Source: Micrococcaceae bacterium Sec5.1 (GTDB taxonomy: Bacteria > Actinomycetota > Actinomycetes > Actinomycetales > Micrococcaceae). Taken from it: a DNA stretch of 64,000 nt. The stretch covers positions 248,001 to 312,000 of the forward strand of contig CP143430.1 in the NCBI GenBank assembly GCA_039636795.1, in the 5' to 3' direction. The notes under the pieces are model-generated. The model did no database searches, was not told where the DNA came from, and saw nothing but the letters and a program-made list of their open reading frames with translations. Every line of letters begins with the position of its first letter. Within the stretch, counting starts at the first letter, position 1. Below, in pieces: positions 1-64,000 of the stretch. Position numbers and translations under genes: made by a program.

Positions 1-1377
1 ATCGCGGCCGCGGGCATTGCCCTGCTGCTGGTGCTGATCATCCGCTTCAAGATCCAGGCCTTTGTTGCCCTGTTGGCTGTCAGCATCCTGGTAGGCGTGG
101 CGGCCCAGATTCCGCTCAAGGACATCTTCACCGTGGTGGCCAACGGTGTTGGCAGCACCATGGGCAAGGTTGCTTTGTTGATTGCCCTCGGCGCCATTCT
201 TGGCCGCATGATTGAGGTATCCGGCGGCGTGCAGTCGCTGGCCACGCATTTCACTGAGAAGCTCGGAGCCAAACGCGTTGCCATCGCTTTGACGGCCGTG
301 GGCTTCCTCGTGGCGATTCCGGTGTTCTTCGAGGTTGGCGTCATCGTCCTCGTCCCGATTGTTTACGCCTTCGCCAAGATCGCGAACGTTCACCCGATCA
401 AGTTCGGCCTGCCCATGGCCGGCATCATGCTGTCCATTCACGTGGCTGTGCCGCCCCACCCGGGAATCGTTGCGGGCGCTGGTGTCTTTGGCGCCGACAT
501 TGGGCTTATCACTCTTATCTCGCTCATCATCTGCGTGCCCCTGGGCTTCCTGTCCTACTGGGTTGCCAGCATCATGAACCGCAAAGACTACGAACTGCTC
601 GCTGGCGTCAAGGCGCAGGTGGACGAGTTCGGTTCCGCTGACTCGCTCGTGCACGTTGGCCATGACGGTCCCGGCGCCCGCGCCATCGCCCCACCCCGTC
701 CGGGCCTGATCATGTTCCTGATCGCTGCTCCGATCGTCCAGATCCTCGTGGGCACCCTGGGAACGCTGACCATTGCCAAAGACAACTACTGGTACGGCGT
801 GGCTGCGTTCATCGGCAACCCGTTCTTCGCGCTCCTTGTAGCTGTAGCCCTCTCCTTCTTCCTGCTGGCGGTCCGCCGCAACTGGTCACTTAAGGAAACC
901 GGTGAGATCTTCGAAGGCGCCCTTCCTCCGATTGCGTCAATCCTCATGGTTGTCGCAGCGGGCGGCGTGTTCGGTGAAGTCCTCCGCACCTCCGGCATCG
1001 GCGCAGCCCTGTCCCACACCCTGGACAGCCTGGGCTTGCCGGTGATCGTGCTCGGCTTCATCATCTCCCTGGCACTCCGCGCCGCCCAGGGTTCGGCCAC
1101 CGTCGCCATTGTCACGACGACGGGCCTGCTTACCTCCGCTGTGATGGAAGGCGGCTACACGCCCGCCCAGATCGCCGTGATCGTGATCGCCATCGGATTC
1201 GGCGCCTTGGGGTTGTCCCACGTGACGGACGCAGGTTTCTGGACCGTGATCAGGTACTACGGGCTTACCGTGACCGACGGTCTCAAAACCTGGACAGTCC
1301 TCACCACGATCCTCGGCCTGGCCGGCTTCGTACTGACGTACGTCGCATGGATCCTGGTGGGAGGTTTGGCCCACTAA
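1..1377 (+). CDS. GntP-family gluconate/organic acid permease (5' truncated)
   Basis: Inner-membrane proton symporter of the gluconate permease family, likely importing gluconate or a related sugar acid. The reading frame is open back to base 1, so the N-terminus lies outside the window; 458 residues are visible of a family usually about 440-470. At least ten hydrophobic segments are visible, with the family-typical stretch FFEVGVIVLVPIVY near the first third and PPHPGIVAG soon after. The stop TAA overlaps the ATG of the next gene (TAATG), so the permease and the aldolase are translationally coupled, suggesting uptake and cleavage of one sugar-acid derived substrate. The family call is solid; the substrate is not readable from sequence. 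Citrate or glycerate permeases of the same superfamily are alternatives. Confidence 0.88.
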   Translation: MAAAGIALLLVLIIRFKIQAFVALLAVSILVGVAAQIPLKDIFTVVANGVGSTMGKVALLIALGAILGRMIEVSGGVQSLATHFTEKLGAKRVAIALTAVGFLVAIPVFFEVGVIVLVPIVYAFAKIANVHPIKFGLPMAGIMLSIHVAVPPHPGIVAGAGVFGADIGLITLISLIICVPLGFLSYWVASIMNRKDYELLAGVKAQVDEFGSADSLVHVGHDGPGARAIAPPRPGLIMFLIAAPIVQILVGTLGTLTIAKDNYWYGVAAFIGNPFFALLVAVALSFFLLAVRRNWSLKETGEIFEGALPPIASILMVVAAGGVFGEVLRTSGIGAALSHTLDSLGLPVIVLGFIISLALRAAQGSATVAIVTTTGLLTSAVMEGGYTPAQIAVIVIAIGFGALGLSHVTDAGFWTVIRYYGLTVTDGLKTWTVLTTILGLAGFVLTYVAWILVGGLAH

Positions 1378-2252
1378 TGCGCGCCAAACTCGATCAGCTG
1401 GTCATCTCCGCCCTCGCTGATGGCTCTGCTGTTCCGGCTTTCACCTGCTACGACTTCACCACTGCGTTGGCCGTTGTTTCGGCGGCGGAGGAAGCCAGGC
1501 TCGGTGTGATCCTGCTGGTAGCACCCAAGACGGCATCCACTCCCAACGGACTCCGGCTCATCGCAGCACTTCGCGGCCTGGCCGACGACGCCAGCGTTCC
1601 CGTATCGGTCCAACTGGATCACGCCTCGGACCTGCAGGTCATCAAGGATTCTGTGGCAGCCGGGGCGGATGCAGTCCTGGCCGACGGTTCATCCTTGGCC
1701 TACGAGGACAACATAGCCTTGGTCCGCGAAGTCCGTGCCGCCTTGGATGCCCAGGGCGCGTTCGACGTCGTGATCGAAGCAGAACTTGGCGGCCTCGCCG
1801 GTGACGAAGACAAGGCTTTCGGTACGGAAGGTTCAGCGCCCGACGCCGATACTTCAGTCGCCGGGCTGACTGACCCTTCGCAGGTGGCGGACTTCGTTGC
1901 ACGCACTGGTGCCCAACTCCTGGCGGTAGCCGTGGGTAACGTCCACGGAAAGTACAAGGGTGAGCCCAACATCCGCTGGGACGTACTCCAGGAAGTTGCT
2001 GCGCGGACGGACGTGCCTTTGGTGCTGCATGGCGCCTCAGGCATCCCGGCTGAGCAGCTCGCAAAAGCTCCTTCCATGCAGGTCGGCAAGGTGAACTTCA
2101 ACACCGAGCTGCGCACCGGAATCCTGGCCACCCTTGAAGCCGAAACCCCCGCGCACCGGGCAGACGGTGAGAACCTCCAAGGCCTGCTGGCTCGATGGAA
2201 TGGTTCCGCGTGGTCCTTCGCCGGAGCAACGCTGGCGATGCTGAGTGACTGA
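1377..2252 (+). CDS. Class II ketose-bisphosphate aldolase (FbaA/GatY/KbaY type)
   Basis: Zinc-dependent aldolase cleaving a ketose-1,6-bisphosphate to dihydroxyacetone phosphate and an aldehyde. The ATG chosen overlaps the stop of the upstream permease and gives 291 residues, typical for the family; an upstream in-frame ATG at 1347 lies inside the permease gene and is less likely. Visible motifs are VQLDHASD (metal-binding His and catalytic Asp), an EAELGG region, VAVGNVHG with a metal-binding His, and LVLHGASGIP with the third His, followed by KVNFNTELR for phosphate binding. Coupling to a GntP-type permease argues for a dedicated catabolic role rather than central glycolysis. Whether the substrate is fructose-, tagatose- or another bisphosphate cannot be told here. 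Confidence 0.88.
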   Translation: MRAKLDQLVISALADGSAVPAFTCYDFTTALAVVSAAEEARLGVILLVAPKTASTPNGLRLIAALRGLADDASVPVSVQLDHASDLQVIKDSVAAGADAVLADGSSLAYEDNIALVREVRAALDAQGAFDVVIEAELGGLAGDEDKAFGTEGSAPDADTSVAGLTDPSQVADFVARTGAQLLAVAVGNVHGKYKGEPNIRWDVLQEVAARTDVPLVLHGASGIPAEQLAKAPSMQVGKVNFNTELRTGILATLEAETPAHRADGENLQGLLARWNGSAWSFAGATLAMLSD

Positions 2253-2303
2253 CACAACCCCGCCCTCACAGGCTCTGTAACGCAGGGAGGCTAGGATCAG
2301 ACC

Positions 2304-2696
2304 ATGATCCTGGCCTCCCTGATTTTTGCCCTGCTTGCGGCGTTGCTCCACGTGTACATCTTCACGATGGAGTCCATCACATGGACCAAGCCAGCCACGT
2401 GGAAGCGGTTCAGCGTCACGTCGCAGGCTGATGCCGAAACCACCAAGCCGCTCGCCTACAACCAGGGCTTCTACAATCTGTTCCTGGCCATTGGCGCACT
2501 AGTAGGCATCATCGCAGTGGCCATGGGTGCACCGCAGGTTGGCTGGACCCTCGTATTCAGCTGCTGCGGTTCCATGCTCCTTGCGGCGCTGGTGCTCGCA
2601 GCGAGCGGCAAAAAGTACCTCCGCCCTGCGGTTCTCCAGGGGACAACGCCGCTGCTCGCCGTCGTGCTTGGTGTGCTGGCTTTGGCGCTGGGCTAG
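2304..2696 (+). CDS. DUF1304 family small membrane protein
   Basis: A 130-residue integral membrane protein with about four hydrophobic segments (near residues 2-22, 50-70, 76-97 and 108-128). The MESITW motif after the first helix and the central LAYNQGFYNLFLA stretch are typical of the DUF1304 family, whose function is unknown. The ATG at 2304 is preceded by AGGA seven bases upstream. It stands alone after the aldolase with a 51-base gap. No functional inference beyond membrane location is supported. Confidence 0.85.
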   Translation: MILASLIFALLAALLHVYIFTMESITWTKPATWKRFSVTSQADAETTKPLAYNQGFYNLFLAIGALVGIIAVAMGAPQVGWTLVFSCCGSMLLAALVLAASGKKYLRPAVLQGTTPLLAVVLGVLALALG

Positions 2697-2717
2697 AGCC
2701 AGCGGGGCCGATGCGCC

Positions 2718-3137
2718 TTAGTGCTCCGGCGGGCCACTCTGCGCTGCGGCCTGGTCCATATAGACAACCTCCCAGTGGTGGCCGTCGAGGTCGCGGAACG
2801 CCCTGCTGTACATGAACCCGAGGTCCCTGGGATCGTACGTCTCGGAACCTCCGGCTTCCACAGCCTTAGTGGCGAGGACATCAACACCTTCGCGGCTGTC
2901 GGCAGAGATGGCAACAATCGCCCCGGCCGAGTTCCGGGTGTCCGCGATGGGCTGATCAGTGAACTGACTGAACTTGTCGTGCGTCAGGAGCATTGTGTAG
3001 ATGGTGTCGCTGAACACGACGCAAGCGGCTGTCTCATCGGTGAAGTTTGGATTGATGGAGTAGCCAAGGGCCGTGTAGAAGGCCTTGGACGCCTCGAGGT
3101 CGCTGACGGGCAGGTTCACGAAAATGGACGTAGTCAT
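2718..3137 (-). CDS. VOC (glyoxalase/bleomycin-resistance) superfamily protein
   Basis: A 139-residue single vicinal-oxygen-chelate domain protein. The start MTTSIFVNLPVSD places the first beta strand at the usual position; an upstream in-frame extension to 3269 has no family similarity and is rejected. The end contains the RDLDGHHWEVVYMD strand typical of the glyoxalase-like subfamily related to lactoylglutathione lyase relatives of the YaeR/PhnB type. The cofactor-binding residues are only partly conserved, so catalytic function is uncertain. It is convergent with the DUF1304 gene and lies 64 bases downstream of the Lrp-type regulator on the same strand. Confidence 0.85.
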   Translation of the reverse strand: MTTSIFVNLPVSDLEASKAFYTALGYSINPNFTDETAACVVFSDTIYTMLLTHDKFSQFTDQPIADTRNSAGAIVAISADSREGVDVLATKAVEAGGSETYDPRDLGFMYSRAFRDLDGHHWEVVYMDQAAAQSGPPEH

Positions 3138-3201
3138 GGGTTCGATCCTGCCGGTGTTTCGCCATTCCGTCCAGAGCACGACAGGCAGTTGTGGATAACG
3201 C

Positions 3202-4221
3202 TTAGGAAGGTTCCCTCCAGAGAGGCAGGGGGACCACGGTGCGGCTGCAACCTGCTGCATCAAGGACATGGCCGAGCCGCTTGTAAGTCCGGACTACCGC
3301 CTGCCTGGACATGACTGCAGTTCCCGGAGCCCGCTGGGCCAGTTCGCGTTCGTAGGCTTGGACTTCCAGATAGTCACGGACCCACAGGGTGACCAGCAGG
3401 TTCTGTGCGCCGAGGACTTGGGCACTAAGCCGGCAATTGGGCAAGGCAGCGAAGAAGCGTCCGACGCCGTCAACGTACTCGGCTGGAACGTTCAGGACAA
3501 GCGTCACTTCCCGGAGCCCCTGCTGGGCGGAGGTGGACGAATCGCATCTCAGCGTCATGTAGCCGGTCGCAAGGAACCGTTCCACCCGCCGTCGTGCTGT
3601 TTGAGGCGAAACGCGGCAGGCGGCACCCAACTCGGCCCAACTTGCCCTGCCATCCTTGGCCAACTCTTCCAATAACGCTGCATCGAGCCTGTCCGGGGCG
3701 TAGGCGGGGTGCGCGGGCAGGGGCTCCGCTGACATGAGCCGGGCGCGCGCCGGTTCCAGCGTTCCGCTGCGCCATTCCGAGGCCTGCCGGTACAGCTTGG
3801 TGACGAAAACGACCTCGCGACGTGTGACGCCGGGCAGTTTTGGAAAGGCGCCGGTGACGATATCCATCAGCTCCTCGTGGCTCGACGCAAAGCAGTCCAT
3901 GAAGAGGTCGTGCGAGCCCGTCACCAAAGAAACAGTGCCGAACGCAGGCTCAGCGCACAGCCGTTCGATCAGGGCCTCGCTCTCGCTGGGCAAGGATGAC
4001 AAATGAATGAACGCAGACCACCCGGCGCTGAGATAACGCTGGCCAGGTGCAGGGGTGATCCACGCCTGGCCCTGGCTGGCGAGGGCGTTCCATCTCCTCG
4101 CCACAGTGGGCGCGGACAGGCCAAGGGCGTCGGCAATCCGGCTCCATTCGGCGCGTGGATTGATCTGGAGTGCATTCACAATTTCGAGGTCAAGTTCGGA
4201 AATTATGGCTGATTCGTTCAC
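3202..4221 (-). CDS. Lrp/AsnC-family regulator with two tandem HTH/ligand modules
   Basis: Cytoplasmic transcriptional regulator of 339 residues. Residues about 1-55 form an AsnC-type winged helix-turn-helix (ELDLEIVNALQINPRAEW, then LGLSAPTVARRW). A ligand/oligomerisation module follows, then a second helix-turn-helix (LDAALLEELAKDG, CRVSPQTARRRV) and a second ligand module. Normal Lrp proteins are about 150 residues, so this is the duplicated form found in actinobacteria. The GTG start at 4221 (VNESAIIS) fits the domain boundary; a longer frame reaches 4449 but would overlap the divergent MFS gene. The 124-base gap to that gene should hold the shared operator, so the MFS/M20 pair is its most likely target, with the hydrolase substrate or product as effector. 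Confidence 0.87.
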   Translation of the reverse strand: MNESAIISELDLEIVNALQINPRAEWSRIADALGLSAPTVARRWNALASQGQAWITPAPGQRYLSAGWSAFIHLSSLPSESEALIERLCAEPAFGTVSLVTGSHDLFMDCFASSHEELMDIVTGAFPKLPGVTRREVVFVTKLYRQASEWRSGTLEPARARLMSAEPLPAHPAYAPDRLDAALLEELAKDGRASWAELGAACRVSPQTARRRVERFLATGYMTLRCDSSTSAQQGLREVTLVLNVPAEYVDGVGRFFAALPNCRLSAQVLGAQNLLVTLWVRDYLEVQAYERELAQRAPGTAVMSRQAVVRTYKRLGHVLDAAGCSRTVVPLPLWREPS

Positions 4222-4345
4222 TTTCGCCCATCTGATGTGTATTTCAAACGATTTCGAGATCAGTCTAGGCGACGGCCATATCGTCGTGACTCGCATCACT
4301 AATCGGCGGGCTAGCCTCAACAGGCCCAAGACCACAAGGAAGCAC

Positions 4346-5764
4346 ATGGCAAGCAAGACAGCACCAGCGGCGACGTCAGGAACGACGCGCCGGTCCATTG
4401 CGGGAATGATCTTCGCAATGGCATTGATTGAATCATTGAGCGGAGTCACCCAGGGTTACCTGAACCCCATCCTTCCCGCGCTCGGACCCGTCTTCGACAT
4501 TGACGATCCAACCATCAACGGCATCTTCCTGATCTCCAACGTGAGCTTTGCGGTCCTCACCCCGATCATTTCAAGGCTGGGCGACAGCTATGGATACAGG
4601 CTGGTGCTGCGCTGGTCCACAGGTGTGGTGACGCTCGGAGTGCTTCAGATGGCGTTGTGGCCCACGCTGTGGACGGTGACGATTGGCGTGGTCATGCTTA
4701 CCTGTGTGGTGGGCTTCATCCCCCTCATGATGGGCATCCTGCGCGTTAGCAGCCCTGGACACACGCGCACTGGCGTGAGCGTCATGATCGGGATGCTCAT
4801 GATCATGGTGGGAGCAGGCGGGCTCCTCGCCGGAATCGTTGGGGTCACCAATCCGACGCTCGGCTTCTGGGTGGCTGTTCCCTTCGCAGTGGTCGCCTTC
4901 ATCTCTTCCTTCTTACTGCCCGACGCCGGAGTGCCGACTCGTGAGGGCATCGCACTGGCGCCGTTGCTGGCTTGCTCGCTCGGGCTGATTGGTTTTGTTG
5001 TGGCGCTCTCGATGGCACCTGAATGGGGTTGGCTGGATGCCCGGACTTTGATTGCTGGCCTGTTGGGGCTCGCCTTGCTGGCCTACTGGGTAAAGCGCGA
5101 CTACAGCGGCGCCCACGGCAGCCGGTTCGTTGACCTGCGGATGCTGGCAATTCCCCGGATCCGCGCCATTTCCATGGCCACGTTCTTCTTCGGCTTCGCT
5201 TCCATCAGCTACTTCGGCACCAACGGCATCTTCCTGCATTCCAACCCGGACAAGACCGGATATGGGTTCGCGCTCAGCCCACTGATGATCGCGGTTGTGT
5301 TGGCCTTGGCTTCGGTTCTCTCACTGGTTTCCTCGCTGTTGACGGCACGGGCCCTGCGCCGATTCGGCGAACGTGCCACCTTGGTATTCGCCGGACTGCT
5401 GCTCGTAAGCGGATTCCTGGTGATGATCGTGGCCCACGGGACTTTGCCCGGTTACTGCACCGGTTTTGCAATGTTCAACCTGAGCCTGGGAATGTACCAG
5501 GCAGGCACCCGCTCGCTGTCCGTGGAAGGTGTTCCCTTGGAAGAAACGTCGACGGCGGCCGGGCTCAACGAGCTGGCCCTGTCCGTCGGCATCGCGGTGG
5601 GTGCCGCAGTCGTGAAGCTGCTGTCCTCAGCCTCCGTCGAATCCGGCCGCATCACCGAGGCCGGGCTTCTGTCCATCTGGGGGGCTTTGGCGGTGGCCGC
5701 ACTGATCGCGGCGGCGGCAAGCGCCCGCTACCCGAAGCGCGAGAACGCCGTGGTGTCCGCATGA
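4346..5764 (+). CDS. MFS transporter (drug/metabolite type)
   Basis: Major facilitator superfamily permease of 472 residues with about 12-14 hydrophobic segments. The ATG at 4346 follows AAGGA at 4336-4340; a longer frame begins at 4055 inside the divergent regulator and has no signal. The loop SRLGDSYGYRLVLRWS resembles motif A of the drug:H+ antiporter branch. The stop overlaps the start of the next gene in ATGA, so it is coupled to an M20 amidohydrolase. The pairing recalls Abg-type uptake and hydrolysis of an N-acyl amino acid or dipeptide, but the transporter is an MFS member rather than AbgT. Direction of transport and substrate are unknown. Confidence 0.85.
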   Translation: MASKTAPAATSGTTRRSIAGMIFAMALIESLSGVTQGYLNPILPALGPVFDIDDPTINGIFLISNVSFAVLTPIISRLGDSYGYRLVLRWSTGVVTLGVLQMALWPTLWTVTIGVVMLTCVVGFIPLMMGILRVSSPGHTRTGVSVMIGMLMIMVGAGGLLAGIVGVTNPTLGFWVAVPFAVVAFISSFLLPDAGVPTREGIALAPLLACSLGLIGFVVALSMAPEWGWLDARTLIAGLLGLALLAYWVKRDYSGAHGSRFVDLRMLAIPRIRAISMATFFFGFASISYFGTNGIFLHSNPDKTGYGFALSPLMIAVVLALASVLSLVSSLLTARALRRFGERATLVFAGLLLVSGFLVMIVAHGTLPGYCTGFAMFNLSLGMYQAGTRSLSVEGVPLEETSTAAGLNELALSVGIAVGAAVVKLLSSASVESGRITEAGLLSIWGALAVAALIAAAASARYPKRENAVVSA

Positions 5765-6972
5765 TCGCCACTCGTCTTAACAGCACGAGCCGCGGCGCCG
5801 CCGTCGTACGCGTATCCCAACGCGAGATCGAGGCCCCACTGAAGGCCGCCATCGAGCGGTGGAAGCCGGACCTGCTGAACCTCAGCCACGCCATCCACGC
5901 CGATCCGGAGCTCGGCGGCCAGGAGTTCCGTGCCATCAAGCGCGTCAGGCGGCTGCTCCATACGGCTGGCTTCCGCTTCGATGATCGCCAGCCACTCCAC
6001 GCCACCGCCTTCAGTGCGAGCTACGGAAGCGGTGAACTCGTGGTGGCCCTCTGCGTTGAGTATGACGCCCTGCCGGACATCGGCCACGCCTGCGGGCACA
6101 ACGTCAATGCTGCCAGTGCTGTCGGAGCAGCGCTGGCCCTGGCGGCGGTGGCCGACGAGCTCGGCATCACTGTCAAGGTGTTCGGAACGCCGGCGGAGGA
6201 GACTACAGGCGGCAAAGTGGACCTGATCGCGGAAGGCTTCTTCGAGGACGTCTCGCTGGCGATGATGGTTCACGCAGGTGCGGCCGACGTAGTGGGAGGT
6301 TCGTCGTTGGCGATGTCCATGTGGGACGTCCTGTTCGAAGGCCGGTCGGCCCACGCCGCTGCTGCCCCGATGGAAGGAGTCAACGCCCTGGACGCACTTG
6401 TCGTCGCGCAGACGGCCATTGCGCTGGCGAGGCAACAACTCCCGATCGCGTCGATCATTTCGCTGATCGTCACCGAGGGCGGAAGCGCCGTCAACGTCAT
6501 CCCCGAGCGTGCAAGGGCGAGCGTTGAGATGCGGGCTCCGAGCATCCAGAAGCTGCGAATCATCCAGGACAAGGTCCGGCGCTGCCTCGAAGCAGGCGCC
6601 CACGCCAGCGGTTGCACGCTGGAAGTCACGCCAACCGGCAATGACTACGCCGAACTCCGACAAGACCCGTTCCTGTCGGATGCCTACCGGGCGGCCATGA
6701 CGGCCATCGGACGGGACGTTGTCTTCAATGACGAGCCAGTGGCCTCAACGGACATGGGCAACGTCTCCCAACTGGTGCCAAGCATTCACCCGATGGTTGG
6801 CTACGACGTTCGTGGCGCCGCCCATCACACCGCCGAGTTCGCGGCCTTTGGCGCCTCGGCCGGCGCCGACAGGGCAGTACTCGATGGATCGTTCGGGCTG
6901 GCCGCGGCAGCGTGTGCCGGCGCCTTGGACCCGGAGGAACGGAGGCGGTTACTGAGCAGGACACGCCACTAG
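5761..6972 (+). CDS. M20-family amidohydrolase (AbgB/PM20D2-like)
   Basis: Metal-dependent cytoplasmic amidohydrolase of 403 residues. Visible features are LSHAIHADPELGGQE at the start of the catalytic domain, DIGHACGHN with metal-binding Cys and His, and PAEETTGGK with the catalytic Glu pair. A dimerisation insert follows from about residue 185 (VLFEGRSAHAAAAP), and the final metal site lies near GAAHHTAEFAAF. This set matches the M20 branch acting on p-aminobenzoyl-glutamate, beta-alanyl-lysine and related N-acyl amino acids. It begins inside the stop of the MFS gene (ATGA). The likely job is intracellular hydrolysis of the transported compound; the true substrate is inference. Confidence 0.86.
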   Translation: MIATRLNSTSRGAAVVRVSQREIEAPLKAAIERWKPDLLNLSHAIHADPELGGQEFRAIKRVRRLLHTAGFRFDDRQPLHATAFSASYGSGELVVALCVEYDALPDIGHACGHNVNAASAVGAALALAAVADELGITVKVFGTPAEETTGGKVDLIAEGFFEDVSLAMMVHAGAADVVGGSSLAMSMWDVLFEGRSAHAAAAPMEGVNALDALVVAQTAIALARQQLPIASIISLIVTEGGSAVNVIPERARASVEMRAPSIQKLRIIQDKVRRCLEAGAHASGCTLEVTPTGNDYAELRQDPFLSDAYRAAMTAIGRDVVFNDEPVASTDMGNVSQLVPSIHPMVGYDVRGAAHHTAEFAAFGASAGADRAVLDGSFGLAAAACAGALDPEERRRLLSRTRH

Positions 6973-7062
6973 CACCTGCCGACGCCAGCACCGCTGGTCC
7001 CCACGGCACCCGGGGCGGACAATGGAGTCAACACGCAGGGGCGTGTATTAGTAGGGAGGGCC

Positions 7063-8478
7063 ATGCAGCGGACAAAGCCGGTTCATCCTCCCGCCAGCCG
7101 GAGCGCGGCTCTGCCGGGAGCCTCAGCAGTGGGACCGCAACCCCCGGTGCAGCCGCAACCGGCTGTTCGGCGTGATCCAGCAATCGACCTGGTCCGCTTC
7201 ATCTGCCTCCTTCTGGTGGTCGCAGCCCACTGCATGATGGTGAGCCCCGTTCTGCACAGGGACGGGAAAGTCACCACGGGAAACACGCTCATGGAGCAAG
7301 GCTGGTTCACGCCGGTCGTCTGGGTGCTCATGATCGTTCCGTTGTTCTTCGTCCTGGGCGGCGTCACCGGGTTGCAGTCGTGGCGGCGCTTGAAAGCACG
7401 CGGCGGCACGGGCTTCGACTTCGCCCAGCTGCGGCTCCTTCGCCTGGTCCGCCCCGCCATGGCCCTGCTCGCCGTGATGTGGGCGGGGCTGTGGGCGGCC
7501 CTGCTCCTCGGCGTTGATCCACAGGTGATCCAGTTGATGACCACCGGGGCCGCGATGCCCCTCTGGTTCCTGGCCGCCTACCTCACAGCACAAGTCAGCA
7601 TCCCGCTTATGGCCCGGCTCCATCAGCGTGCCCCACTGTCAACTTTGGGCATTCTCGTAGCGCTGATCATTACCGTCGACTCCCTCCGCGGCGCCGTCCC
7701 GGTTCTTGCCTTCGTCAACATGGTGTTTGTCTGGTGCGCAGTCCAGCAGCTCGGATTCCTCATGGCCGACGGCTTTTTTGAGCGTCGCAGCAGAACCTGG
7801 CTGGTAGGGGCGATCCTGGTCAGTAATGTGTTGCTCGGGCTGGTGACCGGCGTCGGCGTATATCCGGGCAACATGGTGGTGAACATCAACCCACCCAATC
7901 TTTGCCTGCTTCTGCTGGCCATTTCACAGACTGCCACGCTCCAACTTCTGGGCAAAGGCATACGCTGGATCGCCTCTGTGCGTTGGGTCCAGACGATCAT
8001 CGCGGTGGCGGGCCGCCGGTCCATGACCGTTTACCTCTGGCATCTTCCTCTCCTGGTGGGCATGTCCGGACTCCTCTTGCTCGCCGACTTCCCCAAACCG
8101 GCCGCGGGCACAGCGGAATGGTGGTGGGCACGCATCCCCGTCTTCTTCGCCGTCATAGCCCTGCTGCTGCCGGTGGTGCTGCTCCTTGGCCGCCTCGAGA
8201 ACCGTCCGACGGCGGCCAGCCACGCCCGGGGTCCCTCGCGCACCGCTGTGGTGACAGCCGCCGTCGTGGTCCTTATCCCCGTTGCGGACGCCGCATTCAA
8301 TGGCTTGACGCTGGCGCTCCTGGGTGGGGGAGCTGCCTGCTTCGCGCTCGCCGTCCTGCTGCTTGGCAGGGTCCCGACGCCGGTGCTGCCGCCGTCGGGG
8401 CCGGACGGGACGCCAACGTCCGGGGTAAAGCGGTCCACATTGCCAGCGCAGGGTTTACGTGCCAATCTCGAATCATGA
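7063..8478 (+). CDS. Acyltransferase-3 family membrane protein
   Basis: Polytopic membrane acyltransferase of 471 residues. A polar N-terminus of about 40 residues precedes the family hallmark AIDLVRFICLLLVVAAHC, whose His is the proposed catalytic residue. About ten hydrophobic helices follow, including MTVYLWHLPLLVGMSG near the end, another typical motif. The ATG at 7063 has a strong ribosome site (GGGAGG). Family members O-acylate cell-surface sugars, lipids or peptides. It is coupled to a small acetyltransferase-like gene by an ATGA overlap. The acceptor cannot be inferred. Confidence 0.87.
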   Translation: MQRTKPVHPPASRSAALPGASAVGPQPPVQPQPAVRRDPAIDLVRFICLLLVVAAHCMMVSPVLHRDGKVTTGNTLMEQGWFTPVVWVLMIVPLFFVLGGVTGLQSWRRLKARGGTGFDFAQLRLLRLVRPAMALLAVMWAGLWAALLLGVDPQVIQLMTTGAAMPLWFLAAYLTAQVSIPLMARLHQRAPLSTLGILVALIITVDSLRGAVPVLAFVNMVFVWCAVQQLGFLMADGFFERRSRTWLVGAILVSNVLLGLVTGVGVYPGNMVVNINPPNLCLLLLAISQTATLQLLGKGIRWIASVRWVQTIIAVAGRRSMTVYLWHLPLLVGMSGLLLLADFPKPAAGTAEWWWARIPVFFAVIALLLPVVLLLGRLENRPTAASHARGPSRTAVVTAAVVVLIPVADAAFNGLTLALLGGGAACFALAVLLLGRVPTPVLPPSGPDGTPTSGVKRSTLPAQGLRANLES

Positions 8479-8831
8479 CCGAGCACACTGAATCATTGGC
8501 AGACTCGTTCCGCGCTGGCGTCACTACAGTTCGAAACGACAAATTCCATCGCTATGAACTCCGCGTAGACGGGGAGTTGGCGGTGATTTCCCAATTCATC
8601 GATAGGCCCGGTCACATCGATTTCACCCATACCGAGACAAAGTCCGCGTTCAAGGGCCAGGGCTTGGCCAAGGTGCTGGCACATTTTGCCTTGGACGATG
8701 TGGTGGCATCCGGTAAGCGCATCATTCCCCATTGCCCGTACATCGCCGCATACCTGCAAAAGCATGAGGGCTACGAGCAGGACGTCGATTGGCCTGCCGA
8801 GAAACCCGTGGGCGAGCCGGAGAACGAGTAG
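8475..8831 (+). CDS. Small GNAT-like N-acetyltransferase (YjdJ type)
   Basis: A 118-residue protein of the short acetyltransferase group (YjdJ/GTLF3B type). It carries the compact GNAT core: HTETKSAFKGQGLAKVLAHF is the acetyl-CoA loop, then HCPYIAAYLQKHEGYEQDV with the conserved Cys-Pro-Tyr typical of this group. The ATG at 8475 overlaps the stop of the acyltransferase gene, so both are likely made together. A long upstream extension in the same frame to 7902 lies inside the acyltransferase and is not real. Function is unassigned; group members are thought to acetylate small molecules or proteins. Confidence 0.85.
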   Translation: MTEHTESLADSFRAGVTTVRNDKFHRYELRVDGELAVISQFIDRPGHIDFTHTETKSAFKGQGLAKVLAHFALDDVVASGKRIIPHCPYIAAYLQKHEGYEQDVDWPAEKPVGEPENE

Positions 8832-9002
8832 GGTTTTCGGGTCTCGTTTGACGCCTCCAGGGGCGCTGATAATGGACGCCTCCCAACTGAATAGTGCACC
8901 TTCCTGCCGGATCGTGTCGCTGAAATTGCGAGTAATTTAACCCCCTAGTCGTAAGTACCCTGCGATTCAAGTCATCCCGGAATTTGCTGTCACACTGGGC
9001 TT

Positions 9003-10604
9003 ATGGGGAGCGATTTTGATACTGGTTCCAGCGGCGGAACCATCACCGCTGGACCAGTCACTGATCAGGTAATAATTGCGATGGTCCGCGGCGGCGACAC
9101 CGATGCCTTCGACTCGTTGTACCGGCGGCATTTGGCTGCTGCGCAATACGTTGCGCGGGCGAATACTGATAACCCGAGTGACGCCGACGACATCGTTGCC
9201 GAGGCATTCGCATCAGTGTTCCAGGCCCTTAGCAGCGGCAAAGGACCACGGGAGTTCTTTCGCGCCTACCTGCTGACAGTGGTGCAGCGGACGGCGCATG
9301 CGCGGAACCGGAAAGCAAGGCTCACCCAGTCTGCCCCTGACGATGCCATGCTGGATACCGCCGTCGTCGATGCTGATCCCATCCTGAAGGAATTCGAATC
9401 CTCCGCCGTGGCGGCGGCGTTCAAGTCGCTGCCAGAACGTTGGCAAGCGGTGCTCTGGCATGTGGACATTGAGGGCATGAAGCCCGCCGCTGCTGCGCCG
9501 TTCATCGGTATCAGCCCCAATGGAGTGTCGTCTCTGCTCATACGGGCAAGGGAGGGACTGCGTCAGGCTTATTTGCAAAACCACGTGGTGGTGGCTCCGG
9601 ACGATGAGTGTTCGGAGTATTCCGGCCAGTTGGGCAAATATGCACGGAACGCCCTGAAACGGACCTCACACGAAAAGGTCACTGCGCATCTGGAGACGTG
9701 CTCAAAGTGCACTGCACTGCTGTTTGAACTCAACCACATCCAAGGTGCCATGCGGGCGGCCCTCTTCCCCCTGGTGACCGGCATCGTGTTGACGCCTGGC
9801 GCGGTTGCGGGATTGCTCTCAGCATCGAACTCTTCCGCCCTCACAGGCGAAGGCCCGGCAACCGTTCGATCCCTCGGCCACGTGGGGAAGGTTGCTGCTG
9901 CTGCGGCCGTTGTTGCAGGGGTGGCGATTTTTGGTCTGGTCGCGTGGTTCGGGCAGTCCGGTGCCCAGGTCAATAACGCCGGCGATGCTCCAAGCACCTC
10001 CGCCGCGTCACCCTCGGCATCCAGCCCCACGGCGTCCAGCCCCTCGGCGTCCAGCCCCGCAAGGGACGCGCCCATCATGCCGTCCCCAGCTCAGCCAGCG
10101 GTGCAGTTGCCACAACCTTTTGTAAGTGAAGAGGTTCGGCCGCATCCTGTGTCCGAGGAAATAGCCAAGCAGCGGGCAGCAGTTGTCACGAACTCCGGGA
10201 CAGTGTCCTCAACCACCGAGGCCACGCCTTCAACGGCTGCCCCGTCACAGTCTGTCGACGCTGTTTTTGGCATGGAAGCTGGGGTCGGAGTACTCGAGCG
10301 CGATATCAGTGTGGGCTTTTCACTTCTGGGAGGCCCGGCATCAGGTTCCGGTGAAACAACCTTCAGCTTGCCGGAGAATGCCACCTTCATCCCGGGGAAA
10401 TTCTCGGCACCGACCGGATGGTCGTGCTCAGATCCTGCTGCGGACAATCGGTTGATCCGCTGCACCACGGCGTCCATCGAACCGGCCAGCCTGGCATTCA
10501 AGATGGGCGTTTCCCTTGGGAATCCGGAAGTTGGCAGCACGTTGAGCTATCAATTCGGCGGTCAACATGTCCTTACCAAGTCCTTCGCCAACGGCTTTCA
10601 CTAG
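9003..10604 (+). CDS. ECF sigma factor with zinc-finger, membrane segment and adhesin-like C-terminal domain
   Basis: A 533-residue fusion. Sigma region 2 lies at about residues 25-95 (DTDAFDSLYRRH, DADDIVAEAFASVFQAL) and region 4 at about 130-190 (SLPERWQAVLWHVDIEGM, ISPNGVSSLLIRAREGLR). A putative zinc-finger anti-sigma module follows with HLETCSKC at 229-236. A hydrophobic helix spans about 294-318, then a Ser/Pro/Ala linker (325-360) built partly from a 15-bp DNA repeat. A beta-rich C-terminal domain occupies about 418-533, with LPENATFIPGKFSAPTGWSC resembling DUF11-type adhesin strands. The inferred mechanism is membrane tethering of the sigma factor with an outside sensor, as in ECF groups with long C-terminal extensions. 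A weaker hydrophobic stretch at 253-275 leaves topology open. The next gene is a DUF11-type surface protein, its probable target. Confidence 0.85.
   Translation: MGSDFDTGSSGGTITAGPVTDQVIIAMVRGGDTDAFDSLYRRHLAAAQYVARANTDNPSDADDIVAEAFASVFQALSSGKGPREFFRAYLLTVVQRTAHARNRKARLTQSAPDDAMLDTAVVDADPILKEFESSAVAAAFKSLPERWQAVLWHVDIEGMKPAAAAPFIGISPNGVSSLLIRAREGLRQAYLQNHVVVAPDDECSEYSGQLGKYARNALKRTSHEKVTAHLETCSKCTALLFELNHIQGAMRAALFPLVTGIVLTPGAVAGLLSASNSSALTGEGPATVRSLGHVGKVAAAAAVVAGVAIFGLVAWFGQSGAQVNNAGDAPSTSAASPSASSPTASSPSASSPARDAPIMPSPAQPAVQLPQPFVSEEVRPHPVSEEIAKQRAAVVTNSGTVSSTTEATPSTAAPSQSVDAVFGMEAGVGVLERDISVGFSLLGGPASGSGETTFSLPENATFIPGKFSAPTGWSCSDPAADNRLIRCTTASIEPASLAFKMGVSLGNPEVGSTLSYQFGGQHVLTKSFANGFH
10015..10059 (+). 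repeat. Three 15-bp tandem repeats in the sigma factor linker
   Basis: Three adjacent copies of a 15-base unit (consensus CGGCGTCCAGCCCCN) begin at 10015, 10030 and 10045. They encode Ala-Ser-Ser-Pro-type residues in the linker after the membrane segment. Being a multiple of three, copy changes would alter linker length without a frameshift. Confidence 0.85.
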
Positions 10605-10780
10605 CGCTGGCGGCTTCCAAAACTTTTTCTATTTTCTCCGTCACGATTCGGCGTTGGCCAACACTAAGAGGCTGACAATATCTGTGCGCATCGGCTTCCT
10701 TGGAAGCGGAAGCACTAAGCGCAGCTGCCTGGGACTTGAGCCTGGGGCGCTTGGGGACGATGGAAAGATAAGCAACAGCC

Positions 10781-13507
10781 GTGAAGAATTCTCTCCTGGC
10801 CAGAACCTTGGTGATACTTCTCTCCACCCTTACCGCTGCTTCAGCGCTGGGCGGCCTTCAACTTTCTCCTGCGCAGGCGGTAACGCCATCAAAGCCACCT
10901 ACCCCGTCAACATCCTCGACGCCCGATGCTACGCAGCCTGGCACTGTAGTGTTCTCGGAGAATTTCGAGCACGGTAGCCCCAACTCCGCCCTGGGTGCGC
11001 AGTCCTACTCCGCTCCCGGATCAAAGCATTACGTTGGCAAGGGCGGCCAGTCGTACACAGGTTCTCCAGCTTGGATCGACGCCTCCAGGTGCAATGGCGT
11101 TATCCTGAGCTACCGGAATTCGACCACGCCCAGATGGGCGCAGTCCGGAACGGCGGCCGAAGGCAATGACAACAGGTGTTCCGAGCTCGCGGATATCCGC
11201 AGCTATCAGTACATGCGCATGTTGGCCTTGGCCATGGGTCAACAGTTCACCCCAGCTTCTCCCAGTACAAATCACGTCAACAGCTCATACACTGAATGCC
11301 CGTCCAGCAGTTCCAGCGGATCGGCGTGCGATGCCATCCCGTCCGGTCCCACGGATGGAGTGATGTTCAGGACGGCGAGCCCCATCCCGGTGACCGCGGG
11401 CCACTATTACACTTTTGGCCTGAATACGGCGTACATGAATTGCGGCCTGGCTGCGGGCGATCCGTCCTATCAATTCGCCACGGTCGATAGTGCTGGGGCG
11501 GTCACAGCCATCGGGAATCCACTTAACGGGTGCCAAACCTCGGACGATCCCAACGTGGACTCATTCCAGCAACAAGTGACCAGCGACGTCGGCGGAAACC
11601 CAGGAACCGTCACCAGGACCGTCAACATCAACTCGATGACATCGAACACCGCGATCCAGGCCGCCGGCAACTCCCTGGGGCTTGAAATGTGGAACAACAA
11701 CGGCACCACCAACGGGAACGATGGCGCATTTGACGATGTGCGCCTGATGGACGTGACTCCGCAATTGAAGCAATCCTTCACACCCTCAGTGGTGGGCCCC
11801 GGCGGGATATCCACCCTCACCCTCACTGTCACCAATACCAGCGAGCTCAACGCGAAGCATGACTGGTCCATCAACCAGGCGCTTCCTTCCGGACTGACGA
11901 TCGCCGGGAATCCGAACATCGGGGGAACGTGCGTTCAGGTTCCCGGAACCGACCCCTTCCTTCGCTCGGCAGAGGCGGGCAGCGGAACCCTCTCGATTTC
12001 CGGCGGCGACCTCCGTCCGGGGCAGGCCTCGTGTACCGTCCTGGTGGATGTGACAGTTTCGGCCGAGGGCACCTATTCCAGCGCATCCACAGACATTGCA
12101 ACCAACTTGAACCCTCCTGCAGCGGCTTCCCTTGTGGTCCGGGCTCCCCGGATTACGCTGGGCAAGGCGCTGACCACCGCCCGCGCTGCCGTCTCAGACC
12201 AATTCACAATGGAGATCCGTAAGGGGTCTCCTGCCGGTCCCGTGGTGAATGCCATTGGTCACTCAACTACATCTGGATCTGTGGCAGCCATCGCCGCGGG
12301 TACTGGTGTCACAGGTGAGACTATGGCCGACGCAGGCGCTACCTATTACCTCACGGAAGCGGGCGCCATCCCGTCCAACTACCTCCGGAGCATCACCTGT
12401 GCGGACGCGGCTGGCCTGCAGCCGAATTTGCCTGTGGGAGCGGCGGTTGACCGGCCGTTTGCACTTACACCCGTCGCCGGCGCAGACATCACGTGCATTT
12501 TGACTGGCACCGCTGCGGCCCTTCCCGGCCTCGGGTTTACTCACGGCGCTGATGCCTCCGCTGTCCACTCGCCAGCGCAGGTGGGGGATGTGATTCGCTA
12601 CAGCTTTGGGGCAACGAACAGTGGAAACGTGCCATTGAGGGATGTGGTCATCAACAACACCCTTGCCGGACTTCCGGAATTGGCATACTCGTGGCCCGGA
12701 ATCCCAGGTCAGTTGCTACCGGGGCAAACACTGACCGCTGTTGCTGCTTACAGGATCACCCAAACAGACCTCGACGCCGGTAAGGTCGCCAACTCGGCTG
12801 CGCTCGCCGGCGTTCCAGGCGCCGGCGGCCTCACGGCCTCGTTGCCGGTGACTACAGATACACCGCTGTCACCGGATGCGCGCCTGGAATTCTCCACGAC
12901 TGCGGATGCCTCTGCGGTGGGAGATCCCGCTCAGGTGGGCCAGGTCATCACGTATAATTTCATGGCGAAAAACGCCGGAAACGCCGCCCTCAAGGCGGTC
13001 TCCATTGAGGACCAAGTGCGGGGACGCGGGCCACTGGCCTACGCGTGGCCCGGAGTCGCCGGTGAACTGCTGCCTGGTGAAACTGTGACTGCTTCGGCAA
13101 GCTACAAACTCACGTGGTGGGACGTCAAAGCGGGCAACATCACTAACGCGGCAACAGCTATGGGGACGTCGTCGGCAGGCGGGCGGGTAACAACGCATCC
13201 TGCCACAACGGCAATAGCATTCCCGCGGACAGGGCAGAAGGAGAGCGCGGAGGCTTTCCAACGGCTGGCAGTTCAATCAGGACGAGAGGCCACTGCACAG
13301 GCCGTCCCGAATGCGTCCGTCTCGAAACAGCCCGGGGAGCAGGGTCAGCCCGGCGAGTCCGTCACCGCTACCAATTCATCGGCCGGAACATTGGCCTCCA
13401 CGGGAGTCACTCTAACCTTGCTGCCGGTTGCTGTCCTCATCCTTTCCGGTCTGGTCCTGTTCGTGATGGGACGCCGCAAAGCTGTCCGGAGTCAGGCGCA
13501 GGTCTAG
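10781..13507 (+). CDS. Large sortase-anchored surface protein with DUF11-like repeats
   Basis: Secreted, wall-anchored protein of 908 residues. A signal peptide covers about 1-33 (hydrophobic core, then SPAQAV). A lectin-like N-terminal region spans about 50-325. A DUF11-type beta domain follows (about 330-450), then two homologous domains of about 115 residues starting near 584 and 702, each with the shared strand YxWPGxxGxLLPGxT. The tail is a wall-sorting signal: LASTG at 871-875, a hydrophobic stretch and a basic end. The GTG at 10781 is preceded by GGAAAG but with wide spacing, so the start is moderately sure. It lies 176 bases after the membrane-tethered sigma factor gene. Role is inferred as adhesin or surface layer component; no enzymatic motif was seen. 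Confidence 0.87.
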   Translation: MKNSLLARTLVILLSTLTAASALGGLQLSPAQAVTPSKPPTPSTSSTPDATQPGTVVFSENFEHGSPNSALGAQSYSAPGSKHYVGKGGQSYTGSPAWIDASRCNGVILSYRNSTTPRWAQSGTAAEGNDNRCSELADIRSYQYMRMLALAMGQQFTPASPSTNHVNSSYTECPSSSSSGSACDAIPSGPTDGVMFRTASPIPVTAGHYYTFGLNTAYMNCGLAAGDPSYQFATVDSAGAVTAIGNPLNGCQTSDDPNVDSFQQQVTSDVGGNPGTVTRTVNINSMTSNTAIQAAGNSLGLEMWNNNGTTNGNDGAFDDVRLMDVTPQLKQSFTPSVVGPGGISTLTLTVTNTSELNAKHDWSINQALPSGLTIAGNPNIGGTCVQVPGTDPFLRSAEAGSGTLSISGGDLRPGQASCTVLVDVTVSAEGTYSSASTDIATNLNPPAAASLVVRAPRITLGKALTTARAAVSDQFTMEIRKGSPAGPVVNAIGHSTTSGSVAAIAAGTGVTGETMADAGATYYLTEAGAIPSNYLRSITCADAAGLQPNLPVGAAVDRPFALTPVAGADITCILTGTAAALPGLGFTHGADASAVHSPAQVGDVIRYSFGATNSGNVPLRDVVINNTLAGLPELAYSWPGIPGQLLPGQTLTAVAAYRITQTDLDAGKVANSAALAGVPGAGGLTASLPVTTDTPLSPDARLEFSTTADASAVGDPAQVGQVITYNFMAKNAGNAALKAVSIEDQVRGRGPLAYAWPGVAGELLPGETVTASASYKLTWWDVKAGNITNAATAMGTSSAGGRVTTHPATTAIAFPRTGQKESAEAFQRLAVQSGREATAQAVPNASVSKQPGEQGQPGESVTATNSSAGTLASTGVTLTLLPVAVLILSGLVLFVMGRRKAVRSQAQV

Positions 13508-13860
13508 GTACTGGAGCGTTTCTTCTGCCACTGCCAGGCGTGCCAGAACAGGAGGGCGGCCGTGACCAGGATGGTCCCTGGAATCACGTAGGGCACGGAC
13601 TGGAGGACCATAAAGTTTACCTGGGCTGAAGGACTTGGCGCCGTCGGACCGGTCATTGCCGCGACGGCGTCGAAAGCCCAGAAGCAAAACCACACCAACC
13701 CAGCGTCCAGCACCCAAAGGGCCACGACGAAGGGGTTCACGAGTACCCGCCTCCGCCCCCGTTCAGGGGCTTCCGGCTCGTGTGGACTCACTGCCCGCAC
13801 CGCATTCCCGTGTTCATCGATCTCGCGGAATCCGATCCGCTCGTGTACGTCGTCAGCCAC
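13504..13860 (-). CDS. Hypothetical two-helix membrane protein
   Basis: A 118-residue protein with a polar N-terminal third, then two hydrophobic segments near residues 45-68 (VVALWVLDAGLVWFCFWAF) and 85-107, and a short basic tail. I do not recognise the family. It is convergent with the surface protein gene, the two stops overlapping by four bases. Reading frame and composition are plausible and the start ATG at 13860 gives a sensible membrane protein. No functional inference is possible. Confidence 0.6.
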   Translation of the reverse strand: MADDVHERIGFREIDEHGNAVRAVSPHEPEAPERGRRRVLVNPFVVALWVLDAGLVWFCFWAFDAVAAMTGPTAPSPSAQVNFMVLQSVPYVIPGTILVTAALLFWHAWQWQKKRSST

Positions 13861-14021
13861 TGGTCCCCCAACCGTCGAGTTTCTGTGCCGTTGACTCTAC
13901 AGCTCTTGGCTATAGGTCGGGGTATTTTCCACGGGGCCAGCTTCCAACAAAAGTCAATGACGCGTCCTCTTCCCCACATTCGGCGAAAATACGGGCATCA
14001 GGCGAAATAGATCACAAAAGT

Positions 14022-14056
14022 TTGACGAAAAGGTAAGCCTAAGTAAGGCTTACCTT
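14022..14056 (+). promoter_or_regulatory. Iron-dependent regulator (DtxR/IdeR/DmdR) box over the des promoter
   Basis: A perfect inverted repeat with 11-base arms (AAGGTAAGCCT at 14030-14040 and AGGCTTACCTT at 14046-14056, 5-base spacer) lies 34 bases before the siderophore operon. Both halves resemble the DtxR-family box TTAGGTTAGSCTAACCTAA. A candidate -35 (TTGACG, 14022-14027) and a TAAGGC -10 near 14044 place the box on the promoter core, so iron-loaded regulator should repress. Confidence 0.85.
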
Positions 14057-14090
14057 GCTAACTAGCGCCCAATGATGGAAGGAAGCTGAC

Positions 14091-15653
14091 GTGACGTCAC
14101 CAAGTGTCGAAGAGCGGATCGCTCAGGAGCAGGACTTTGGCTCCAAGGTGGAACTGGCCCTCGCTGCCACAAACCAGCTGTTCAACGCACGAAATTCGCC
14201 CAGCTATGTGGCGCAGGTTCTTCAGGGAGTCAACGCTGTCTCCACAAAAGTCCAGCGCACAGCCCGGCCGTTCACCGGCGTCGGGCATGCAGAACTCAGG
14301 GCCAGGGTTGGTGCGATCGATCTTGAACGTCCGCTGCCGGATATGGCTGCTGCCCTGGAGGAGCTTGACGAGCTCTACCTCAAGGACGCGATCTACTTCC
14401 ACGATGCCCGTTACGCGGCACACCTGAACTGCCCGGTGGTCATTCCCGCTTTGGTTGGTGAAGCCGTACTTTCGGCCATGAATTCCTCCATGGACACGTG
14501 GGACCAGAGTGCCGGCGCCACCATGATCGAGCGGCGACTCATCGATTGGACTGCGGGGCGGATCGGTTTTGACATCGATGCCGATGGTGTCTTCACCTCA
14601 GGTGGGAGCCAGTCCAACTTCCAGGCGTTGCTGATCGCCCGCAACCACGCCGTGGCAAAGCTCCGAGCCACGAATGGCGACGCGCGCCTGCCGCATGCCC
14701 TGGACCGACTCCGGATTTTCACGTCCGCAGACAGCCACTTCAGCATCCAGAAGTCCGCTTCCATGCTGGGGCTCGGCTTCGATGCCGTGATCTCCGTTCC
14801 CACCACCGACGATCACCGCATGGATCCCACCGCACTTGCGGCTGCTTTGGCGGAAGCGCACGACGCCGGCTTGGTGCCGATGGCGGTCGTGGCCACTGCT
14901 GGGACTACCGACTTTGGTTCGGTTGATCCGCTCTCCGAACTGGCGGCCTTGGTGCGGGCCTTTGATTCCTGGCTTCACGTCGACGCAGCTTACGGCGGAG
15001 GCCTCATCGTCTCCGGCCGCTACCGCCACCTCCTGAACGGGATCCTTCTGGCGGACTCCATCACTATTGACTTCCATAAGACCTTCTTCCAGCCTGTCAG
15101 CTCCAGCGCAGTCCTGGTCCGCAACGGCTCCATGATCCGCCACGTCACCTACCACGCGGACTACCTGAACCCAGAGAGTGCCGCGAGGGCTGAAATTCCC
15201 AACCAGGTGGACAAGAGCATCCAAACTACCCGCCGCTTTGATGCCCTGAAGCTGTGGCTCACCCTGCGCGCTATGGGCGCCGATGCCATTGGTGCGCTGT
15301 TCGACGAAGCGATCGACCTCGCCGGCCGTGTGGGAACCCTGTTGGTGGATGACGCCGAGTTCGAACTCGCCGCCACACCCCAGTTGAGCACTTTGGTGTT
15401 CCGCTACCGTCCGGCCGTTGACGGCGTGATCTTGGACGAGGACGCCGCTGACGTCCTCAACCCTGACATCCGCGCAGCGATCTTTGCTTCGGGCGAAGCC
15501 GTGGTTGCCGGCACCAAGGTGGCTGGCCGCCACTACCTCAAATTCACCCTCCTCAATGCCGAGGCCTCCCTGAGGGACATCCAGGAAATCATCGAACTTA
15601 TCCGCCGGACGGGCGCCAGCCTGCTTGCGGCCACCACGGAGGCTGCAGCGTGA
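14091..15653 (+). CDS. desA: PLP-dependent diamine-forming decarboxylase of siderophore biosynthesis
   Basis: Pyridoxal-phosphate decarboxylase of 520 residues, group II fold. In desferrioxamine pathways it converts lysine to cadaverine. The PLP lysine is in [11 protein letters not shown] at about K330; [11 protein letters not shown] supplies the Asp that contacts the pyridine ring, and [10 protein letters not shown] contacts phosphate. The GTG start at 14091 has GGAAGGAAGC upstream. It is the first gene of a four-gene chain with every junction overlapping, directly under an iron box. Related enzymes act on 2,4-diaminobutyrate; the neighbouring hydroxylase and DesC/DesD-like genes favour lysine, but this is context-based. 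Confidence 0.9.
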
Positions 15654-16993
15654 GCACCCCGGACAACAGCAGGATTTACGACGTCGCTGGCATCGGCGTC
15701 GGGCCCTTCAACCTGGGTCTCGCCGCGCTAAGTGAGCCGGTTGACGGCCTGGACTGCGTCTTCCTTGAACGTCGCGAAACCTTCGACTGGCACCCCGGCA
15801 TGATGCTTGAACCCGCGCATCTGCAGGTCCCGTTCATGGCTGACCTCGTCACCCTGGCCGATCCGACGTCGCCGTACTCGTTTTTAAACTTCCTCAAGCA
15901 GACCGGACGCCTGTATCGCTTCTACATCCGGGAAAACTTCTACCCGCTGCGCGCCGAATACAACCAGTATTGCCAGTGGGTGGCGGGCCAACTGGAGTCG
16001 GTCCGTTTTAGCACAGATGTGCTGGATGTGGCGTACGACGACGGTGTGTACCGCCTTTCGGTGCAGGGTCCGGATGGTGCTGAGGTGCTTCGCGCCCGCC
16101 GGTTGGTCCTGGGAACCGGTACCTCGCCGTATGTCCCGGACTCCTGTGCAGGGATTATGGACGGCGGCGGAGTTGTCCTCCACAACGCCGAGTACCTGTC
16201 GAGGAAGAGTGAGCTGCAGTCCAAGCGCAGCATCACCATCGTCGGCAGCGGCCAGAGTGCAGCGGAGCTCTACTACGAGCTCCTTCAGGAAATTGATGTG
16301 TACGGCTACCAGCTCAACTGGGTGACCCGCTCGGGCCGCTTCTTCCCGTTGGAGTACACCAAGCTCACCCTTGAAATGACCTCGCCGGAGTACGTGGACT
16401 ACTTCCACTCGCTGCCGGGGGAGCGGCGCGATTCCCTGATCAAGAGCCAGAAGAACCTGTACAAGGGCATCAACTCGGACTTGATCGACGATATCTACGA
16501 TCTCCTGTACACCAAGAGCCTTTCCGGCATGGTGGATACGCAGCTGCACACCCACTCGTCGCTAACAGCCGCGAAATGGGACGCGTTCACGAGCACCCAC
16601 ACACTGCAGTTGCACCATGAGGAACACGGCCGCAACTACAGCTTGGAGTCCGAAGCCGTGGTTCTCGCCACCGGCTACACGTACAAGGAACCCGCCTTCC
16701 TGGCCGGCATCCAGGACCGGATCCGCCGCGACGCCAAGGGCCGCTTCGACGTCGAGCGCAACTATGGAACCGGCGTCGAACCCGGCGAAATCTTCGTCCA
16801 GAACGCCGAGCTTCACACCCACGGATTCGTCACGCCGGACCTTGGCATGGCTGCCTACCGCAACTCCTGCATCCTGCGGGAAATGACCGGCCGTGAGGTC
16901 TATCCGATCGAGCGGAGCATCGCGTTCCAGCAGTTCGGTGCGCCGGCACCAGTTGCTTCAACAGTTCCGAATACCGTGGGAGCCGCTGTATGA
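15650..16993 (+). CDS. desB: Diamine/amino acid N-monooxygenase (IucD/SidA/DesB family)
   Basis: FAD- and NADPH-dependent N-hydroxylase of 447 residues producing the hydroxylamine needed for hydroxamate groups, here probably N-hydroxycadaverine. The FAD-binding motif [14 protein letters not shown] is at about residues 15-28 and the NADPH motif [15 protein letters not shown] near 200. The family end motif [12 protein letters not shown] is present near residue 345. The GTG start overlaps the upstream stop by four bases. Soluble cytoplasmic enzyme; part of the des operon and expected to be induced by iron limitation. Confidence 0.92.
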
Positions 16994-17580
16994 GCTTCAC
17001 GTTCCGGCCGGTCGACCCCATAGCGGACGCACCCGTCCTCCACAGCTGGGTAAGTCAGGAGTACGCACGGTTCTGGGGCATGGTTTCTGCCACCGAGCAG
17101 GACGTTGTGGAGGAGTACTCGCGAATCGCCGAATCGGGTCACCACCAGGCGTTCCTGGGGCTCGACGACGGCGTGCCCGCTTTCCTCATGGAGCGGTACC
17201 GGCCGGAGTCGTCGCCCTTGGCGGACGTCTATGAGGTCCAGGGCGGTGACGTGGGAATGCACCTCCTGGTTTCTCCGCCCAGTGGCGACCCGCAGCCTGG
17301 CTACACCACGGCCGTCATGCACTCGGTGATGGCCGAACTGTTCGCCGACCCCGCAACCCGGCGGGTCGTCGTCGAGCCTGACGCCCGCAACCACAAGATC
17401 CATGTGCTGAACGAGAAGGTGGGCTTCCGCCCGCACGTCCTGGTGACCCTTCCCGCCGTCGATCCTGCCGAAGACCACAAGCAGGGGCTCCTGAGCTTCT
17501 GCACGCGCGAGGATTTCCTCGCAACCCTGACCCCGATTCTGGCCGCGACTGCCGCGGCGACCAGAGGAGATTCCCTGTGA
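16990..17580 (+). CDS. desC: Siderophore N-acyltransferase (GNAT, IucB/RhbD/DesC-like)
   Basis: Acyl-CoA-dependent transferase of 196 residues that acylates the hydroxylamine, giving N-hydroxy-N-succinyl- or acetylcadaverine in desferrioxamine routes. [25 protein letters not shown] at the start (shown across the first strand and helix) and [20 protein letters not shown] near the acetyl-CoA site are typical of the siderophore acyltransferase branch; the AlcB-type HxxxxxD motif is absent from what can be seen. The ATG overlaps the hydroxylase stop (ATGA). Acyl donor (succinyl versus acetyl) cannot be decided. Confidence 0.88.
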
Positions 17581-19418
17581 CTACTACTGCCGATACCGTG
17601 ACCACTCCGGCTGTTGATTCCGTTTCCCACCTGACTCCTGAGCGCTGGGCCGCCGCCAACAGGCACTTGGTCCGCAAGGCGATCGCCGAGTTCTCTCACG
17701 AGCGCATCCTGGTTCCGGAGCTGATCCGTGAGGAGGGCGCCGGCGTCGGGCTCTACAAGGTTGTCAGCGACGACGCCACCGTTGAGTACCGCTTCCGTGC
17801 GCGACTCTTGGCGCTTGAACACTGGTCCGTGTCTGCTGAGTCGATTGCCCGGCTGCGCGGCACCGATGAGCTGACGCTGGATGCCTTGGATTTCATCACG
17901 GAATTCCACGAGGCACTGGCCATCCGGCAAGAGATGCTGCCCGTCTACCTGGAGGAAATCAGCAGCACACTCGCCAGCCACGCCTACAAGCAGGGCAAGC
18001 CGTTTAGCTCTGCCGAGCTGGCGGCGGGCATCACCCGCGGTACGGACCAGGCGGCCGATTTCCAGGCGATCGAGCACAGCATGACCGAGGGGCACCCATG
18101 CTTCGTTGCAAACAACGGCCGGCTGGGTTTCGGCATCGCCGATTACCATGCATTCGCGCCGGAAACCGGTGCCGTGGTCAAGCTTCAGTGGATCGCCGTT
18201 CATCGCAGCAAAGCCGTCTTTACGTCCAGCGCAGGTTTGGATTACCGGACGCATTTTGAGGCCGAACTTGGAGCTGCAACTCTGGCATGGTTCAACGCGG
18301 ACCTTTCCGCTTCCGGCCTTGATCCTGAGGACTACCTGTTCATGCCGGTGCATCCCTGGCAATGGGATAACAAGCTCACCGTAACGTTCGCGGCAGAAAT
18401 CGCCCAGCGGCACATTGTGAACCTGGGCAGCGGCGAGGACTCCTACCAGGCGCAGCAGTCCATCCGTACGTTCTTCAACACCACGTCGCCGGCGAAGGCG
18501 TACGTCAAAACGGCCTTGTCAGTGCTGAACATGGGTTTTATGCGTGGTCTTTCTCCTCAGTACATGAAGGCAACGCCGGCAATCAACGATTGGTTGCAGG
18601 AACTGATCGGCAATGACCAGGAGCTCCAGAACCGTGGCTTGGCCATGATCCGTGAAACGGCGGCCGTCGGTTACTACAACCACTATTACGAGGCTGCATC
18701 GGCCAAGGGCTCTCCATACGGGAAGATGCTCTCGGCTCTGTGGAGGGAAAGTCCCCTTCCGATGCTCAAGGACGGCCAGCAGTTGGCCACCATGGCGTCC
18801 TTGTTGCATGTGGATTCCTCCGGGGCATCCCTGGTCTCATCCCTGATTCAACGCTCAGGTTTGGCTCCAACTCAGTGGCTGCGCCGCTACTTCGAGGCCT
18901 ACCTCGTTCCGTTGATCCACTGCCTCTACGAGTATGAGCTCGCGTTCATGCCTCACGGCGAGAATGTCATCCTGATCCTCGAGGACGGCGTGCCGGTACG
19001 GGCCGTCATGAAGGACATTGCCGAGGAAATCGTGGTCATGGGGGACCGGCTGGACTTGCCCGAGGAAGTCTCCCGCATCAAGGCTGAGATCCCTGCCGAG
19101 GAAATGGTCCTCGCGATCTTCACTGACGTGTTCGACTGCATCTTCCGTTTCCTCGGGGCCATCCTTGTGGAGGACGGGACCCTGCGCGAAGACGAGTTCT
19201 GGGGGACGGCAGCTGCCGTGGTTCGCGAATATCAGGAACGGCATCCGGAACTAGCGGACCAATTCGCCATGCATGATCTGTTCGCTGCTGACTTCGAGTT
19301 GTCCTGCCTTAACCGGCTGCAGCTGCGGAACAACCAGCAGATGCTCGATATCTCGGATCCGTCCTGTGGATTGCAGATGGCTGGCCGCCTGGCCAATCCA
19401 TTGGCAAAGTTCGATTAA
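17577..19418 (+). CDS. desD: NIS siderophore synthetase (IucA/IucC family)
   Basis: ATP-dependent, NRPS-independent siderophore synthetase of 613 residues. It would condense N-hydroxy-N-acylcadaverine units into a linear or macrocyclic hydroxamate such as desferrioxamine. Family motifs visible are EGHPCFVANNGRLGFG, PVHPWQWDN, FFNTTSPAKAYVKTALSVLN and PHGENVILILEDG. The GTG overlaps the acyltransferase stop. The C-terminal FhuF-like domain follows the synthetase core as usual. A hairpin 15 bases downstream probably ends the operon. No siderophore exporter or uptake gene lies in the window. Confidence 0.93.
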   Translation: MTTTADTVTTPAVDSVSHLTPERWAAANRHLVRKAIAEFSHERILVPELIREEGAGVGLYKVVSDDATVEYRFRARLLALEHWSVSAESIARLRGTDELTLDALDFITEFHEALAIRQEMLPVYLEEISSTLASHAYKQGKPFSSAELAAGITRGTDQAADFQAIEHSMTEGHPCFVANNGRLGFGIADYHAFAPETGAVVKLQWIAVHRSKAVFTSSAGLDYRTHFEAELGAATLAWFNADLSASGLDPEDYLFMPVHPWQWDNKLTVTFAAEIAQRHIVNLGSGEDSYQAQQSIRTFFNTTSPAKAYVKTALSVLNMGFMRGLSPQYMKATPAINDWLQELIGNDQELQNRGLAMIRETAAVGYYNHYYEAASAKGSPYGKMLSALWRESPLPMLKDGQQLATMASLLHVDSSGASLVSSLIQRSGLAPTQWLRRYFEAYLVPLIHCLYEYELAFMPHGENVILILEDGVPVRAVMKDIAEEIVVMGDRLDLPEEVSRIKAEIPAEEMVLAIFTDVFDCIFRFLGAILVEDGTLREDEFWGTAAAVVREYQERHPELADQFAMHDLFAADFELSCLNRLQLRNNQQMLDISDPSCGLQMAGRLANPLAKFD

Positions 19419-19432
19419 GTGGAAAATTGGCG

Positions 19433-19473
19433 GAGGCGCCGCCGGGAAAAATTGCTTCATCCGGTGGCGCCTC
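19433..19473 (+). terminator. Hairpin after the des operon
   Basis: Thirteen-base arms (19433-19445 and 19461-19473) pair with one G-U and a 15-base loop, starting 15 bases after the desD stop. There is no clear T-run, so an intrinsic terminator is probable but not certain. Confidence 0.6.
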
Positions 19474-19601
19474 CTCGTGACTGGCTGCCTGATCCGACCC
19501 CAGGCAGCTGCCACGCCTATGTAGTACTAGTTGCCGCTAAATCGTGTTGCGAAAGTGGGCACGGCTTCGCAGCATTTCCTAATTCCGTGTCATTCCTTTT
19601 A

Positions 19602-20354
19602 TCAGGCTGACCGTCTATAGCGGAGGCCTGCCATGGCCCGGTCGCACTCAGCTCGGGAGCTGGGAAGATCCAAAAATTCCACGAGCGTGCGCCGCCCAAT
19701 GCCCTCGTGTAGCCGGTCAATGAGTTGCAGACAGCGAAACAACGCCTTGTAGCTCTCCCGCTTGCGGCTCATCAACGTGTGAATGCTGCCGCGATGGTAG
19801 GCGGCAGTGGCGTCCACTGCCGCTAATTCGCCTCGGCATATGTTTCCCATTTCCGCCAACATGTCCCAATTAAGCAGTTTGCCGCCCTCAGACCATTCGA
19901 GGTGCAGGGTTGCTATCGTGTGGCTTCTCCGCCCGGCGCTGCGGCCGAGCGACATTTCATGGATCAGCCTTTCGAAGTGCGCCATGGTTGCAAGCCCTGT
20001 ATAGACGTCGGTGCAGGAGAACGGTTCAAGACGTTCATTTTCCATTGCCCATCCCTCGACGAGATCCCGCATGGAGCCGTCATCAGCCGGCACGCCTGCC
20101 GCTTCGAAAAAGGCACTGAAATCCTGCATGGTTTCGCGGACTCCAACGCCGTGATAAGCACGGGACGCCCCGAGATTCTTGGCAGACATTTGCAGCTCAC
20201 CACCCTCCGCTTGGGTCTTCAGCATGTCCTCGACTTCAGGAACGAGCCAATCACCCGGGAATAGCCATCCTGCTTGCTCACTACGTTGTCGCCAGCGCCC
20301 ACGGAGCTGTAAGGACCTGCTTTCGATTTTCAGATGAGCGCGTTGATCTTTCAT
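19602..20354 (-). CDS. Hypothetical protein, possible degenerate GGDEF-like domain
   Basis: A soluble protein of 250 residues without signal or membrane segments. The middle carries DVYTGLATMAHFERLIHEM, resembling the DPLTGLxxxxxFxxRL helix that opens GGDEF domains. It is followed by a strand-like TIATLHLEW where the metal Asp would be, but no GGDEF signature. If related, it cannot be an active diguanylate cyclase. The start may be ATG at 20354 or TTG at 20360; neither has a clear ribosome site. It is divergent from the pilin locus across about 250 bases. It could equally be an unrelated actinobacterial regulator; confidence in the domain is low. Confidence 0.4.
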   Translation of the reverse strand: MKDQRAHLKIESRSLQLRGRWRQRSEQAGWLFPGDWLVPEVEDMLKTQAEGGELQMSAKNLGASRAYHGVGVRETMQDFSAFFEAAGVPADDGSMRDLVEGWAMENERLEPFSCTDVYTGLATMAHFERLIHEMSLGRSAGRRSHTIATLHLEWSEGGKLLNWDMLAEMGNICRGELAAVDATAAYHRGSIHTLMSRKRESYKALFRCLQLIDRLHEGIGRRTLVEFLDLPSSRAECDRAMAGLRYRRSA

Positions 20355-20503
20355 GTCCAATGAGTGCCATTGAGCGCCAAGTCATGACGCAATTTCGTCC
20401 AAATACTGGACATCGTTCTCCCTTGGACAAGGTTCCATCCGCGGCCAGAAAAAGTTTTCGCTTTTTGCGGCATGAACTTTTCCCACGCCGCACTCATTGA
20501 CTG

Positions 20504-20538
20504 GAGACCAACCCTGCCGGACGCAAATGGATGGTCTC
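20504..20538 (+). promoter_or_regulatory. Inverted repeat upstream of the pilus genes
   Basis: GAGACCA (20504-20510) and TGGTCTC (20532-20538) form 7-base arms around a 21-base loop in the 252-base gap between the divergent hypothetical gene and the first pilin gene. It could be an operator or a leader hairpin; no regulator is identified. Confidence 0.35.
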
Positions 20539-20606
20539 TCTTGATGTAACTGTCTTGCTCGTCGGTTGAGGGGTCGACCGGGTCACTGTTCTTTGGAAGG
20601 AACCCC

Positions 20607-23228
20607 TTGAAGTATCCGGTTGGGAAGATTACGGCGTTCGTTGCCGCGTTGATGATGGTCCTGGGAGGGCTTTCATTCGGGACGCTGGGCTTCGGGACAC
20701 CGGCTCAGGCTTACGAGATCGCGACCGCCCCGGCGACCCTCAATGGTCCCGGTACTGTCGCCACACTTTCCATGCCTGGGTCTGGTCTGACCACCACCTA
20801 TGGCCAGTCGGGTTATACCTACATGGTGGGCCGGTCAACGATCGGCAGCCGTGGATATGTGGCCTCTGATTTCTCACAAAACGTAGGAACAGGGGCCCCT
20901 GCTGTTGAATTCGCCACCCACGCAGTCAATAATTGCGCGGCAACCGGCCCCTGTAGCGGCTTGGGGACCGTCACGATCGCGTTCAGCCAGCCGGTGAGGA
21001 ATCCCGTGCTCAACATCGCTGGCCTCGGCGGAGAGGTCGACTTGGATGAAACTGACAACGGGAGTGTTGACCGACAATCCCAGTTGAGCGCCGTCCTTAA
21101 CCTCGCAACCCCAGGCCTGACGATGACCAAGCTGTCGGGTGGCAACCTTTCGGTGGCAAACAACGCCATCACTACTAGCAACAACAATGCCGGAACGGCG
21201 TGTAATACGAGTGTGCAGACCGGCACACCCGACCCTGTCGACGCACAGGCTACGGCAGGATGTGGATCGGTCCGCATCAACGGCATCGTGACCACGTTGA
21301 CTTTCAACATCAGCAGCGTCTTCATTCCAGTCAGCAGCACGATGCCCGGTTACACCGACAACGACATCACACACATCGGAGACCACAACCAGGACAACTT
21401 CGTCATTGCGATGAGCGCTCTGCAGGATTTCGGTGATGCTCCGGCCAGTTATGACCAAGGCAGTGCTGCCCGGGCTGTTCTGTCGGACGTGACTCTTGGG
21501 CCGAACGTCACTGAGGACAACGCGACGGTTGCCAACGGCACCGCCTCGCCGAATGCGGGTCTGACGGCGGCCCAGGACCTGATGGACGACGGCGTGGTGC
21601 TGGCTCCGATGGTGCAGGGTGCTACGAGCTACTCGACAACGGTGGCGATCAGCGGGGCCAGTAAAGCAGGCATGACCTGTGGGTGGATTGATTTCAACAA
21701 GGACGGGATTTTCAATAACACTGCCGAGCGCGCCTGCGCTTCCTTCTTGGCGGGTGCCACGACCGCCACACTGACCTGGACGTCGATCGCTCCCGTGACT
21801 GCGGGGACGACGTATGCGCGGTTCCGGATCGGCTACGCCACCGCCCAGGTCCAGCTCCCGATCGGACCCTCCGATTCCGGCGAAGTGGAGGATTACATCT
21901 TCACGGTCGCTCCGGCCGCTGCTCCGGCGATCACGCTGGTGAAGACGGTGAACAAGACCACGCTGGTGGCCGGTGAAACGGCCACGTACACGTTCGTGGC
22001 GAAAAACACGGGCAACGTGACGCTGACCTCGGTGGTCATCGCCGAGACGCAGTTCTCCGGAACCGGCACGATGTCGGCCCTGTCCTATGCCTGGCCTGGC
22101 CTTCCCGGTGTGTTGTTGCCCGGGCAGTCCGTGACCGCGACTGCAACGTATGTGGTCACGGCGCCGGATGTCACGACGGCGTTGCTGACCAACACGGCGA
22201 AGGTCACTGGAAACCCGCCCTTGGGGTTGCCCGTCACGGCGGTCGATGACGCGCAGGTCACAGCACCGGCGGCGTGGAAGATCAAAAAGACCGCCACGGT
22301 CAACGGGGCGGTTCCCGCGAACGGGTCCGTCAGCCCGGGGCAGACCATCGTGTACACGGTCACGGCTACGAGTGTCAGCGGCACCATCACCGGGGTCGTG
22401 CTGAAGGACAACCTGGGGGAGGTCCTGGATGACGCGACGTTCGTGTCCGGTTCCGCGACCCTGGTGATCGGCACGGGAACACCCGTGGCGGTCGCCAACC
22501 CGGTGCCGCCCTCCACCCTGCTGAGCACCGCGGCGTTTACCCTGCCTGCCGGGCAGACAGCCACCCTGAAGTACAGCGTCGTGGTCAAGACCGGGGCGTG
22601 GAACAAGGAGCTTGTCAACATGGTGACGGGCACGGCGACCACCACTCCGCCCCAGACGTGTGCACCAGGCTCCAGCGGGCCGGGCCCTGACTGCACCACC
22701 ACCCACCGCACCCCGGGCAAGGTCCTGATCGAGAAGATCGGCGAGTCCTCCGGCGGCACCTGGGTCCCGATGGCCGGCTCCACCTGGGCCGTGCACGTGG
22801 ACAACAACGGCGCCCCCGGCGCCCTCCTGGCCAGCCCGGCCGTCACCGCCGTGGCCGGGCAAACCGGCCGGTTCCAACTCGAAGGAATCCAGCCCGGAAC
22901 GTACTGGCTTGCAGAAACCAAGGCCCCGGCCGGGTTCAGCCTGCTCGCCGAACCGGTGAAGTTCACCCTCGCCACCACCGGTGCCGTGACCCTGGGCCAG
23001 GGTTCCCAAGGCCAGGGCGCCGGTAGTGGGGTCGTGACCAGCACGGACGCCGACGGAGACGGGATTTTCCTGCTCACGGTCCGGGACGTGCCGGCCCTGA
23101 AGCTGCCCGAGTCTGGCGGCATCGGCTGGTGGCCCTTCACCACCGCCGGATCAGCCCTGCTGCTGGCCGCCCTCGCCCTGACCCTGGCCGCCAACCGCCG
23201 CCGCCGGAACGAGCCCATCACCACCTAG
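20607..23228 (+). CDS. Sortase-anchored adhesin/accessory pilin (GEVED, DUF11-like, SpaA-type domains)
   Basis: Secreted surface protein of 873 residues. A signal peptide covers about 1-35 (ending TPAQAYE). A beta-rich N-terminal region is followed by a GEVED domain at about 276-430 (WIDFNKDGIFNN, then SGEVEDYIFTV). One domain with the strand YAWPGLPGVLLPGQS spans 440-540, sharing its repeat type with the surface protein at 10.8 kb. A further DUF11-like module (555-680) and a SpaA-type prealbumin domain follow (about 705-790, ending GTYWLAETKAPAGF, an E-box for isopeptide bonds). LPESG at 833-837, a hydrophobic helix and a basic tail form the sorting signal. The start is TTG with GGAAGGA five bases upstream. 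Size, order and context suggest a pilus tip or adhesin. Confidence 0.88.
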   Translation: MKYPVGKITAFVAALMMVLGGLSFGTLGFGTPAQAYEIATAPATLNGPGTVATLSMPGSGLTTTYGQSGYTYMVGRSTIGSRGYVASDFSQNVGTGAPAVEFATHAVNNCAATGPCSGLGTVTIAFSQPVRNPVLNIAGLGGEVDLDETDNGSVDRQSQLSAVLNLATPGLTMTKLSGGNLSVANNAITTSNNNAGTACNTSVQTGTPDPVDAQATAGCGSVRINGIVTTLTFNISSVFIPVSSTMPGYTDNDITHIGDHNQDNFVIAMSALQDFGDAPASYDQGSAARAVLSDVTLGPNVTEDNATVANGTASPNAGLTAAQDLMDDGVVLAPMVQGATSYSTTVAISGASKAGMTCGWIDFNKDGIFNNTAERACASFLAGATTATLTWTSIAPVTAGTTYARFRIGYATAQVQLPIGPSDSGEVEDYIFTVAPAAAPAITLVKTVNKTTLVAGETATYTFVAKNTGNVTLTSVVIAETQFSGTGTMSALSYAWPGLPGVLLPGQSVTATATYVVTAPDVTTALLTNTAKVTGNPPLGLPVTAVDDAQVTAPAAWKIKKTATVNGAVPANGSVSPGQTIVYTVTATSVSGTITGVVLKDNLGEVLDDATFVSGSATLVIGTGTPVAVANPVPPSTLLSTAAFTLPAGQTATLKYSVVVKTGAWNKELVNMVTGTATTTPPQTCAPGSSGPGPDCTTTHRTPGKVLIEKIGESSGGTWVPMAGSTWAVHVDNNGAPGALLASPAVTAVAGQTGRFQLEGIQPGTYWLAETKAPAGFSLLAEPVKFTLATTGAVTLGQGSQGQGAGSGVVTSTDADGDGIFLLTVRDVPALKLPESGGIGWWPFTTAGSALLLAALALTLAANRRRRNEPITT

Positions 23229-23333
23229 AAGAGTTCCCCCCAATCCCCGCCGCGTGTTTGTGGGGTGGGGCGGTGCATGTCCATCTCCGAGCACTACCAG
23301 TTTGAAAAATCATCACGATGAAAGAGGAAACAA

Positions 23334-24815
23334 GTGAGTAATCACCACACCGGGCGGCTTTGGAAGACCGCCGCCGCTACGATCGCCGGGGCGGTGTTGG
23401 CGATGTCCTTCTCCGTGGCCCCGGCCTCGGCTGCGCCCCTGGTTGATGGGGACAAGACCGGTTCGATCACGGTCCACAAGTTCGAACGCCCCGCCACCCC
23501 GACGGGCCTGCCGAACAACGGCACGTCCGTGGACACCACCGGCCTGACACCGTTGGCCGGTATCGAGTTCACGATCCAGCAGGTCAACACCATCGACCTG
23601 TCCACCAACGCCGGCTGGGACGCCGCGCACAACCTCTCGGGCGTGTTCGCCCCGGCCAACCCCGCGGGCTCGATCACTGGCGCCGGGTACACCCTGGGCG
23701 CTGCCCAGGCGAAAACCACCGACGCTGCCGGGACCGCCGGTTTCACCGCACTGCCGGTGGGCCTGTACCTGGTGACGGAAACGAACTACCCCGCCGGTGT
23801 GACGCCGTCGGCACCGTTCCTGGTGTCCGTGCCGTTGACGGACCCGGATAACAAGGACAACTGGATCTACGACGTCCACGTCTACCCGAAGAACTCCGTT
23901 GCCGGGGCCGAGAAGACCGTCACGGACGCCCCTGACGTCAAGCTCGGGGACCAGATCGACTTCACCATCACCGGTGACATCCCGAACGAAGCCGTCATCG
24001 ATGGCTACAAAATCGTGGACGTCCTGGACCCGAAACTGACCTACGTCGGCGCGTCCGCGACCCTCGTTGACGGCACGCCCATCACGGCAAGCACGGACTA
24101 CACCGTGAGCTTCGACGCCGCGACCAACACCGTCTCAGTTGTTTTCACTACCGCCGGCCGTGCGAAACTGGCTGCACATACCGACACCCGTGTGCAGGTC
24201 ATGGTGAACACCAAGGTCAACACCATCGGTGAGATCGAAAACGAAGCCGTCGTGTACCCGAACGCTGCCAGCTTCACCACCACCCCGGGCCAGCCCGGCG
24301 GCCCGATCGTCACGCCCCCGGTCGTGACCAAGTGGGGCGAAATGACGCTGCAGAAGGTCAACGAGAACGGTGCAGCCCTTGCCGGCGCTTCCTTCTCGGT
24401 TTACACCAACCAGGCTGACGCGCAGGCCGGGACGAACCCGGTTGACCTCAACGGCCAGACGGTCTTCACCGTCGCCGCTGACGGCACCCTGACGATCTCG
24501 GGCCTGCGGTACTCGGACTGGGCCAACGGCGCCGCCCTGGCACCCGGAACCCCGGACTACCGCACGTACTACCTGGTAGAGACCACCGCCCCGGCAGGCT
24601 ATGAACTGCTCGCCGAGCCGGTCTCCTTCCTGATCAACAGCACCAGCACGACGGTCGGTATCGACCTTGAAGTGAAGAACATCCCCTCCAACAGCGGCTT
24701 CCAGCTGCCGCTGACCGGTGGCGTGGGAACCGGCATTCTTTACGCAGCCGGTGCCCTCCTCGTCGTCGGTGCGGCCCTGATGTTCGTCCGCAACCGCCGC
24801 ACCAGCAACAACTAA
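23334..24815 (+). CDS. Major pilin (SpaA/SpaH type, isopeptide-forming, LPXTG)
   Basis: Shaft pilin of 493 residues. After a signal peptide of about 33 residues it starts with the pilin N-domain (GSITVHKFERP). The pilin motif WIYDVHVYPKN at 177-187 carries the Lys (K186) used by the sortase to join subunits. The E-box YYLVETTAPAGYELL holds Glu 416 for an internal isopeptide bond. LPLTG at 458-462 with a hydrophobic helix and a basic tail is the sorting signal. The GTG start at 23334 is preceded by AAAGAGGAAA. It sits between the adhesin-like pilin and the class C sortase, the canonical arrangement for a covalently polymerised pilus. Confidence 0.95.
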   Translation: MSNHHTGRLWKTAAATIAGAVLAMSFSVAPASAAPLVDGDKTGSITVHKFERPATPTGLPNNGTSVDTTGLTPLAGIEFTIQQVNTIDLSTNAGWDAAHNLSGVFAPANPAGSITGAGYTLGAAQAKTTDAAGTAGFTALPVGLYLVTETNYPAGVTPSAPFLVSVPLTDPDNKDNWIYDVHVYPKNSVAGAEKTVTDAPDVKLGDQIDFTITGDIPNEAVIDGYKIVDVLDPKLTYVGASATLVDGTPITASTDYTVSFDAATNTVSVVFTTAGRAKLAAHTDTRVQVMVNTKVNTIGEIENEAVVYPNAASFTTTPGQPGGPIVTPPVVTKWGEMTLQKVNENGAALAGASFSVYTNQADAQAGTNPVDLNGQTVFTVAADGTLTISGLRYSDWANGAALAPGTPDYRTYYLVETTAPAGYELLAEPVSFLINSTSTTVGIDLEVKNIPSNSGFQLPLTGGVGTGILYAAGALLVVGAALMFVRNRRTSNN

Positions 24816-24865
24816 CACCAGCACCACCGCAACCGGTAGCACCACTAACCGGTAAGCAACACTGC

Positions 24866-24888
24866 GGGGGCCGCTACCCGCGGCCCCC
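24866..24888 (+). terminator. GC-rich hairpin after the major pilin gene
   Basis: Perfect 9-base arms (GGGGGCCGC at 24866-24874, GCGGCCCCC at 24880-24888) with a 5-base loop, 50 bases after the pilin stop. It could end or attenuate transcription so the sortase is made at a lower level than the pilin. No T-run follows. Confidence 0.6.
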
Positions 24889-24898
24889 ACAGGAACCC

Positions 24899-24939
24899 CA
24901 AGTGGGGAAGAACGCCAACCACGCGCTCTTCCCCACTTG
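24899..24939 (+). terminator. Second hairpin between major pilin and sortase
   Basis: Perfect 13-base arms at 24899-24911 and 24927-24939 with a 15-base loop, immediately after the first hairpin and 49 bases before the sortase start. It is likely to reduce read-through or stabilise the pilin mRNA 3' end. Confidence 0.6.
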
Positions 24940-24988
24940 CATTCCACTTTCACTCTTCATAACCGACTCACCCAGCTACAGGATTTTG

Positions 24989-25927
24989 ATGACACAGGCA
25001 CCAACCCGCACCCGTCGTGGACTCGGGCATCTGACCGGACCGTGGAGCCGCCAACGGCTCCTGATCGTGTTGGTCGCGGTCATCGGCGTCGGAATCCTGC
25101 TTTATCCCACGGCCGCGGCCTGGTTCTCGGATCGGGTCCATGCCACCGAGATCAGCGGCTATGTGGATTCTGTCCAGACCATGAACCCCTCCGCGAAGAA
25201 GTCCCTCCTCGACCAGGCCCGGGAGTTCAATGAAGAACTGCCCTCGGGACCTCTGCGCGACCCTTACTCCTTGAATGAAGCAGGGGAACAAACCACCATC
25301 GGTGCCGGCTCCGAGGCGTATAAGGAGATGCTGGCTGTCGGTCCTGGAGGCATGATGGGCCGCATCAGCATTCCGTCCATCCACGCCGATTTGCCCATCT
25401 TCCACGGCACGGACGAGGACACCCTCTCGAAAGGCGCCGGCCACCTCTTCGGCTCCGCGCTGCCCGTGGGCGGCAAAGGCACTCATAGTGTTTTGAGCGC
25501 TCATTCAGGGTTCGTAAACGCCACCCTTTTCGACGACCTGGACAAAGTCCATGAAGGTGACGTCTTCAGCATCAACGTGCTCGATGAAACCCTTTATTAC
25601 AAGGTCGACCAAATCCTCACGGTACTGCCCGACCAAACTGAGGCCCTGCGCAAGGTTGAGGGCAAGGATTACCTCACACTCATTACCTGCACGCCCAAAG
25701 GCATCAACAGCCACCGGCTACTTGTTCGCGGCGAACGAACCACCGCACCCACCAGCGCTGAGGGACCCCGCACCCTGCCGTCCACCACAACAGACCCCGG
25801 ATTCCCTTGGTGGATCCTTGGCATCACCGGTTCGATAGTGCTGGCCATCATCGCCACCAAGCCGCGCAGGCGATCCTCTGACGAAGAGCAGGCGATACCC
25901 TCTGACGAAGAGCATTTGATCTTCTGA
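24989..25927 (+). CDS. Class C (pilus-polymerising) sortase
   Basis: Membrane-bound transpeptidase of 312 residues that would link pilin subunits through the LPLTG threonine and the pilin-motif lysine. An N-terminal helix (about 21-42) and a C-terminal helix (about 275-295) flank the catalytic domain, as expected for class C. The catalytic triad is visible: H172 in LSAHSGF, C234 in TLITCTPKG and R243 in SHRLLVRG. LRDPYSLNE before the core may be the lid motif. The ATG at 24989 follows AGGA; a TTG at 24986 and a longer frame from 24902 overlapping the hairpins are less likely. The last 20 residues are acidic and encoded by a 14-bp repeat. Confidence 0.94.
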   Translation: MTQAPTRTRRGLGHLTGPWSRQRLLIVLVAVIGVGILLYPTAAAWFSDRVHATEISGYVDSVQTMNPSAKKSLLDQAREFNEELPSGPLRDPYSLNEAGEQTTIGAGSEAYKEMLAVGPGGMMGRISIPSIHADLPIFHGTDEDTLSKGAGHLFGSALPVGGKGTHSVLSAHSGFVNATLFDDLDKVHEGDVFSINVLDETLYYKVDQILTVLPDQTEALRKVEGKDYLTLITCTPKGINSHRLLVRGERTTAPTSAEGPRTLPSTTTDPGFPWWILGITGSIVLAIIATKPRRRSSDEEQAIPSDEEHLIF

Positions 25928-25936
25928 CGAAGAGCA
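25877..25936 (+). repeat. Three exact 14-bp direct repeats across the sortase stop codon
   Basis: TCTGACGAAGAGCA occurs exactly at 25877-25890, 25901-25914 and 25923-25936, with a degenerate fourth copy near 25944. Two copies encode Ser-Asp-Glu-Glu; the third, in another frame, supplies the sortase stop TGA. Confidence 0.85.
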
Positions 25937-25994
25937 CTCGACCCTCTGAAGAAAAGACAGGGCGCCGGAGGCGTTCAGCGCATAGTCTAGGCGC

Positions 25995-26774
25995 ATGACG
26001 ACTCGAGCCAATGAACTCACCGCCCTGGTTACTGGTGCCACGGCTGGGCTCGGTGCGGAATTCGCGCGCCAGCTCGCCGAAGCCGGACACCACCTCGTCC
26101 TGGTAGCCCGCGATGAAGAACGCCTCAAGGAAAAGGCCGAGGAGTTCGAACGCGACTTTAGTATCTCGGCGGAGGTTCTGTCCGCCGACCTGACGACCGA
26201 CGTCGGGGTTTCCTTGGTGGCCGATCGCTTGCGGGACGCTGCTCGACCTGTGGATGTCCTGGTCAACAACGCCGGAATCGGACTGCTGAAGTCGTTCGAG
26301 CAGAACGAGTTGGAGGACGAAAGGCGGCATCTCCGCCTCCACGTGCAGACACCCATGGAGCTGTGCCACGCGGCGCTTGAAGTCATGCTGGCTCGTGGAA
26401 AAGGCCGGATCATCAACGTTGCGAGCGTCGCAGCCTTCGCCAACAGGGGAACCTACTCGGCGGCCAAAGCCTGGCAGGTGACGTTCAGCCGTTGGGCAAA
26501 TATTGCGTATGGGAAGTCGGGCGTGCAGGTCACAGCGGTGTGCCCTGGCTTCACCCACACCGAATTCCATGACCGCATGGGCATGGATAAGTCCGTGGCG
26601 CCGGCATTCCTGTGGCTCACCGCCGAGCGCGTGGTGCGGGAAGGGCTGGAGGACAACGCCAAGGGCAAGGCTGTTTCCATCCCGACACGTCGATACAAAG
26701 TGGTGAGCTTCTTTGCGCGTGTCCTGCCGGCGAAGCTTACTTCCGGACCGCCGCGCCGGCCCCTGCAGCCCTAG
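25995..26774 (+). CDS. Short-chain dehydrogenase/reductase
   Basis: Cytoplasmic NAD(P)-dependent oxidoreductase of 259 residues. The Rossmann glycine motif TGATAGLG is near residue 14, NNAG near 91, the catalytic Ser in IINVASVAAF near 141, and YSAAK near 154. VCPGFTHTEFHDRM follows, as in the DltE/YqjQ-like classical SDR group. The ATG at 25995 is the natural start. The last 38 bases overlap the end of the convergent FUSC gene. Substrate unknown. Confidence 0.9.
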   Translation: MTTRANELTALVTGATAGLGAEFARQLAEAGHHLVLVARDEERLKEKAEEFERDFSISAEVLSADLTTDVGVSLVADRLRDAARPVDVLVNNAGIGLLKSFEQNELEDERRHLRLHVQTPMELCHAALEVMLARGKGRIINVASVAAFANRGTYSAAKAWQVTFSRWANIAYGKSGVQVTAVCPGFTHTEFHDRMGMDKSVAPAFLWLTAERVVREGLEDNAKGKAVSIPTRRYKVVSFFARVLPAKLTSGPPRRPLQP

Positions 26775-27813
26775 TAACCGCAGCGCGCGGTGCCCTGACC
26801 AGCACCGCTACCGCGATTCCAATCACCGCTCCAACGAACGTTTCAACGGCCCTCTCCGTCACGAGCACGCCCGGATCCATGGGCGACGCCAGTTGGGCGA
26901 TCAGCAGGACCACGGGCGTGAAGAACACCATGGCCCAGCCATAGTGCCGCGCCATGAACAGCTCAGTGGGAAACTGGCAGAGGACCACCACAACGGCCAG
27001 GACCACGGCAGCGTGGCCGGGGAAATACTGCAGCGGTGACAACGGAGTTGGGAAAAGTACGACGGCGACTACCGCCAACCCCAGGAACGTCCCCACGACG
27101 CGGTGGATGCCACGGTGGACGCGGCTCGGGAGGTCCGCCCCTGCCAACGGCACGGCAGCTGCGGCCATGGCCCAATGCGGATGGCCGCTCCCACTCAGAA
27201 CCCCACACACCCCGGCAGCACCGACAGCGAGAGTGTAGCGGGCCGCATGAACAAGGGCAGATTGCCGTAGGGGTCCGCGGAAGACAGGGACACTGCGGGC
27301 AGCGCCCGGCTCCCACTTTCGGTGCCGAAGCCAGCCAGCGAATCCGACCAGAATCGAAAACGCTGCCGAAGCCGCACCGATCAGCACCGCCGTCAGGAAC
27401 GGAACGCTCGTGGGAACCGACGCGCACGCCCCCAACGCGAGGATGCCGAAGAACGGCCCGATCGGTTTAAGCCGTACGGCGTCTGCATATAAGGAACCCG
27501 CACCCGCAAAGAGCGTCGCCACCAACACCAGCCACCAGGAGTGGATGTGGTTTACGGAAAGAAACGCGCCAATGGTGAGTCCGCCAACCAGAACCAGCGC
27601 GGCCTGGGCTTGGTGTTTGAGCCGCAGTTGGTGGGTTTCGTTGCGTCCGTACATTCCAGTGAGCGCGCCGAACACCGCATACATCATGAGGTCCGGACGG
27701 CCTACCAGAATCAGGACCAGCCCGGGTACGGCGACACTGAGGGCTACCCGAACCGCCGAGAGGCGGTCGTTGTTCGCCGGCCCCAATCTATGGAGCTCCC
27801 GGGCGTGCGCCAT
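26737..27813 (-). CDS. FUSC-family membrane protein (aromatic acid exporter-like)
   Basis: Integral membrane protein of about 358 residues with two blocks of hydrophobic helices separated by a loop containing RKWEPG, matching the FUSC/YccS fold. Families of this type include fusaric acid and p-hydroxybenzoate exporters, but many members are uncharacterised. I placed the start at ATG 27813 (MAHARELHRLG); in-frame GTG and TTG codons up to 27840 are alternatives without better ribosome sites. It overlaps the 3' end of the dehydrogenase gene tail to tail. Confidence 0.8.
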   Translation of the reverse strand: MAHARELHRLGPANNDRLSAVRVALSVAVPGLVLILVGRPDLMMYAVFGALTGMYGRNETHQLRLKHQAQAALVLVGGLTIGAFLSVNHIHSWWLVLVATLFAGAGSLYADAVRLKPIGPFFGILALGACASVPTSVPFLTAVLIGAASAAFSILVGFAGWLRHRKWEPGAARSVPVFRGPLRQSALVHAARYTLAVGAAGVCGVLSGSGHPHWAMAAAAVPLAGADLPSRVHRGIHRVVGTFLGLAVVAVVLFPTPLSPLQYFPGHAAVVLAVVVVLCQFPTELFMARHYGWAMVFFTPVVLLIAQLASPMDPGVLVTERAVETFVGAVIGIAVAVLVRAPRAAVTRAAGAGAAVRK

Positions 27814-27970
27814 GAATGCGGGCACGGGAAACACCACCAATCATTCAGGGCTTGTGGGCGAGCTATCTGTATCGAAAATTATCAGGAGCAGCGGGTGGGC
27901 CGCCATAAGCCGGGTCACAACGCGTAGTAAGGCACTGGCAGTACCCCTTACGTCAGTACCTCCCATATGA

Positions 27971-29008
<1,038 letters not shown>

Positions 29009-29054
29009 CAGCAACACCGGAGCGCTGCCCGGCAGAGTCTGGGAAGATCAAGGT

Positions 29055-29522
29055 ATGCCCGTTGCTTTCGTCTGCCGAACCCGCTCCGCCATGTCACCGC
29101 AGGAGCTGTTCGACCTGTCCCGAAACATCGACGCCCACGTTGGCTCGATGACAAAAAGCAGGGAAAAAGCCATAGCTGGCGTCACCACAGGTCTGATCTC
29201 GGAAGGCGAGCACGTCACCTGGCAGGCGTGGCACCTCGGAGTCCGTTTCCGCATGACCAGCCGCATCACGCGTATGGAGGCACCGGCGTCGTTCACTGAC
29301 GAGCAGGTGCGTGGCCCTTTCAAGTACCTCCGTCACACGCATGAGTTCCGGCAGGACGGCAGCGGGACGCTGATGGTGGACACCGTGGAGTTTGCTGCCC
29401 CCTTCGGGCCGCTGGGCCGCCTGCTGGAGAAGCTGGTCCTGGCCAGATACTTGCAGGATTTGATCGAAACCCGCAACGGGTTCCTCGTGGGTCAGGCACC
29501 TCCCGCACTGGATAAGCGGTGA
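29055..29522 (+). CDS. SRPBCC-family (START-like) ligand-binding protein
   Basis: A 155-residue helix-grip protein. The pattern of a leading ELFDLSRNIDAHVGSM helix, strands with VTWQAWHLGVRFRMTSRI, and a final long helix (LEKLVLARYLQDLIETRN) matches the CoxG/YgiM-like SRPBCC proteins that bind hydrophobic ligands. ATG 29055 has AAGG just upstream; a longer frame from 28545 is inside the aldo/keto reductase and is rejected. Its stop overlaps the start of a GNAT gene in GTGA, so the two are probably co-translated. Confidence 0.82.
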   Translation: MPVAFVCRTRSAMSPQELFDLSRNIDAHVGSMTKSREKAIAGVTTGLISEGEHVTWQAWHLGVRFRMTSRITRMEAPASFTDEQVRGPFKYLRHTHEFRQDGSGTLMVDTVEFAAPFGPLGRLLEKLVLARYLQDLIETRNGFLVGQAPPALDKR

Positions 29523-30034
29523 TCCGGCTAGCTCGACCTGACGATCTGCCGCGTTTGCAGGACATCGAACGGGCGGCGGGGGAAGCCTTCCGGGCCCTGG
29601 GCATGGATCAGATCGCGGACGACGAGCCCTTCTCCCTGGACGAGATGAACGTCTACGTGGCTGTCGGCCGTGCCTGGGTGTGGGTCGATGGGCTGGACTA
29701 CCCCTTGGCGTACTTGTTGACGGACATTGTTGATGGCAACGCGCACGTGGAGCAAGTAAGCGTGCACCCAGATCAGGCGCACCAAGGACTCGGCCGGGAG
29801 CTGCTGCATGCTGCACGGGTGTGGGCAAGGGGGCATGGCATGCAGCGCCAGACGCTGAGCACGTTCCGCGACGTGCCGTGGAATGCGCCGTACTATCGCC
29901 GCCTCGGGTTCCAAACGCTCGACGCCGGAAGTTGGGGCCCGGAGCTGGCCAAGCTCATGGAGCACGAAGCTGAGTTGGGGCTGACGCGTTGGCCTCGGGT
30001 CGCCATGTGGCGTCCCGTGGTTCCGCCGAGGTAG
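29519..30034 (+). CDS. GNAT-family N-acetyltransferase
   Basis: A 171-residue acetyltransferase. VEQVSVHPDQAHQGLGRELL is the acetyl-CoA pyrophosphate loop (Q-x-x-G-x-G/A type), and PYYRRLGFQ is the usual C-terminal strand. The GTG start overlaps the SRPBCC stop by four bases. Its own stop TAG directly abuts the stop of the convergent VOC gene with no spacer. Substrate unknown. Confidence 0.87.
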   Translation: MIRLARPDDLPRLQDIERAAGEAFRALGMDQIADDEPFSLDEMNVYVAVGRAWVWVDGLDYPLAYLLTDIVDGNAHVEQVSVHPDQAHQGLGRELLHAARVWARGHGMQRQTLSTFRDVPWNAPYYRRLGFQTLDAGSWGPELAKLMEHEAELGLTRWPRVAMWRPVVPPR

Positions 30035-30436
30035 CTACTCAGCCACCAGCTCAACTTCGTAGCTGTCAGTGTTGATCAAATACGCGGCGTAGTGGTCCGG
30101 ACCGCCGGCGTGCGGATACTTCGACTCGAACATCTCGTACCAACCGGCGTCGGCACCGAGTGCGCGAATCCGGTCCACATTTTCCCGGGTGCCAGCATGG
30201 AAGGCCACATGGTTGAGCCCGGGATCGGTGCGCCGGTGGGCGGTTCCGGTGATGGCATCGGTACCTTCCACCACCACGTACGTGCCGTTGAGCTTCCAAC
30301 TGCACCCGGTGGGCCAGTCCTGGAAGGGCTTGTACCCAAGCTCGCCCAGGAGCCAGCCCCACTCCTCCCGGGCTCGTTCAAGGTGCGGCACCCAGATCTC
30401 AAGGTGATGGATCGAACCCACAGTTGTGTCAGGCAT
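30035..30436 (-). CDS. VOC superfamily protein
   Basis: A 133-residue glyoxalase-fold protein. IHHLEIWVPHLERAREEWGW at the start carries a likely metal His; LNHVAFHAGTRENVD marks the second half and YEVELVAE supplies the last metal Glu. The pattern resembles dioxygenase-like VOC proteins acting on small metabolites. It lies 33 bases after the EamA exporter on the same strand and may be co-transcribed with it. Confidence 0.86.
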   Translation of the reverse strand: MPDTTVGSIHHLEIWVPHLERAREEWGWLLGELGYKPFQDWPTGCSWKLNGTYVVVEGTDAITGTAHRRTDPGLNHVAFHAGTRENVDRIRALGADAGWYEMFESKYPHAGGPDHYAAYLINTDSYEVELVAE

Positions 30437-30469
30437 GGGCCGAGTCTACGAGATCAGGGCGTGGCAGCG

Positions 30470-31402
30470 TCAGGGATTCGACGGCGGGTTGAGCCTGACG
30501 CGGACAGCGGCACCTGCGCAGAGGATCACGGCGAGTCCGCCAACCGCGGTGGTCCACGTCATCGATTCTCCCAAGAGCAGGCTTGCCCAAGCGATGGTCA
30601 TGACCGGCTGGACCAGTTGGATCTGGCTGACTTGTGCCATAGGGCCGATCGCCAGACCGTGGTACCAGGCGAAGAATCCGAGGAACATGCTCACAACACC
30701 CAGGTAAGCGAAGGACAACCACTGGACCGGTGTAGCAGAGGGAGCTCCCGAACCCAGTGAAAGCAGCGTCAGCAGCAGCATGACAGGGGAAGCAACCACC
30801 AGCGCCCACGAGATCGTCTGCCACGGACCGAGTTCCCGTGCCAGCAGACCTCCTTCCGCATAGCCTATGGCTGCGGCGATCACCGCGCCGAGGAGCAGCA
30901 GGTCAGCCCAGTGAAGCTGACCGAAACCGCCGGACTGAACCAACGCGAATACCAGTGCGGCAACAACTCCTATGGCAGTCAGGACCCAGAACAAGGGCCG
31001 GGGACGTTCGCGGCCCCGGATGACCGCTACCGTTGCAGTGGCCGCAGGCAGTAGCGCGATGACGACGGCTCCGTGGCTGGCAGTGGTGGACGCCAGCGCG
31101 AATGTTGTCATCAAGGGGAAGCCCGCAACGATGCCACCGGCCACCACAGTCAGTCGAACCCATTGGATGCCCTGCGGGAAGCGTTGGCGGGTCAGGCCCA
31201 AGGCCAGTGCTGCAAGAATGGCCGCAACCACGGCCCTGCCTGCGCCGATGAACAGGGGAGATAACCCTTCAACGGCCACTCGGGTGAAGGGAACCGTGAA
31301 CGAGAATGCGACAACGCCAAGTAGGCCCCACCAGACGCCTGTCGACGTCCGGCTGGATACCACTGGCCGCGAAAGTGTAGTAGCGCTACTATTGTGACTC
31401 AT
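30470..31402 (-). CDS. EamA/DMT-superfamily exporter
   Basis: Ten-helix drug/metabolite transporter of 310 residues with two EamA repeats (TRVAVEGLSPLFIGAGRAVV in the first; LVQPVMTIAWASLLLGESM in the second). The start MSHNSS is used because its ATG shares CATG with the divergent regulator start; a longer frame to 31486 would lie inside the regulator. The upstream sequence TATCGT, five bases before TATTC-ATG spacing allows, suggests a leaderless transcript. The neighbour is a MocR-type PLP regulator, so the exporter is the likely regulated gene and may export an amino acid or amine. Confidence 0.88.
   Translation of the reverse strand: MSHNSSATTLSRPVVSSRTSTGVWWGLLGVVAFSFTVPFTRVAVEGLSPLFIGAGRAVVAAILAALALGLTRQRFPQGIQWVRLTVVAGGIVAGFPLMTTFALASTTASHGAVVIALLPAATATVAVIRGRERPRPLFWVLTAIGVVAALVFALVQSGGFGQLHWADLLLLGAVIAAAIGYAEGGLLARELGPWQTISWALVVASPVMLLLTLLSLGSGAPSATPVQWLSFAYLGVVSMFLGFFAWYHGLAIGPMAQVSQIQLVQPVMTIAWASLLLGESMTWTTAVGGLAVILCAGAAVRVRLNPPSNP
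31378..31391 (+). promoter_or_regulatory. Perfect 14-bp palindrome at the divergent MocR/EamA starts
   Basis: TAGTAGCGCTACTA is a perfect palindrome ten bases before the regulator ATG and inside the first codons of the exporter gene. It overlaps a TACTAT -10-like element (31387-31392) for the regulator. It is the best candidate operator for autoregulation by the MocR protein. Confidence 0.6.
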
Positions 31403-32816
31403 GAATAACGATAGCAGTTCCCGGATTGTCTCGCGAGTAAAGGAATGGATCGCAGGGGCCGCTCCGGGAGCGAAACTGCCATCCACCCGTCAACTCGTGG
31501 CGGAGTACCAGGCAAGCCCCGTGACGGTGCAGAAGGCGTTGAGGACGCTGACCGCCCAAGGCTTGATAGAAAGCCGCCCCGGCGTTGGCACTTTCATCCG
31601 GGCTTACCGCACTGCCAGGCCGTCCGATTACGGCTGGCAGACAGCTGCACTCCGAGCCGCCCAAACGCCGCGCCTCCTGAATTCTGGCGCTATGCGCAGC
31701 GCGTCGAACGACGTCATCGCCTTCCACTCCGGCTATCCGGACCGGGAACTCCTGCCGGAGCGGCTCGTCCGGGCCGCACTTACCAGGGCTGCCCGCGGCG
31801 ACGCTGCGCTGTCGCGGCCGCCGGCCCAGGGCCTTCCCGAACTGCAATCCTGGTTTGCGCACGAGCTGAGCACCTCGACGCCGGTTGGCGTCACGCCGCC
31901 CCAGCCAAGCGACGTCGTCGTACTTCCCGGGAGCCAGAGCGGACTTAGCTCCATTTTCCGCGGGTTGGTGGGGCATGGCCGACCTCTGCTGGTGGAGTCA
32001 CCCAGCTACTGGGGTGCGCTGCTGGCCGCTGGCCAGGCCGGTGTTCACGTTATTCCGGTGCCGTCCGGTCCTGACGGGCCTGATCCTGAGGAGCTGGCGA
32101 GGGCTTTCGAGGAATCCGGGGCCCGGATGTTCTACGCGCAGCCCAACTTTGCCAACCCCACGGGTGCCCAATGGTCTCCCGAACGGTGCGAGGAGGTCCT
32201 CCGGATTGTCCGCCAGCACGGTGCTTTCCTTGTGGAGGACGACTGGGCCCACGATTTCGGTATCACCGCGCAGTCCGTCCCACTCGCCGCCAAGGACGAT
32301 TCCGGCCACGTGGTCTACATCCGCTCGCTGACCAAGAGCGTCTCGCCGTCCATCCGCGTGGCAGCGATTATCGCCCGCGGTCCCGCACGGGAACGGATCA
32401 TGGGTGCGCAGGCTGCGGAGTCGATGTACGTCAGCGGCCTGCTTCAGGCCGCAGCGCTCGACGTCGTCACTCAACCCGGCTGGCAAACGCACCTTCGCGG
32501 ACTGGGCCATCAGCTGCAGTCGCGCCGCGACCTGTTGGTCACCAGCCTCCGCGAGCACGTTCCCCAGGCGCACCTCAGCCACCTGCCCAAAGGCGGCTTG
32601 AACCTGTGGCTGCGGTTGCCGGACGGGTTCGACGTCGATCAGCTCACCAAGGATTGCGAAGCGGCCGGAGTCCTCATCGCCGCTGGAACGGAGTGGTTCC
32701 CTGCGGAACCTGAGGGCCCGTACATCAGGCTCAACTACGCCGGCCCCAATCCGGGCGGATTTCCCGAGGGTGCGCGGATTATCGGAGAGGCGGTCAAGGG
32801 TTTGCTGCCGGGTTAG
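31401..32816 (+). CDS. MocR-type GntR regulator with aminotransferase-like domain
   Basis: Transcription factor of 471 residues. A GntR winged helix covers about 1-70 (KLPSTRQLVAEYQASPVTVQKAL, shown across the recognition helix, then ESRPGVGTF). A fold-type I aminotransferase domain fills the rest, with YAQPNFANPTG, LVEDDWAHDFG and the PLP lysine K312 in RSLTKSVSPSIR. Such proteins use PLP and an amino acid or amine as effector. Its ATG overlaps the exporter ATG on the other strand, and the small distance to the candidate -10 suggests a leaderless mRNA. Confidence 0.9.
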   Translation: MNNDSSSRIVSRVKEWIAGAAPGAKLPSTRQLVAEYQASPVTVQKALRTLTAQGLIESRPGVGTFIRAYRTARPSDYGWQTAALRAAQTPRLLNSGAMRSASNDVIAFHSGYPDRELLPERLVRAALTRAARGDAALSRPPAQGLPELQSWFAHELSTSTPVGVTPPQPSDVVVLPGSQSGLSSIFRGLVGHGRPLLVESPSYWGALLAAGQAGVHVIPVPSGPDGPDPEELARAFEESGARMFYAQPNFANPTGAQWSPERCEEVLRIVRQHGAFLVEDDWAHDFGITAQSVPLAAKDDSGHVVYIRSLTKSVSPSIRVAAIIARGPARERIMGAQAAESMYVSGLLQAAALDVVTQPGWQTHLRGLGHQLQSRRDLLVTSLREHVPQAHLSHLPKGGLNLWLRLPDGFDVDQLTKDCEAAGVLIAAGTEWFPAEPEGPYIRLNYAGPNPGGFPEGARIIGEAVKGLLPG

Positions 32817-32861
32817 GGGAGTGACGTCGCGTAGGCGAGCACCGCCGTCGAGCCTTAACAG

Positions 32862-32909
32862 CCGTAGCCACCAATCTCAAGGAGAGCGCCTTGGCATCGG
32901 TGGCTACGG
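32862..32909 (+). terminator. Bidirectional terminator between convergent genes
   Basis: Perfect 11-base arms (CCGTAGCCACC at 32862-32872, GGTGGCTACGG at 32899-32909) with a small inner stem (AAGG/CCTT) lie between the MocR gene stop and the MHS transporter stop. Confidence 0.7.
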
Positions 32910-32970
32910 TGGGCGGCGGGTTGCCGCGAACTATCTGAATCGCTGTGCAGAAGTTGCAGGCACGTGATCC

Positions 32971-34590
32971 CTAGACCGGGGTCAGGTCCTTGTCACGCCG
33001 GCCGAACACTTCATCATCAATGGGCTGGCCGTCGAACGGCATTTCGTCCAGGTTGATGAGCGGGTTGGTGTCCTGGGTGGCAACGAGTTCGCGGGCCTCT
33101 GCGGCGGTGTCCACGCTGGGCATGGAGCCGGGCAGGGGACGCTGGGCGGATTCACGCAGGAAGTAGATGGCAATGGCACCCACGATGGACGTTCCCATCA
33201 GATAGTAGGCCGGCATCATGTCATCGCCGGTGCCTTCAATGAGGCCCTGCACGATGAACGGAGTGGTTCCTCCGAAGATAGCCACCGAGAAGTTGTAGGC
33301 GATGCCCATTCCGCCGTAGCGGCTGGACGTCGGGAACAGCGCCGGGAGGGCAGAGGCCAGGTTGGCAATGTAGAACGTCACCGGGAAGGCGATCAGGGCA
33401 AGGCCGGCCAGCGTGGACCAGATATCGCCGATCCCGATCAGCATGAAGGCAGGGACCGAGAAGACGATGGTGCTGCCCGCGCCGATCCACAGCACGGGAC
33501 GGCGGCCGATACGGTCGGACAACTTACCTGTGAGCGGGATGCACAGGGCCATGATCACCAGGACCGGGATGGTCAGCAGGGTGCCATGAACGGGGTCGTA
33601 GCCCTTGGAATCCGTGAGGTATGTGGGCATGTAGGAGGTCAACGCATAGCCCACAGTGTTGGCTGCGGCGGCGAGGATCATGGCCAGCACGATCTGGCGC
33701 CAGTAGGCCTTGATGATGCCAACCGGGCCCTTGGCGACGTCAGCATCCTGTGCTGCGGCGTCCTTGGCGATGGCTTCCTGGGCGTCCAGGGTGGCCTGGA
33801 ACTGCGGGGATTCCTCGATTTTGCTACGGAAGTACACAGCGATGAGGCCAAGCGGACCGGCGATCAGGAACGGAAGCCTCCAGCCCCATTCCTCCATCGC
33901 TGCCTGTCCGAGCGTGAGCTGCAGGACTGAAACCAGTGCGGCGCCGAGGGCGAAGCCGATGTAGCTGCCCATGTCCAGGAAGCTGGCGAAGAAGCCGCGG
34001 CGCTTGTCCGGGGCATATTCGCTGACGAAGGTTGTAGCACCGGCGTACTCACCACCGGTGGAGAAGCCCTGGACGAGCTTGAGGATCACCAGCAGGGCGG
34101 CGGCCCAGATGCCGATCTGCGCGTAGCCGGGCAAAAGTCCGACGGCGAACGTGCTTGCCGCCATCAGCATCAGTGTTGCTGCGAGCACCTTCTGGCGGCC
34201 CACCTTGTCGCCGAGCCAACCGAAGACGACGCCGCCAAGTGGGCGGGCGATAAAGGTTGCGGCGAAGGTGCCGAGAAGGAAGAGTGTCTGGACGGACTTG
34301 TCCGCTTCCGGGAGGAAGACGGGGCCCATGGTGGTGATGAGGTAGCCGAACACGCCGACGTCGTACCATTCCATGGTGTTGCCGACGATCGTGCCGCCTA
34401 GTGCTTTCTTCAGCATCGGCTGATCCACAACATTGACGTCGGATTCTTTCAACCGGCGTTTGGTGCGGAGCTTCGTTTTCTTGGCGTTCTTTACAGTGTT
34501 GGCAGCGGCCGTTGCAGCGGCCGAAACCAGGTTTCCATTGGCGTTCCTTGCGCCTGGCGGAGAGACGGTGTTGCTTTGGTCTATGGGCAT
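32971..34590 (-). CDS. MHS-family MFS transporter (ProP-like)
   Basis: Proton symporter of 539 residues of the metabolite:H+ branch. TIVGNTMEWYDVGVFGYL is the typical first helix; FGWLGDKVGRQKVL is motif A and GEYAGATTFVSEYAPDKRRG the family middle motif. An unusual basic, Ala-rich N-terminal extension of about 60 residues precedes the first helix. The ATG at 34590 is backed by AGGAG eight bases upstream; another ATG at 34614 has none. ProP, ShiA and KgtP are relatives; substrate may be an osmolyte or organic acid. It is monocistronic. Confidence 0.9.
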   Translation of the reverse strand: MPIDQSNTVSPPGARNANGNLVSAAATAAANTVKNAKKTKLRTKRRLKESDVNVVDQPMLKKALGGTIVGNTMEWYDVGVFGYLITTMGPVFLPEADKSVQTLFLLGTFAATFIARPLGGVVFGWLGDKVGRQKVLAATLMLMAASTFAVGLLPGYAQIGIWAAALLVILKLVQGFSTGGEYAGATTFVSEYAPDKRRGFFASFLDMGSYIGFALGAALVSVLQLTLGQAAMEEWGWRLPFLIAGPLGLIAVYFRSKIEESPQFQATLDAQEAIAKDAAAQDADVAKGPVGIIKAYWRQIVLAMILAAAANTVGYALTSYMPTYLTDSKGYDPVHGTLLTIPVLVIMALCIPLTGKLSDRIGRRPVLWIGAGSTIVFSVPAFMLIGIGDIWSTLAGLALIAFPVTFYIANLASALPALFPTSSRYGGMGIAYNFSVAIFGGTTPFIVQGLIEGTGDDMMPAYYLMGTSIVGAIAIYFLRESAQRPLPGSMPSVDTAAEARELVATQDTNPLINLDEMPFDGQPIDDEVFGRRDKDLTPV

Positions 34591-34882
34591 TTGGGCTTCT
34601 CCTAGGGAGGTCATTTGCTTGCGACTTCTGGCTGCCCCGCTCCGGGCAGGTGTTCAATTTTACGCGGTTTGCCCCTCAAACCCCAGTTGAGATCCGATTT
34701 ATAGGGTGTTTCACGGAGCAATTTGCCTAGTTGTCTTACATCTTTTTGCCCGGCCTTGCCCTGTAATGGCGCGGAATCGGCACGGTTTTCGCCCTGCCGA
34801 GCACGTTGTTACCAAATTGTTTAGCTCAGCCCATGAAAGGGCGCGTTTTGAGGGTCAAAAGCTGACGGATCCGCGCCTTTGC

Positions 34883-35671
34883 TTAACGTCCTGTTCGGGT
34901 GATACCCAGCACGATGGTTGCGTCCAGATCGTCGTCCGTCACCACCCGTGCACGCAGGCCCGACTGTTCCATGATCCTGGCGGTTTCGGGCGCTTGGTCT
35001 TCCGAGGTTTCAATCAAGAGGCAACCGCCCGGCGACAACCACTCAGCCGCGTGCTCTGCAACCCGGCGCTGGACATCCAAACCGTCAGTACCGCCGTCGA
35101 GCGCCACCATCGGTTCATGCAAGCGCGCCTCAGGCGGCATCATGCCGATGGAACCCGTAGGTACATACGGAGCATTGGCGAGCACCACGTCCACGAGTCC
35201 CCGAAGTTCAAGGGGGAGGGCGTCGTAAAGATCGCCTTCGAAAACGCGCCCGCCGCGGGGCTCTACGTTCTTGCGCGCGCAGCTCACCGCGGCTGGATCA
35301 ATGTCGGCGGCGTACAGCTCGCAGCTTCCCAGAAGATCGCTCAGTGCCGCACCGATCGCCCCCGAGCCACAGCAAAGATCAACGACGACGCCACCCGGCG
35401 GTGCGATTTTCGCCGCCTGGCGCACCAGGAACTCCGTGCGACGCCGTGGAACGAAGACGCCGGGTTCAACAACCATGCGGCTCCCGCAGAAGTGCACCCA
35501 CCCGAGGATGTGTTCCAAGGGCACTCCTTTGACGCGCTGATCCACCATGGAGTCCAAATGCTCTGGACTCGTGGCGGCATCAATGAGGAGTTGCGCTTCG
35601 TCCTCCGCGAAGACGCAGCCGGCATCGCGGAGGGTGGTGGCGACGGACATTCTCCTGGTCACGGGTGTCAT
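34883..35671 (-). CDS. PrmC/HemK-like methyltransferase with NAPY motif
   Basis: S-adenosylmethionine-dependent methyltransferase of 262 residues. VVDLCCGSGAIGAAL binds the cofactor. The catalytic motif, normally NPPY in release-factor glutamine methyltransferases, is ANAPYVPTG here. This fits the separate actinobacterial group annotated as putative protein N5-glutamine methyltransferases rather than PrmC itself. The N-terminal helical substrate domain is short. Start candidates are GTG 35689, ATG 35671 and ATG 35650; ATG 35671 is a compromise because none has a clear ribosome site. Confidence 0.82.
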   Translation of the reverse strand: MTPVTRRMSVATTLRDAGCVFAEDEAQLLIDAATSPEHLDSMVDQRVKGVPLEHILGWVHFCGSRMVVEPGVFVPRRRTEFLVRQAAKIAPPGGVVVDLCCGSGAIGAALSDLLGSCELYAADIDPAAVSCARKNVEPRGGRVFEGDLYDALPLELRGLVDVVLANAPYVPTGSIGMMPPEARLHEPMVALDGGTDGLDVQRRVAEHAAEWLSPGGCLLIETSEDQAPETARIMEQSGLRARVVTDDDLDATIVLGITRTGR

Positions 35672-35928
35672 GCTAGCCGAGGGGTTCACAAAAGCTGCGA
35701 TTCTTGGTTAGGGTATGACGCATGGGAACACTGATTTTTGAGTAGACCGGCCTATGCCTTAGCGGCCCTCCGCCCTTAATGGCACAGCCGAGTTTCACCT
35801 GACAAAAATCCATGCCTGTTGAGGCCCTGCCTCCATGCCGTTCCCGTTGTCGACGCTATTTTTCTCGAACCGCAACGCCATGGTTTTGGTGCTTCTTCAG
35901 GACTCACACCACTGAGGAGTCCACTTTT

Positions 35929-36177
35929 ATGACTGCCAATCCTTCCGAAAACAACACTCCGGAGCCCGCTGCCTCGGGAAATGACGACGCTGCGTCGGGT
36001 ACTCCAAAGCCTGCCACCGGCGGCATCAAGTCCAAACTGACCGATGCCCAGAAAGCGATGCTCGCCAGCAAGTCCGGCGGTGGCGCTCCCGCTGGCTGGC
36101 AAAGCACGGGCAAGGGGCACAAACCTACATCCGCCAGCGGCAAGCAAGCCAAGACGGAGAAGAAGGTCCGTTGGTGA
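35929..36177 (+). CDS. Small hydrophilic protein, unknown family
   Basis: An 82-residue, polar, low-complexity protein starting at ATG 35929 with GAGGAG nine bases upstream. The first 35 residues are acidic and Pro/Ala-rich; KSKLTDAQKAMLASKSGG follows and the C-terminus is strongly basic (KQAKTEKKVRW). It is likely disordered. I do not recognise a family with certainty. It may form a pair with the next small gene 87 bases on, in front of the end-joining genes, but no function is implied. Confidence 0.65.
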   Translation: MTANPSENNTPEPAASGNDDAASGTPKPATGGIKSKLTDAQKAMLASKSGGGAPAGWQSTGKGHKPTSASGKQAKTEKKVRW

Positions 36178-36264
36178 TTCCTGGACGCAGGTAAGTCCTG
36201 CAGACAACCATCTTCGGCGCGCCTAGTATTGAAATTCCTTCGTTCCATAGGGAAAGGAAGAACC

Positions 36265-36525
36265 ATGACTGCAAAGAATCAAGCCGAAAATATCGATCCC
36301 GAGGTCGCCAGCCACTTGGTGGAGGCCATGGACATGGCTCCCATGCCTGAACCGGCAACCATTGACGTGTCCCTGGGTTTGGACCAGGAACAGCACTGGC
36401 CCGACGGTAGCGGCAAACGCCGGCACCCGAAGGACCAGGACCAAGCCCGCGGACGTATGGGGCAAGGCGCAGCAGTGACGGCGATCCACCGGACCAGCCG
36501 CCCCCAGATGCCGCACTCCTCCTAA
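36265..36525 (+). CDS. Small hydrophilic protein, unknown family
   Basis: An 86-residue polar protein whose ATG at 36265 follows a strong GGAAAGGAAG site. It contains ASHLVEAMDMAPMP and a basic C-terminal half (GKRRHPKDQDQARGRMG). No signal peptide, membrane segment or Cys motif is visible. It ends 29 bases before a large inverted repeat that overlaps the end of ligD. Function unknown. Confidence 0.6.
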   Translation: MTAKNQAENIDPEVASHLVEAMDMAPMPEPATIDVSLGLDQEQHWPDGSGKRRHPKDQDQARGRMGQGAAVTAIHRTSRPQMPHSS

Positions 36526-36554
36526 CCGCTGACACCCGAGCCGACCCACGTAGG

Positions 36555-36626
36555 CAGCCCAACTGACTAGCACTTGTGGTTGTTATGAGCGCTGAGAACA
36601 ACCACTAATGCCAGTCAGTTGGGCTG
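36555..36626 (+). terminator. Two-tier inverted repeat overlapping the 3' end of ligD
   Basis: Outer perfect 14-base arms (36555-36568 and 36613-36626) enclose inner 9-base arms (GTGGTTGTT at 36576-36584, AACAACCAC at 36597-36605). The outer right arm covers the ligD stop codon. It lies between convergent genes and could terminate both; no T-run is present. Confidence 0.6.
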
Positions 36627-39164
36627 GCTTACGTCTGCCGGGGACTTGTCCGGACGCCACCCACGCCACACGGGGTGCCGTAGCCTGCCTGGGCCCGTCC
36701 ATTCCCCGAAGGTCACTTCTGCTACCAGCTCCGGCTTGACCCACTGGGCACCGGCTGCGTCCTCGCGGGGGATGTCGGCGAAGGGGGAATCTGCTACCAG
36801 GCGTGGCTCCAGTTTCTCCATGACATCCCTCAGCTGCCACTCCTTGAACCCGGTGCCCACCCGGCCCACGTAGTGCAACTTCCCGCCCTGGGGAATGCCC
36901 AACAGTAACGAGCCGAAGCTCCCACTCCGGGCACCAGCGCCAGGACGCCAGCCGCCCACGACCACTTCCTGACTCTGCTCCAGCTTGAGTTTGATCCACG
37001 AGTGGCTCCGCCGGCCGATCACGTAACGGCTATCTGCTTTCTTCGCCATCACTCCTTCCAAGCCGAGCTCACGCGCGCTTGTCATGAGGTCGTCGACGTC
37101 GTGGTCCAAGACAGCTGAAAGGTGAAGCGGGCAGCCAGCGCGCAAGCGCCCGGCAAACGCCTCAAGCCTCTCGTGGCGCTCACGGAAAGGCAGCCCGCTC
37201 AGGTCCGTGCCGCCGTCGTACAGAAGGTCGAAGAGCATCAGCTGCACCGGGACGGAAGCCCGTGCCCGCTGGATGTCTGCGGACTTCACTAGGTTCATCC
37301 GTAGCTGCAGCCGGCCGAAGTCCGGCCGTGAGCCCTTGCCAAGCGCCACGATTTCACCGTCAGCCACGAAATCGCCGTCGGGCCAGCACGAGCGGTCTGT
37401 CAGTTCGGGGTAGGTGGCGGTGAGATCGTTGCCGTTGCGGCTCATCAGACGAATTCTGCCATCGGTGGCGGTTCCGGTGCCGGTGATGATGGCCCGGATT
37501 CCGTCCCACTTCAGTTCGAACAGCCAGTCGTCGCCATGAAGGTCGGCGACGGTGCCGGACGTGGCAAGCATGGGAGTGTAATTCGGCATTGGCTGGGGAG
37601 CAGGGGTTTGAACGGGTGCCGGCTTAGGTGCCCCGGCACTGGCAGGCCGCCTGCCACCTGGCTGCTCCTTCATTAAGTGGATCAGCCACCGGTCACCCGT
37701 GTTGATGAGCGCCAAGCGCTTGGTCCCGTGCAGTCCACCTCCGGGCTGGCCCGTTAGCGTTGCGATCACTTCCTTGCCGTCCCGCCATTTCTCGCACGTG
37801 TACTCGCCACGGTCCCAAATGGTCATGGTCCCAGCGCCGTACTCACCTTTGGGAATGACGCCGGCGAAGTCCGCGTACTCCATCGGATGGTCTTCCGTGT
37901 GTACGGCGAGGTTGTTCCGGTCGGGCGTCTCCGGGACACCACGCGGCAAAGCCCAGGACGCAAGGACGCCGTTGTGCTCCAAACGCAGATCCAGGTGGTA
38001 GCGCCGGGCATGGTGCTCCTGGATGACGAAGATGCCGCCGGGCGGCGCGGGGTCGCCCGGTTTGGGCTGGTCGGATGAGGAGCCTCCGGGCGTCGCCGAG
38101 GCAAAAGCAGCCGACGACGCCGGGAACGGCTCCGGGGTCTTCTCCGGATCGCGCATCCCCACATATTTGGCGAGACGGTTCTCTACAGTCACCACGCGCT
38201 CGCGGGAACCTGAACCGCTGCCGGTTCCGGCGCCGTCGTCGTCATCCGAATACTCTCCATGCGGCGGAAGGTGCCGTGAGGAGATGGGGGCGAAATGGTC
38301 CTTGCCGGTTTTGACCCGCTTCATCACCGCTGTGTAATCAAGATGGTCCAGGGTGCTTGAAGAGAGCTCCCGCCACGTGCGCGGCGCTGCGACGGTAGGG
38401 TGGGCTTTCCCCCGGAGCGAGTAGGGCACGATCGTGGTCTTGTTGCCGCTGTTCTGGCTCCAGTCCACCAACACTTTGCCGTGGCGGAGGGACTTCTTCA
38501 TGTCGCTGACCACCAGCTCGGGGTGGTCGGACTCAAGGGCACGCGCCAGCTCATGGGCGAAGGCCGATACCTGCTCGGACTTCAGCGTTCCCTCCAACCC
38601 GGTGTAGAGGTGTATGCCTTTGCTGCCGCTGGTCACCGGCACGGGTTCCATGCCCATGTCTTGCAAGATGGAGCGGGCAAGTTTGGCCACCTCAACGCAC
38701 TCAGGCAGGCCTGCGCCGGGACCAGGGTCGAGGTCCAGGACGAAGCGGTCAGGCCGGAGCGGATTCCCTTCAGCGTCCACCTGCCATTGGGGTACGTGAA
38801 TCTCAAGAGACGCGATCTGTGCCATCCACGTGAGTGTGGCGAGGTTGTTGACCATGGGGTAGACGTTGGTGTGGTCCGAGTGCTGGATGGCGGTGCGGGG
38901 GATCCACTTGGGTGCGGAGTCTTCAAGGTTCTTTTGGAAGAACACCTGTCCCGGGTTCTCGGCGGTGCCCACACCGTTGACCCAGCGCTTGCGGGTGACG
39001 GGCCTGTTGGCGGCGGCAGGAATGAGGAAAGGCGCGACGGCGGCGTAGTACTCCAGGACCTCGGCTTTGGTGGTTCCGGTCTCGGGGTAGATGATCTTGC
39101 CCAGGTTGGTGAGGGTCAGCTCGTGGCCTTCCACGTTCACCCGCTCCTGTTGCTTGCCTGCCAC
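36615..39164 (-). CDS. ligD: Multifunctional ATP-dependent DNA ligase D (NHEJ)
   Basis: Repair enzyme of 849 residues for non-homologous end joining. Order is primase-polymerase (about 10-300; FVLDLDPGPG with catalytic Asp pair, SGSKGIHLYTG), 3'-phosphoesterase (about 375-520; EHHARRYHLDLRLEHNG, EDHPMEYADFAGVIPKGEYG) and ATP-dependent ligase (about 535-849). The nucleotidyl lysine is K552 in ELKWDGIR, followed by EGVMAKKADSRY and WIKLKLEQ. This polymerase-phosphoesterase-ligase order matches mycobacterial LigD. The GTG start has GAGGAG upstream. It is divergent from Ku with only 38 bases between starts. Confidence 0.96.
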   Translation of the reverse strand: MAGKQQERVNVEGHELTLTNLGKIIYPETGTTKAEVLEYYAAVAPFLIPAAANRPVTRKRWVNGVGTAENPGQVFFQKNLEDSAPKWIPRTAIQHSDHTNVYPMVNNLATLTWMAQIASLEIHVPQWQVDAEGNPLRPDRFVLDLDPGPGAGLPECVEVAKLARSILQDMGMEPVPVTSGSKGIHLYTGLEGTLKSEQVSAFAHELARALESDHPELVVSDMKKSLRHGKVLVDWSQNSGNKTTIVPYSLRGKAHPTVAAPRTWRELSSSTLDHLDYTAVMKRVKTGKDHFAPISSRHLPPHGEYSDDDDGAGTGSGSGSRERVVTVENRLAKYVGMRDPEKTPEPFPASSAAFASATPGGSSSDQPKPGDPAPPGGIFVIQEHHARRYHLDLRLEHNGVLASWALPRGVPETPDRNNLAVHTEDHPMEYADFAGVIPKGEYGAGTMTIWDRGEYTCEKWRDGKEVIATLTGQPGGGLHGTKRLALINTGDRWLIHLMKEQPGGRRPASAGAPKPAPVQTPAPQPMPNYTPMLATSGTVADLHGDDWLFELKWDGIRAIITGTGTATDGRIRLMSRNGNDLTATYPELTDRSCWPDGDFVADGEIVALGKGSRPDFGRLQLRMNLVKSADIQRARASVPVQLMLFDLLYDGGTDLSGLPFRERHERLEAFAGRLRAGCPLHLSAVLDHDVDDLMTSARELGLEGVMAKKADSRYVIGRRSHSWIKLKLEQSQEVVVGGWRPGAGARSGSFGSLLLGIPQGGKLHYVGRVGTGFKEWQLRDVMEKLEPRLVADSPFADIPREDAAGAQWVKPELVAEVTFGEWTGPGRLRHPVWRGWRPDKSPADVSQPN

Positions 39165-39202
39165 CTCTTCTCCTCTGCTGTCTTGTGCTGTTGACTGGGT
39201 GC

Positions 39203-40069
39203 ATGAGGGCCATATGGAAGGGATCTATCGCGTTCGGTCTGGTCAACGTACCAGTGAAGCTTTACAGCGCCACGGAGGACCACGATATTGGCCTTCACCA
39301 AGTCCACAATAAGGACGGCGGACGCATCCGGTACCAGCGGAAATGTGAAATTTGCGGCGAAGTTGTTGCTTACGAAGATATCGACAAGGCCTACGAAGAG
39401 GAAGGCCGCACCGTGGTGCTCACAGCGGCCGAATTGAAGTCCCTGCCGGAAGAGAACAGCCGCGAAATTGAGGTGGTGGAATTTATCCCCGCCGAGCAGC
39501 TGGACCCGATCATGTACGAGCGCAGCTATTTCCTGGAGCCGGATTCCAAATCCCCCAAAGCCTATATGTTGCTGCGGCAGACACTTGAGGACACAGACCG
39601 GATTGCAATTGTCCAGTACGCGCTGCGGCAGAAGACGCGTCTTGGTGCCCTGCGCGTACGCGGGGACGTACTCCTTCTGCAGGCCCTTCTCTGGGGCGAC
39701 GAAGTCCGCGAGGCCAAGTTCCCCTCGCTTGAGACGGACATCAAGATCTCCGATAAGGAGCTCGAAATGTCCTCCGCGCTGGTGGATTCCATGGCCCACG
39801 ATTTCGACCCCGACGAATACACCGACGACTATCAGGTGCAGCTTCGTACGTTGATCGAGGCCAAGCTGGAAAAGGGCGAGGCGCTCGATACGGAAGCCAC
39901 GTTCGGTGTCACGGAAGGCGAAGGGGAGGGCGGCGACGTCATCGATCTCATGGAGGCGCTGAAGCGGAGCCTGGACAAGAAGCGGGGCAAGGAAAAAGCG
40001 GCCGACGACGACGCTGCCGCCAGCAAAGCTACCAGCAAGCCAAAGGCGCGGGCCAAGAAAAAGGCCTGA
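39203..40069 (+). CDS. ku: Ku DNA end-binding protein
   Basis: Bacterial Ku homodimer subunit, 288 residues, binds double-strand ends and recruits LigD. MRAIWKGSIAFGLVNVPVKL is the family N-terminus, and RYQRKCEICGEVV keeps the Cys pair of the beta-barrel. The last 40 residues are a Lys/Ala-rich tail (KPKARAKKKA) typical of actinobacterial Ku proteins with extra DNA binding. The ATG at 39203 is chosen on homology; the frame extends back to 39185. It forms a divergent pair with ligD and is convergent with the ABC permease genes across a hairpin. Confidence 0.96.
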   Translation: MRAIWKGSIAFGLVNVPVKLYSATEDHDIGLHQVHNKDGGRIRYQRKCEICGEVVAYEDIDKAYEEEGRTVVLTAAELKSLPEENSREIEVVEFIPAEQLDPIMYERSYFLEPDSKSPKAYMLLRQTLEDTDRIAIVQYALRQKTRLGALRVRGDVLLLQALLWGDEVREAKFPSLETDIKISDKELEMSSALVDSMAHDFDPDEYTDDYQVQLRTLIEAKLEKGEALDTEATFGVTEGEGEGGDVIDLMEALKRSLDKKRGKEKAADDDAAASKATSKPKARAKKKA

Positions 40070-40075
40070 CCCGGC

Positions 40076-40101
40076 GTCGGACGCCCTGATGGGCGCCCGA
40101 C
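40076..40101 (+). terminator. Bidirectional terminator between ku and the ABC permease
   Basis: Eleven-base arms (40076-40086 and 40091-40101) with one G-U pair and a TGAT loop lie seven bases after the ku stop and 15 bases before the stop of the convergent permease gene. Confidence 0.7.
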
Positions 40102-40115
40102 TGCACTTGCACGAG

Positions 40116-40952
40116 CTAGCCCTTGACTGACCCGGCCGTTAGTCCTTGGACAATGAACTTGCTTGCAAAGGCAAAGATTGCCAGCGTTGGAACGACCGTC
40201 AGGACCGCTGCGGCGGACATCGACCCCCAGTCAATGTTGAAGCTCGAGATAAACCCGGCCAACGCCGTCGGGATGGTCTTGTTGCTGTCGCTGTTCATCA
40301 AGGTCACTGACAAGAAGAGTTCATTCCAGCAGTTAACGAAGTTGAAGACGAAGCTTGCCGCGACGCCGGGCAGCATGACAGGAACCAGGACTCTGAACAA
40401 GGCTCCCAACCGCGAACAACCGTCGATCATCGCAGCTTCTTCCAAGGCGTCAGGAACATTCTCGAAGAAACCGCGGAGCATGATGGTGCAAAACGGAATG
40501 CAGATCGCAATGTAAATGAGGATCAGCCCGGTCTTGGAATCCACAAGCCCCATATTGGTCATCATCAGATACAGCGGCCCCAAGGCAATGAAGCCTGGAA
40601 TCATCTGCGTGATCAGGAAGGCCCCCAGCACCGCGCCGCGACCTGAGAACTGGAACCGGGCCAGGACATACGCCGAGAGCAAGGAGATCAGCGTTGCCAC
40701 CGATGAAGCCACCAGTGCCACAACCAAGCTGTTGAGCATGTATTGGCCGAAATCCGACTTGGTGAAAAGTCCCATGTAGTTTTCGAAGGACAGTTGCCGG
40801 GGCCAGTAGTCCAACGGCAGCGAGTAAATGGCGCCCGGTTCCTTCAACGACGTCAGGATGATCCAGTACAGCGGGAAAACCGTGGCCACGAGGCATGCTC
40901 CGAGGAAAACGAACTTTCCCACGCGCCCTATGAAGCTCTGCTGATTGATCAT
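40116..40952 (-). CDS. Carbohydrate ABC transporter permease, MalG type
   Basis: Inner-membrane permease of 278 residues with six helices. The cytoplasmic loop EEAAMIDGCSRLGALFRVLVP is the EAA motif that contacts the ATPase, and the MalG-like C-terminus ends QGLTAGSVKG. It starts inside the stop of the upstream permease (ATGA overlap). Together with the MalF-type permease and the lipoprotein it forms a CUT1 importer. No ATPase gene is nearby, so a shared MsiK-type ATPase elsewhere is expected. Confidence 0.93.
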   Translation of the reverse strand: MINQQSFIGRVGKFVFLGACLVATVFPLYWIILTSLKEPGAIYSLPLDYWPRQLSFENYMGLFTKSDFGQYMLNSLVVALVASSVATLISLLSAYVLARFQFSGRGAVLGAFLITQMIPGFIALGPLYLMMTNMGLVDSKTGLILIYIAICIPFCTIMLRGFFENVPDALEEAAMIDGCSRLGALFRVLVPVMLPGVAASFVFNFVNCWNELFLSVTLMNSDSNKTIPTALAGFISSFNIDWGSMSAAAVLTVVPTLAIFAFASKFIVQGLTAGSVKG

Positions 40953-41908
40953 CGTGCTTCCTTTCGAGGACGGACCGCCATGAGGTAGAAGGCTGCGAAG
41001 AGGGCGAGCGTGAGGACGACTATCAGCCCCAGGGCTGACGCCTTGCCGTAGTCACCCTCCTGGGTAATTTTGATCATGTAGGTGGTGATGATGTGCGTCT
41101 GGTCAGCCGGGCCGCCGCCTGTCATGGCGAAGATGATGTCCGGGAAATTGAAGATCCAGATCACCCTCAGCAGGATGGTCAAAGCCAACGTGGTGGCGAT
41201 GCTTGGCAACGTGATGTTGAAGAACGTGCTTACCTTCCCGGCTCCATCCAGTGCTGCAGCCTCGTACATTTCGTCGGAGACGGACTGCAGTGCGGCGAGG
41301 ATCATGATGGCGAAAAACGTGACGCCGTACCAGATGTTGGCAATGATGATCGCGGTCATCGCGAATCCGGGATCCGAGAGCCACGGGATGGGCGAGCTGA
41401 TGATCCCGGCTTTCATCAGCAAGTCATTGACGACGCCAAACTCCGCGTTGAACATCCACCGGAAGAGCATGCCGATCAGGAATCCGGACACTGCCCACGG
41501 AAAGAAGATCATGGCCTGGTAAGCCCCGCGCATCCTGAACTTTCGTTTCAGGAACAGCGCCACTGCAAAGCCTATGATCACCTGAGGCACCAAGGACCCA
41601 ACCACCCACACCACCGTGTTCCGGACAATGCCCCAGAATTCCGGCGTTTCGAGCAGGCTTAGGAAGTTGCCGAACCCCACCCACGAGGTGTCGGAGAGAT
41701 CATTCAGATTCCAGTTGCGGAACGCCATCTGGCTGCCGGCGATCATCGGGTAGTAGATGAAGATTCCGACGAATACCGCCGCCGGGGCCAGGAAGATCAG
41801 CAGCGTGAAGGCTGTCCTGGGATTGAAGCGCTTCTTGGACCGATTGCCGGTGCCGGCCACGGACCCGGCGTTGGCCTGCTTCGAGGGGAGCTTGGTGTCG
41901 AGGCTCAC
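40949..41908 (-). CDS. Carbohydrate ABC transporter permease, MalF type
   Basis: Inner-membrane permease of 319 residues. A basic N-terminal tail is followed by six helices; YEAAALDGAGKVSTFFNITLP is the EAA loop. The GTG start at 41908 lies six bases after the stop of the solute-binding gene. Substrate is set by the binding protein and is not known; oligosaccharides or sugar derivatives are usual for CUT1 systems. Confidence 0.93.
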   Translation of the reverse strand: MSLDTKLPSKQANAGSVAGTGNRSKKRFNPRTAFTLLIFLAPAAVFVGIFIYYPMIAGSQMAFRNWNLNDLSDTSWVGFGNFLSLLETPEFWGIVRNTVVWVVGSLVPQVIIGFAVALFLKRKFRMRGAYQAMIFFPWAVSGFLIGMLFRWMFNAEFGVVNDLLMKAGIISSPIPWLSDPGFAMTAIIIANIWYGVTFFAIMILAALQSVSDEMYEAAALDGAGKVSTFFNITLPSIATTLALTILLRVIWIFNFPDIIFAMTGGGPADQTHIITTYMIKITQEGDYGKASALGLIVVLTLALFAAFYLMAVRPRKEAR

Positions 41909-41914
41909 CGGAAC

Positions 41915-43210
41915 CTAGCCTGCCCACTTTTGAGACCAGTAAGTGTCCCAGCTGGACAACAACTCACTGGTGGACATCTTCCCCGTCAGGACGCGCTGGA
42001 GTTCGCCGTCGGACTTCTTGATCCACTCGCTCCACCACGAGACACTGCGCGGCTGGACAGCGGAAACGTAGGTCCCGGGATTTTCCGTCATCTTGACGTA
42101 GGCGGCCCAAGGACCGGTGCTGTAGAAACTATCCTTGGCTGCGGACTTCAAGGTTGGCACCAGGCTGTTGTCCTTGCTGAAGGTAGTGGCAGCGTCGCCT
42201 TGGGCGAGGTATTTAATGAGTTTCACGGCCTCGGGCTTGGCTGTGGATGCGGCGGCAATTCCCCAGCCGGCAGATGCCACTGGTTGAATCGCTTTCCCGC
42301 TTGGTCCTACCAAAAGGGGCGCTACGTTCCACTGGTCCTCCTTGATGGACTTGGACTCCCGCACTGTGGCGATGACCTCCGGGTCCTGGAGCAGGAACGA
42401 GGTGGAGCCGTTGCTGAAGCCCTGGACCATTTCCGGGTAACCCCAAGCCACTGAGGACGGGGGTGAACCCTTCTTGAAGAGATCAATGTAGAGATCCATT
42501 GCCTCCTGCGCTTTGGGCGAGGAGAAAATTGTCTTGCCGCCGGTCAGCTTGAAGGCGTTTTCCTTGTCGATCTCGTCAGCGACGTAGGCCTCGATGATGG
42601 CGACGGCGTTGGAGTTGGCGTTGGTGCCCCCGCGGAACGCGTAGCCGAACTTGTTCTCTGCCGGCTTGTTGATGGCCGACGCCTGCTCCAGCATCTCGGA
42701 CCAGCTGGCAGGTGGACCGGAGAATCCTGCTTCCTTGACGACGTCGGAGCGGTAGAACAGCGAAAGACCGTAGAAGCCGTATGGAATGTAGTATGTCTTA
42801 CCGTTCTGCTTCGAGTACGTGACGGCGTTGTCCGTCAGGTTGTCCCAGCCCTCCCATCCTTTGAGGTCGGCCGACATGTCATACAGCCACTCGTTGGCAC
42901 CGAAAGATCCCACGGTGATGTCACGAGCCTCGACGACGTCGATTCCCTTGCCGGACTGAAGCATCTGCTGGATCTTCTGGTCCGCCTGATCAGTTGGCGG
43001 AGAGATGAGGTCAACCTTGATGTTCGGGTTCGCTTGCTCGAAGCCGGATATGAGCTTCTTCAAGGTGTCTGTACGTGTCGGATTGGTGAGGCTCTCCACC
43101 ATCTTCAGCGTGACTTTTCCGTCTTTGGCGGGCTCGGCGCCGCCACATCCGGCAAGTGCAAGAACGGCCGCGAGACCGGCTGCGGCAGACATGATGAATC
43201 TGGATTTCAT
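41915..43210 (-). CDS. Extracellular sugar-type solute-binding lipoprotein
   Basis: Lipoprotein of 431 residues that captures the substrate for the adjacent permeases. A signal sequence ends in the lipobox LALAGCGG. The body has the family 1 solute-binding pattern, including PYGFYGLSLFYRSDVVKEAG and a late GWGIAAAS segment. The ATG at 43210 has GGAGG seven bases upstream; a frame extending to 43267 is rejected. A GC-rich hairpin (43247-43265) separates it from the upstream PLP enzyme gene and may modulate the expression ratio. Confidence 0.93.
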   Translation of the reverse strand: MKSRFIMSAAAGLAAVLALAGCGGAEPAKDGKVTLKMVESLTNPTRTDTLKKLISGFEQANPNIKVDLISPPTDQADQKIQQMLQSGKGIDVVEARDITVGSFGANEWLYDMSADLKGWEGWDNLTDNAVTYSKQNGKTYYIPYGFYGLSLFYRSDVVKEAGFSGPPASWSEMLEQASAINKPAENKFGYAFRGGTNANSNAVAIIEAYVADEIDKENAFKLTGGKTIFSSPKAQEAMDLYIDLFKKGSPPSSVAWGYPEMVQGFSNGSTSFLLQDPEVIATVRESKSIKEDQWNVAPLLVGPSGKAIQPVASAGWGIAAASTAKPEAVKLIKYLAQGDAATTFSKDNSLVPTLKSAAKDSFYSTGPWAAYVKMTENPGTYVSAVQPRSVSWWSEWIKKSDGELQRVLTGKMSTSELLSSWDTYWSQKWAG

Positions 43211-43246
43211 GTGGATCCTCCAATGACTTGGTGAGCGTGGGTAATC

Positions 43247-43265
43247 GCCGCCCCGGCGGGGTGGC
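43247..43265 (-). terminator. Short GC hairpin between PLP enzyme and binding protein genes
   Basis: Eight-base arms (43247-43254 and 43258-43265) with one G-U pair and a 3-base loop sit 36 bases before the lipoprotein start. It could attenuate transcription or protect the downstream mRNA. Confidence 0.4.
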
Positions 43266-43290
43266 ATTGTCGGTGGTGGCTAAATTGGCG

Positions 43291-44505
43291 CTAGCGGGAG
43301 CCAGCGAGCCGGACGAGCTCCGGAACCGCTCTTTCCGCAAAGGTTTCGTAGTCCTTCGGCGAGTTGTACAGGTGTGCCGAGAGCCGCAGGAAGCCCGCGC
43401 CGTTGAAGGTGGTGATGGCCGTTTCGATATCCAGCCGATCCGAGATGTGGGCACGGACGGCGTGCGAATCCTCGTGCGTGGTTGCGAGTCCCTTTGGCAG
43501 CCGGACCAGACGCAGTGGGCCCACCGGCATACCGACCTTGATCGCTGGATCCTCGCCTGTGGCGTCGGCGAAGGCGCCAGCGATCAGGGTCTGGCCGTAA
43601 TCGCACAGCTCAGCGGCGTACCTGCGAAACGTTGCCCAACCGTAGCGTTCCTCGATGGTGTCGAATGCGGTGCGGGCTGCCATCCATGCGGTTACGTCTT
43701 GTGTTCCGACGTGGTCGAAATTCTCCGGAAAGCCGTAGGGGAAGCCCCACGAATCGATCAGTGGTTCCAGCGTGGCCGCAGCTGGTCCGCGTGCCACCAG
43801 CGCCGCTGTTCCCCGGGGCGCGCAAGCGAACTTGTGGAGATTTCCTACCCAGAACCCCTCGAAGTCCGGCACGGGAAACTCCAGGACACCCGGGGCGTGG
43901 GCTGCGTCCACCAGAACCGGCACGCCCAGGCGGGAGGCTCCCAGGGCGATCGCCTCGACGGGGAAAGACCGGGCCGTGGCAGACGTTATCTGGTCCACCA
44001 CAATGAGTGCTGTCTTGCTGGTGACTTCGCCCATGACAAGGGCGCAGGCGGTCTCGGCATCCGCGTCAAGGGGGATATCGGCGATCCTCACGAGGCCACC
44101 GTTCCTGCGGGCAACGCGCTCTGCGCCCTGCAACACCGCCCCATATGCATGGTTGGTCGTCACGATTTCGGCGCCGGGCTCGAAGCTCAGCGAGTTGTAT
44201 ACGGTGCTGATGCCCGCGCTGGCGTTATGCACAAGTGCCACGTCTCGGGAGCTGACGCGGAGGAAGTCCGCGATCTCGGACCTCGCTGTGGCCACCAGTT
44301 GGAACTGACCCATGAACCACGGGCAGGGATTCTGGTCCATGGCCGCTTTGAGACTGAGCTGCTTGGCCTGGGCTATCCGTGGTACGGAGCCGTATGAGCC
44401 GTGGTTCAGGTGGACTTTGGATGGTGTGAGGCTCCAGTCGACCATTGAGGGTTCGCCCTCGGGGGTCAATATGGGATGCGGGGCCGTGAGCGCTGCTGGG
44501 AACAC
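43291..44505 (-). CDS. Class V aminotransferase-fold enzyme (isopenicillin N epimerase-like)
   Basis: PLP enzyme of 404 residues. VHLNHGSYGSVP at the start and NPCPWFMGQ are typical of the epimerase-like branch of class V. The cofactor lysine is K225 in VGNLHKFACAPRG, with VDAAHAPG binding the pyridine ring. Members act as racemases, desulfurases or lyases on amino acids. GTG 44505 has AAGGA upstream; ATG 44445 (MVDWSLTPSKVHLNHG) is an alternative. It heads a set with a sugar-type ABC importer and faces a FadR-type regulator, suggesting a nitrogen-bearing substrate, which is inference. Confidence 0.86.
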   Translation of the reverse strand: MFPAALTAPHPILTPEGEPSMVDWSLTPSKVHLNHGSYGSVPRIAQAKQLSLKAAMDQNPCPWFMGQFQLVATARSEIADFLRVSSRDVALVHNASAGISTVYNSLSFEPGAEIVTTNHAYGAVLQGAERVARRNGGLVRIADIPLDADAETACALVMGEVTSKTALIVVDQITSATARSFPVEAIALGASRLGVPVLVDAAHAPGVLEFPVPDFEGFWVGNLHKFACAPRGTAALVARGPAAATLEPLIDSWGFPYGFPENFDHVGTQDVTAWMAARTAFDTIEERYGWATFRRYAAELCDYGQTLIAGAFADATGEDPAIKVGMPVGPLRLVRLPKGLATTHEDSHAVRAHISDRLDIETAITTFNGAGFLRLSAHLYNSPKDYETFAERAVPELVRLAGSR

Positions 44506-44663
44506 GGTGTCCTTCGTGGTCGGGGAAGAGTGAACGCTCTGTAAGTTACATCACAGATCCGACCAAGGCAACGGACAATCGCAAATAGTCATAAGATGAC
44601 TTTGGGAACACCCCTGCAAATGACCCTGTTTGGGCGCCATTCTCCGCAGATAGGTATGATGTC

Positions 44664-44684
44664 TTGTCGTTTGAGGTATGACAA
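44664..44684 (+). promoter_or_regulatory. Candidate operator of the FadR-type regulator
   Basis: TTGTC (44664-44668) and GACAA (44680-44684) form an interrupted inverted repeat, and GGTATGA occurs twice (44653-44659 and 44675-44681) in the 247-base divergent gap. Either could be the binding site; no family consensus matches exactly. Confidence 0.35.
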
Positions 44685-44752
44685 TGGGATCTATCGACTC
44701 CGGCGACACGAGCGTGCGGTAGCGTGTTACGAGTATCTGAAGGAGGCACGTA

Positions 44753-45445
44753 TTGGGTGCTGTCGAAACGGCCATGCAGGGCCTAAGAAACAAGATTGCC
44801 TCTGGCGAACTCGCGGCTGGGCAGAAATGCCCGCCAGAAGCTGAGTTGGCCGCCCAGCTCGGTGTTTCGCGGAGCTCCCTTCGGGAGGCTGTGCGGGCGA
44901 TGTCTGCCCTGGGGGTGATGGAGTCCCGGCATGGCTCGGGAACTTATGTTTCTTCCTTGGAACCGACGGTTATCCTCCAGAATTTTGCCCTTCTGGTGGA
45001 TCTGCTTCCGCTGGACGGCCTGCTCGAACTCTTCGAGATCCGCAGGTTGATGGAGTCACACGCTGCAGCTGCCGCCGCCGCGAATGCCACTCCGGAGGTC
45101 CTGGCCAAGCTGACGGCGCTCGTGGAAACCATGGAGGCTACGGACAGCCCTACCGAGTATTCCGAACTCGATTCACGCTTTCATGAAGAAATCTGCCGCG
45201 CGAGCGGCAATTCGACTCTCGCGGCACTCGTCAGCCTGTTCCGTTCCCGCGGTGGACACTTCCATATCTTCGACGGCAAAGAGGGGGCCCAAGTCCGGGA
45301 AGGCAGCACGGCGGGGCACAGCGCAATCGTGGACGCGATAGCCCGTAGGGATCCTACGTTGGCCGCCACCGCGACCGCTGCGCATATTGCACAGACTGAG
45401 TCCTGGCTGAAGAAGTTGCGGCCTGCCCCGAGGCTGGAGGATTAG
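44753..45445 (+). CDS. FadR-subfamily GntR transcriptional regulator
   Basis: Regulator of 230 residues. Residues about 5-75 form the GntR winged helix (CPPEAELAAQLGVSRSSLRE and MESRHGSGTYV). The rest is an FCD helical ligand domain (LFEIRRLMESHAAAAAA, DSRFHEEICRASGN, GHSAIVDAIARRD with metal-binding His residues). The TTG start at 44753 is supported by AAGGAGG six bases upstream. It is divergent from the PLP enzyme/ABC set and is its probable regulator; FCD ligands are usually small carboxylates or sugar acids. Confidence 0.9.
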   Translation: MGAVETAMQGLRNKIASGELAAGQKCPPEAELAAQLGVSRSSLREAVRAMSALGVMESRHGSGTYVSSLEPTVILQNFALLVDLLPLDGLLELFEIRRLMESHAAAAAAANATPEVLAKLTALVETMEATDSPTEYSELDSRFHEEICRASGNSTLAALVSLFRSRGGHFHIFDGKEGAQVREGSTAGHSAIVDAIARRDPTLAATATAAHIAQTESWLKKLRPAPRLED

Positions 45446-45456
45446 GCTCGCGTGCC

Positions 45457-45723
45457 TTAGTGGTTCCGCAGCATTGATATGATCTCGGACTTCTTCTTGC
45501 CGGAGTAGCCCTTGATTCCGAGTTCCTTGGCGCGGGACTTCAGTTTGTCCACAGTCCAATCGTCGTAGTCGCCGGACTTGCCTCCCTTGCGGCCTACTTC
45601 CTTGCGTCCCTGTTTGGCAGCGGCATTCGAAACACGGGCCGCTTTTTCCTTGGAGGCGCCTTCGTCGCGGAGTTCTTCATATAGCTTCGGGTCCTTCAGA
45701 CTCGAATTCTTCTTTCCAGGCAT
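45457..45723 (-). CDS. Small basic protein with Rho-N-like (SAP-like) C-terminus
   Basis: An 88-residue, Lys-rich protein. The first half (MPGKKNSSLKDPKLYEELRD to AAAKQGRKEVGRKGGKSG) matches a family of small actinobacterial basic proteins. The second half (YDDWTVDKLKSRAKELGI, then SEIISMLRNH) has the helix-extended-helix pattern of Rho termination factor N-terminal or SAP domains, which bind nucleic acid. ATG 45723 has AAAGGA upstream. It is convergent with the FadR regulator, 11 bases apart. Role unknown; a nucleic-acid or stress role is inference. Confidence 0.82.
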   Translation of the reverse strand: MPGKKNSSLKDPKLYEELRDEGASKEKAARVSNAAAKQGRKEVGRKGGKSGDYDDWTVDKLKSRAKELGIKGYSGKKKSEIISMLRNH

Positions 45724-45773
45724 GATTCGTTTTCCTTTCGGCTATTGATTCGGCGGCTGTCTCATAATGTGGC

Positions 45774-46292
45774 TCACGGTGCATTTCCGCTCTTGCCGTT
45801 CCCGTTTTGCAGGGCCCTTCGGTGCAGCCAGATAGGCATGCCCACAACGAGTAGCAGCAGGACCAGGATGATGAAGCTACCGGCAATCAGAGCTGCTGTT
45901 CGCCCGGCCGTGACATCGAAGACCAGGGTGGCCGAACCTACAATCAGGATGGCCACGCCCGCCAATGCCCATTTGGTGATCGCGTCGGCGCTGGAGACGA
46001 GAGTGGCTTTGAGTCCCCGGCGGAAAAGGCGGCGATGCACGCTGACCGGAAGCAGGATCAAGGCAGTTGTCAGGGCGGCTGCCATGACATTGAAGAGGTA
46101 GAGACCGCGTTGCCAGTCGTCCAGGTGCTCAAAACGCGCCTGGAAAGGCAGGGTCAGCAGGAAGCCGCCCAGGATCTGGACTCCGGTCTGGAGCACCCGC
46201 AATTCCTGGATCAGCTCCATCCAGTTGCGGTCCATCCGTTCTTCAACGGTTTCGTTCCTGCCGGTCCTGGGAACCTGCTCCGGCTCTACCAT
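45774..46292 (-). CDS. DUF6328 family membrane protein
   Basis: A 172-residue membrane protein. A polar N-terminus (RNETVEERMDRNWMELIQEL) precedes about four hydrophobic helices, with QTGVQILGGFLLTLPFQARF in the first and a VHRRLFRRG loop in the middle. This pattern fits the DUF6328 family found widely in actinobacteria; function unknown. It lies 50 bases upstream of the Rho-N-like gene on the same strand. Confidence 0.82.
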   Translation of the reverse strand: MVEPEQVPRTGRNETVEERMDRNWMELIQELRVLQTGVQILGGFLLTLPFQARFEHLDDWQRGLYLFNVMAAALTTALILLPVSVHRRLFRRGLKATLVSSADAITKWALAGVAILIVGSATLVFDVTAGRTAALIAGSFIILVLLLLVVGMPIWLHRRALQNGNGKSGNAP

Positions 46293-46408
46293 TCGTACAC
46301 CTCCACATAGCTATTGGTGGACGCTGACACTACACCGGACTACGGTCGAACTGTCAGCATTCCTCGAACAATTTTCGAAGGCCTCAAAGGATTTCCAAGG
46401 AGGAAGAA

Positions 46409-46675
46409 ATGAGTCAGGACGAACACCGCGTTGACCCGGAGGACGCTGCCGGCGGCTATGGCACGCCAACGCCTGAGCAGGAATTGCCAGGACAGGGATC
46501 GGAGCGTGAAACACCGGAAAGGCCATCGCCCGGAACTCCTCCCGGGCCGGGGGAGCCACCTGAGGGCAGCCCCACTCCGGAAGACCCGGATACTTCACCC
46601 GTTCCGGAATCACCGGACGAATTCCCCACTCCGCGGGATCCCGACGCGGCGCCCCCTCCCAGTGCGGGCGACTAA
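46409..46675 (+). CDS. Small acidic proline-rich protein
   Basis: An 88-residue protein with about a third prolines, in runs such as PSPGTPPGPGEPPEGSPTPE. It is acidic, has no signal peptide or membrane helix, and is surely disordered. AGGAGGAAG before ATG 46409 gives a strong ribosome site. The composition resembles the small proline-rich gene at 55.0 kb. No function can be assigned. Confidence 0.7.
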   Translation: MSQDEHRVDPEDAAGGYGTPTPEQELPGQGSERETPERPSPGTPPGPGEPPEGSPTPEDPDTSPVPESPDEFPTPRDPDAAPPPSAGD

Positions 46676-46727
46676 GTACGGACGACTAAAGCTCCTGTTC
46701 CCGAGCACCTGTCCGGGTGCCGGATGC

Positions 46728-46778
46728 GCGGGAGGACTGCCCCTGCCTGCGGTTCCACTGCAGTGGGACAGTCCTCAC
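46728..46778 (+). terminator. Candidate hairpin region between convergent small genes
   Basis: GAGGACTG (46731-46738) and CAGTCCTC (46769-46776) form 8-base arms with a long GC-rich loop between the proline-rich gene and the small membrane protein. A weak bidirectional terminator is possible. Confidence 0.35.
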
Positions 46779-46848
46779 GTTCCGCGGTATTCATCGGCGG
46801 TCCGACCATCGTGCTCGGCCGGTTCGGGTCATTGTCGCGGTGCGCGCT

Positions 46849-47019
46849 CTATACCGTGTGTCCCCTGCGGCCCGACATGAAGCTGAGCAGCCAGCCGATA
46901 GCTGCGATGACGAGGAGGACGACGCCTACCCACAGCAGCCAGTTCAGGGCCGACGAGAAGCCGCCCACCAGGAGAAGGACAATTGCAACTACACCAGCAA
47001 TGATCAGAAGCGTGTTCAT
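46849..47019 (-). CDS. Two-helix small membrane protein
   Basis: A 56-residue protein consisting of two hydrophobic helices (TLLIIAGVVAIVLLLVGG and LLWVGVVLLVIAAIGWLLS) and a short basic tail (SGRRGHTV). ATG 47019 is preceded by AGGAA; an in-frame upstream ATG at 47052 adds an unlikely polar stretch. Such proteins are common beside stress genes in actinobacteria. Function unknown. Confidence 0.7.
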   Translation of the reverse strand: MNTLLIIAGVVAIVLLLVGGFSSALNWLLWVGVVLLVIAAIGWLLSFMSGRRGHTV

Positions 47020-47322
47020 GGTCAGCACATTCCTTTCTGGGGGAATCCGCAAAGAATCTATTGGATTCCTGACTATGCATTCCTATTTACTTCTACGGGT
47101 ACTTGGGAGCGTTCCACCGCCTCCGAGTGCCCTTTATCGCTACCACTTCCGGTCCTCACCGAGGGGTGAAGTTCGCCAGATGTGAACAGCAACACTCTTC
47201 ATTGTACTACTAAGCAACCTTATGAAAGAGTTATTGAAGTCGCCACTTGATGATTGACCCACATCGGAGGAATTCGACACCAGGGTTTTTCGCTTGCACC
47301 GACCGTCCAAGGAGAGGAAAAC
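47020..47322. other. Divergent intergenic region before dps
   Basis: A 303-base A/T-richer stretch between the small membrane protein and dps, expected to hold both promoters. I see no convincing sigma-factor consensus, repeat or RNA gene in it; AAGGAGAGG just before dps is its ribosome site. Confidence 0.5.
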
Positions 47323-47802
47323 ATGAAAGCGTCACAGCAGCTTGCAGACAACCTTCAAATCGTCCTGACAGACCTGATCGAGCTACAGCTCCAGGGCAAG
47401 CAGGCGCACTGGAACATCGTCGGCCCGAACTTCAGGGACCTCCACCTCCAGCTGGACGAACTCGTTGCCGCCACCCGTAAATTCGCCGACGACACGGCGG
47501 AGCGGATGAGGGCCCTTCACGCCCTGCCCGACGGTCGGAGCGGGACCATCTCGGCGGGTACCCGCCTTGAAGAATTCCCTGGCGGGCTGGTCAACACCAA
47601 GAATGCAGTCAAGCTGGTCACCGAACGTGTGGAGCGGACCGTCCAGACCATGCGGGACGTCCATGACGAGGTGGATGAAGAAGATCCCACTACAGCGGAT
47701 CTTTTGCACGAATTCATCGCTCGCCTGGAGCAGCTCGTGTGGATGATCAACGCCGAAATCATGAGCGCCGGAGCCGCGGTCACGGATCCTGACGAAGCCT
47801 AA
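47323..47802 (+). CDS. dps: Dps-family ferritin-like DNA protection protein
   Basis: A 159-residue four-helix protein that forms dodecamers, oxidises ferrous iron with peroxide and may bind DNA. LQGKQAHWNIVGPNFRDLHL holds the ferroxidase His and the helix B Asp/Glu; LDELVAATRKFADDTAERM follows, and the long last helix is DLLHEFIARLEQLVWMINAE. ATG 47323 sits after AAGGAGAGGAAA. It is followed 34 bases on by the topoisomerase gene, perhaps in one stress transcript. Confidence 0.93.
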   Translation: MKASQQLADNLQIVLTDLIELQLQGKQAHWNIVGPNFRDLHLQLDELVAATRKFADDTAERMRALHALPDGRSGTISAGTRLEEFPGGLVNTKNAVKLVTERVERTVQTMRDVHDEVDEEDPTTADLLHEFIARLEQLVWMINAEIMSAGAAVTDPDEA

Positions 47803-47836
47803 CCGGGCCAGAGAAGACGCGATCCTCGGATTGAGA

Positions 47837-48793
47837 ATGCCAAGGCTTCGGCGAAGTGACCTTTCCAAGCCCGGTATTGAACGCCGCAGGGCCGGTAAAG
47901 GGTTCAGTTACAGGTATCCCGACGGGAGCCTGGTAAGCCAAGAGGATCGCCAGCGCATTAATGCGCTGGCGATCCCGCCTGCGTGGACCGAGGTGTGGAT
48001 CAGTCCCGACAGCAATGGGCACATCCAGGCCACGGGAGTGGACGCGGCGGGTCGAAGCCAATACATCTATCACCCTCGATGGCGCGAACGTAAAGACACC
48101 GAGAAGTTCCAGCGGGCCGCGGAATTGGGCTCGGTGCTCCCTGCCGTGCGCAGGACTGTCACGCTGCACTTGAAGGACACATCGTCTCCCAGGCAGCAGA
48201 CCTTGGCCGCGGCCGTGCGTCTCATGGATCTAGGCGCTCTCCGCGTGGGCTCTGAAAGCTACATGCGTCAGAACGGCTCCTATGGACTCACAACCCTCAG
48301 GTGCCGGCACGCCCGAATCAAAGAGAACGCCGTCGGCCTGAAGTTCCCTGGCAAGAGCGGACAATGGTGGGACATATCCATTGAGGATCCCGCGCTGGCA
48401 GCTTTCCTTGAGCCGCTGGCGCGTCGGCCTGGCAAGGAACGGTTGCTGGCCTACCGATCCGACGGTTCGTGGGTTTCCGTGGATGCTTCCATGATCAACG
48501 AATACCTGCGTGGAATTGCCGGAGCAGCCTACACGTCCAAGGATTTCCGTACTTGGAAGGGGACCGCCGCAGCGGCCCTGTCCTTGTTGAAGTCCGAAGG
48601 CGCTGTCACGCGACCCCAGGCTTTGGTGAAGGCCATGAAGGATGCTGCCCAACTGCTGGGCAACACCCCCACCGTGGCGCGCACTTCCTATGTGGACCCC
48701 AGGATCGTGGAGGCCTATCTGTCAGGAGAATTGCAGGACGTGAATCCGACCGAAGCCTCAATTGCCGCTTTCCTCATCGGGAAGCAGAGCTAG
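47837..48793 (+). CDS. DNA topoisomerase IB (poxvirus type)
   Basis: Type IB topoisomerase of 318 residues that relaxes supercoils by a 3'-phosphotyrosyl link. RINALAIPPAWTEVWI and YHPRWRERKDTEKF lie in the N-terminal domain. VGSESYMRQNGSYGLTTLR and RTWKGTAAA carry the catalytic basic residues. The active-site Tyr is Y285 in ARTSYVDPRI. The length matches bacterial members (about 320-370). ATG 47837 is preferred, TTG 47831 possible; neither has a strong ribosome site. A perfect 32-base palindrome lies within codons 36-47. Confidence 0.93.
   Translation: MPRLRRSDLSKPGIERRRAGKGFSYRYPDGSLVSQEDRQRINALAIPPAWTEVWISPDSNGHIQATGVDAAGRSQYIYHPRWRERKDTEKFQRAAELGSVLPAVRRTVTLHLKDTSSPRQQTLAAAVRLMDLGALRVGSESYMRQNGSYGLTTLRCRHARIKENAVGLKFPGKSGQWWDISIEDPALAAFLEPLARRPGKERLLAYRSDGSWVSVDASMINEYLRGIAGAAYTSKDFRTWKGTAAAALSLLKSEGAVTRPQALVKAMKDAAQLLGNTPTVARTSYVDPRIVEAYLSGELQDVNPTEASIAAFLIGKQS
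47944..47975 (+). repeat. Perfect 32-bp palindrome inside the topoisomerase gene
   Basis: Two 16-base arms (47944-47959 and 47960-47975) are exact reverse complements with no spacer, centred on TTAA. It lies in the codons for the conserved RINALAIP segment. Confidence 0.9.
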
Positions 48794-48821
48794 CGAGGCT
48801 GAACGCCCAAACTCGGGCGCC

Positions 48822-49100
48822 CTACTCGGCGTCGTGGTCCGTTTCGAGGATCTTCACCAGTGTGTCCAGGGCTGCTTCTGCGCCTTCGCCTTCGGCGCGC
48901 AGTACTACAACGTCGCCGTGGGCGGCACCCAGGCTCATGAGGGACAGGATGCTCGCTGCATCCATGGCGTCATCGGCCGGCTCCCCTTCACGGGCGATCG
49001 TGACCTCGAGGTCAAGGTCGCCTGCGGCTTCAGCGAAGATGGCTGCCGGGCGGGCGTGGAGGCCGACGCGGCTTGCGATGGTGGCGGTACGTTCAGGCAT
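48822..49100 (-). CDS. ptsH: HPr phosphocarrier protein of the PTS
   Basis: A 92-residue HPr. The phospho-accepting His is H15 in VGLHARPAA. The region AASILSLMSLGA matches the second conserved HPr motif, with a Ser at position 50 where Gram-positive HPr has its regulatory Ser. It receives phosphate from Enzyme I and passes it to EIIA. ATG 49100 follows AAGGAGC. It is last in the leftward fru-pts cluster, 35 bases after ptsI. Confidence 0.95.
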   Translation of the reverse strand: MPERTATIASRVGLHARPAAIFAEAAGDLDLEVTIAREGEPADDAMDAASILSLMSLGAAHGDVVVLRAEGEGAEAALDTLVKILETDHDAE

Positions 49101-49135
49101 TGGTGCTCCTTTGTTGTGGGTGGTTTGTGGGAAGT

Positions 49136-50848
49136 CTAGAGGCCGAGCTCGTTCAGGATGGGAAGCTGCGCCCGGACCGCGCTGCGTGCCGCGGCTGCAT
49201 TGGGCGCCGCCAGAGCGGTTGCTGCGAGCTGTTGCGCCTGGGCAACAGTCACCGTGGCAAGTACGGCCGCGACGGCGGCAAGCGCCCGGGCACTCATTGA
49301 CAGCGTCGCAACGCCAAGTCCAACGAGTACGACGGCGAGGGCCGGGTCCGCTGCTGCCTCACCGCACACCCCAACAGGCTTAGCCGTGCCGCTTTCGCCG
49401 CTGACCTGCGCGGCGCCGTCGGCCGTTAGCTTGACCAGCTGCAGTACTGCAGGCTGCCAAGGATCGTTCAGCGTGGCGAGCGGCCCGAGCTGACGGTCCG
49501 CAGCCATGGCGTACTGGGTGAGGTCATTGGTGCCCAGCGACGCGAAGCTGACTTCGCGCAAAACTGTGGCGGCGGTCAGTGCTGCCGACGGGACTTCGAC
49601 CATGACACCCGGGGTCTTGAGCCCGGCGGCGGCGCAAAGGGTGGCGAACCGCGCGGCCTCGTCAGCCGTCGAGATCATGGGTGCCATGACCCAGACCTCG
49701 GCGTTGTTGGCTGCTTCGGCGGCGGCGATGGCCTCGAGCTGCCGTTCGAGGACGCCGGGGGACGTGAGGTCCGTGCGGTAGCCGCGGACACCCAGCGCAG
49801 GGTTCGGTTCGTCGGCGTTGGTGAGGAACGGCAGCGGCTTGTCCGCGCCCGCGTCCAGGGTCCGGACCACAACTTTCTTACCCGGGAAGGCTGCGAAGAC
49901 CGCTCCGTAAGCGGCGATCTGTTCCTCCACAGTGGGTTCATCGTCGCGGTCCAGGAAGCAGAATTCGGTGCGCAGAAGTCCAACACCCTCGGCACCGGCG
50001 TCGGCTGCTTTGACCGCGTCCGCGCCCGTGCCAACGTTTGCCAACAACGGCACCCGGAAACCGTCCGCCATGGTGTTGTGGCCGCTGAAGGCGGCCAGTG
50101 TGGAAGCCTGGGTGGCCCACGCCTTAGCAGCCAACCGCAGGTCTTCCCCGGGCTCAGCAGTGATGGTGCCCGCGGCGCCGTCCACATAGACCTCGGTGCC
50201 GTCCGCGATCTCGTCCACGCCGAGGGCGGCGACGACGGCGGGCAAGCCGAGAGCACGGGCGAGGATGGCTGTGTGCGACTGCGGTCCGCCGCTGGAGGTA
50301 ATCAGCGCGACTACCTTGGATGGGTCCAGCGTGGCAGTGTCAGCAGGCGCCAGGTCCTCGGCCGCAAGGATGAAGGGGACATCGGAAGCCGGGATTCCCG
50401 GTGCCGGCAGGCCCCGAAGCTCAGACACGATGCGTGCCCGGACATCGAGGACGTCCGCCACGCGCTCGGCCATGTACCCGCCCAAGCCCTTGAGGGTCTC
50501 AGCCACCGTTCCGCCAGCTTCCCAGATTGCGCGTTCAGCAGTCCGTGCACCACCTGGAGCTTCGGGAGACAACAGCTTGATGGCCGATTTCACCAGCATG
50601 GGGTCGGCGGCCATCAAGGCTGTTGCTTCCAGGACTTCCTTGCCTTCTCCGTTGGCAGTAGCCGCACGGGCCCTCAGTTCCGCCTGAACCGCTTTGGCAG
50701 CGTCCTTGATGCGCTGCCCCTGCGATTCGACCGTGACGTCGGCAGGAATATTGACGTTCACGTGCGGTTCCTGGACCGGCTTGGGCATTTGCTTTACCGG
50801 TGCCAGGACGCGCCCGGGAGCTACGCCTACGCCTGAGAAGGTCTGCAT
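49136..50848 (-). CDS. ptsI: PTS Enzyme I (phosphoenolpyruvate-protein phosphotransferase)
   Basis: Cytoplasmic Enzyme I of 570 residues. The active His is H192 in SSGGPQSHTAILAR. The C-terminal PEP-binding domain shows GVGLLRTEFCFLDR and PVGVCGEAAADP (the latter with the catalytic Cys) and SFASLGTNDLTQY. It phosphorylates HPr for all PTS sugars in the cell. It lies 56 bases after fruA and 35 before ptsH on the same strand, so general PTS proteins are encoded with the fructose system here. Confidence 0.96.
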   Translation of the reverse strand: MQTFSGVGVAPGRVLAPVKQMPKPVQEPHVNVNIPADVTVESQGQRIKDAAKAVQAELRARAATANGEGKEVLEATALMAADPMLVKSAIKLLSPEAPGGARTAERAIWEAGGTVAETLKGLGGYMAERVADVLDVRARIVSELRGLPAPGIPASDVPFILAAEDLAPADTATLDPSKVVALITSSGGPQSHTAILARALGLPAVVAALGVDEIADGTEVYVDGAAGTITAEPGEDLRLAAKAWATQASTLAAFSGHNTMADGFRVPLLANVGTGADAVKAADAGAEGVGLLRTEFCFLDRDDEPTVEEQIAAYGAVFAAFPGKKVVVRTLDAGADKPLPFLTNADEPNPALGVRGYRTDLTSPGVLERQLEAIAAAEAANNAEVWVMAPMISTADEAARFATLCAAAGLKTPGVMVEVPSAALTAATVLREVSFASLGTNDLTQYAMAADRQLGPLATLNDPWQPAVLQLVKLTADGAAQVSGESGTAKPVGVCGEAAADPALAVVLVGLGVATLSMSARALAAVAAVLATVTVAQAQQLAATALAAPNAAAARSAVRAQLPILNELGL

Positions 50849-50904
50849 GTATCTGGTCCTCTGGTTGCTTAGGTGCTGTTGGGCTGACGGGTATCTGCCG
50901 GCGC

Positions 50905-52944
50905 TTACACGCCTGCTGGGACGGGAACTGCCTCGGCCTCAACCGGCTTGCGGACAGCCCAGCGCTTGAGGGCAATCACCAGGAGGGCGGTGATGACCAC
51001 ACCGACAGCGATCGACAGGAAGAACAACAGGAAGTTGTCGATTGCGAAGAACACGAAGATGCCACCGTGCGGAGCCTTGGACGTGACCGCAAATGCCATG
51101 GACAGGGCACCTGTCACAGCGCCACCCACCATGCTGGCAGGGATGACGCGGAGCGGGTCGGCAGCTGCGAACGGGATGGCGCCCTCGGAGATGAAGGATG
51201 CACCCAGAAGCCAGGCGGCCTTTCCGTTTTCGCGCTCAGCCAGGGAGAACAGCTTCTTGTCCAGCACGGTAGCCAGGGCCATGGCGAGCGGCGGAACCAT
51301 GCCGGCTGCCATGACTGCAGCCATGATCTGCCACGGTGCCTGGTTTGCCACGCTTGCCGTGCCGAGGCCGGCAACAGCGAAGGAGTAGGCAACCTTATTG
51401 ACGGGACCGCCGAGGTCGAAGCACATCATGAGGCCGAGAATGATGCCGAGGACGATTGCGCCGGCGCCGGTGAGGCCCGAGAGGCCGGTGTTAAGTGCCT
51501 TGGTCAGTGCCACGATCGGAGCACCGAGGATCAGGAACATGAGGCCGGAAGCAACCAGGGAGGCCAGCAACGGAATAATGACCACAGGCATCAGGCCACG
51601 CAGCCAACGGGGAACATCGAGCTTGCCGATCTGGAAGGCGATGTAGCCAGCCAGCAAACCGCCGACGATGGCGCCGAGGAAGCCTGCGCCCATGAATCCT
51701 GAAACAGCACCGGCAACAAAACCCGGGGCAATACCGGGACGGTCAGCGATGGCGTAAGCGATGTAGCCGGCCAGCGCGGGAACCAGGAATCCGAGGGACA
51801 GTGCGCCGATCTTGAACAGCACAGCGCCGATATAGGCGCCCAGCGGACCCCAGGCATTGTTCGGGAACTCGGTGGGCAGGTTGAAAATGTTGTTCTCAAC
51901 CAGCATCTTGTCAGCGAAGCCCGTGATTTCGTAACCGCCAAGCAGGAACCCGATGGCAATCAGCAGGCCGCCACCGGCCACGAACGGGATCATGTACGAA
52001 ACACCCGTGAGGAGTGCGCGCTTCAGCTTCTGGCCAATGTGCTCGCCCTTTTCCTCTGCAGCACGCTCTGCCTGCTCTTCGGCACCAAAGTGCGGGACGC
52101 GGCGGGCGTGCGGGTCGTCCGCAGCAGCCAACGCTTCCTGGACCATCTTGGTGGGCTCATCGATGCCGCGCTTGACCGGAGCGTTGATGACCGGCTTCCC
52201 GGCGAAGCGCTCCTTGCCACGGACGTCCACGTCGACAGCGAAAATCACTGCGTCAGCCGCGGCAATGATGGCCGGATCCAGCGGCTTGGCGCCGGAAGAA
52301 CCCTGCGTCTCAACCTGCAGGTCCACGCCCATTTCCTGGGCGGCGGCAACGAGGGAGTCAGCTGCCATGTAAGTGTGGGCAATGCCGGTGGGGCACGCGG
52401 TTACGGCGACGATGCGCTTGGGTGCGGCGGCCGCCGTCGTGCTTGCGGCAGCAGCTGCTCCAGCGGGGGCTGCGGCGTGGGCTGCAGCCGGCTTGTCCGC
52501 CAAGGCCCCATCCACGAGGTCCACGATGTCCTGCTCAGTGGCTGCGGCGCGCAGCGCTGCCGTGAAGTCCTTCTTGATGAGGGAGCGGGCCAGCTTGGAG
52601 AGCAGCTTCAGATGCTCCTGGTCCGCGCCATCCGGCGCGGCAATGAAGAAGATGAGGTCCGCCGGGCCGTCCTTGGCGCCGAAGTCCACTTTGTGGGACA
52701 GGCGCGCCATGGCGAGGGCGGGCTCTGTGACTGCGGCCGAGCGGCAGTGCGGAATGGCGATTCCGCCGGGAACGCCGGTAGCGGTCTTCTGCTCGCGGGC
52801 GAAGGCATCCGTGAAGAGCCCTTCAACCTCGGAAGCACGGCCAGCGGCGGCGACTTTGCCGGCCAGGACGCGGATGACGTCGGCAGGGGAGTCGCCCAGG
52901 TTCTGGTCGAGGATGACCAATTGGGGTGTGATCAGCTGGGTCAC
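50905..52944 (-). CDS. fruA: Fructose-specific PTS permease EIIABC
   Basis: Fusion permease of 679 residues in A-B-C order. EIIA occupies about 1-145 (IAIPHCRS holds the phospho-His). An Ala/Pro linker leads to EIIB at about 190-290 (VAVTACPTGIAHTYMAADSL, phospho-Cys). EIIC from about 320 has some nine membrane helices (GVSYMIPFVAGGGLLIAIGF, GFLGAIVGGLLAGY). It imports fructose as fructose-1-phosphate. The GTG at 52944 has AGAAGGA upstream and starts two bases after the fruK stop; a longer frame to 53175 is inside fruK and false. Confidence 0.96.
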   Translation of the reverse strand: MTQLITPQLVILDQNLGDSPADVIRVLAGKVAAAGRASEVEGLFTDAFAREQKTATGVPGGIAIPHCRSAAVTEPALAMARLSHKVDFGAKDGPADLIFFIAAPDGADQEHLKLLSKLARSLIKKDFTAALRAAATEQDIVDLVDGALADKPAAAHAAAPAGAAAAASTTAAAAPKRIVAVTACPTGIAHTYMAADSLVAAAQEMGVDLQVETQGSSGAKPLDPAIIAAADAVIFAVDVDVRGKERFAGKPVINAPVKRGIDEPTKMVQEALAAADDPHARRVPHFGAEEQAERAAEEKGEHIGQKLKRALLTGVSYMIPFVAGGGLLIAIGFLLGGYEITGFADKMLVENNIFNLPTEFPNNAWGPLGAYIGAVLFKIGALSLGFLVPALAGYIAYAIADRPGIAPGFVAGAVSGFMGAGFLGAIVGGLLAGYIAFQIGKLDVPRWLRGLMPVVIIPLLASLVASGLMFLILGAPIVALTKALNTGLSGLTGAGAIVLGIILGLMMCFDLGGPVNKVAYSFAVAGLGTASVANQAPWQIMAAVMAAGMVPPLAMALATVLDKKLFSLAERENGKAAWLLGASFISEGAIPFAAADPLRVIPASMVGGAVTGALSMAFAVTSKAPHGGIFVFFAIDNFLLFFLSIAVGVVITALLVIALKRWAVRKPVEAEAVPVPAGV

Positions 52945-52946
52945 TG

Positions 52947-53933
52947 TTAGTCCTTCTGGAGGGCCGTGATGGTTACGGCGTTGGGGGTTGTCTGGTGGAC
53001 TGCAGGGACAGTGGAGCCCGGCAGCGAAGCAGCAGCGGCACCATGTGCCACGGCCTGACGAAGGCAGTCCTGGGAGGAACCGCCTTGGGTAGCGGCCAGC
53101 AAGTAGCCAGCCAGTGCAGAATCCCCGGCACCCACCGTGCTGACGGCCTGGATGGGGGGATGCGTGGCAAGCCACGCCCCATCAGCCGTCACCAGGATTG
53201 CGCCCTTGGATCCGAGTGTTGCCAGAACGGCGCCCACACCGCTTTCGACGACGGCGGCAGCAGCTTGGGCGGCTTTTGCCGGGTCTGCTTCCAGTTCGTC
53301 AGCCGTGGAGACGATGGTGAAACCGGCAGCGGCTGCGAGTTCTGCGAGCTCTTCCGCGTTGGGCTTGAGGAGATCGGGTTTTCCTGCGGCATCGCCTTTC
53401 AAAGCTGCCGCAAGGGGAGCCCCGGAGGAGTCGATGGCGATGCCGGGGATGGCCGTTCCATCAGCGTTCGACCGGAGCCGACGAGCGATTGTGGCGTAGA
53501 AATCCGCGGGCACTCCTGGTGGGAGCGAGCCTGCGAGAACCACCCAGCTGGCGCCACGGGAGCGCTCCAGCAGCAGCCCGATCAGGGCTTCCTGCTGTTC
53601 GTCGCTCAGCTCCGGGCCGGGTTCGTTGATCTTGGTGGTGACGCCGTCCGGTTCGGTGAGGGTGACGTTGCTGCGTAGCGCCTGACCGATGGGCAGGGCA
53701 GCGAACGGCACACCGGCGTCGTGCAGTCCGGAAAGTACCGGATCGGAGTCAGCACCCGGCAGGACGGCCAGTGTTTCGAGGCCGGAAGCCACCAGGGCGC
53801 GGGAAACGTTGACGCCTTTTCCGCCCGACTCCTGGTGGACGGCGACAGCGCGCTGTACCTCGCCGCGGGCCAGTGGTGCCGGAAGCTCCACTGTGCGGTC
53901 CAGGCTTGGGTTGGCCGTGAATGTGACGATCAT
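52947..53933 (-). CDS. fruK: 1-phosphofructokinase
   Basis: PfkB-family kinase of 328 residues converting fructose-1-phosphate to fructose-1,6-bisphosphate. VTFTANPSLDRTVELP opens the family fold; GGKGVNVSRAL is the first signature and STVGAGDSALAGYL, with the catalytic Asp, the second. The start ATG at 53933 overlaps the stop of the regulator gene by four bases. Together with fruA it forms the complete fructose uptake route. Confidence 0.96.
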   Translation of the reverse strand: MIVTFTANPSLDRTVELPAPLARGEVQRAVAVHQESGGKGVNVSRALVASGLETLAVLPGADSDPVLSGLHDAGVPFAALPIGQALRSNVTLTEPDGVTTKINEPGPELSDEQQEALIGLLLERSRGASWVVLAGSLPPGVPADFYATIARRLRSNADGTAIPGIAIDSSGAPLAAALKGDAAGKPDLLKPNAEELAELAAAAGFTIVSTADELEADPAKAAQAAAAVVESGVGAVLATLGSKGAILVTADGAWLATHPPIQAVSTVGAGDSALAGYLLAATQGGSSQDCLRQAVAHGAAAASLPGSTVPAVHQTTPNAVTITALQKD

Positions 53934-54721
53934 GCGATCACCACGTCAACGCCGGCTTCGGCCAGGGCCGCGGCGAGCTCAGCGGAGGGTTCACTGTCTG
54001 TAATCAAAGTGTCAACATCCTTCAGGGTGGCGAACTGGACCAATGTCTCGGCGTCCAGCTTGGAAGAATCGGCCAGTGCCACAACGCGGCGGGCTGACTT
54101 GACGAAGGCGGCCTTTACCGCGGCCTCTTCAGGATCGGGCGTGCTCAGTCCAAAGGTGGAGTGGATCCCGTTGGCGCCGACGAAGGCGATGTCCGGACGA
54201 AGCTTGTAGGCGGCCTCCACGGTGGATTGTCCGACGGCGGCCTGGGTCAGACCGCGGACGCGGCCACCCAGGATTTGGAGGGCAATACCGGCCGTGGAGG
54301 AGAGCTTGCCCGCTATGGGAATGGCGTGGGTGATGACAACGAGCTCTTCGTTACCGTTGGCTGCAGGTGTTCGCTGGGCCAGCAGGTCTGCCAGGGTTTC
54401 AGTTGTGGAGCCGGCGTCCAGCAGGATGCTGCCAGTGGTGAGTTCCGGAATCAGGGCAAGTGCGGCAGCTGCGATGCGGTGTTTCTCGGATTGGCGCTGG
54501 ATGGCGCGCTCCAGGATGCTTTCCTCGCGGGTGCTCAAGCGGTCCGAAGGCACGGCCCCACCATGAACGCGGCGCAGGCTCCCCGAAACTTCAAGAGCTG
54601 CGAGATCACGGCGGATGGTCTCAGTGGTGATGCTGAAACGGTCGGCGAGGTCAGTGACACTCACCCGTCCGCGCTCCGCGACGAGTGCGGAGATCAGTTG
54701 TTGGCGCTCTTCAGCGAACAC
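53930..54721 (-). CDS. fruR: DeoR-family regulator of the fructose operon
   Basis: Transcriptional repressor of 263 residues. The DeoR helix-turn-helix is at about 1-58 (EERQQLISALVAERGRVSV, FSITTETIRRDLAALE). The sugar-phosphate sensor domain follows (ILLDAGSTTETLADLL, FVGANGIHSTFGLSTPD). The GTG at 54721 has GGAGGGTAA directly upstream. It is the first gene of the operon, behind a promoter bracketed by a long inverted repeat, so autoregulation relieved by fructose-1-phosphate is likely. The symbol rests on operon context. Confidence 0.9.
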   Translation of the reverse strand: MFAEERQQLISALVAERGRVSVTDLADRFSITTETIRRDLAALEVSGSLRRVHGGAVPSDRLSTREESILERAIQRQSEKHRIAAAALALIPELTTGSILLDAGSTTETLADLLAQRTPAANGNEELVVITHAIPIAGKLSSTAGIALQILGGRVRGLTQAAVGQSTVEAAYKLRPDIAFVGANGIHSTFGLSTPDPEEAAVKAAFVKSARRVVALADSSKLDAETLVQFATLKDVDTLITDSEPSAELAAALAEAGVDVVIA

Positions 54722-54800
54722 TTACCCTCCATTGCGGTAAAGCCATTTATCGGTGCAGCCGCATCAGGTGACTGCTGTCACAACGATGTGGAATTGCTTG

Positions 54801-54852
54801 ACTCTATCTTTGTTTGTGTTGGTAAGTCAATAGAAACCAACATAAACAAAGA
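54801..54852 (-). promoter_or_regulatory. fru operon promoter and inverted-repeat operator
   Basis: Sixteen-base arms (54807-54822 and 54837-54852) match at 15 positions around a 14-base spacer. Read leftward, TTGACT (54830-54825) and TAGAGT (54806-54801) form a -35/-10 pair with an 18-base spacer that contains one arm. Repression by the DeoR-type protein fits this layout. Confidence 0.75.
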
Positions 54853-54911
54853 TTGCAGTGTGGGGCTGTTCAGCAGGTGCCTGGCTCCAGGGCACGCTTC
54901 AGGGCACGCCA

Positions 54912-54949
54912 AAGGGCATGTCGCACTCCCTGTAGTGCGACATGCCCTT
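54912..54949 (-). terminator. Long perfect hairpin, probable terminator
   Basis: Perfect 16-base arms (54912-54927 and 54934-54949) with a 6-base loop lie between the small proline-rich gene, which reads toward it, and the fru promoter. It should insulate the fru operon from upstream transcription. Confidence 0.7.
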
Positions 54950-55006
54950 CCATCGGATCCTGACTGGGGGATTTGGCGGGATCCGGTCTATGGGGTTGGA
55001 AACCCT

Positions 55007-55198
55007 CTAAAGAGGGGTTTGTCCAGGTGGTTGTCCAGTATCTGGCCGGGCCGGTGGAGACGGCACTGTCGGCCCCGGCGTCGGTTCCGGTACCGGGGGA
55101 GGCCCTGGCTCCGGCAGGGGAACCGGCTCCGGTGTGGGTCCGGGCTCCCTGGTGGGATCGGGATGCGAGGGGTCCGGCGGGAAGTCACTCAAGGTCAA
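55007..55198 (-). CDS. Small proline-rich protein
   Basis: A 63-residue protein with more than 40 percent Pro (for example PEPVPLPEPGPPPVPEPTPG), likely disordered. The TTG start at 55198 overlaps the TGA of the upstream small gene, so translation would be coupled. There is no signal peptide. Low complexity means the frame could be open by chance, but the coupling and the terminator hairpin downstream support a gene. It resembles in composition the proline-rich protein at 46.4 kb. Confidence 0.45.
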   Translation of the reverse strand: MTLSDFPPDPSHPDPTREPGPTPEPVPLPEPGPPPVPEPTPGPTVPSPPARPDTGQPPGQTPL

Positions 55199-55395
55199 GC
55201 GCCGCGTAGGTGGGTGGTGCGCCGATGGAGCTCACGCCTGACGCTTGAGGAGTACCTGCTGATGTCCCACCCGGAGGCGAGGTAGTCGATGGGAAGGTTG
55301 TCCGGGTCTGGTGGATCCGGAAGCTTATGCTTTCCAACCGGCTTGTGATCAGTCCCGGTAACTGGAGACTCGTCCCTCTTTGATTCGGTCTGCAT
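55195..55395 (-). CDS. Small hydrophilic protein, unknown family
   Basis: A 66-residue polar protein from ATG 55395, preceded by AGGAAGGGAAAAC. It contains KLPDPPDPDNLPIDYLASGW and a basic Arg-rich end (SVRRELHRRTTHLRGA). No membrane or Cys motif. The TGA overlaps the start of the next proline-rich gene. Function unknown; it reads in the same direction as the Cys-rich gene 70 bases upstream and may share its transcript. Confidence 0.55.
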   Translation of the reverse strand: MQTESKRDESPVTGTDHKPVGKHKLPDPPDPDNLPIDYLASGWDISRYSSSVRRELHRRTTHLRGA

Positions 55396-55464
55396 GTTTT
55401 CCCTTCCTGTTCCTCTACCTCTGTTAAAACTGGTTTCCTTGCTCAAGCCGCGTGATCACTGCAT

Positions 55465-55893
55465 CTAGTCCGGGATTTCCATGTGGAAGCCGCAGGGGCA
55501 GCCGAGGGTGCGGGTATTGATGATGACCTCGTACATGCGCAGTTGGCCGCCGGGCTTCAGGACAAGCGGAGCCTGGATTCGCCGCAGCTGGCAACTACTG
55601 GTCCGCATGGGTTCCCCACAATGCAAATACTGGCCACCGAACTGCAGTATGCCCTGGGAAACGCCGGGGCGGTTCAGTACGACGGCCACCCTTTGTACCG
55701 TGGCGGTCTGGTCATAGGAGTAGTTGCAGACCCTGCATTCGTAGGCCACATCCACCGTGTTGGGGGTGGGAGGGTAATGCGACTGAATCGAATCCACCAC
55801 CAAATGTTGGTCAGTATTGCAGCGTGTACACCATAGGGGGTCGTCTGGTTGGTGGGCTTCGTCGGGAACTCTGGACGCGGGCTGGGCCGACAT
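55465..55893 (-). CDS. Cysteine-rich zinc-ribbon-like protein, paralogue A
   Basis: A 142-residue soluble protein with four cysteine clusters: WCTRCNTD, YECRVCNYSYD, LHCGEPM and CPCGFHMEIP. The spacing suggests two or three zinc ribbons. The same clusters in the same order occur in the gene at 57.2 kb, so these are paralogues flanking a GAF-ANTAR regulator. ATG 55893 has AGAGG eight bases upstream; a longer frame to 55959 lacks support. The family is not one I can name. Metal binding is inferred from the Cys pattern only. Confidence 0.75.
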   Translation of the reverse strand: MSAQPASRVPDEAHQPDDPLWCTRCNTDQHLVVDSIQSHYPPTPNTVDVAYECRVCNYSYDQTATVQRVAVVLNRPGVSQGILQFGGQYLHCGEPMRTSSCQLRRIQAPLVLKPGGQLRMYEVIINTRTLGCPCGFHMEIPD

Positions 55894-56067
55894 GGGATTT
55901 ACCTCTGCATTGTTAATGCGGGGTGCCCGTCTGCATGAGCTGTAAAGCCTGTCCGGCAATGCGGACTCTAGCTAGATTGTGCACATAGGTGCACGGCAGA
56001 TGCAAGGATTCTGGTGCTTGTTCTTCAAGGAGTGACGAGTTGGCTCCGGACGATCGTAAACTGAATC

Positions 56068-56862
56068 ATGGACGAAATGCACGTTGATTTTGCGGTGCCG
56101 GACGATGTCCCAGTGCCGCCGGATACTGTCCCATCGCTCGACGATGCTTCGGTGCCTGAACAACTTCAGGACCTCGTAATCGACAGCGATGATGTAGCAG
56201 GCTTCCTGCATGATCTTGCGGTCTTCTCCGCGGCCTCCGTATCTGAAGCCGTAGGCCTGGATGTCCTGTGCGGCATCACTTTGAGCCGGCGACGCCGCAC
56301 TGCCACCGTGGCAGGAAGTACCCACGAAGCGAGGCTGATCGATGAAGTTCAGCAAGCTTATGGTGATGGACCGTGCCTGGAGGCCATGCGCAGCCACGCC
56401 ACAGTGCATGTACCCGATACTTCCACCGAGGAAAGATGGTCTGAATACTGCACTGTCATCGCGGAACGGGGGCACCTTTCGGCCCTTTGCGTCCCGCTGG
56501 AGTTGGACGAGGGGGCAACGGCAGCCCTGAACTTCTTCGCCCCGAAAGCCCATGTCTACGACGAAGCGACCATTCGGAATTGCGAGTTGTATGCCAGCCA
56601 GGCGGAGCGTTCACTGAGGTTGGCCGTGAGGATTGGCATCAAGCAGCAGCATGCTGATGACCTTCAGGCGGCAATGCAGTCCAGGACAGTGATTGACTTG
56701 GCCTGCGGCATCATCATGGGCCAAAATCGCTGTAGCCAGGATGAGGCCTTCAGGATCCTCACCAAGGCCTCCAACGGTCGCAACCAAAAACTCAGGGACG
56801 TGGCTGAGCAGCTGGTCAAGGCTGTCGCGGACGAAGCGCCCGTGGCCCACTTTGAGCCCTAG
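56068..56862 (+). CDS. GAF-ANTAR domain RNA-binding antiterminator-type regulator
   Basis: Soluble regulator of 264 residues. An acidic, Pro-rich N-terminus of about 40 residues precedes a GAF domain (about 45-190; EVQQAYGDGPCLEAMRSH, LSALCVPLELDEGA). A C-terminal ANTAR domain follows (about 200-255; MQSRTVIDLACGIIMGQNRC, then DEAFRILTKASNGRNQKL). ANTAR domains bind paired RNA hairpins to prevent termination, so the target may be a nearby transcript. This arrangement is typical of actinobacteria such as mycobacteria. It is flanked by two paralogous Cys-rich genes, divergent from one and upstream of the other. Confidence 0.92.
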   Translation: MDEMHVDFAVPDDVPVPPDTVPSLDDASVPEQLQDLVIDSDDVAGFLHDLAVFSAASVSEAVGLDVLCGITLSRRRRTATVAGSTHEARLIDEVQQAYGDGPCLEAMRSHATVHVPDTSTEERWSEYCTVIAERGHLSALCVPLELDEGATAALNFFAPKAHVYDEATIRNCELYASQAERSLRLAVRIGIKQQHADDLQAAMQSRTVIDLACGIIMGQNRCSQDEAFRILTKASNGRNQKLRDVAEQLVKAVADEAPVAHFEP

Positions 56863-57151
56863 GAGACTGTCGCCGGGCCCTTCGCACGTATGACAGACCT
56901 TGCGCACTTGTGACGCCCGCCACTAATGAACTACATTCATAGGTGGGTTAAGCAGATAGCCCTTGGAGACTCATGACCTGAAGCCATCCAAGATGGTACA
57001 AGAACTGCACCTTAAGCCGTGGCCACAATCGGCCGGCTCGCCGCGTGCATCCATGCAGGCCTCCTCGAGGAGCAATCAGCTTCTCCCGACGCGATTCAAT
57101 ATGTTGTCGGAACCCACCTCGCGGTGGATACGTGCATAAAGGAGAATGGCA

Positions 57152-57610
57152 ATGACGCTTGGATCCCCTATTCCCGCCCCTAAACCCATGGTTGGGGCGA
57201 AACCCGCAACTTTTGACACCGCCACACGGCCATGGTGCACAGTTTGCGATACTGATTCGTACATTTTTGTTGAGACCGTCGTAGAAGCAGAACCGAACCA
57301 GTCCGAAATCGTTGAAGTCAGCTATACCTGCAGTGAGTGCGATACGTTTTACGCCCACCCCGTGCCCTTGGCCGAACTAGTACCGGAGATCCAAACCGAA
57401 TTCCTGTCCACGTCCGCATCCGGCCTGTGGTTCAGCTGCACGCATTGTGGCGAGCCCATGACGCTGGGACGCCCCTCAGAGAGCATCATCGAGCCGCCCC
57501 GGAGCACTGACGACCTGGACGGCCCGAGCCTGTTCGAGGTCTACCTGCAAACGCAGGTGCTCCATTGCCGCTGCGGTTTCCAGATGGAGGTTCCGCGCCA
57601 CGTCGGATAA
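57152..57610 (+). CDS. Cysteine-rich zinc-ribbon-like protein, paralogue B
   Basis: A 152-residue protein with clusters PWCTVCDTD, YTCSECDTFY, CTHCGEPM and CRCGFQMEVP, matching the upstream paralogue. AAGGAG lies seven bases before ATG 57152, which is therefore preferred to ATG 57146, only one base from it. A 12-base palindrome (CTCCTCGAGGAG, 57061-57072) lies in its leader. No family name recognised; zinc binding inferred. It is followed 38 bases on by the YbdK-type ligase gene. Confidence 0.75.
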   Translation: MTLGSPIPAPKPMVGAKPATFDTATRPWCTVCDTDSYIFVETVVEAEPNQSEIVEVSYTCSECDTFYAHPVPLAELVPEIQTEFLSTSASGLWFSCTHCGEPMTLGRPSESIIEPPRSTDDLDGPSLFEVYLQTQVLHCRCGFQMEVPRHVG

Positions 57611-57648
57611 CCGCGGCCTCTAATTTCATTACTGCGGGGAGGGTAGCT

Positions 57649-58794
57649 ATGCGTACGTTTGGCGTCGAGGAAGAGTTGCTGATCGCAGATCCCGTTGACG
57701 GGATGCCGCTTCCGCTTGCTGCGGGCATCCTGGACATAGCTGCCCAACCCCACATGAACACGGCAAGCTATCCGGAAGCCGGTGATTCCCTCAAATCGGA
57801 GTTCAAACAGGAACAGATTGAGGTGAATTCCCGGCCTTGCCGGACGGCAGCGGAGCTTCGCGATGAGATCCGCCTTGGGCGGGCTTTGGCCGATTCGGCT
57901 GCACGGACGTTGGGGGCCAGGGTGGCCGCCTTGGCTACGCCCCCGGAATTCCACGCGACGCCCACCTTGGGCAATCAACGCTATGCGACCATGGGAACAG
58001 AGTTCGGCCTTATTTCGCGCGAGCAGCTCACGTGCGGATTCCACGTCCACGTGGCCATTGAATCGCCGGATGAAGGCGTGGGCGTCCTGGACAGGATGCG
58101 CCAATGGCTCCCGGTGCTCCTTGCTTTGAGTGCAAACTCCCCGTTTTGGATGGGCTCCGACACAGGCTTTGCCAGTTACCGGACCCAAATTTGGAACAGA
58201 TGGCCCACTGCCGGGCCCATGGACGTCTTCGGCTCGTCAGAGGGCTACCGGGCGGTGCTCGCGAACCTGCTGGGCACGGGCGTCCCTTTGGACGAGGGCA
58301 TGATCTACTTCGATGCCCGCCTTTCCAGAGGACATCCCACCGTTGAACTCCGCATCGCCGACGTCTGCCTGTACGCCGAAGACGCCCTCACCATCGCGGT
58401 GATTGCCCGGGCTTTGGTGGAGACTGCGGCGACACAATGGCGGAAGGGGGAGCCGCCGTCGGACGCTTTGACCAGCCTGTTGCGGATGGCCAACTGGCGG
58501 TCCAGCCGCTTTGGCATCAACGATCAACTGGTTCACCCAATGGATCACAGGCCCTATCCTGCCGCCGATGTGGCAGGGGCCTTGTTGCGGCACGTCCGCG
58601 GGGCGCTGACTAAGTCCGGGGACCTGGCACTCGCACGGGCCGGTGTTGCGAAGATCCTGCGCCGTGGCACGGGCGAACGTCTTCAGCGCCAGGCTTACAA
58701 CCGGCGGCTTCGGCTCTCCGATGTGGTTTCTGCTGCTATCGCATCCACGCACGAGTACGGCGAACGCTCAAGCGCTGGACTGTTGAGCCACTAA
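57649..58794 (+). CDS. YbdK-family carboxylate-amine (glutamate-cysteine-type) ligase
   Basis: ATP-dependent ligase of 381 residues in the GCS2 fold. MRTFGVEEELLIADP is the family N-terminus with metal-binding Glu residues; TCGFHVHVAIES and FDARLSRGHPTVELRIADVC carry active-site residues. Family members make gamma-glutamylcysteine weakly in vitro, and physiological roles are unclear. ATG 57649 sits behind GGGGAGGG. Actinobacteria use mycothiol rather than glutathione, so the substrate may not be glutamate and cysteine. Confidence 0.9.
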   Translation: MRTFGVEEELLIADPVDGMPLPLAAGILDIAAQPHMNTASYPEAGDSLKSEFKQEQIEVNSRPCRTAAELRDEIRLGRALADSAARTLGARVAALATPPEFHATPTLGNQRYATMGTEFGLISREQLTCGFHVHVAIESPDEGVGVLDRMRQWLPVLLALSANSPFWMGSDTGFASYRTQIWNRWPTAGPMDVFGSSEGYRAVLANLLGTGVPLDEGMIYFDARLSRGHPTVELRIADVCLYAEDALTIAVIARALVETAATQWRKGEPPSDALTSLLRMANWRSSRFGINDQLVHPMDHRPYPAADVAGALLRHVRGALTKSGDLALARAGVAKILRRGTGERLQRQAYNRRLRLSDVVSAAIASTHEYGERSSAGLLSH

Positions 58795-58815
58795 CTCTGG
58801 ACTGCGTATTGCGGA

Positions 58816-58870
58816 AAGCACGACGGCGGCAGGCCGGTAAGTGCGCCGGTGACCTACCGTCGTCGTGCTT
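58816..58870 (+). terminator. Bidirectional terminator between convergent genes
   Basis: Fourteen-base arms (58816-58829 and 58857-58870) pair with one G-U and enclose a small CCGG stem. They fill the gap between the ligase stop and the VOC gene stop. Confidence 0.7.
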
Positions 58871-58875
58871 GGGCC

Positions 58876-59277
58876 TTAGCCCTGGTTGATGCGGATCATG
58901 TTGCCGGACGGATCGCGGAAGGCGCAGTCGCGGGGACCCCATGGCTGAACAATCGGCTCCTGGAGGACTTCGGCACCTGAGGCGCGCAGCTTTTCAAACG
59001 TGGCATCGAGATCGTCCGTGTTGAAAACGAGCATTGGCATGACGCCCTTGGTGAGCAGCTCCTGGATGGCGTCGCCATCAGCCTGCGAGCGGCCGGCGTG
59101 TGGAGGGGACAGGACGAGTTCGAGGTCTGGCTGGGCATCGCTGCCGAGCGTAACCCAACGCTGTCCGTCCGAGCCGACGTCGTTCCGGACTTCCAGGCCG
59201 AGGGCGTCGCGGTAGAAGGCGAGCGACTCATCGACATCGTTGACAGTGACGTGTGCGTACTTCAATGAAATGTTCAT
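58876..59277 (-). CDS. VOC superfamily protein
   Basis: A 133-residue glyoxalase-fold protein of the YcjC/PhnB-like type. KYAHVTVNDVDESLAFYRDA opens the first half with a metal His; LEVRNDVGSDGQRWVTLGS follows, and FRDPSGNMIRINQG closes the second. It lies 10 bases downstream of an AraC-family gene on the same strand, so the two are likely co-transcribed and the enzyme may act on a compound linked to that regulator. Confidence 0.88.
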   Translation of the reverse strand: MNISLKYAHVTVNDVDESLAFYRDALGLEVRNDVGSDGQRWVTLGSDAQPDLELVLSPPHAGRSQADGDAIQELLTKGVMPMLVFNTDDLDATFEKLRASGAEVLQEPIVQPWGPRDCAFRDPSGNMIRINQG

Positions 59278-59287
59278 GTCTCACACG

Positions 59288-59737
59288 CTATTGCAGCTGT
59301 GAGGCGGGCGCTTCTTCAATCCTGCTCAGGTTCTTATTGCCGTTTCTTTCCGGCCGCGTTTGCTGCTTCGCGATGCAGGTGGGCATCGCCTTCACCGCAT
59401 GGTGCTCGCGTGAGCGGTATTCGCTGGGCGTCACGCCGACGATCTCCGTGAAGCGTGAACTGAAGGAACCCAGGGACGTACAGCCCACCTCCATGCAAGC
59501 ATCAGTAACGCTGGTTCCCGCCCGCAGCAAGGCCATGGCCCGTTCGATGCGCCGGGTCATGAGGTAGTTGTAGGGCGATTCACCGTATGCGGCCTTGAAC
59601 TGGCGGGAGAAATGCGCCGGGGACATAAGGGCGCCGGCTGCCATGGTGGGCACATCCAAGGGCCGCGCGTACTCGCGATCGATGAAATCGCGGGCGCGCC
59701 GCAGATGGGCCAGGTTGGCCAGTTCCTGCGGAGTCAT
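59288..59737 (-). CDS. AraC-family transcriptional regulator (short, HTH only)
   Basis: A 149-residue regulator whose first 110 residues are the double helix-turn-helix of AraC proteins (ARPLDVPTMAAGALMSPAHF, GTSVTDACMEVGCTSLGSF, FTEIVGVTPSEYR). There is no sensor domain, only a 35-residue polar tail, so it resembles the short SoxS-like or VOC-linked regulators. It is divergent from the esterase gene with 25 bases between starts and upstream of a VOC gene. Confidence 0.9.
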   Translation of the reverse strand: MTPQELANLAHLRRARDFIDREYARPLDVPTMAAGALMSPAHFSRQFKAAYGESPYNYLMTRRIERAMALLRAGTSVTDACMEVGCTSLGSFSSRFTEIVGVTPSEYRSREHHAVKAMPTCIAKQQTRPERNGNKNLSRIEEAPASQLQ

Positions 59738-59762
59738 GGTGCCAGTCTACTAGGCTCGTCCC

Positions 59763-60395
59763 ATGGATTCAGTGGTCTGGTCGAAGCCTGAAAACCAGCG
59801 CGCGGGCACCCCGTTGCTGGTGATGATGCACGGCTACGGCACCAGCGAGCAGCGCATGGTGGACCTGTTTCCGTATCTCCCTGCGGAATTCACCTGTGCG
59901 GCGCTTCGCGGCCCCAAGGAAATCGGCGACCACTACGGCTGGTTCCTCCTGGACTACTTCCTGACGAACGACTTCGCCGATGTCATCACCTCCACCAACT
60001 CCGTTTTCAACTGGATCAACACCGTGAAAGAGAACCACAGCAGCGTCAGCCTGCTCGGTTACTCGCAGGGAATGGCCATGGCCAGCACGCTCCTGCGGCT
60101 ACGGCCGCACGCGTTCAAAGCAACGGTTGGTTTGTCCGGTTTTGTCCTGGACAACGACCTCCTGGCGCTCAGCGAATCCTTTGATTCGCCTCCACCCTTC
60201 TTTTGGGGCAGGGACAAGGCGGATCCGGTGATCAACGAAGACGCCATTGCCCACACGGAAGAGTGGCTGGAAGCGAACGTAGCCCTGACGGCGCGTACCT
60301 ACCCGGGAATGGGGCACAGGATCGAGCCGCCGGAGCTTGTGGATGTCAGCGCGTTCCTTCGGTACTACGTGTTGAACGGGCGCTCACGAACCTGA
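59763..60395 (+). CDS. Alpha/beta hydrolase (carboxylesterase/phospholipase type)
   Basis: A 210-residue esterase of the small carboxylesterase family. LLVMMHGYGTSEQ holds the oxyanion loop, LLGYSQGMAMA the nucleophile Ser, DKADPVI the acid and GMGHRI the His. The length is usual for the family. ATG 59763 is close to the divergent AraC start, so promoters overlap. Substrate unknown; short acyl esters are typical. Confidence 0.9.
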   Translation: MDSVVWSKPENQRAGTPLLVMMHGYGTSEQRMVDLFPYLPAEFTCAALRGPKEIGDHYGWFLLDYFLTNDFADVITSTNSVFNWINTVKENHSSVSLLGYSQGMAMASTLLRLRPHAFKATVGLSGFVLDNDLLALSESFDSPPPFFWGRDKADPVINEDAIAHTEEWLEANVALTARTYPGMGHRIEPPELVDVSAFLRYYVLNGRSRT

Positions 60396-60497
60396 AACAG
60401 GCGCCGGATTAGACGGCATCAGCCCGTCAGAATCAATCTTTCCGTGAGATTCGCGTCACAAATTCGCATTCGGCCACACACTATTGAATGACAAAAT

Positions 60498-60511
60498 TGT
60501 AAGCGCTTACA
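60498..60511 (+). promoter_or_regulatory. LacI-family operator
   Basis: TGTAAGCGCTTACA is a perfect 14-base palindrome with the central CG typical of LacI/CcpA-type operators, 100 bases before the LacI regulator gene. It probably controls the regulator, phosphoglucomutase and phosphorylase genes together. Confidence 0.8.
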
Positions 60512-60610
60512 CTTTTGGCTTGCGGCCGCCCCAAGGTCGAAGTTGTCCTGGGGCGCAGTGCCGTTCCCCCAACGTGTCATCGAGTATGGAAAGGGTTGAG
60601 GCCGTGTTGC

Positions 60611-61630
60611 ATGGTTAGGACTCACAGGGTGACAATCCAGGACGTTGCAGTCCTCTCCGGATTGTCCATTTGTACGGTGTCCAGGGCTCTGAGGAATCTC
60701 CCCAACGTTTCCGAAAAGGCCCAGCGGCAAGTGGCGGAAGCCGCAAACAAGCTGGGCTACAAAGCCTCGGCAGCAGCATCAAGACTGGCCGGTGGCAGCA
60801 CGGGTTCCGTGGCCATCATCGCCCCCACCGCCACAGCCTGGTTCTTCGCGCAGGCCGTGGAAGCAGCAGAAGAAGTCTTCGGCGACAGCGGTTACGACAC
60901 CGTCCTGATCAGCCTTCGCAACAAGACCAGCGTCCGCAAGCAGGTCTTCGGCGATCTTGAACGGTTGGCGCAAAGGGTGGACGGGCTGTTGCTGCTCAAT
61001 GTTGACCTCGAACCCGCCGAAGTGGAAGCGTTGGAAGCTTCCGGGCTGCCAGTCGCCAGCGTGGGCATGCGGAATGTTCCGTGGGACAATGTTGGTATCG
61101 ATGACGAGCACGCAGCTTGGCAGGCCACCCAACACCTGCTGGGGCTGGGCCATTGGGACTTGGCCGTTCTCTCGAGCAATGAACACTCCGTTGCTACTGA
61201 GACCCCGCGGTTCCACGGCTTCAGGCGTGCATTGGATGAACACCACCTCACCGTCCACCCGGACCTTGTGGTGGCTGCTGGGCCAAGCATCGACGACGGA
61301 CGCCGGGCAATGACCGAACTCATCACCCGCGGCGCACGGCCCACTGCAGTGTTTGCCCATTGTGATGAAGCGGCTTTTGGCGCGCTGATGGCGCTACGGG
61401 AACATGGCATGTCCGTGCCCAAAAACGTTTCCGTGATCGGAATCGATGACCACCCCATGAGCTGGTTCCTTGGACTGAGCACTGTGGCGCAACCCGTTGC
61501 CGACCAAGGTGCCTTCGCTGCGAACCTGCTGTGCGAACGACTTTTGAATACAGATCCCCCCAACCCACCCTCCACTCACCTGCTCGATACCAAGCTCATC
61601 GAACGCAAAACCACGCGCCACAAGCGCTGA
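60611..61630 (+). CDS. LacI-family transcriptional regulator
   Basis: Repressor of 339 residues. The helix-turn-helix is VTIQDVAVLSGLSICTVSRA at about 7-26, followed by the hinge ASRLAGGSTGSVAII. The periplasmic-binding-like effector domain has VDGLLLLNVD and SVIGIDDHPMS. The start at ATG 60611 gives the usual spacing to the helix-turn-helix; a frame reaching back to 60515 is not supported. It precedes beta-phosphoglucomutase and GH65 genes, so an alpha-glucoside or its phosphate is the likely effector. Confidence 0.92.
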   Translation: MVRTHRVTIQDVAVLSGLSICTVSRALRNLPNVSEKAQRQVAEAANKLGYKASAAASRLAGGSTGSVAIIAPTATAWFFAQAVEAAEEVFGDSGYDTVLISLRNKTSVRKQVFGDLERLAQRVDGLLLLNVDLEPAEVEALEASGLPVASVGMRNVPWDNVGIDDEHAAWQATQHLLGLGHWDLAVLSSNEHSVATETPRFHGFRRALDEHHLTVHPDLVVAAGPSIDDGRRAMTELITRGARPTAVFAHCDEAAFGALMALREHGMSVPKNVSVIGIDDHPMSWFLGLSTVAQPVADQGAFAANLLCERLLNTDPPNPPSTHLLDTKLIERKTTRHKR

Positions 61631-61638
61631 ACGGAACC

Positions 61639-62370
61639 ATGCACATGACTGATCTTCGTAATGCCTGGACTGGCGCTTCGGCGCTCTTGTTCGACCTCGA
61701 CGGCGTGCTGACGCCAACTGCCGTGGTGCACGAGCAGGCCTGGCAGGAGCTGTTCGACTCCTACCTCGCCGATGCCGGGCACCCGCAGGGCTACCAGGAA
61801 AGCGACTACTTCGATCACATCGACGGCAAGCCACGCTTCGACGGCGTCCGGGACTTCCTCACCTCGCGCGGAATCACGCTGCCGGAAGGGCCCCTGGATG
61901 ACGCCCCGGCGAACGAAACCGTGCAGGGCCTGGGAAACCGCAAGAACGCAATATTCAACGAGATCGTGGACACCCGCGGCGTCGAGCCTTTCCCCGGCTC
62001 GGTCAAGTTCATCAACGCCGCGCTTGAGCTGGGACTCAAGGTCGCCGTCGTGTCCTCCTCACGCAACGCCCCCGCGGTACTGAAGGCAGCCGGACTTGAC
62101 CACCACTTCACGGTGGTCGTCGACGGTCAGGTAGCCGCCGCCGTCGGACTTCCCGGCAAGCCGGATCCGGCCACGTTCACTTACGCGGCGTCCCTGCTGG
62201 ACGTCCCCACCCAGGAATGCATCGTGGTGGAAGACGCCGTTTCCGGCGTGCAGGCCGGCAGTGCCGGCAACTTCCAGGCCGTCATCGGCGTGGACCGCGG
62301 CGCTGGCCGCCAAACACTGCTCGACGCCGGCGCCACGCTGGTGGTCGACGACCTCAACGATCTTCTCTGA
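61639..62370 (+). CDS. Beta-phosphoglucomutase-type HAD phosphatase/mutase
   Basis: HAD-superfamily enzyme of 243 residues interconverting beta-glucose-1-phosphate and glucose-6-phosphate. The catalytic Asp pair is D19/D21 in LFDLDGVLTPT, with the cap domain between it and VVSSSRNAPAVLKAAGL; GKPDPATFTYA and VVEDAVSGVQAG complete the core. ATG 61639 is used, with ATG 61645 also possible. It lies just before a GH65 phosphorylase, whose product beta-glucose-1-phosphate it would use. This pairing is well known for maltose, trehalose and related phosphorylase systems. Confidence 0.92.
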   Translation: MHMTDLRNAWTGASALLFDLDGVLTPTAVVHEQAWQELFDSYLADAGHPQGYQESDYFDHIDGKPRFDGVRDFLTSRGITLPEGPLDDAPANETVQGLGNRKNAIFNEIVDTRGVEPFPGSVKFINAALELGLKVAVVSSSRNAPAVLKAAGLDHHFTVVVDGQVAAAVGLPGKPDPATFTYAASLLDVPTQECIVVEDAVSGVQAGSAGNFQAVIGVDRGAGRQTLLDAGATLVVDDLNDLL

Positions 62371-62399
62371 CCCTACTTTTCGAAGGACCTCTTTAGCCC

Positions 62400-64000
62400 A
62401 TGGCACTCATCAGCTCTGATCGGCTGCGCTTTCCCTGCGAGCCTTGGAAGCTCGTGGAAAGTATCCACGTCCCCGGTGACGAGGGAACGCTGGAAACGCT
62501 GTTCGCCCTCGGCAACGGCCACCTTGGCGTCCGCGGCGCCCATTCCACGCGTGGCGACGGCGAACTTCCCGGCACGTTCATCAACGGCTTCCACGAGATC
62601 TGGGACATCAAGCACGCCGAGAATGCGTACGGCTTTGCGCGTACCGGCCAGCGGATTGTGTACGTCCCGGACGCCAATAACTTCACGGTATCAATCGATG
62701 GCGAGGCCCTGAGCCTGGCCGAATCCACGGTGCTGGACTACCACCGGAGTGTGGACTTCTCCACAGGCGTCTACGAGGAAACCACCACATGGGCTTGCCG
62801 CTCCGGCGCTACGGTCACCACTGTGGAGCGGCGGGCCGTCGGGTTCGATTCCCGCGGATGTCTTGGCCTGGAACTGTCCGTGAGCGCTGACCGCGACGTG
62901 TCCGCGGACATCGTTTCTAGCGTCGTAAACCGCCAGGACCAGCCTGTGGAGGACCACTCGGTCCATGACCCCAGGCGATCCGGCCGGCACGCCGGCCGTG
63001 TGCTGCTGCCCTTGCACCTCCAGGGTGCCGATGGCTCCCTGCGCCTGGCGTGGGAGACCTCGGAATCCCGCCAGCGCATTGCGATGGCGGTGGATCACTG
63101 GATCTCCGCCGAAGGCCAACCCTTCGAGACCGTGGTGGCGGAGGACGAGTCATCCGTGCGTTATGTCCTGGCCATCAACAGTGGCGAAGCATTCCGTCTG
63201 GAGAAGACGGTCAGCTACGTCGTGGCCGGGCGCGCACTGACGGATGATGAAGACGGCGGCGAGAGCCTGGCAGCGGACGCCGAGGCCAATCTGGTGCCGT
63301 TCTCCGAAATCCTCGCGCAGAGCCAGGCCCACTACGGCCAGTACTGGACCACCGCGGATGTTGCCATCGGCGGCCAGCCCGAACTCCAGCAAGCCGTGCG
63401 GTGGGCCCTCTTCCAGCTCGCGCAGGCAACAGCCCGCGCCGGTGTCGCCGGCATTCCGGCCAAGGGGGTCAGTGGTTCCGGGTATGAGGGCCACTACTTC
63501 TGGGACCAAGAGGTCTACCTCCTCCCGTATCTGACGTACACCAATCCTGACGGTGCCCGGAAAGTGCTCGAGTCACGACACGCCATGCTTCCGGATGCGC
63601 GTGTCCGCGCCAAGGAACTCAGCGTAGACGGAGCTCTTTTCCCGTGGCGAACCATCAATGGGCTGGAAGCGAGTGCCTACTACGCGGCCGGAACAGCCCA
63701 GTTCCACATCGCAGCTGCCATCGCGTTTGCTGCCAACCGCTACGAGTGGGCCAGCGGCGACGCCAGCTTCCGTCCCGACATTGGTGCCGACCTGCTCATT
63801 GAGACGGCACGGATGTGGGTCTCCCTGGGCTTCTTCGGCAAGGACGGACTCTTCCACATCCACGGCGTTACCGGACCGGATGAATACACCGCCGTGGTCA
63901 ACGACAACCTCTACACCAACGTCATGGCCCGGTTTAACCTCCGTGCCGCGGCTGCGTTGGAACACGAAGGCATCGCTGACACCGAACGTTTGGTGTGGCG
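62400..64000 (+). CDS. Glycoside hydrolase family 65 phosphorylase (3' truncated)
   Basis: Alpha-glucoside phosphorylase (maltose, trehalose, kojibiose or nigerose type), 533 residues visible and still open at the window end; family members are about 750-800. The N-terminal beta domain starts ETLFALGNGHLGVRG. The catalytic (alpha/alpha)6 barrel shows SGYEGHYFWDQEVYLLPYL and the general acid E495 in VTGPDEYTAVVNDNLYTN. It would use phosphate to release beta-glucose-1-phosphate for the upstream mutase. ATG 62400 is the start, with AAGGA 14 bases upstream. The exact sugar is not decidable. Confidence 0.93.
   Translation, partial: MALISSDRLRFPCEPWKLVESIHVPGDEGTLETLFALGNGHLGVRGAHSTRGDGELPGTFINGFHEIWDIKHAENAYGFARTGQRIVYVPDANNFTVSIDGEALSLAESTVLDYHRSVDFSTGVYEETTTWACRSGATVTTVERRAVGFDSRGCLGLELSVSADRDVSADIVSSVVNRQDQPVEDHSVHDPRRSGRHAGRVLLPLHLQGADGSLRLAWETSESRQRIAMAVDHWISAEGQPFETVVAEDESSVRYVLAINSGEAFRLEKTVSYVVAGRALTDDEDGGESLAADAEANLVPFSEILAQSQAHYGQYWTTADVAIGGQPELQQAVRWALFQLAQATARAGVAGIPAKGVSGSGYEGHYFWDQEVYLLPYLTYTNPDGARKVLESRHAMLPDARVRAKELSVDGALFPWRTINGLEASAYYAAGTAQFHIAAAIAFAANRYEWASGDASFRPDIGADLLIETARMWVSLGFFGKDGLFHIHGVTGPDEYTAVVNDNLYTNVMARFNLRAAAALEHEGIADTERLVW

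Follow-up and report, generated by a model that had tools for sequence, protein, structure and literature searches.

Membrane-tethered ECF sigma factors that combine a zinc finger with an outer extension are already known: in the portions of the reports available, factors of the ECF48, ECF52 and ECF53 groups are tethered in this manner, and their activation by proteolysis is described or proposed (PMC8999054, PMC5826349). A representative from the Actinobacteria is SCO4117 of Streptomyces coelicolor, for which the accessible text gives an ECF core followed by a zinc-finger anti-sigma module, a helix and a Pro-rich extracytoplasmic extension. Sharing of modules between a sensor and its targets is also established, according to the accessible sections of work on the SigI/RsgI systems of Clostridium thermocellum, in which the transmembrane anti-sigma factor RsgI shows outside the cell a module of the protein family that the sigma factor controls (PMC4711584).

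The locus described here lies in a window of 64,000 nucleotides (the whole stretch of DNA that was analysed; contig CP143430.1) of Micrococcaceae bacterium Sec5.1, the genome of which comprises 5.43 Mb. It resembles both kinds of system. A single protein of 533 aa contains, in this order, an ECF sigma factor, a zf-HC2 module, one predicted helix, a Ser/Pro linker and a beta domain of about 120 aa. In SigI/RsgI, by contrast, sigma and anti-sigma factors are two proteins, the displayed modules bind polysaccharide and sigma-I has no region 4. Unlike in the ECF48, ECF52 and ECF53 groups, the apparent targets are adjacent sortase-anchored fibres, and the outer domain either has a fold like CLIPPER or is an entire sortase pilin, where SCO4117 has, as far as its available description goes, a carbohydrate-binding module. 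The features of the sigma protein are the following.

9003..10604, + strand: gene for the tethered ECF sigma factor, ATG start, 533 aa (ORF list; Sigma70_r2, zf-HC2, r4_2)
9117..9320 (residues 39-106), + strand: sigma region 2 (Pfam PF04542, 35.1 bits, over the cut-off)
9408..9554 (residues 136-184), + strand: sigma region 4 (4_2; PF08281, just below the cut-off in the window protein)
9609..9710 (residues 203-236), + strand: fused zf-HC2 anti-sigma module (E 2.5e-4, 21.5 bits against a cut-off of 22.2)
9891..9947 (residues 297-315), + strand: predicted membrane helix, N-in/C-out (hydropathy, positive-inside)
9948..10244, + strand: Ser/Pro/Thr/Ala-rich linker (61% P/S/T/A), with an AVVTNSG motif near its end
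10245..10601 (residues 415-533), + strand: predicted extracytoplasmic CLIPPER (DUF11)-like beta-sandwich (AF2, Foldseek)

The original prediction had read an ECF sigma factor joined to a zinc-finger-like HLETCSKC module, a hydrophobic helix and a Ser/Pro linker, and both the reading frame and the Pfam matches agree with it, all three models (Sigma70_r2, Sigma70_r4_2 and zf-HC2) being matched at E<=1 by 77/77 aligned relatives. As is characteristic of the ECF class, Sigma70_r2 and Sigma70_r4_2 occur without other sigma regions; the window protein also matches NCBIfam TIGR02937 with 54.6 bits (cut-off 42.9), and its nearest named database relative is a Paenarthrobacter sp. RAF54_2 protein with 99% identity. 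HLETCSKC occupies residues 229-236, with H229, C233 and C236 invariant among the 77 relatives, and gives the protein the zf-HC2 (H-x3-C-x2-C) signature behind region 4 that defines a fused ZAS module.

Two hydrophobic stretches are present in the window sigma factor (residues 254-272 and 297-315), the second of which alone fits a membrane helix. The 15 residues before this helix are more positive than those after it in 86/86 relatives (mean K+R 2.0 versus 0.13). This excess of charge predicts an N-in/C-out orientation and hence a tail that lies outside the cell rather than in the cytoplasm, as the original reading requires, and by this computed prediction the protein is of the ECF48/52/53-like class with a membrane helix and an extracytoplasmic C-terminus. 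Assignment to ECF52 proper by its C-terminal carbohydrate-binding module (smart00776) found no support in the Pfam scans, the window tail having a CLIPPER-like fold and no Pfam match; no carbohydrate-binding family was found among the best 25 of 31 Pfam families matched by the 77 relatives, nor in a Streptomyces member of the family (L087). The linker carries an R.AVVVDSG-like motif common to both tail types of the family (strict pattern in 25/42 orthologs), which is a candidate cleavage or docking site.

The resemblance of the tail to DUF11-type surface repeats had been proposed from one strand, LPENATFIPGKFSAPTGWSC (residues 456-475), and was borne out in fold and far less in sequence. The AF2 model of residues 415-533 (pLDDT 88.9, pTM 0.80) is a predicted CnaA/DUF11-like E-set beta-sandwich, the best Foldseek match of which is the DUF11/CLIPPER crystal structure 9IFR (E 5e-7). 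The window tail itself has no Pfam match at E<=1, PF01345 included; among 23 aligned tails scanned alone, DUF11 (PF01345) was found in 2 (best E 3.2e-5). DUF11 is also absent among the best 25 of 31 Pfam families matched by the 77 full-length relatives at E<=1, the 6 remaining families having at most one member each, and PF01345 occurs somewhere in the sigma protein in 79 of 120 long-tailed Cellulomonas-type relatives among the matches listed. The link to DUF11 at the level of sequence is thus a weak one. Unlike DUF11 domains of fibrillar adhesins, the family has an invariant W-x-C...C pattern: W473, C475 and C487 are invariant among the 77 relatives and W/C/C also occurs in the 23 tails, which come from several genera. 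The isopeptide Lys/Asp/Asn of DUF11 are unconserved in the 14 tails compared, with no K, D or E column reaching 60% and one N column at 64%; some DUF11 domains are likewise described, in the available part of the report, as having no isopeptide bond (PMC12617251). No C-terminal sorting signal was found in the window tail or its close kin. Lacking this signal and conserved isopeptide residues, the DUF11-type tail cannot become part of a fibre in the way open to the pilin tail described below. Comparison by hhalign of the tail profile with five neighbour-domain profiles gave probabilities below 1%, a result that is uninformative because the same test also missed known-related pairs, namely SpaA_3 with a pilin domain of SpaA type and one DUF11-like domain with another.

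The gene that follows the sigma gene had been taken for a DUF11-type, LASTG-anchored surface protein, and Pfam confirms the assignment.

10781..13507, + strand: gene for the LASTG-anchored surface protein, GTG start, 908 aa, 176 bp downstream of the sigma gene (Pfam)

The 908-aa protein contains two DUF7507 domains, DUF7933, SpaA_3 and DUF11, and its first 578 aa are homologous to the pilus tip protein of the orthologous locus L016 (41% identity, 585 columns). Across 28-30 DUF11-type loci, distances between tails correlate with DUF7933 distances (partial r 0.50) and with SpaA_3 distances (partial r 0.47) beyond what the sigma half explains (0/500 permutations in each case), and do not follow those of the N-terminal part of the surface protein (partial r 0.03; 171/500 permutations), where the permutations account for phylogeny through the sigma distances only. 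Such covariation may weakly favour contact of the tail with the stalk over shared binding of a ligand. On the DNA, the N-terminal part sits between the tail and DUF7933/SpaA_3.

The neighbouring gene had also been proposed as a target of the sigma factor, and a promoter-like box shared between the two genes argues for this. Copies of the box in the window include the following.

8893..8919, - strand: divergent copy of the box upstream of the sigma gene (PWM 24.5)
8971..8996, + strand: promoter-like box TTCAAGTCA-N18-CACT (GTCA-N18-CACT), ending 6 nt before the sigma ATG
10639..10665, + strand: promoter-like box CGTCACGA-N15-CACT, exact match, 116 bp before the surface gene (PWM 46.9)
20363..20389 (G000:268363-268389), - strand: promoter-like box with 1 mismatch, directly before the partner gene
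20468..20494, + strand: promoter-like box with 2 core mismatches, 113 bp before the pilus operon (PWM 20.9)

In the gaps between sigma and surface genes, GTCA-N18-CACT was found at 33/42 loci where 0.32 were expected from first-order Markov resamplings, and the other spacings from 14 to 23 gave one match, at 23. The classical ECF promoter is GGAAC...CGTC; this pair was ruled out as the conserved element, the conserved pair being GTCA-N18-CACT. Before the sigma gene, 23/42 orthologs have GTCA-N17/18-CACT entirely ahead of the longest ORF (15 at spacing 17 and 8 at 18), a count that may rise if the longest ORF begins too early; when counted to 60 bases inside the ORF, the box is present at 16, 16 and 4 loci with spacings of 17, 18 and 19, respectively. 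Placed as it is in the window, the box of the sigma gene would give a leaderless mRNA. Outside the Micrococcaceae, a simple form of the box gave a single match upstream of sigma, on the minus strand.

The consensus of 31 loci outside the clade of the window is cc.AAAA.TtTTTC.gATTTTCGCGTCACGATtcGcg..tTgC.cCCACTg. In the held-out window the best sites of the weight matrix lie before the surface gene (46.9), divergently upstream of sigma (24.5), before the pilus operon (20607; 20.9) and before an ORF at 60515 (16.7), against 5.9 for the best of 20 shuffles obtained as first-order Markov resamplings. The ORF at 60515 reads like a LacI-type regulator. The 42 loci, 840 kb in all, contain 84 sites with a score above 15, compared to 0 in the reversed sequence, and 52 of the 84 fall in the 330 bases after sigma, which is the place of the training sites.

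In the whole genome (5.43 Mb), CGTCACGA-N15-CACT has 3 exact matches, none more than 1 kb away from one of two family sigma genes. The first stands 116 bp before the likely start codon of the window surface gene. The other two lie near a paralogous sigma gene (784322): one is 48 bp ahead of the likely start of a LATTG surface gene, at a distance of 0.9 kb from the paralogous sigma gene, and one follows the latter closely, 62 bp before a likely start codon. The paralogous sigma gene is itself preceded, at 45 bp, by a copy with one mismatch. The genome-wide one-mismatch matches (37, of which 4 lie outside the regions inspected) are mostly noise, the backwards control giving 28 in all versus 40, and in the window alone the core pattern with up to 2 mismatches was found 6 times where 6.78 were expected, which is chance level. 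Since looser matches do not rise above noise, the evidence for the box rests on the exact matches and the longer weight matrix. On this footing, control of the neighbouring gene by the sigma factor is well supported computationally and the surface gene is its probable target; the window sigma factor would presumably recognise the box. The box differs from the CSGYN-17bps-SRHA reported for SCO4117 in the accessible text.

Beyond the window, 206 genomes of the genus were searched, 53 of which had a close sigma match (E<=1e-60); 42 orthologs (bits >379) were retained and all were inspected at locus level, with genes called by rough ORF rules. An acyltransferase flanks sigma upstream in 39/42. Two tail types occur: 33 orthologs, which are the shorter proteins, have a W-x-C...C tail (33/33 carry the pattern) and 9 have a pilin tail. 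The survey bears out the adjacency of sensor and surface gene, as the next gene is homologous to the window surface protein or to the pilus tip protein in 31/33 DUF11-type orthologs. Of these 31 surface genes, 28 have a recognisable sorting signal, the rest being one cut by a contig end and two short ORFs. At the remaining two loci (L097 and L168) no surface gene adjoins sigma and a high-scoring box (48.7 and 56.7) precedes the next gene; these strong remaining copies suggest that the surface gene was lost there.

The nine pilin-tailed orthologs (863-928 aa) end in an entire pilin of the sortase type, sorting signal included. Within 5.5 kb downstream, a SpaH-like pilin gene and a sortase gene begin in 9/9 of them and in 0/33 of the others, with 4.0 kb downstream covered for L107, one of the 33. 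In the window and at L164 and L165, all of DUF11 type, pilin and sortase genes lie 12.4-14.5 kb downstream, and at L166 they lie on the upstream side, so that only adjacency differs at these loci. In the sigma tree the nine group as one clade (98/89) within the DUF11 types, with L097 and L168 as its sister, which indicates that the sensor and its adjacent downstream genes were exchanged together, once, and that 9 versus 0 does not amount to nine independent observations.

The sigma-borne pilin is 79.7-91.7% identical over about 448 aa to the major pilin of the same operon. It has what defines a sortase pilin, namely the VYPKN lysine (9/9), the E-box (9/9) and an LPXTG-like signal (9/9, with LPFAG and LATTG counted) followed by a hydrophobic and a charged stretch; one of the nine major pilins of the operons fails the lysine pattern used, and the L016 sigma-pilin matches Gram_pos_anchor with 20.2 bits (cut-off 20). 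The sigma-borne pilin is under purifying selection, with a mean pairwise NG86 dN/dS ratio of 0.18; the corresponding means of the major pilin and the sigma half are 0.16 and 0.14. Gene conversion between the two pilins is not favoured, each forming its own clade (88/89). One sigma-pilin (P0076) has PDB matches to both fimbrial subunits and SigE, its pilin part matching 3uxf, 4hss and 3hr6 in the manner of SpaA/SpaD/FimP-type sortase pilins, from which it differs in having a sigma factor, zinc finger and helix in place of a signal peptide. Database homologs named 'SpaH/EbpB family LPXTG-anchored major pilin' are this same sigma factor fused to a pilin, and the pilin D1 domain is present in 16 of 120 relatives among the matches listed (16 clusters).

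The idea that the sensor resembles its probable target therefore holds for these nine orthologs, in which the tail is nearly a copy of the downstream pilin, and does not extend in sequence to the wider family: 3 of 70 tails match a protein of their own locus by BLASTP at E<=1e-3, all three being pilin tails, compared to 27/5530 non-cognate pairs (80 actinobacterial sigma loci, of which the 70 with a closed tail of at least 60 aa after the helix were used and 10 dropped). For the DUF11-type members no sequence similarity of tail and neighbour protein was detectable. The sigma family as such is widespread, occurring in 90/296 genomes and 24/114 genera sampled in the class (E<=1e-40), and resemblance of tail and target has so far been shown only in Arthrobacter/Paenarthrobacter; in distant genera many sigma neighbours, as judged by eye, are unlike surface proteins. 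Four plasmid records carry a sigma relative at E<=1e-40.

The window also contains a pilus operon and, divergent from it, a conserved partner gene.

19602..20360, - strand: conserved partner gene for a degenerate GGDEF-like regulator, 252 aa, box directly before it
20607..23228, + strand: gene for a pilus tip-like protein, 873 aa, LPESG (DUF7507, DUF7927, GEVED, SpaA)
23334..24815, + strand: gene for a SpaH-like major pilin, 493 aa, LPLTG (PF16555, PF17802, PF16569, PF00746)
24902..25927, + strand: gene for the pilus-operon sortase, 341 aa (PF04203)

The major pilin of the window is 55% identical to the L016 pilin. At L014 the tip gene, 76% identical to that of the window over 875 columns, lies divergent from sigma behind the same box. 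Members of the partner family are found head-to-head with the sigma family: 50 of 81 divergent ORFs, which include some loci fetched twice, match at E<=1.5e-7, and by pattern the partner is present at 39/80 loci, L014 being left out. The window partner has no Pfam family and no NCBIfam match over the cut-off; among its kin (39, that is 38 loci and the window) GGDEF_2 was found in 2 (best 6.9e-6) and RsbRD_N in 4 (best 0.014). Its AF2 model (pLDDT 90.9, pTM 0.63) has a helical and a GGDEF-like part, and the best Foldseek matches are GGDEF proteins (E 1e-3, TM 0.33-0.40, none below 1e-3). An intact GGDEF motif is absent from the partner sequence.

The reading preferred here, which is given about an even chance of being correct, is that the protein forms a one-protein signal chain, from sigma factor to outer fibre-like domain, that controls and reports surface fibres. 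The fused zinc-finger anti-sigma module would keep the ECF sigma factor inactive at the membrane, and the helix and flexible linker would place outside the cell a domain that resembles, or is a copy of, subunits in the stalk or shaft of the sortase-anchored fibres under control of the sigma factor. This domain would most likely report the state of the fibres, be it the balance of free and assembled subunits, the load on sortase or a pull. Proteolysis of the tether would then free the sigma part, which, once active, would transcribe from CGTCACGA-N15-CACT-type promoters its own gene, the LASTG gene, the nearby pilus operon and the degenerate-GGDEF partner. Both the sensing of fibres by the tail and the proteolytic release are presumed steps. 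Candidates for M50 (site-2 type) proteases are present in the genome, one of them at G000:1716452. Support for the chain is of a computed kind and comes from the architecture, the predicted topology and fold, the covariation of tail and downstream gene and the shared promoter-like box. A more far-reaching version, possible and doubtful at the same time, is that the sigma-pilin is itself a polymerisable pilus subunit, joined by sortase into the pilus or its base, in which case assembly or pull would set the transcription of the pilus genes; the DUF11-like protein of the window would be a non-covalent form of the same self-monitoring design and the degenerate GGDEF partner a second input.

Following the model of RsgI and ECF52, the outer domain could instead be an environmental sensor, binding an external ligand or surface that the adhesin also binds, with the ligand activating sigma; the likeness of tail and target would then come from a shared binding partner. 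The chiefly structural nature of major pilins and of DUF11 stalk domains counts against such a role. Precedents do exist, in so far as the available text of the reports covers them, in the GH10 module of C. thermocellum RsgI6, which is 57% identical to the xylanase Xyn10D (PMC4711584), and in the outer carbohydrate-binding module of the ECF52 factor SCO4117 (PMC5826349). However, the tail covaries with DUF7933 and SpaA_3 and not with the N-terminal part of the surface protein, the pilin tail retains its polymerisation residues, and a mainly structural role of DUF11 stalk domains is also stated in the accessible portion of a recent account (PMC12617251), making an environmental sensor unlikely, if worth serious consideration. 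It is rather improbable, too, that the outer domain serves as an anchor or force gauge, tying sigma to the wall or fibre and registering general load or envelope stress in place of specific assembly. A C-terminal sorting signal is missing from the window tail and from those of its close kin, and a gauge of this kind would leave the joint exchange of tail and downstream genes unexplained, even though the sorting signal of the sigma-pilin itself, the long Ser/Pro linker and the ectodomains of relatives, which stretch the proteins to as much as 2149 aa, would all suit it. Lastly, an accident of fusion, whereby a duplicated pilin gene was joined to a sigma gene with no sensing involved and the DUF11-like tail is nothing more than a fold widespread outside cells, would fit the single origin of the pilin fusion and the frequency of CnaA-like folds among surface proteins, but is highly improbable given the dN/dS of 0.18 with key pilin residues kept in 9/9, the one intact ORF in 9 genomes, the at least 16 clusters among the 120 proteins listed and the joint replacement with the operon.

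As far as the searches reach, the sigma-pilin fusion (of which no description was found in the literature searched, with partial coverage) is new, as are the replacement of the sensor together with the fibre genes, the promoter-like box and the partner that resembles GGDEF proteins. To our knowledge, little has been established on how Gram-positive bacteria monitor their sortase-built pili and their fibrillar adhesins, and on how they control them. In soil bacteria of the Arthrobacter group, one polypeptide links promoter recognition to a near-copy of a fibre subunit. Natural variants in which sensor and target have been exchanged, together with a predicted box that has a short list of targets, make the sensing of a cell's own fibres testable and offer a modular design of sensor. 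If the covalent reading signalled by the sigma-pilin were true, an extracellular fibre would be wired directly to a sigma factor of RNA polymerase.

The gene for the membrane-tethered ECF sigma factor lies 10 kb from a complete sortase pilus operon, which is itself preceded by a copy of the promoter-like box found between the sigma and surface genes. The features concerned are as follows:

14091-19418, genes for a decarboxylase and for N-hydroxylase-like, GNAT and IucA/IucC-like proteins
19602-20360, conserved partner gene of the sigma family, with a degenerate GGDEF-like part and no named family
20607-25927, pilus operon encoding a tip-like protein, a SpaH-like pilin and a sortase
60454-60480, + strand, further box copy (weight matrix score 16.7), 35 bp 5' of ORF 60515-61630
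G000:C1:3272630-3273385, third sigma-family member of this genome (L133), 284 aa

The genes at 14091-19418, presumably a siderophore-type cluster judging from their signatures, separate the two surface-gene loci. The partner-gene family occurs head-to-head with sigma genes in many Actinobacteria. The start of ORF 60515-61630 resembles that of a LacI-type regulator.

In Cellulomonas, Isoptericola, Oerskovia, Demequina and other relatives (loci L036-L039, L042, L043, L046-L048, L055, L057-L060 and others), the sigma protein alone measures 846-2149 aa and has long ectodomains, many of them containing DUF11. L133 consists of the sigma part and zinc finger, without membrane helix or tail, and is divergent from a presumably Lrp/AsnC-like gene; similar short forms are present in other species (L030-L033).

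In eight of the nine loci encoding pilin-tailed orthologs (L102-L106, L174, L176 and L177), the sigma-surface gap also carries an inverted repeat (e.g. CCCACTG..CAGTGGG) overlapping the CACT half of the box, possibly an extra control element.
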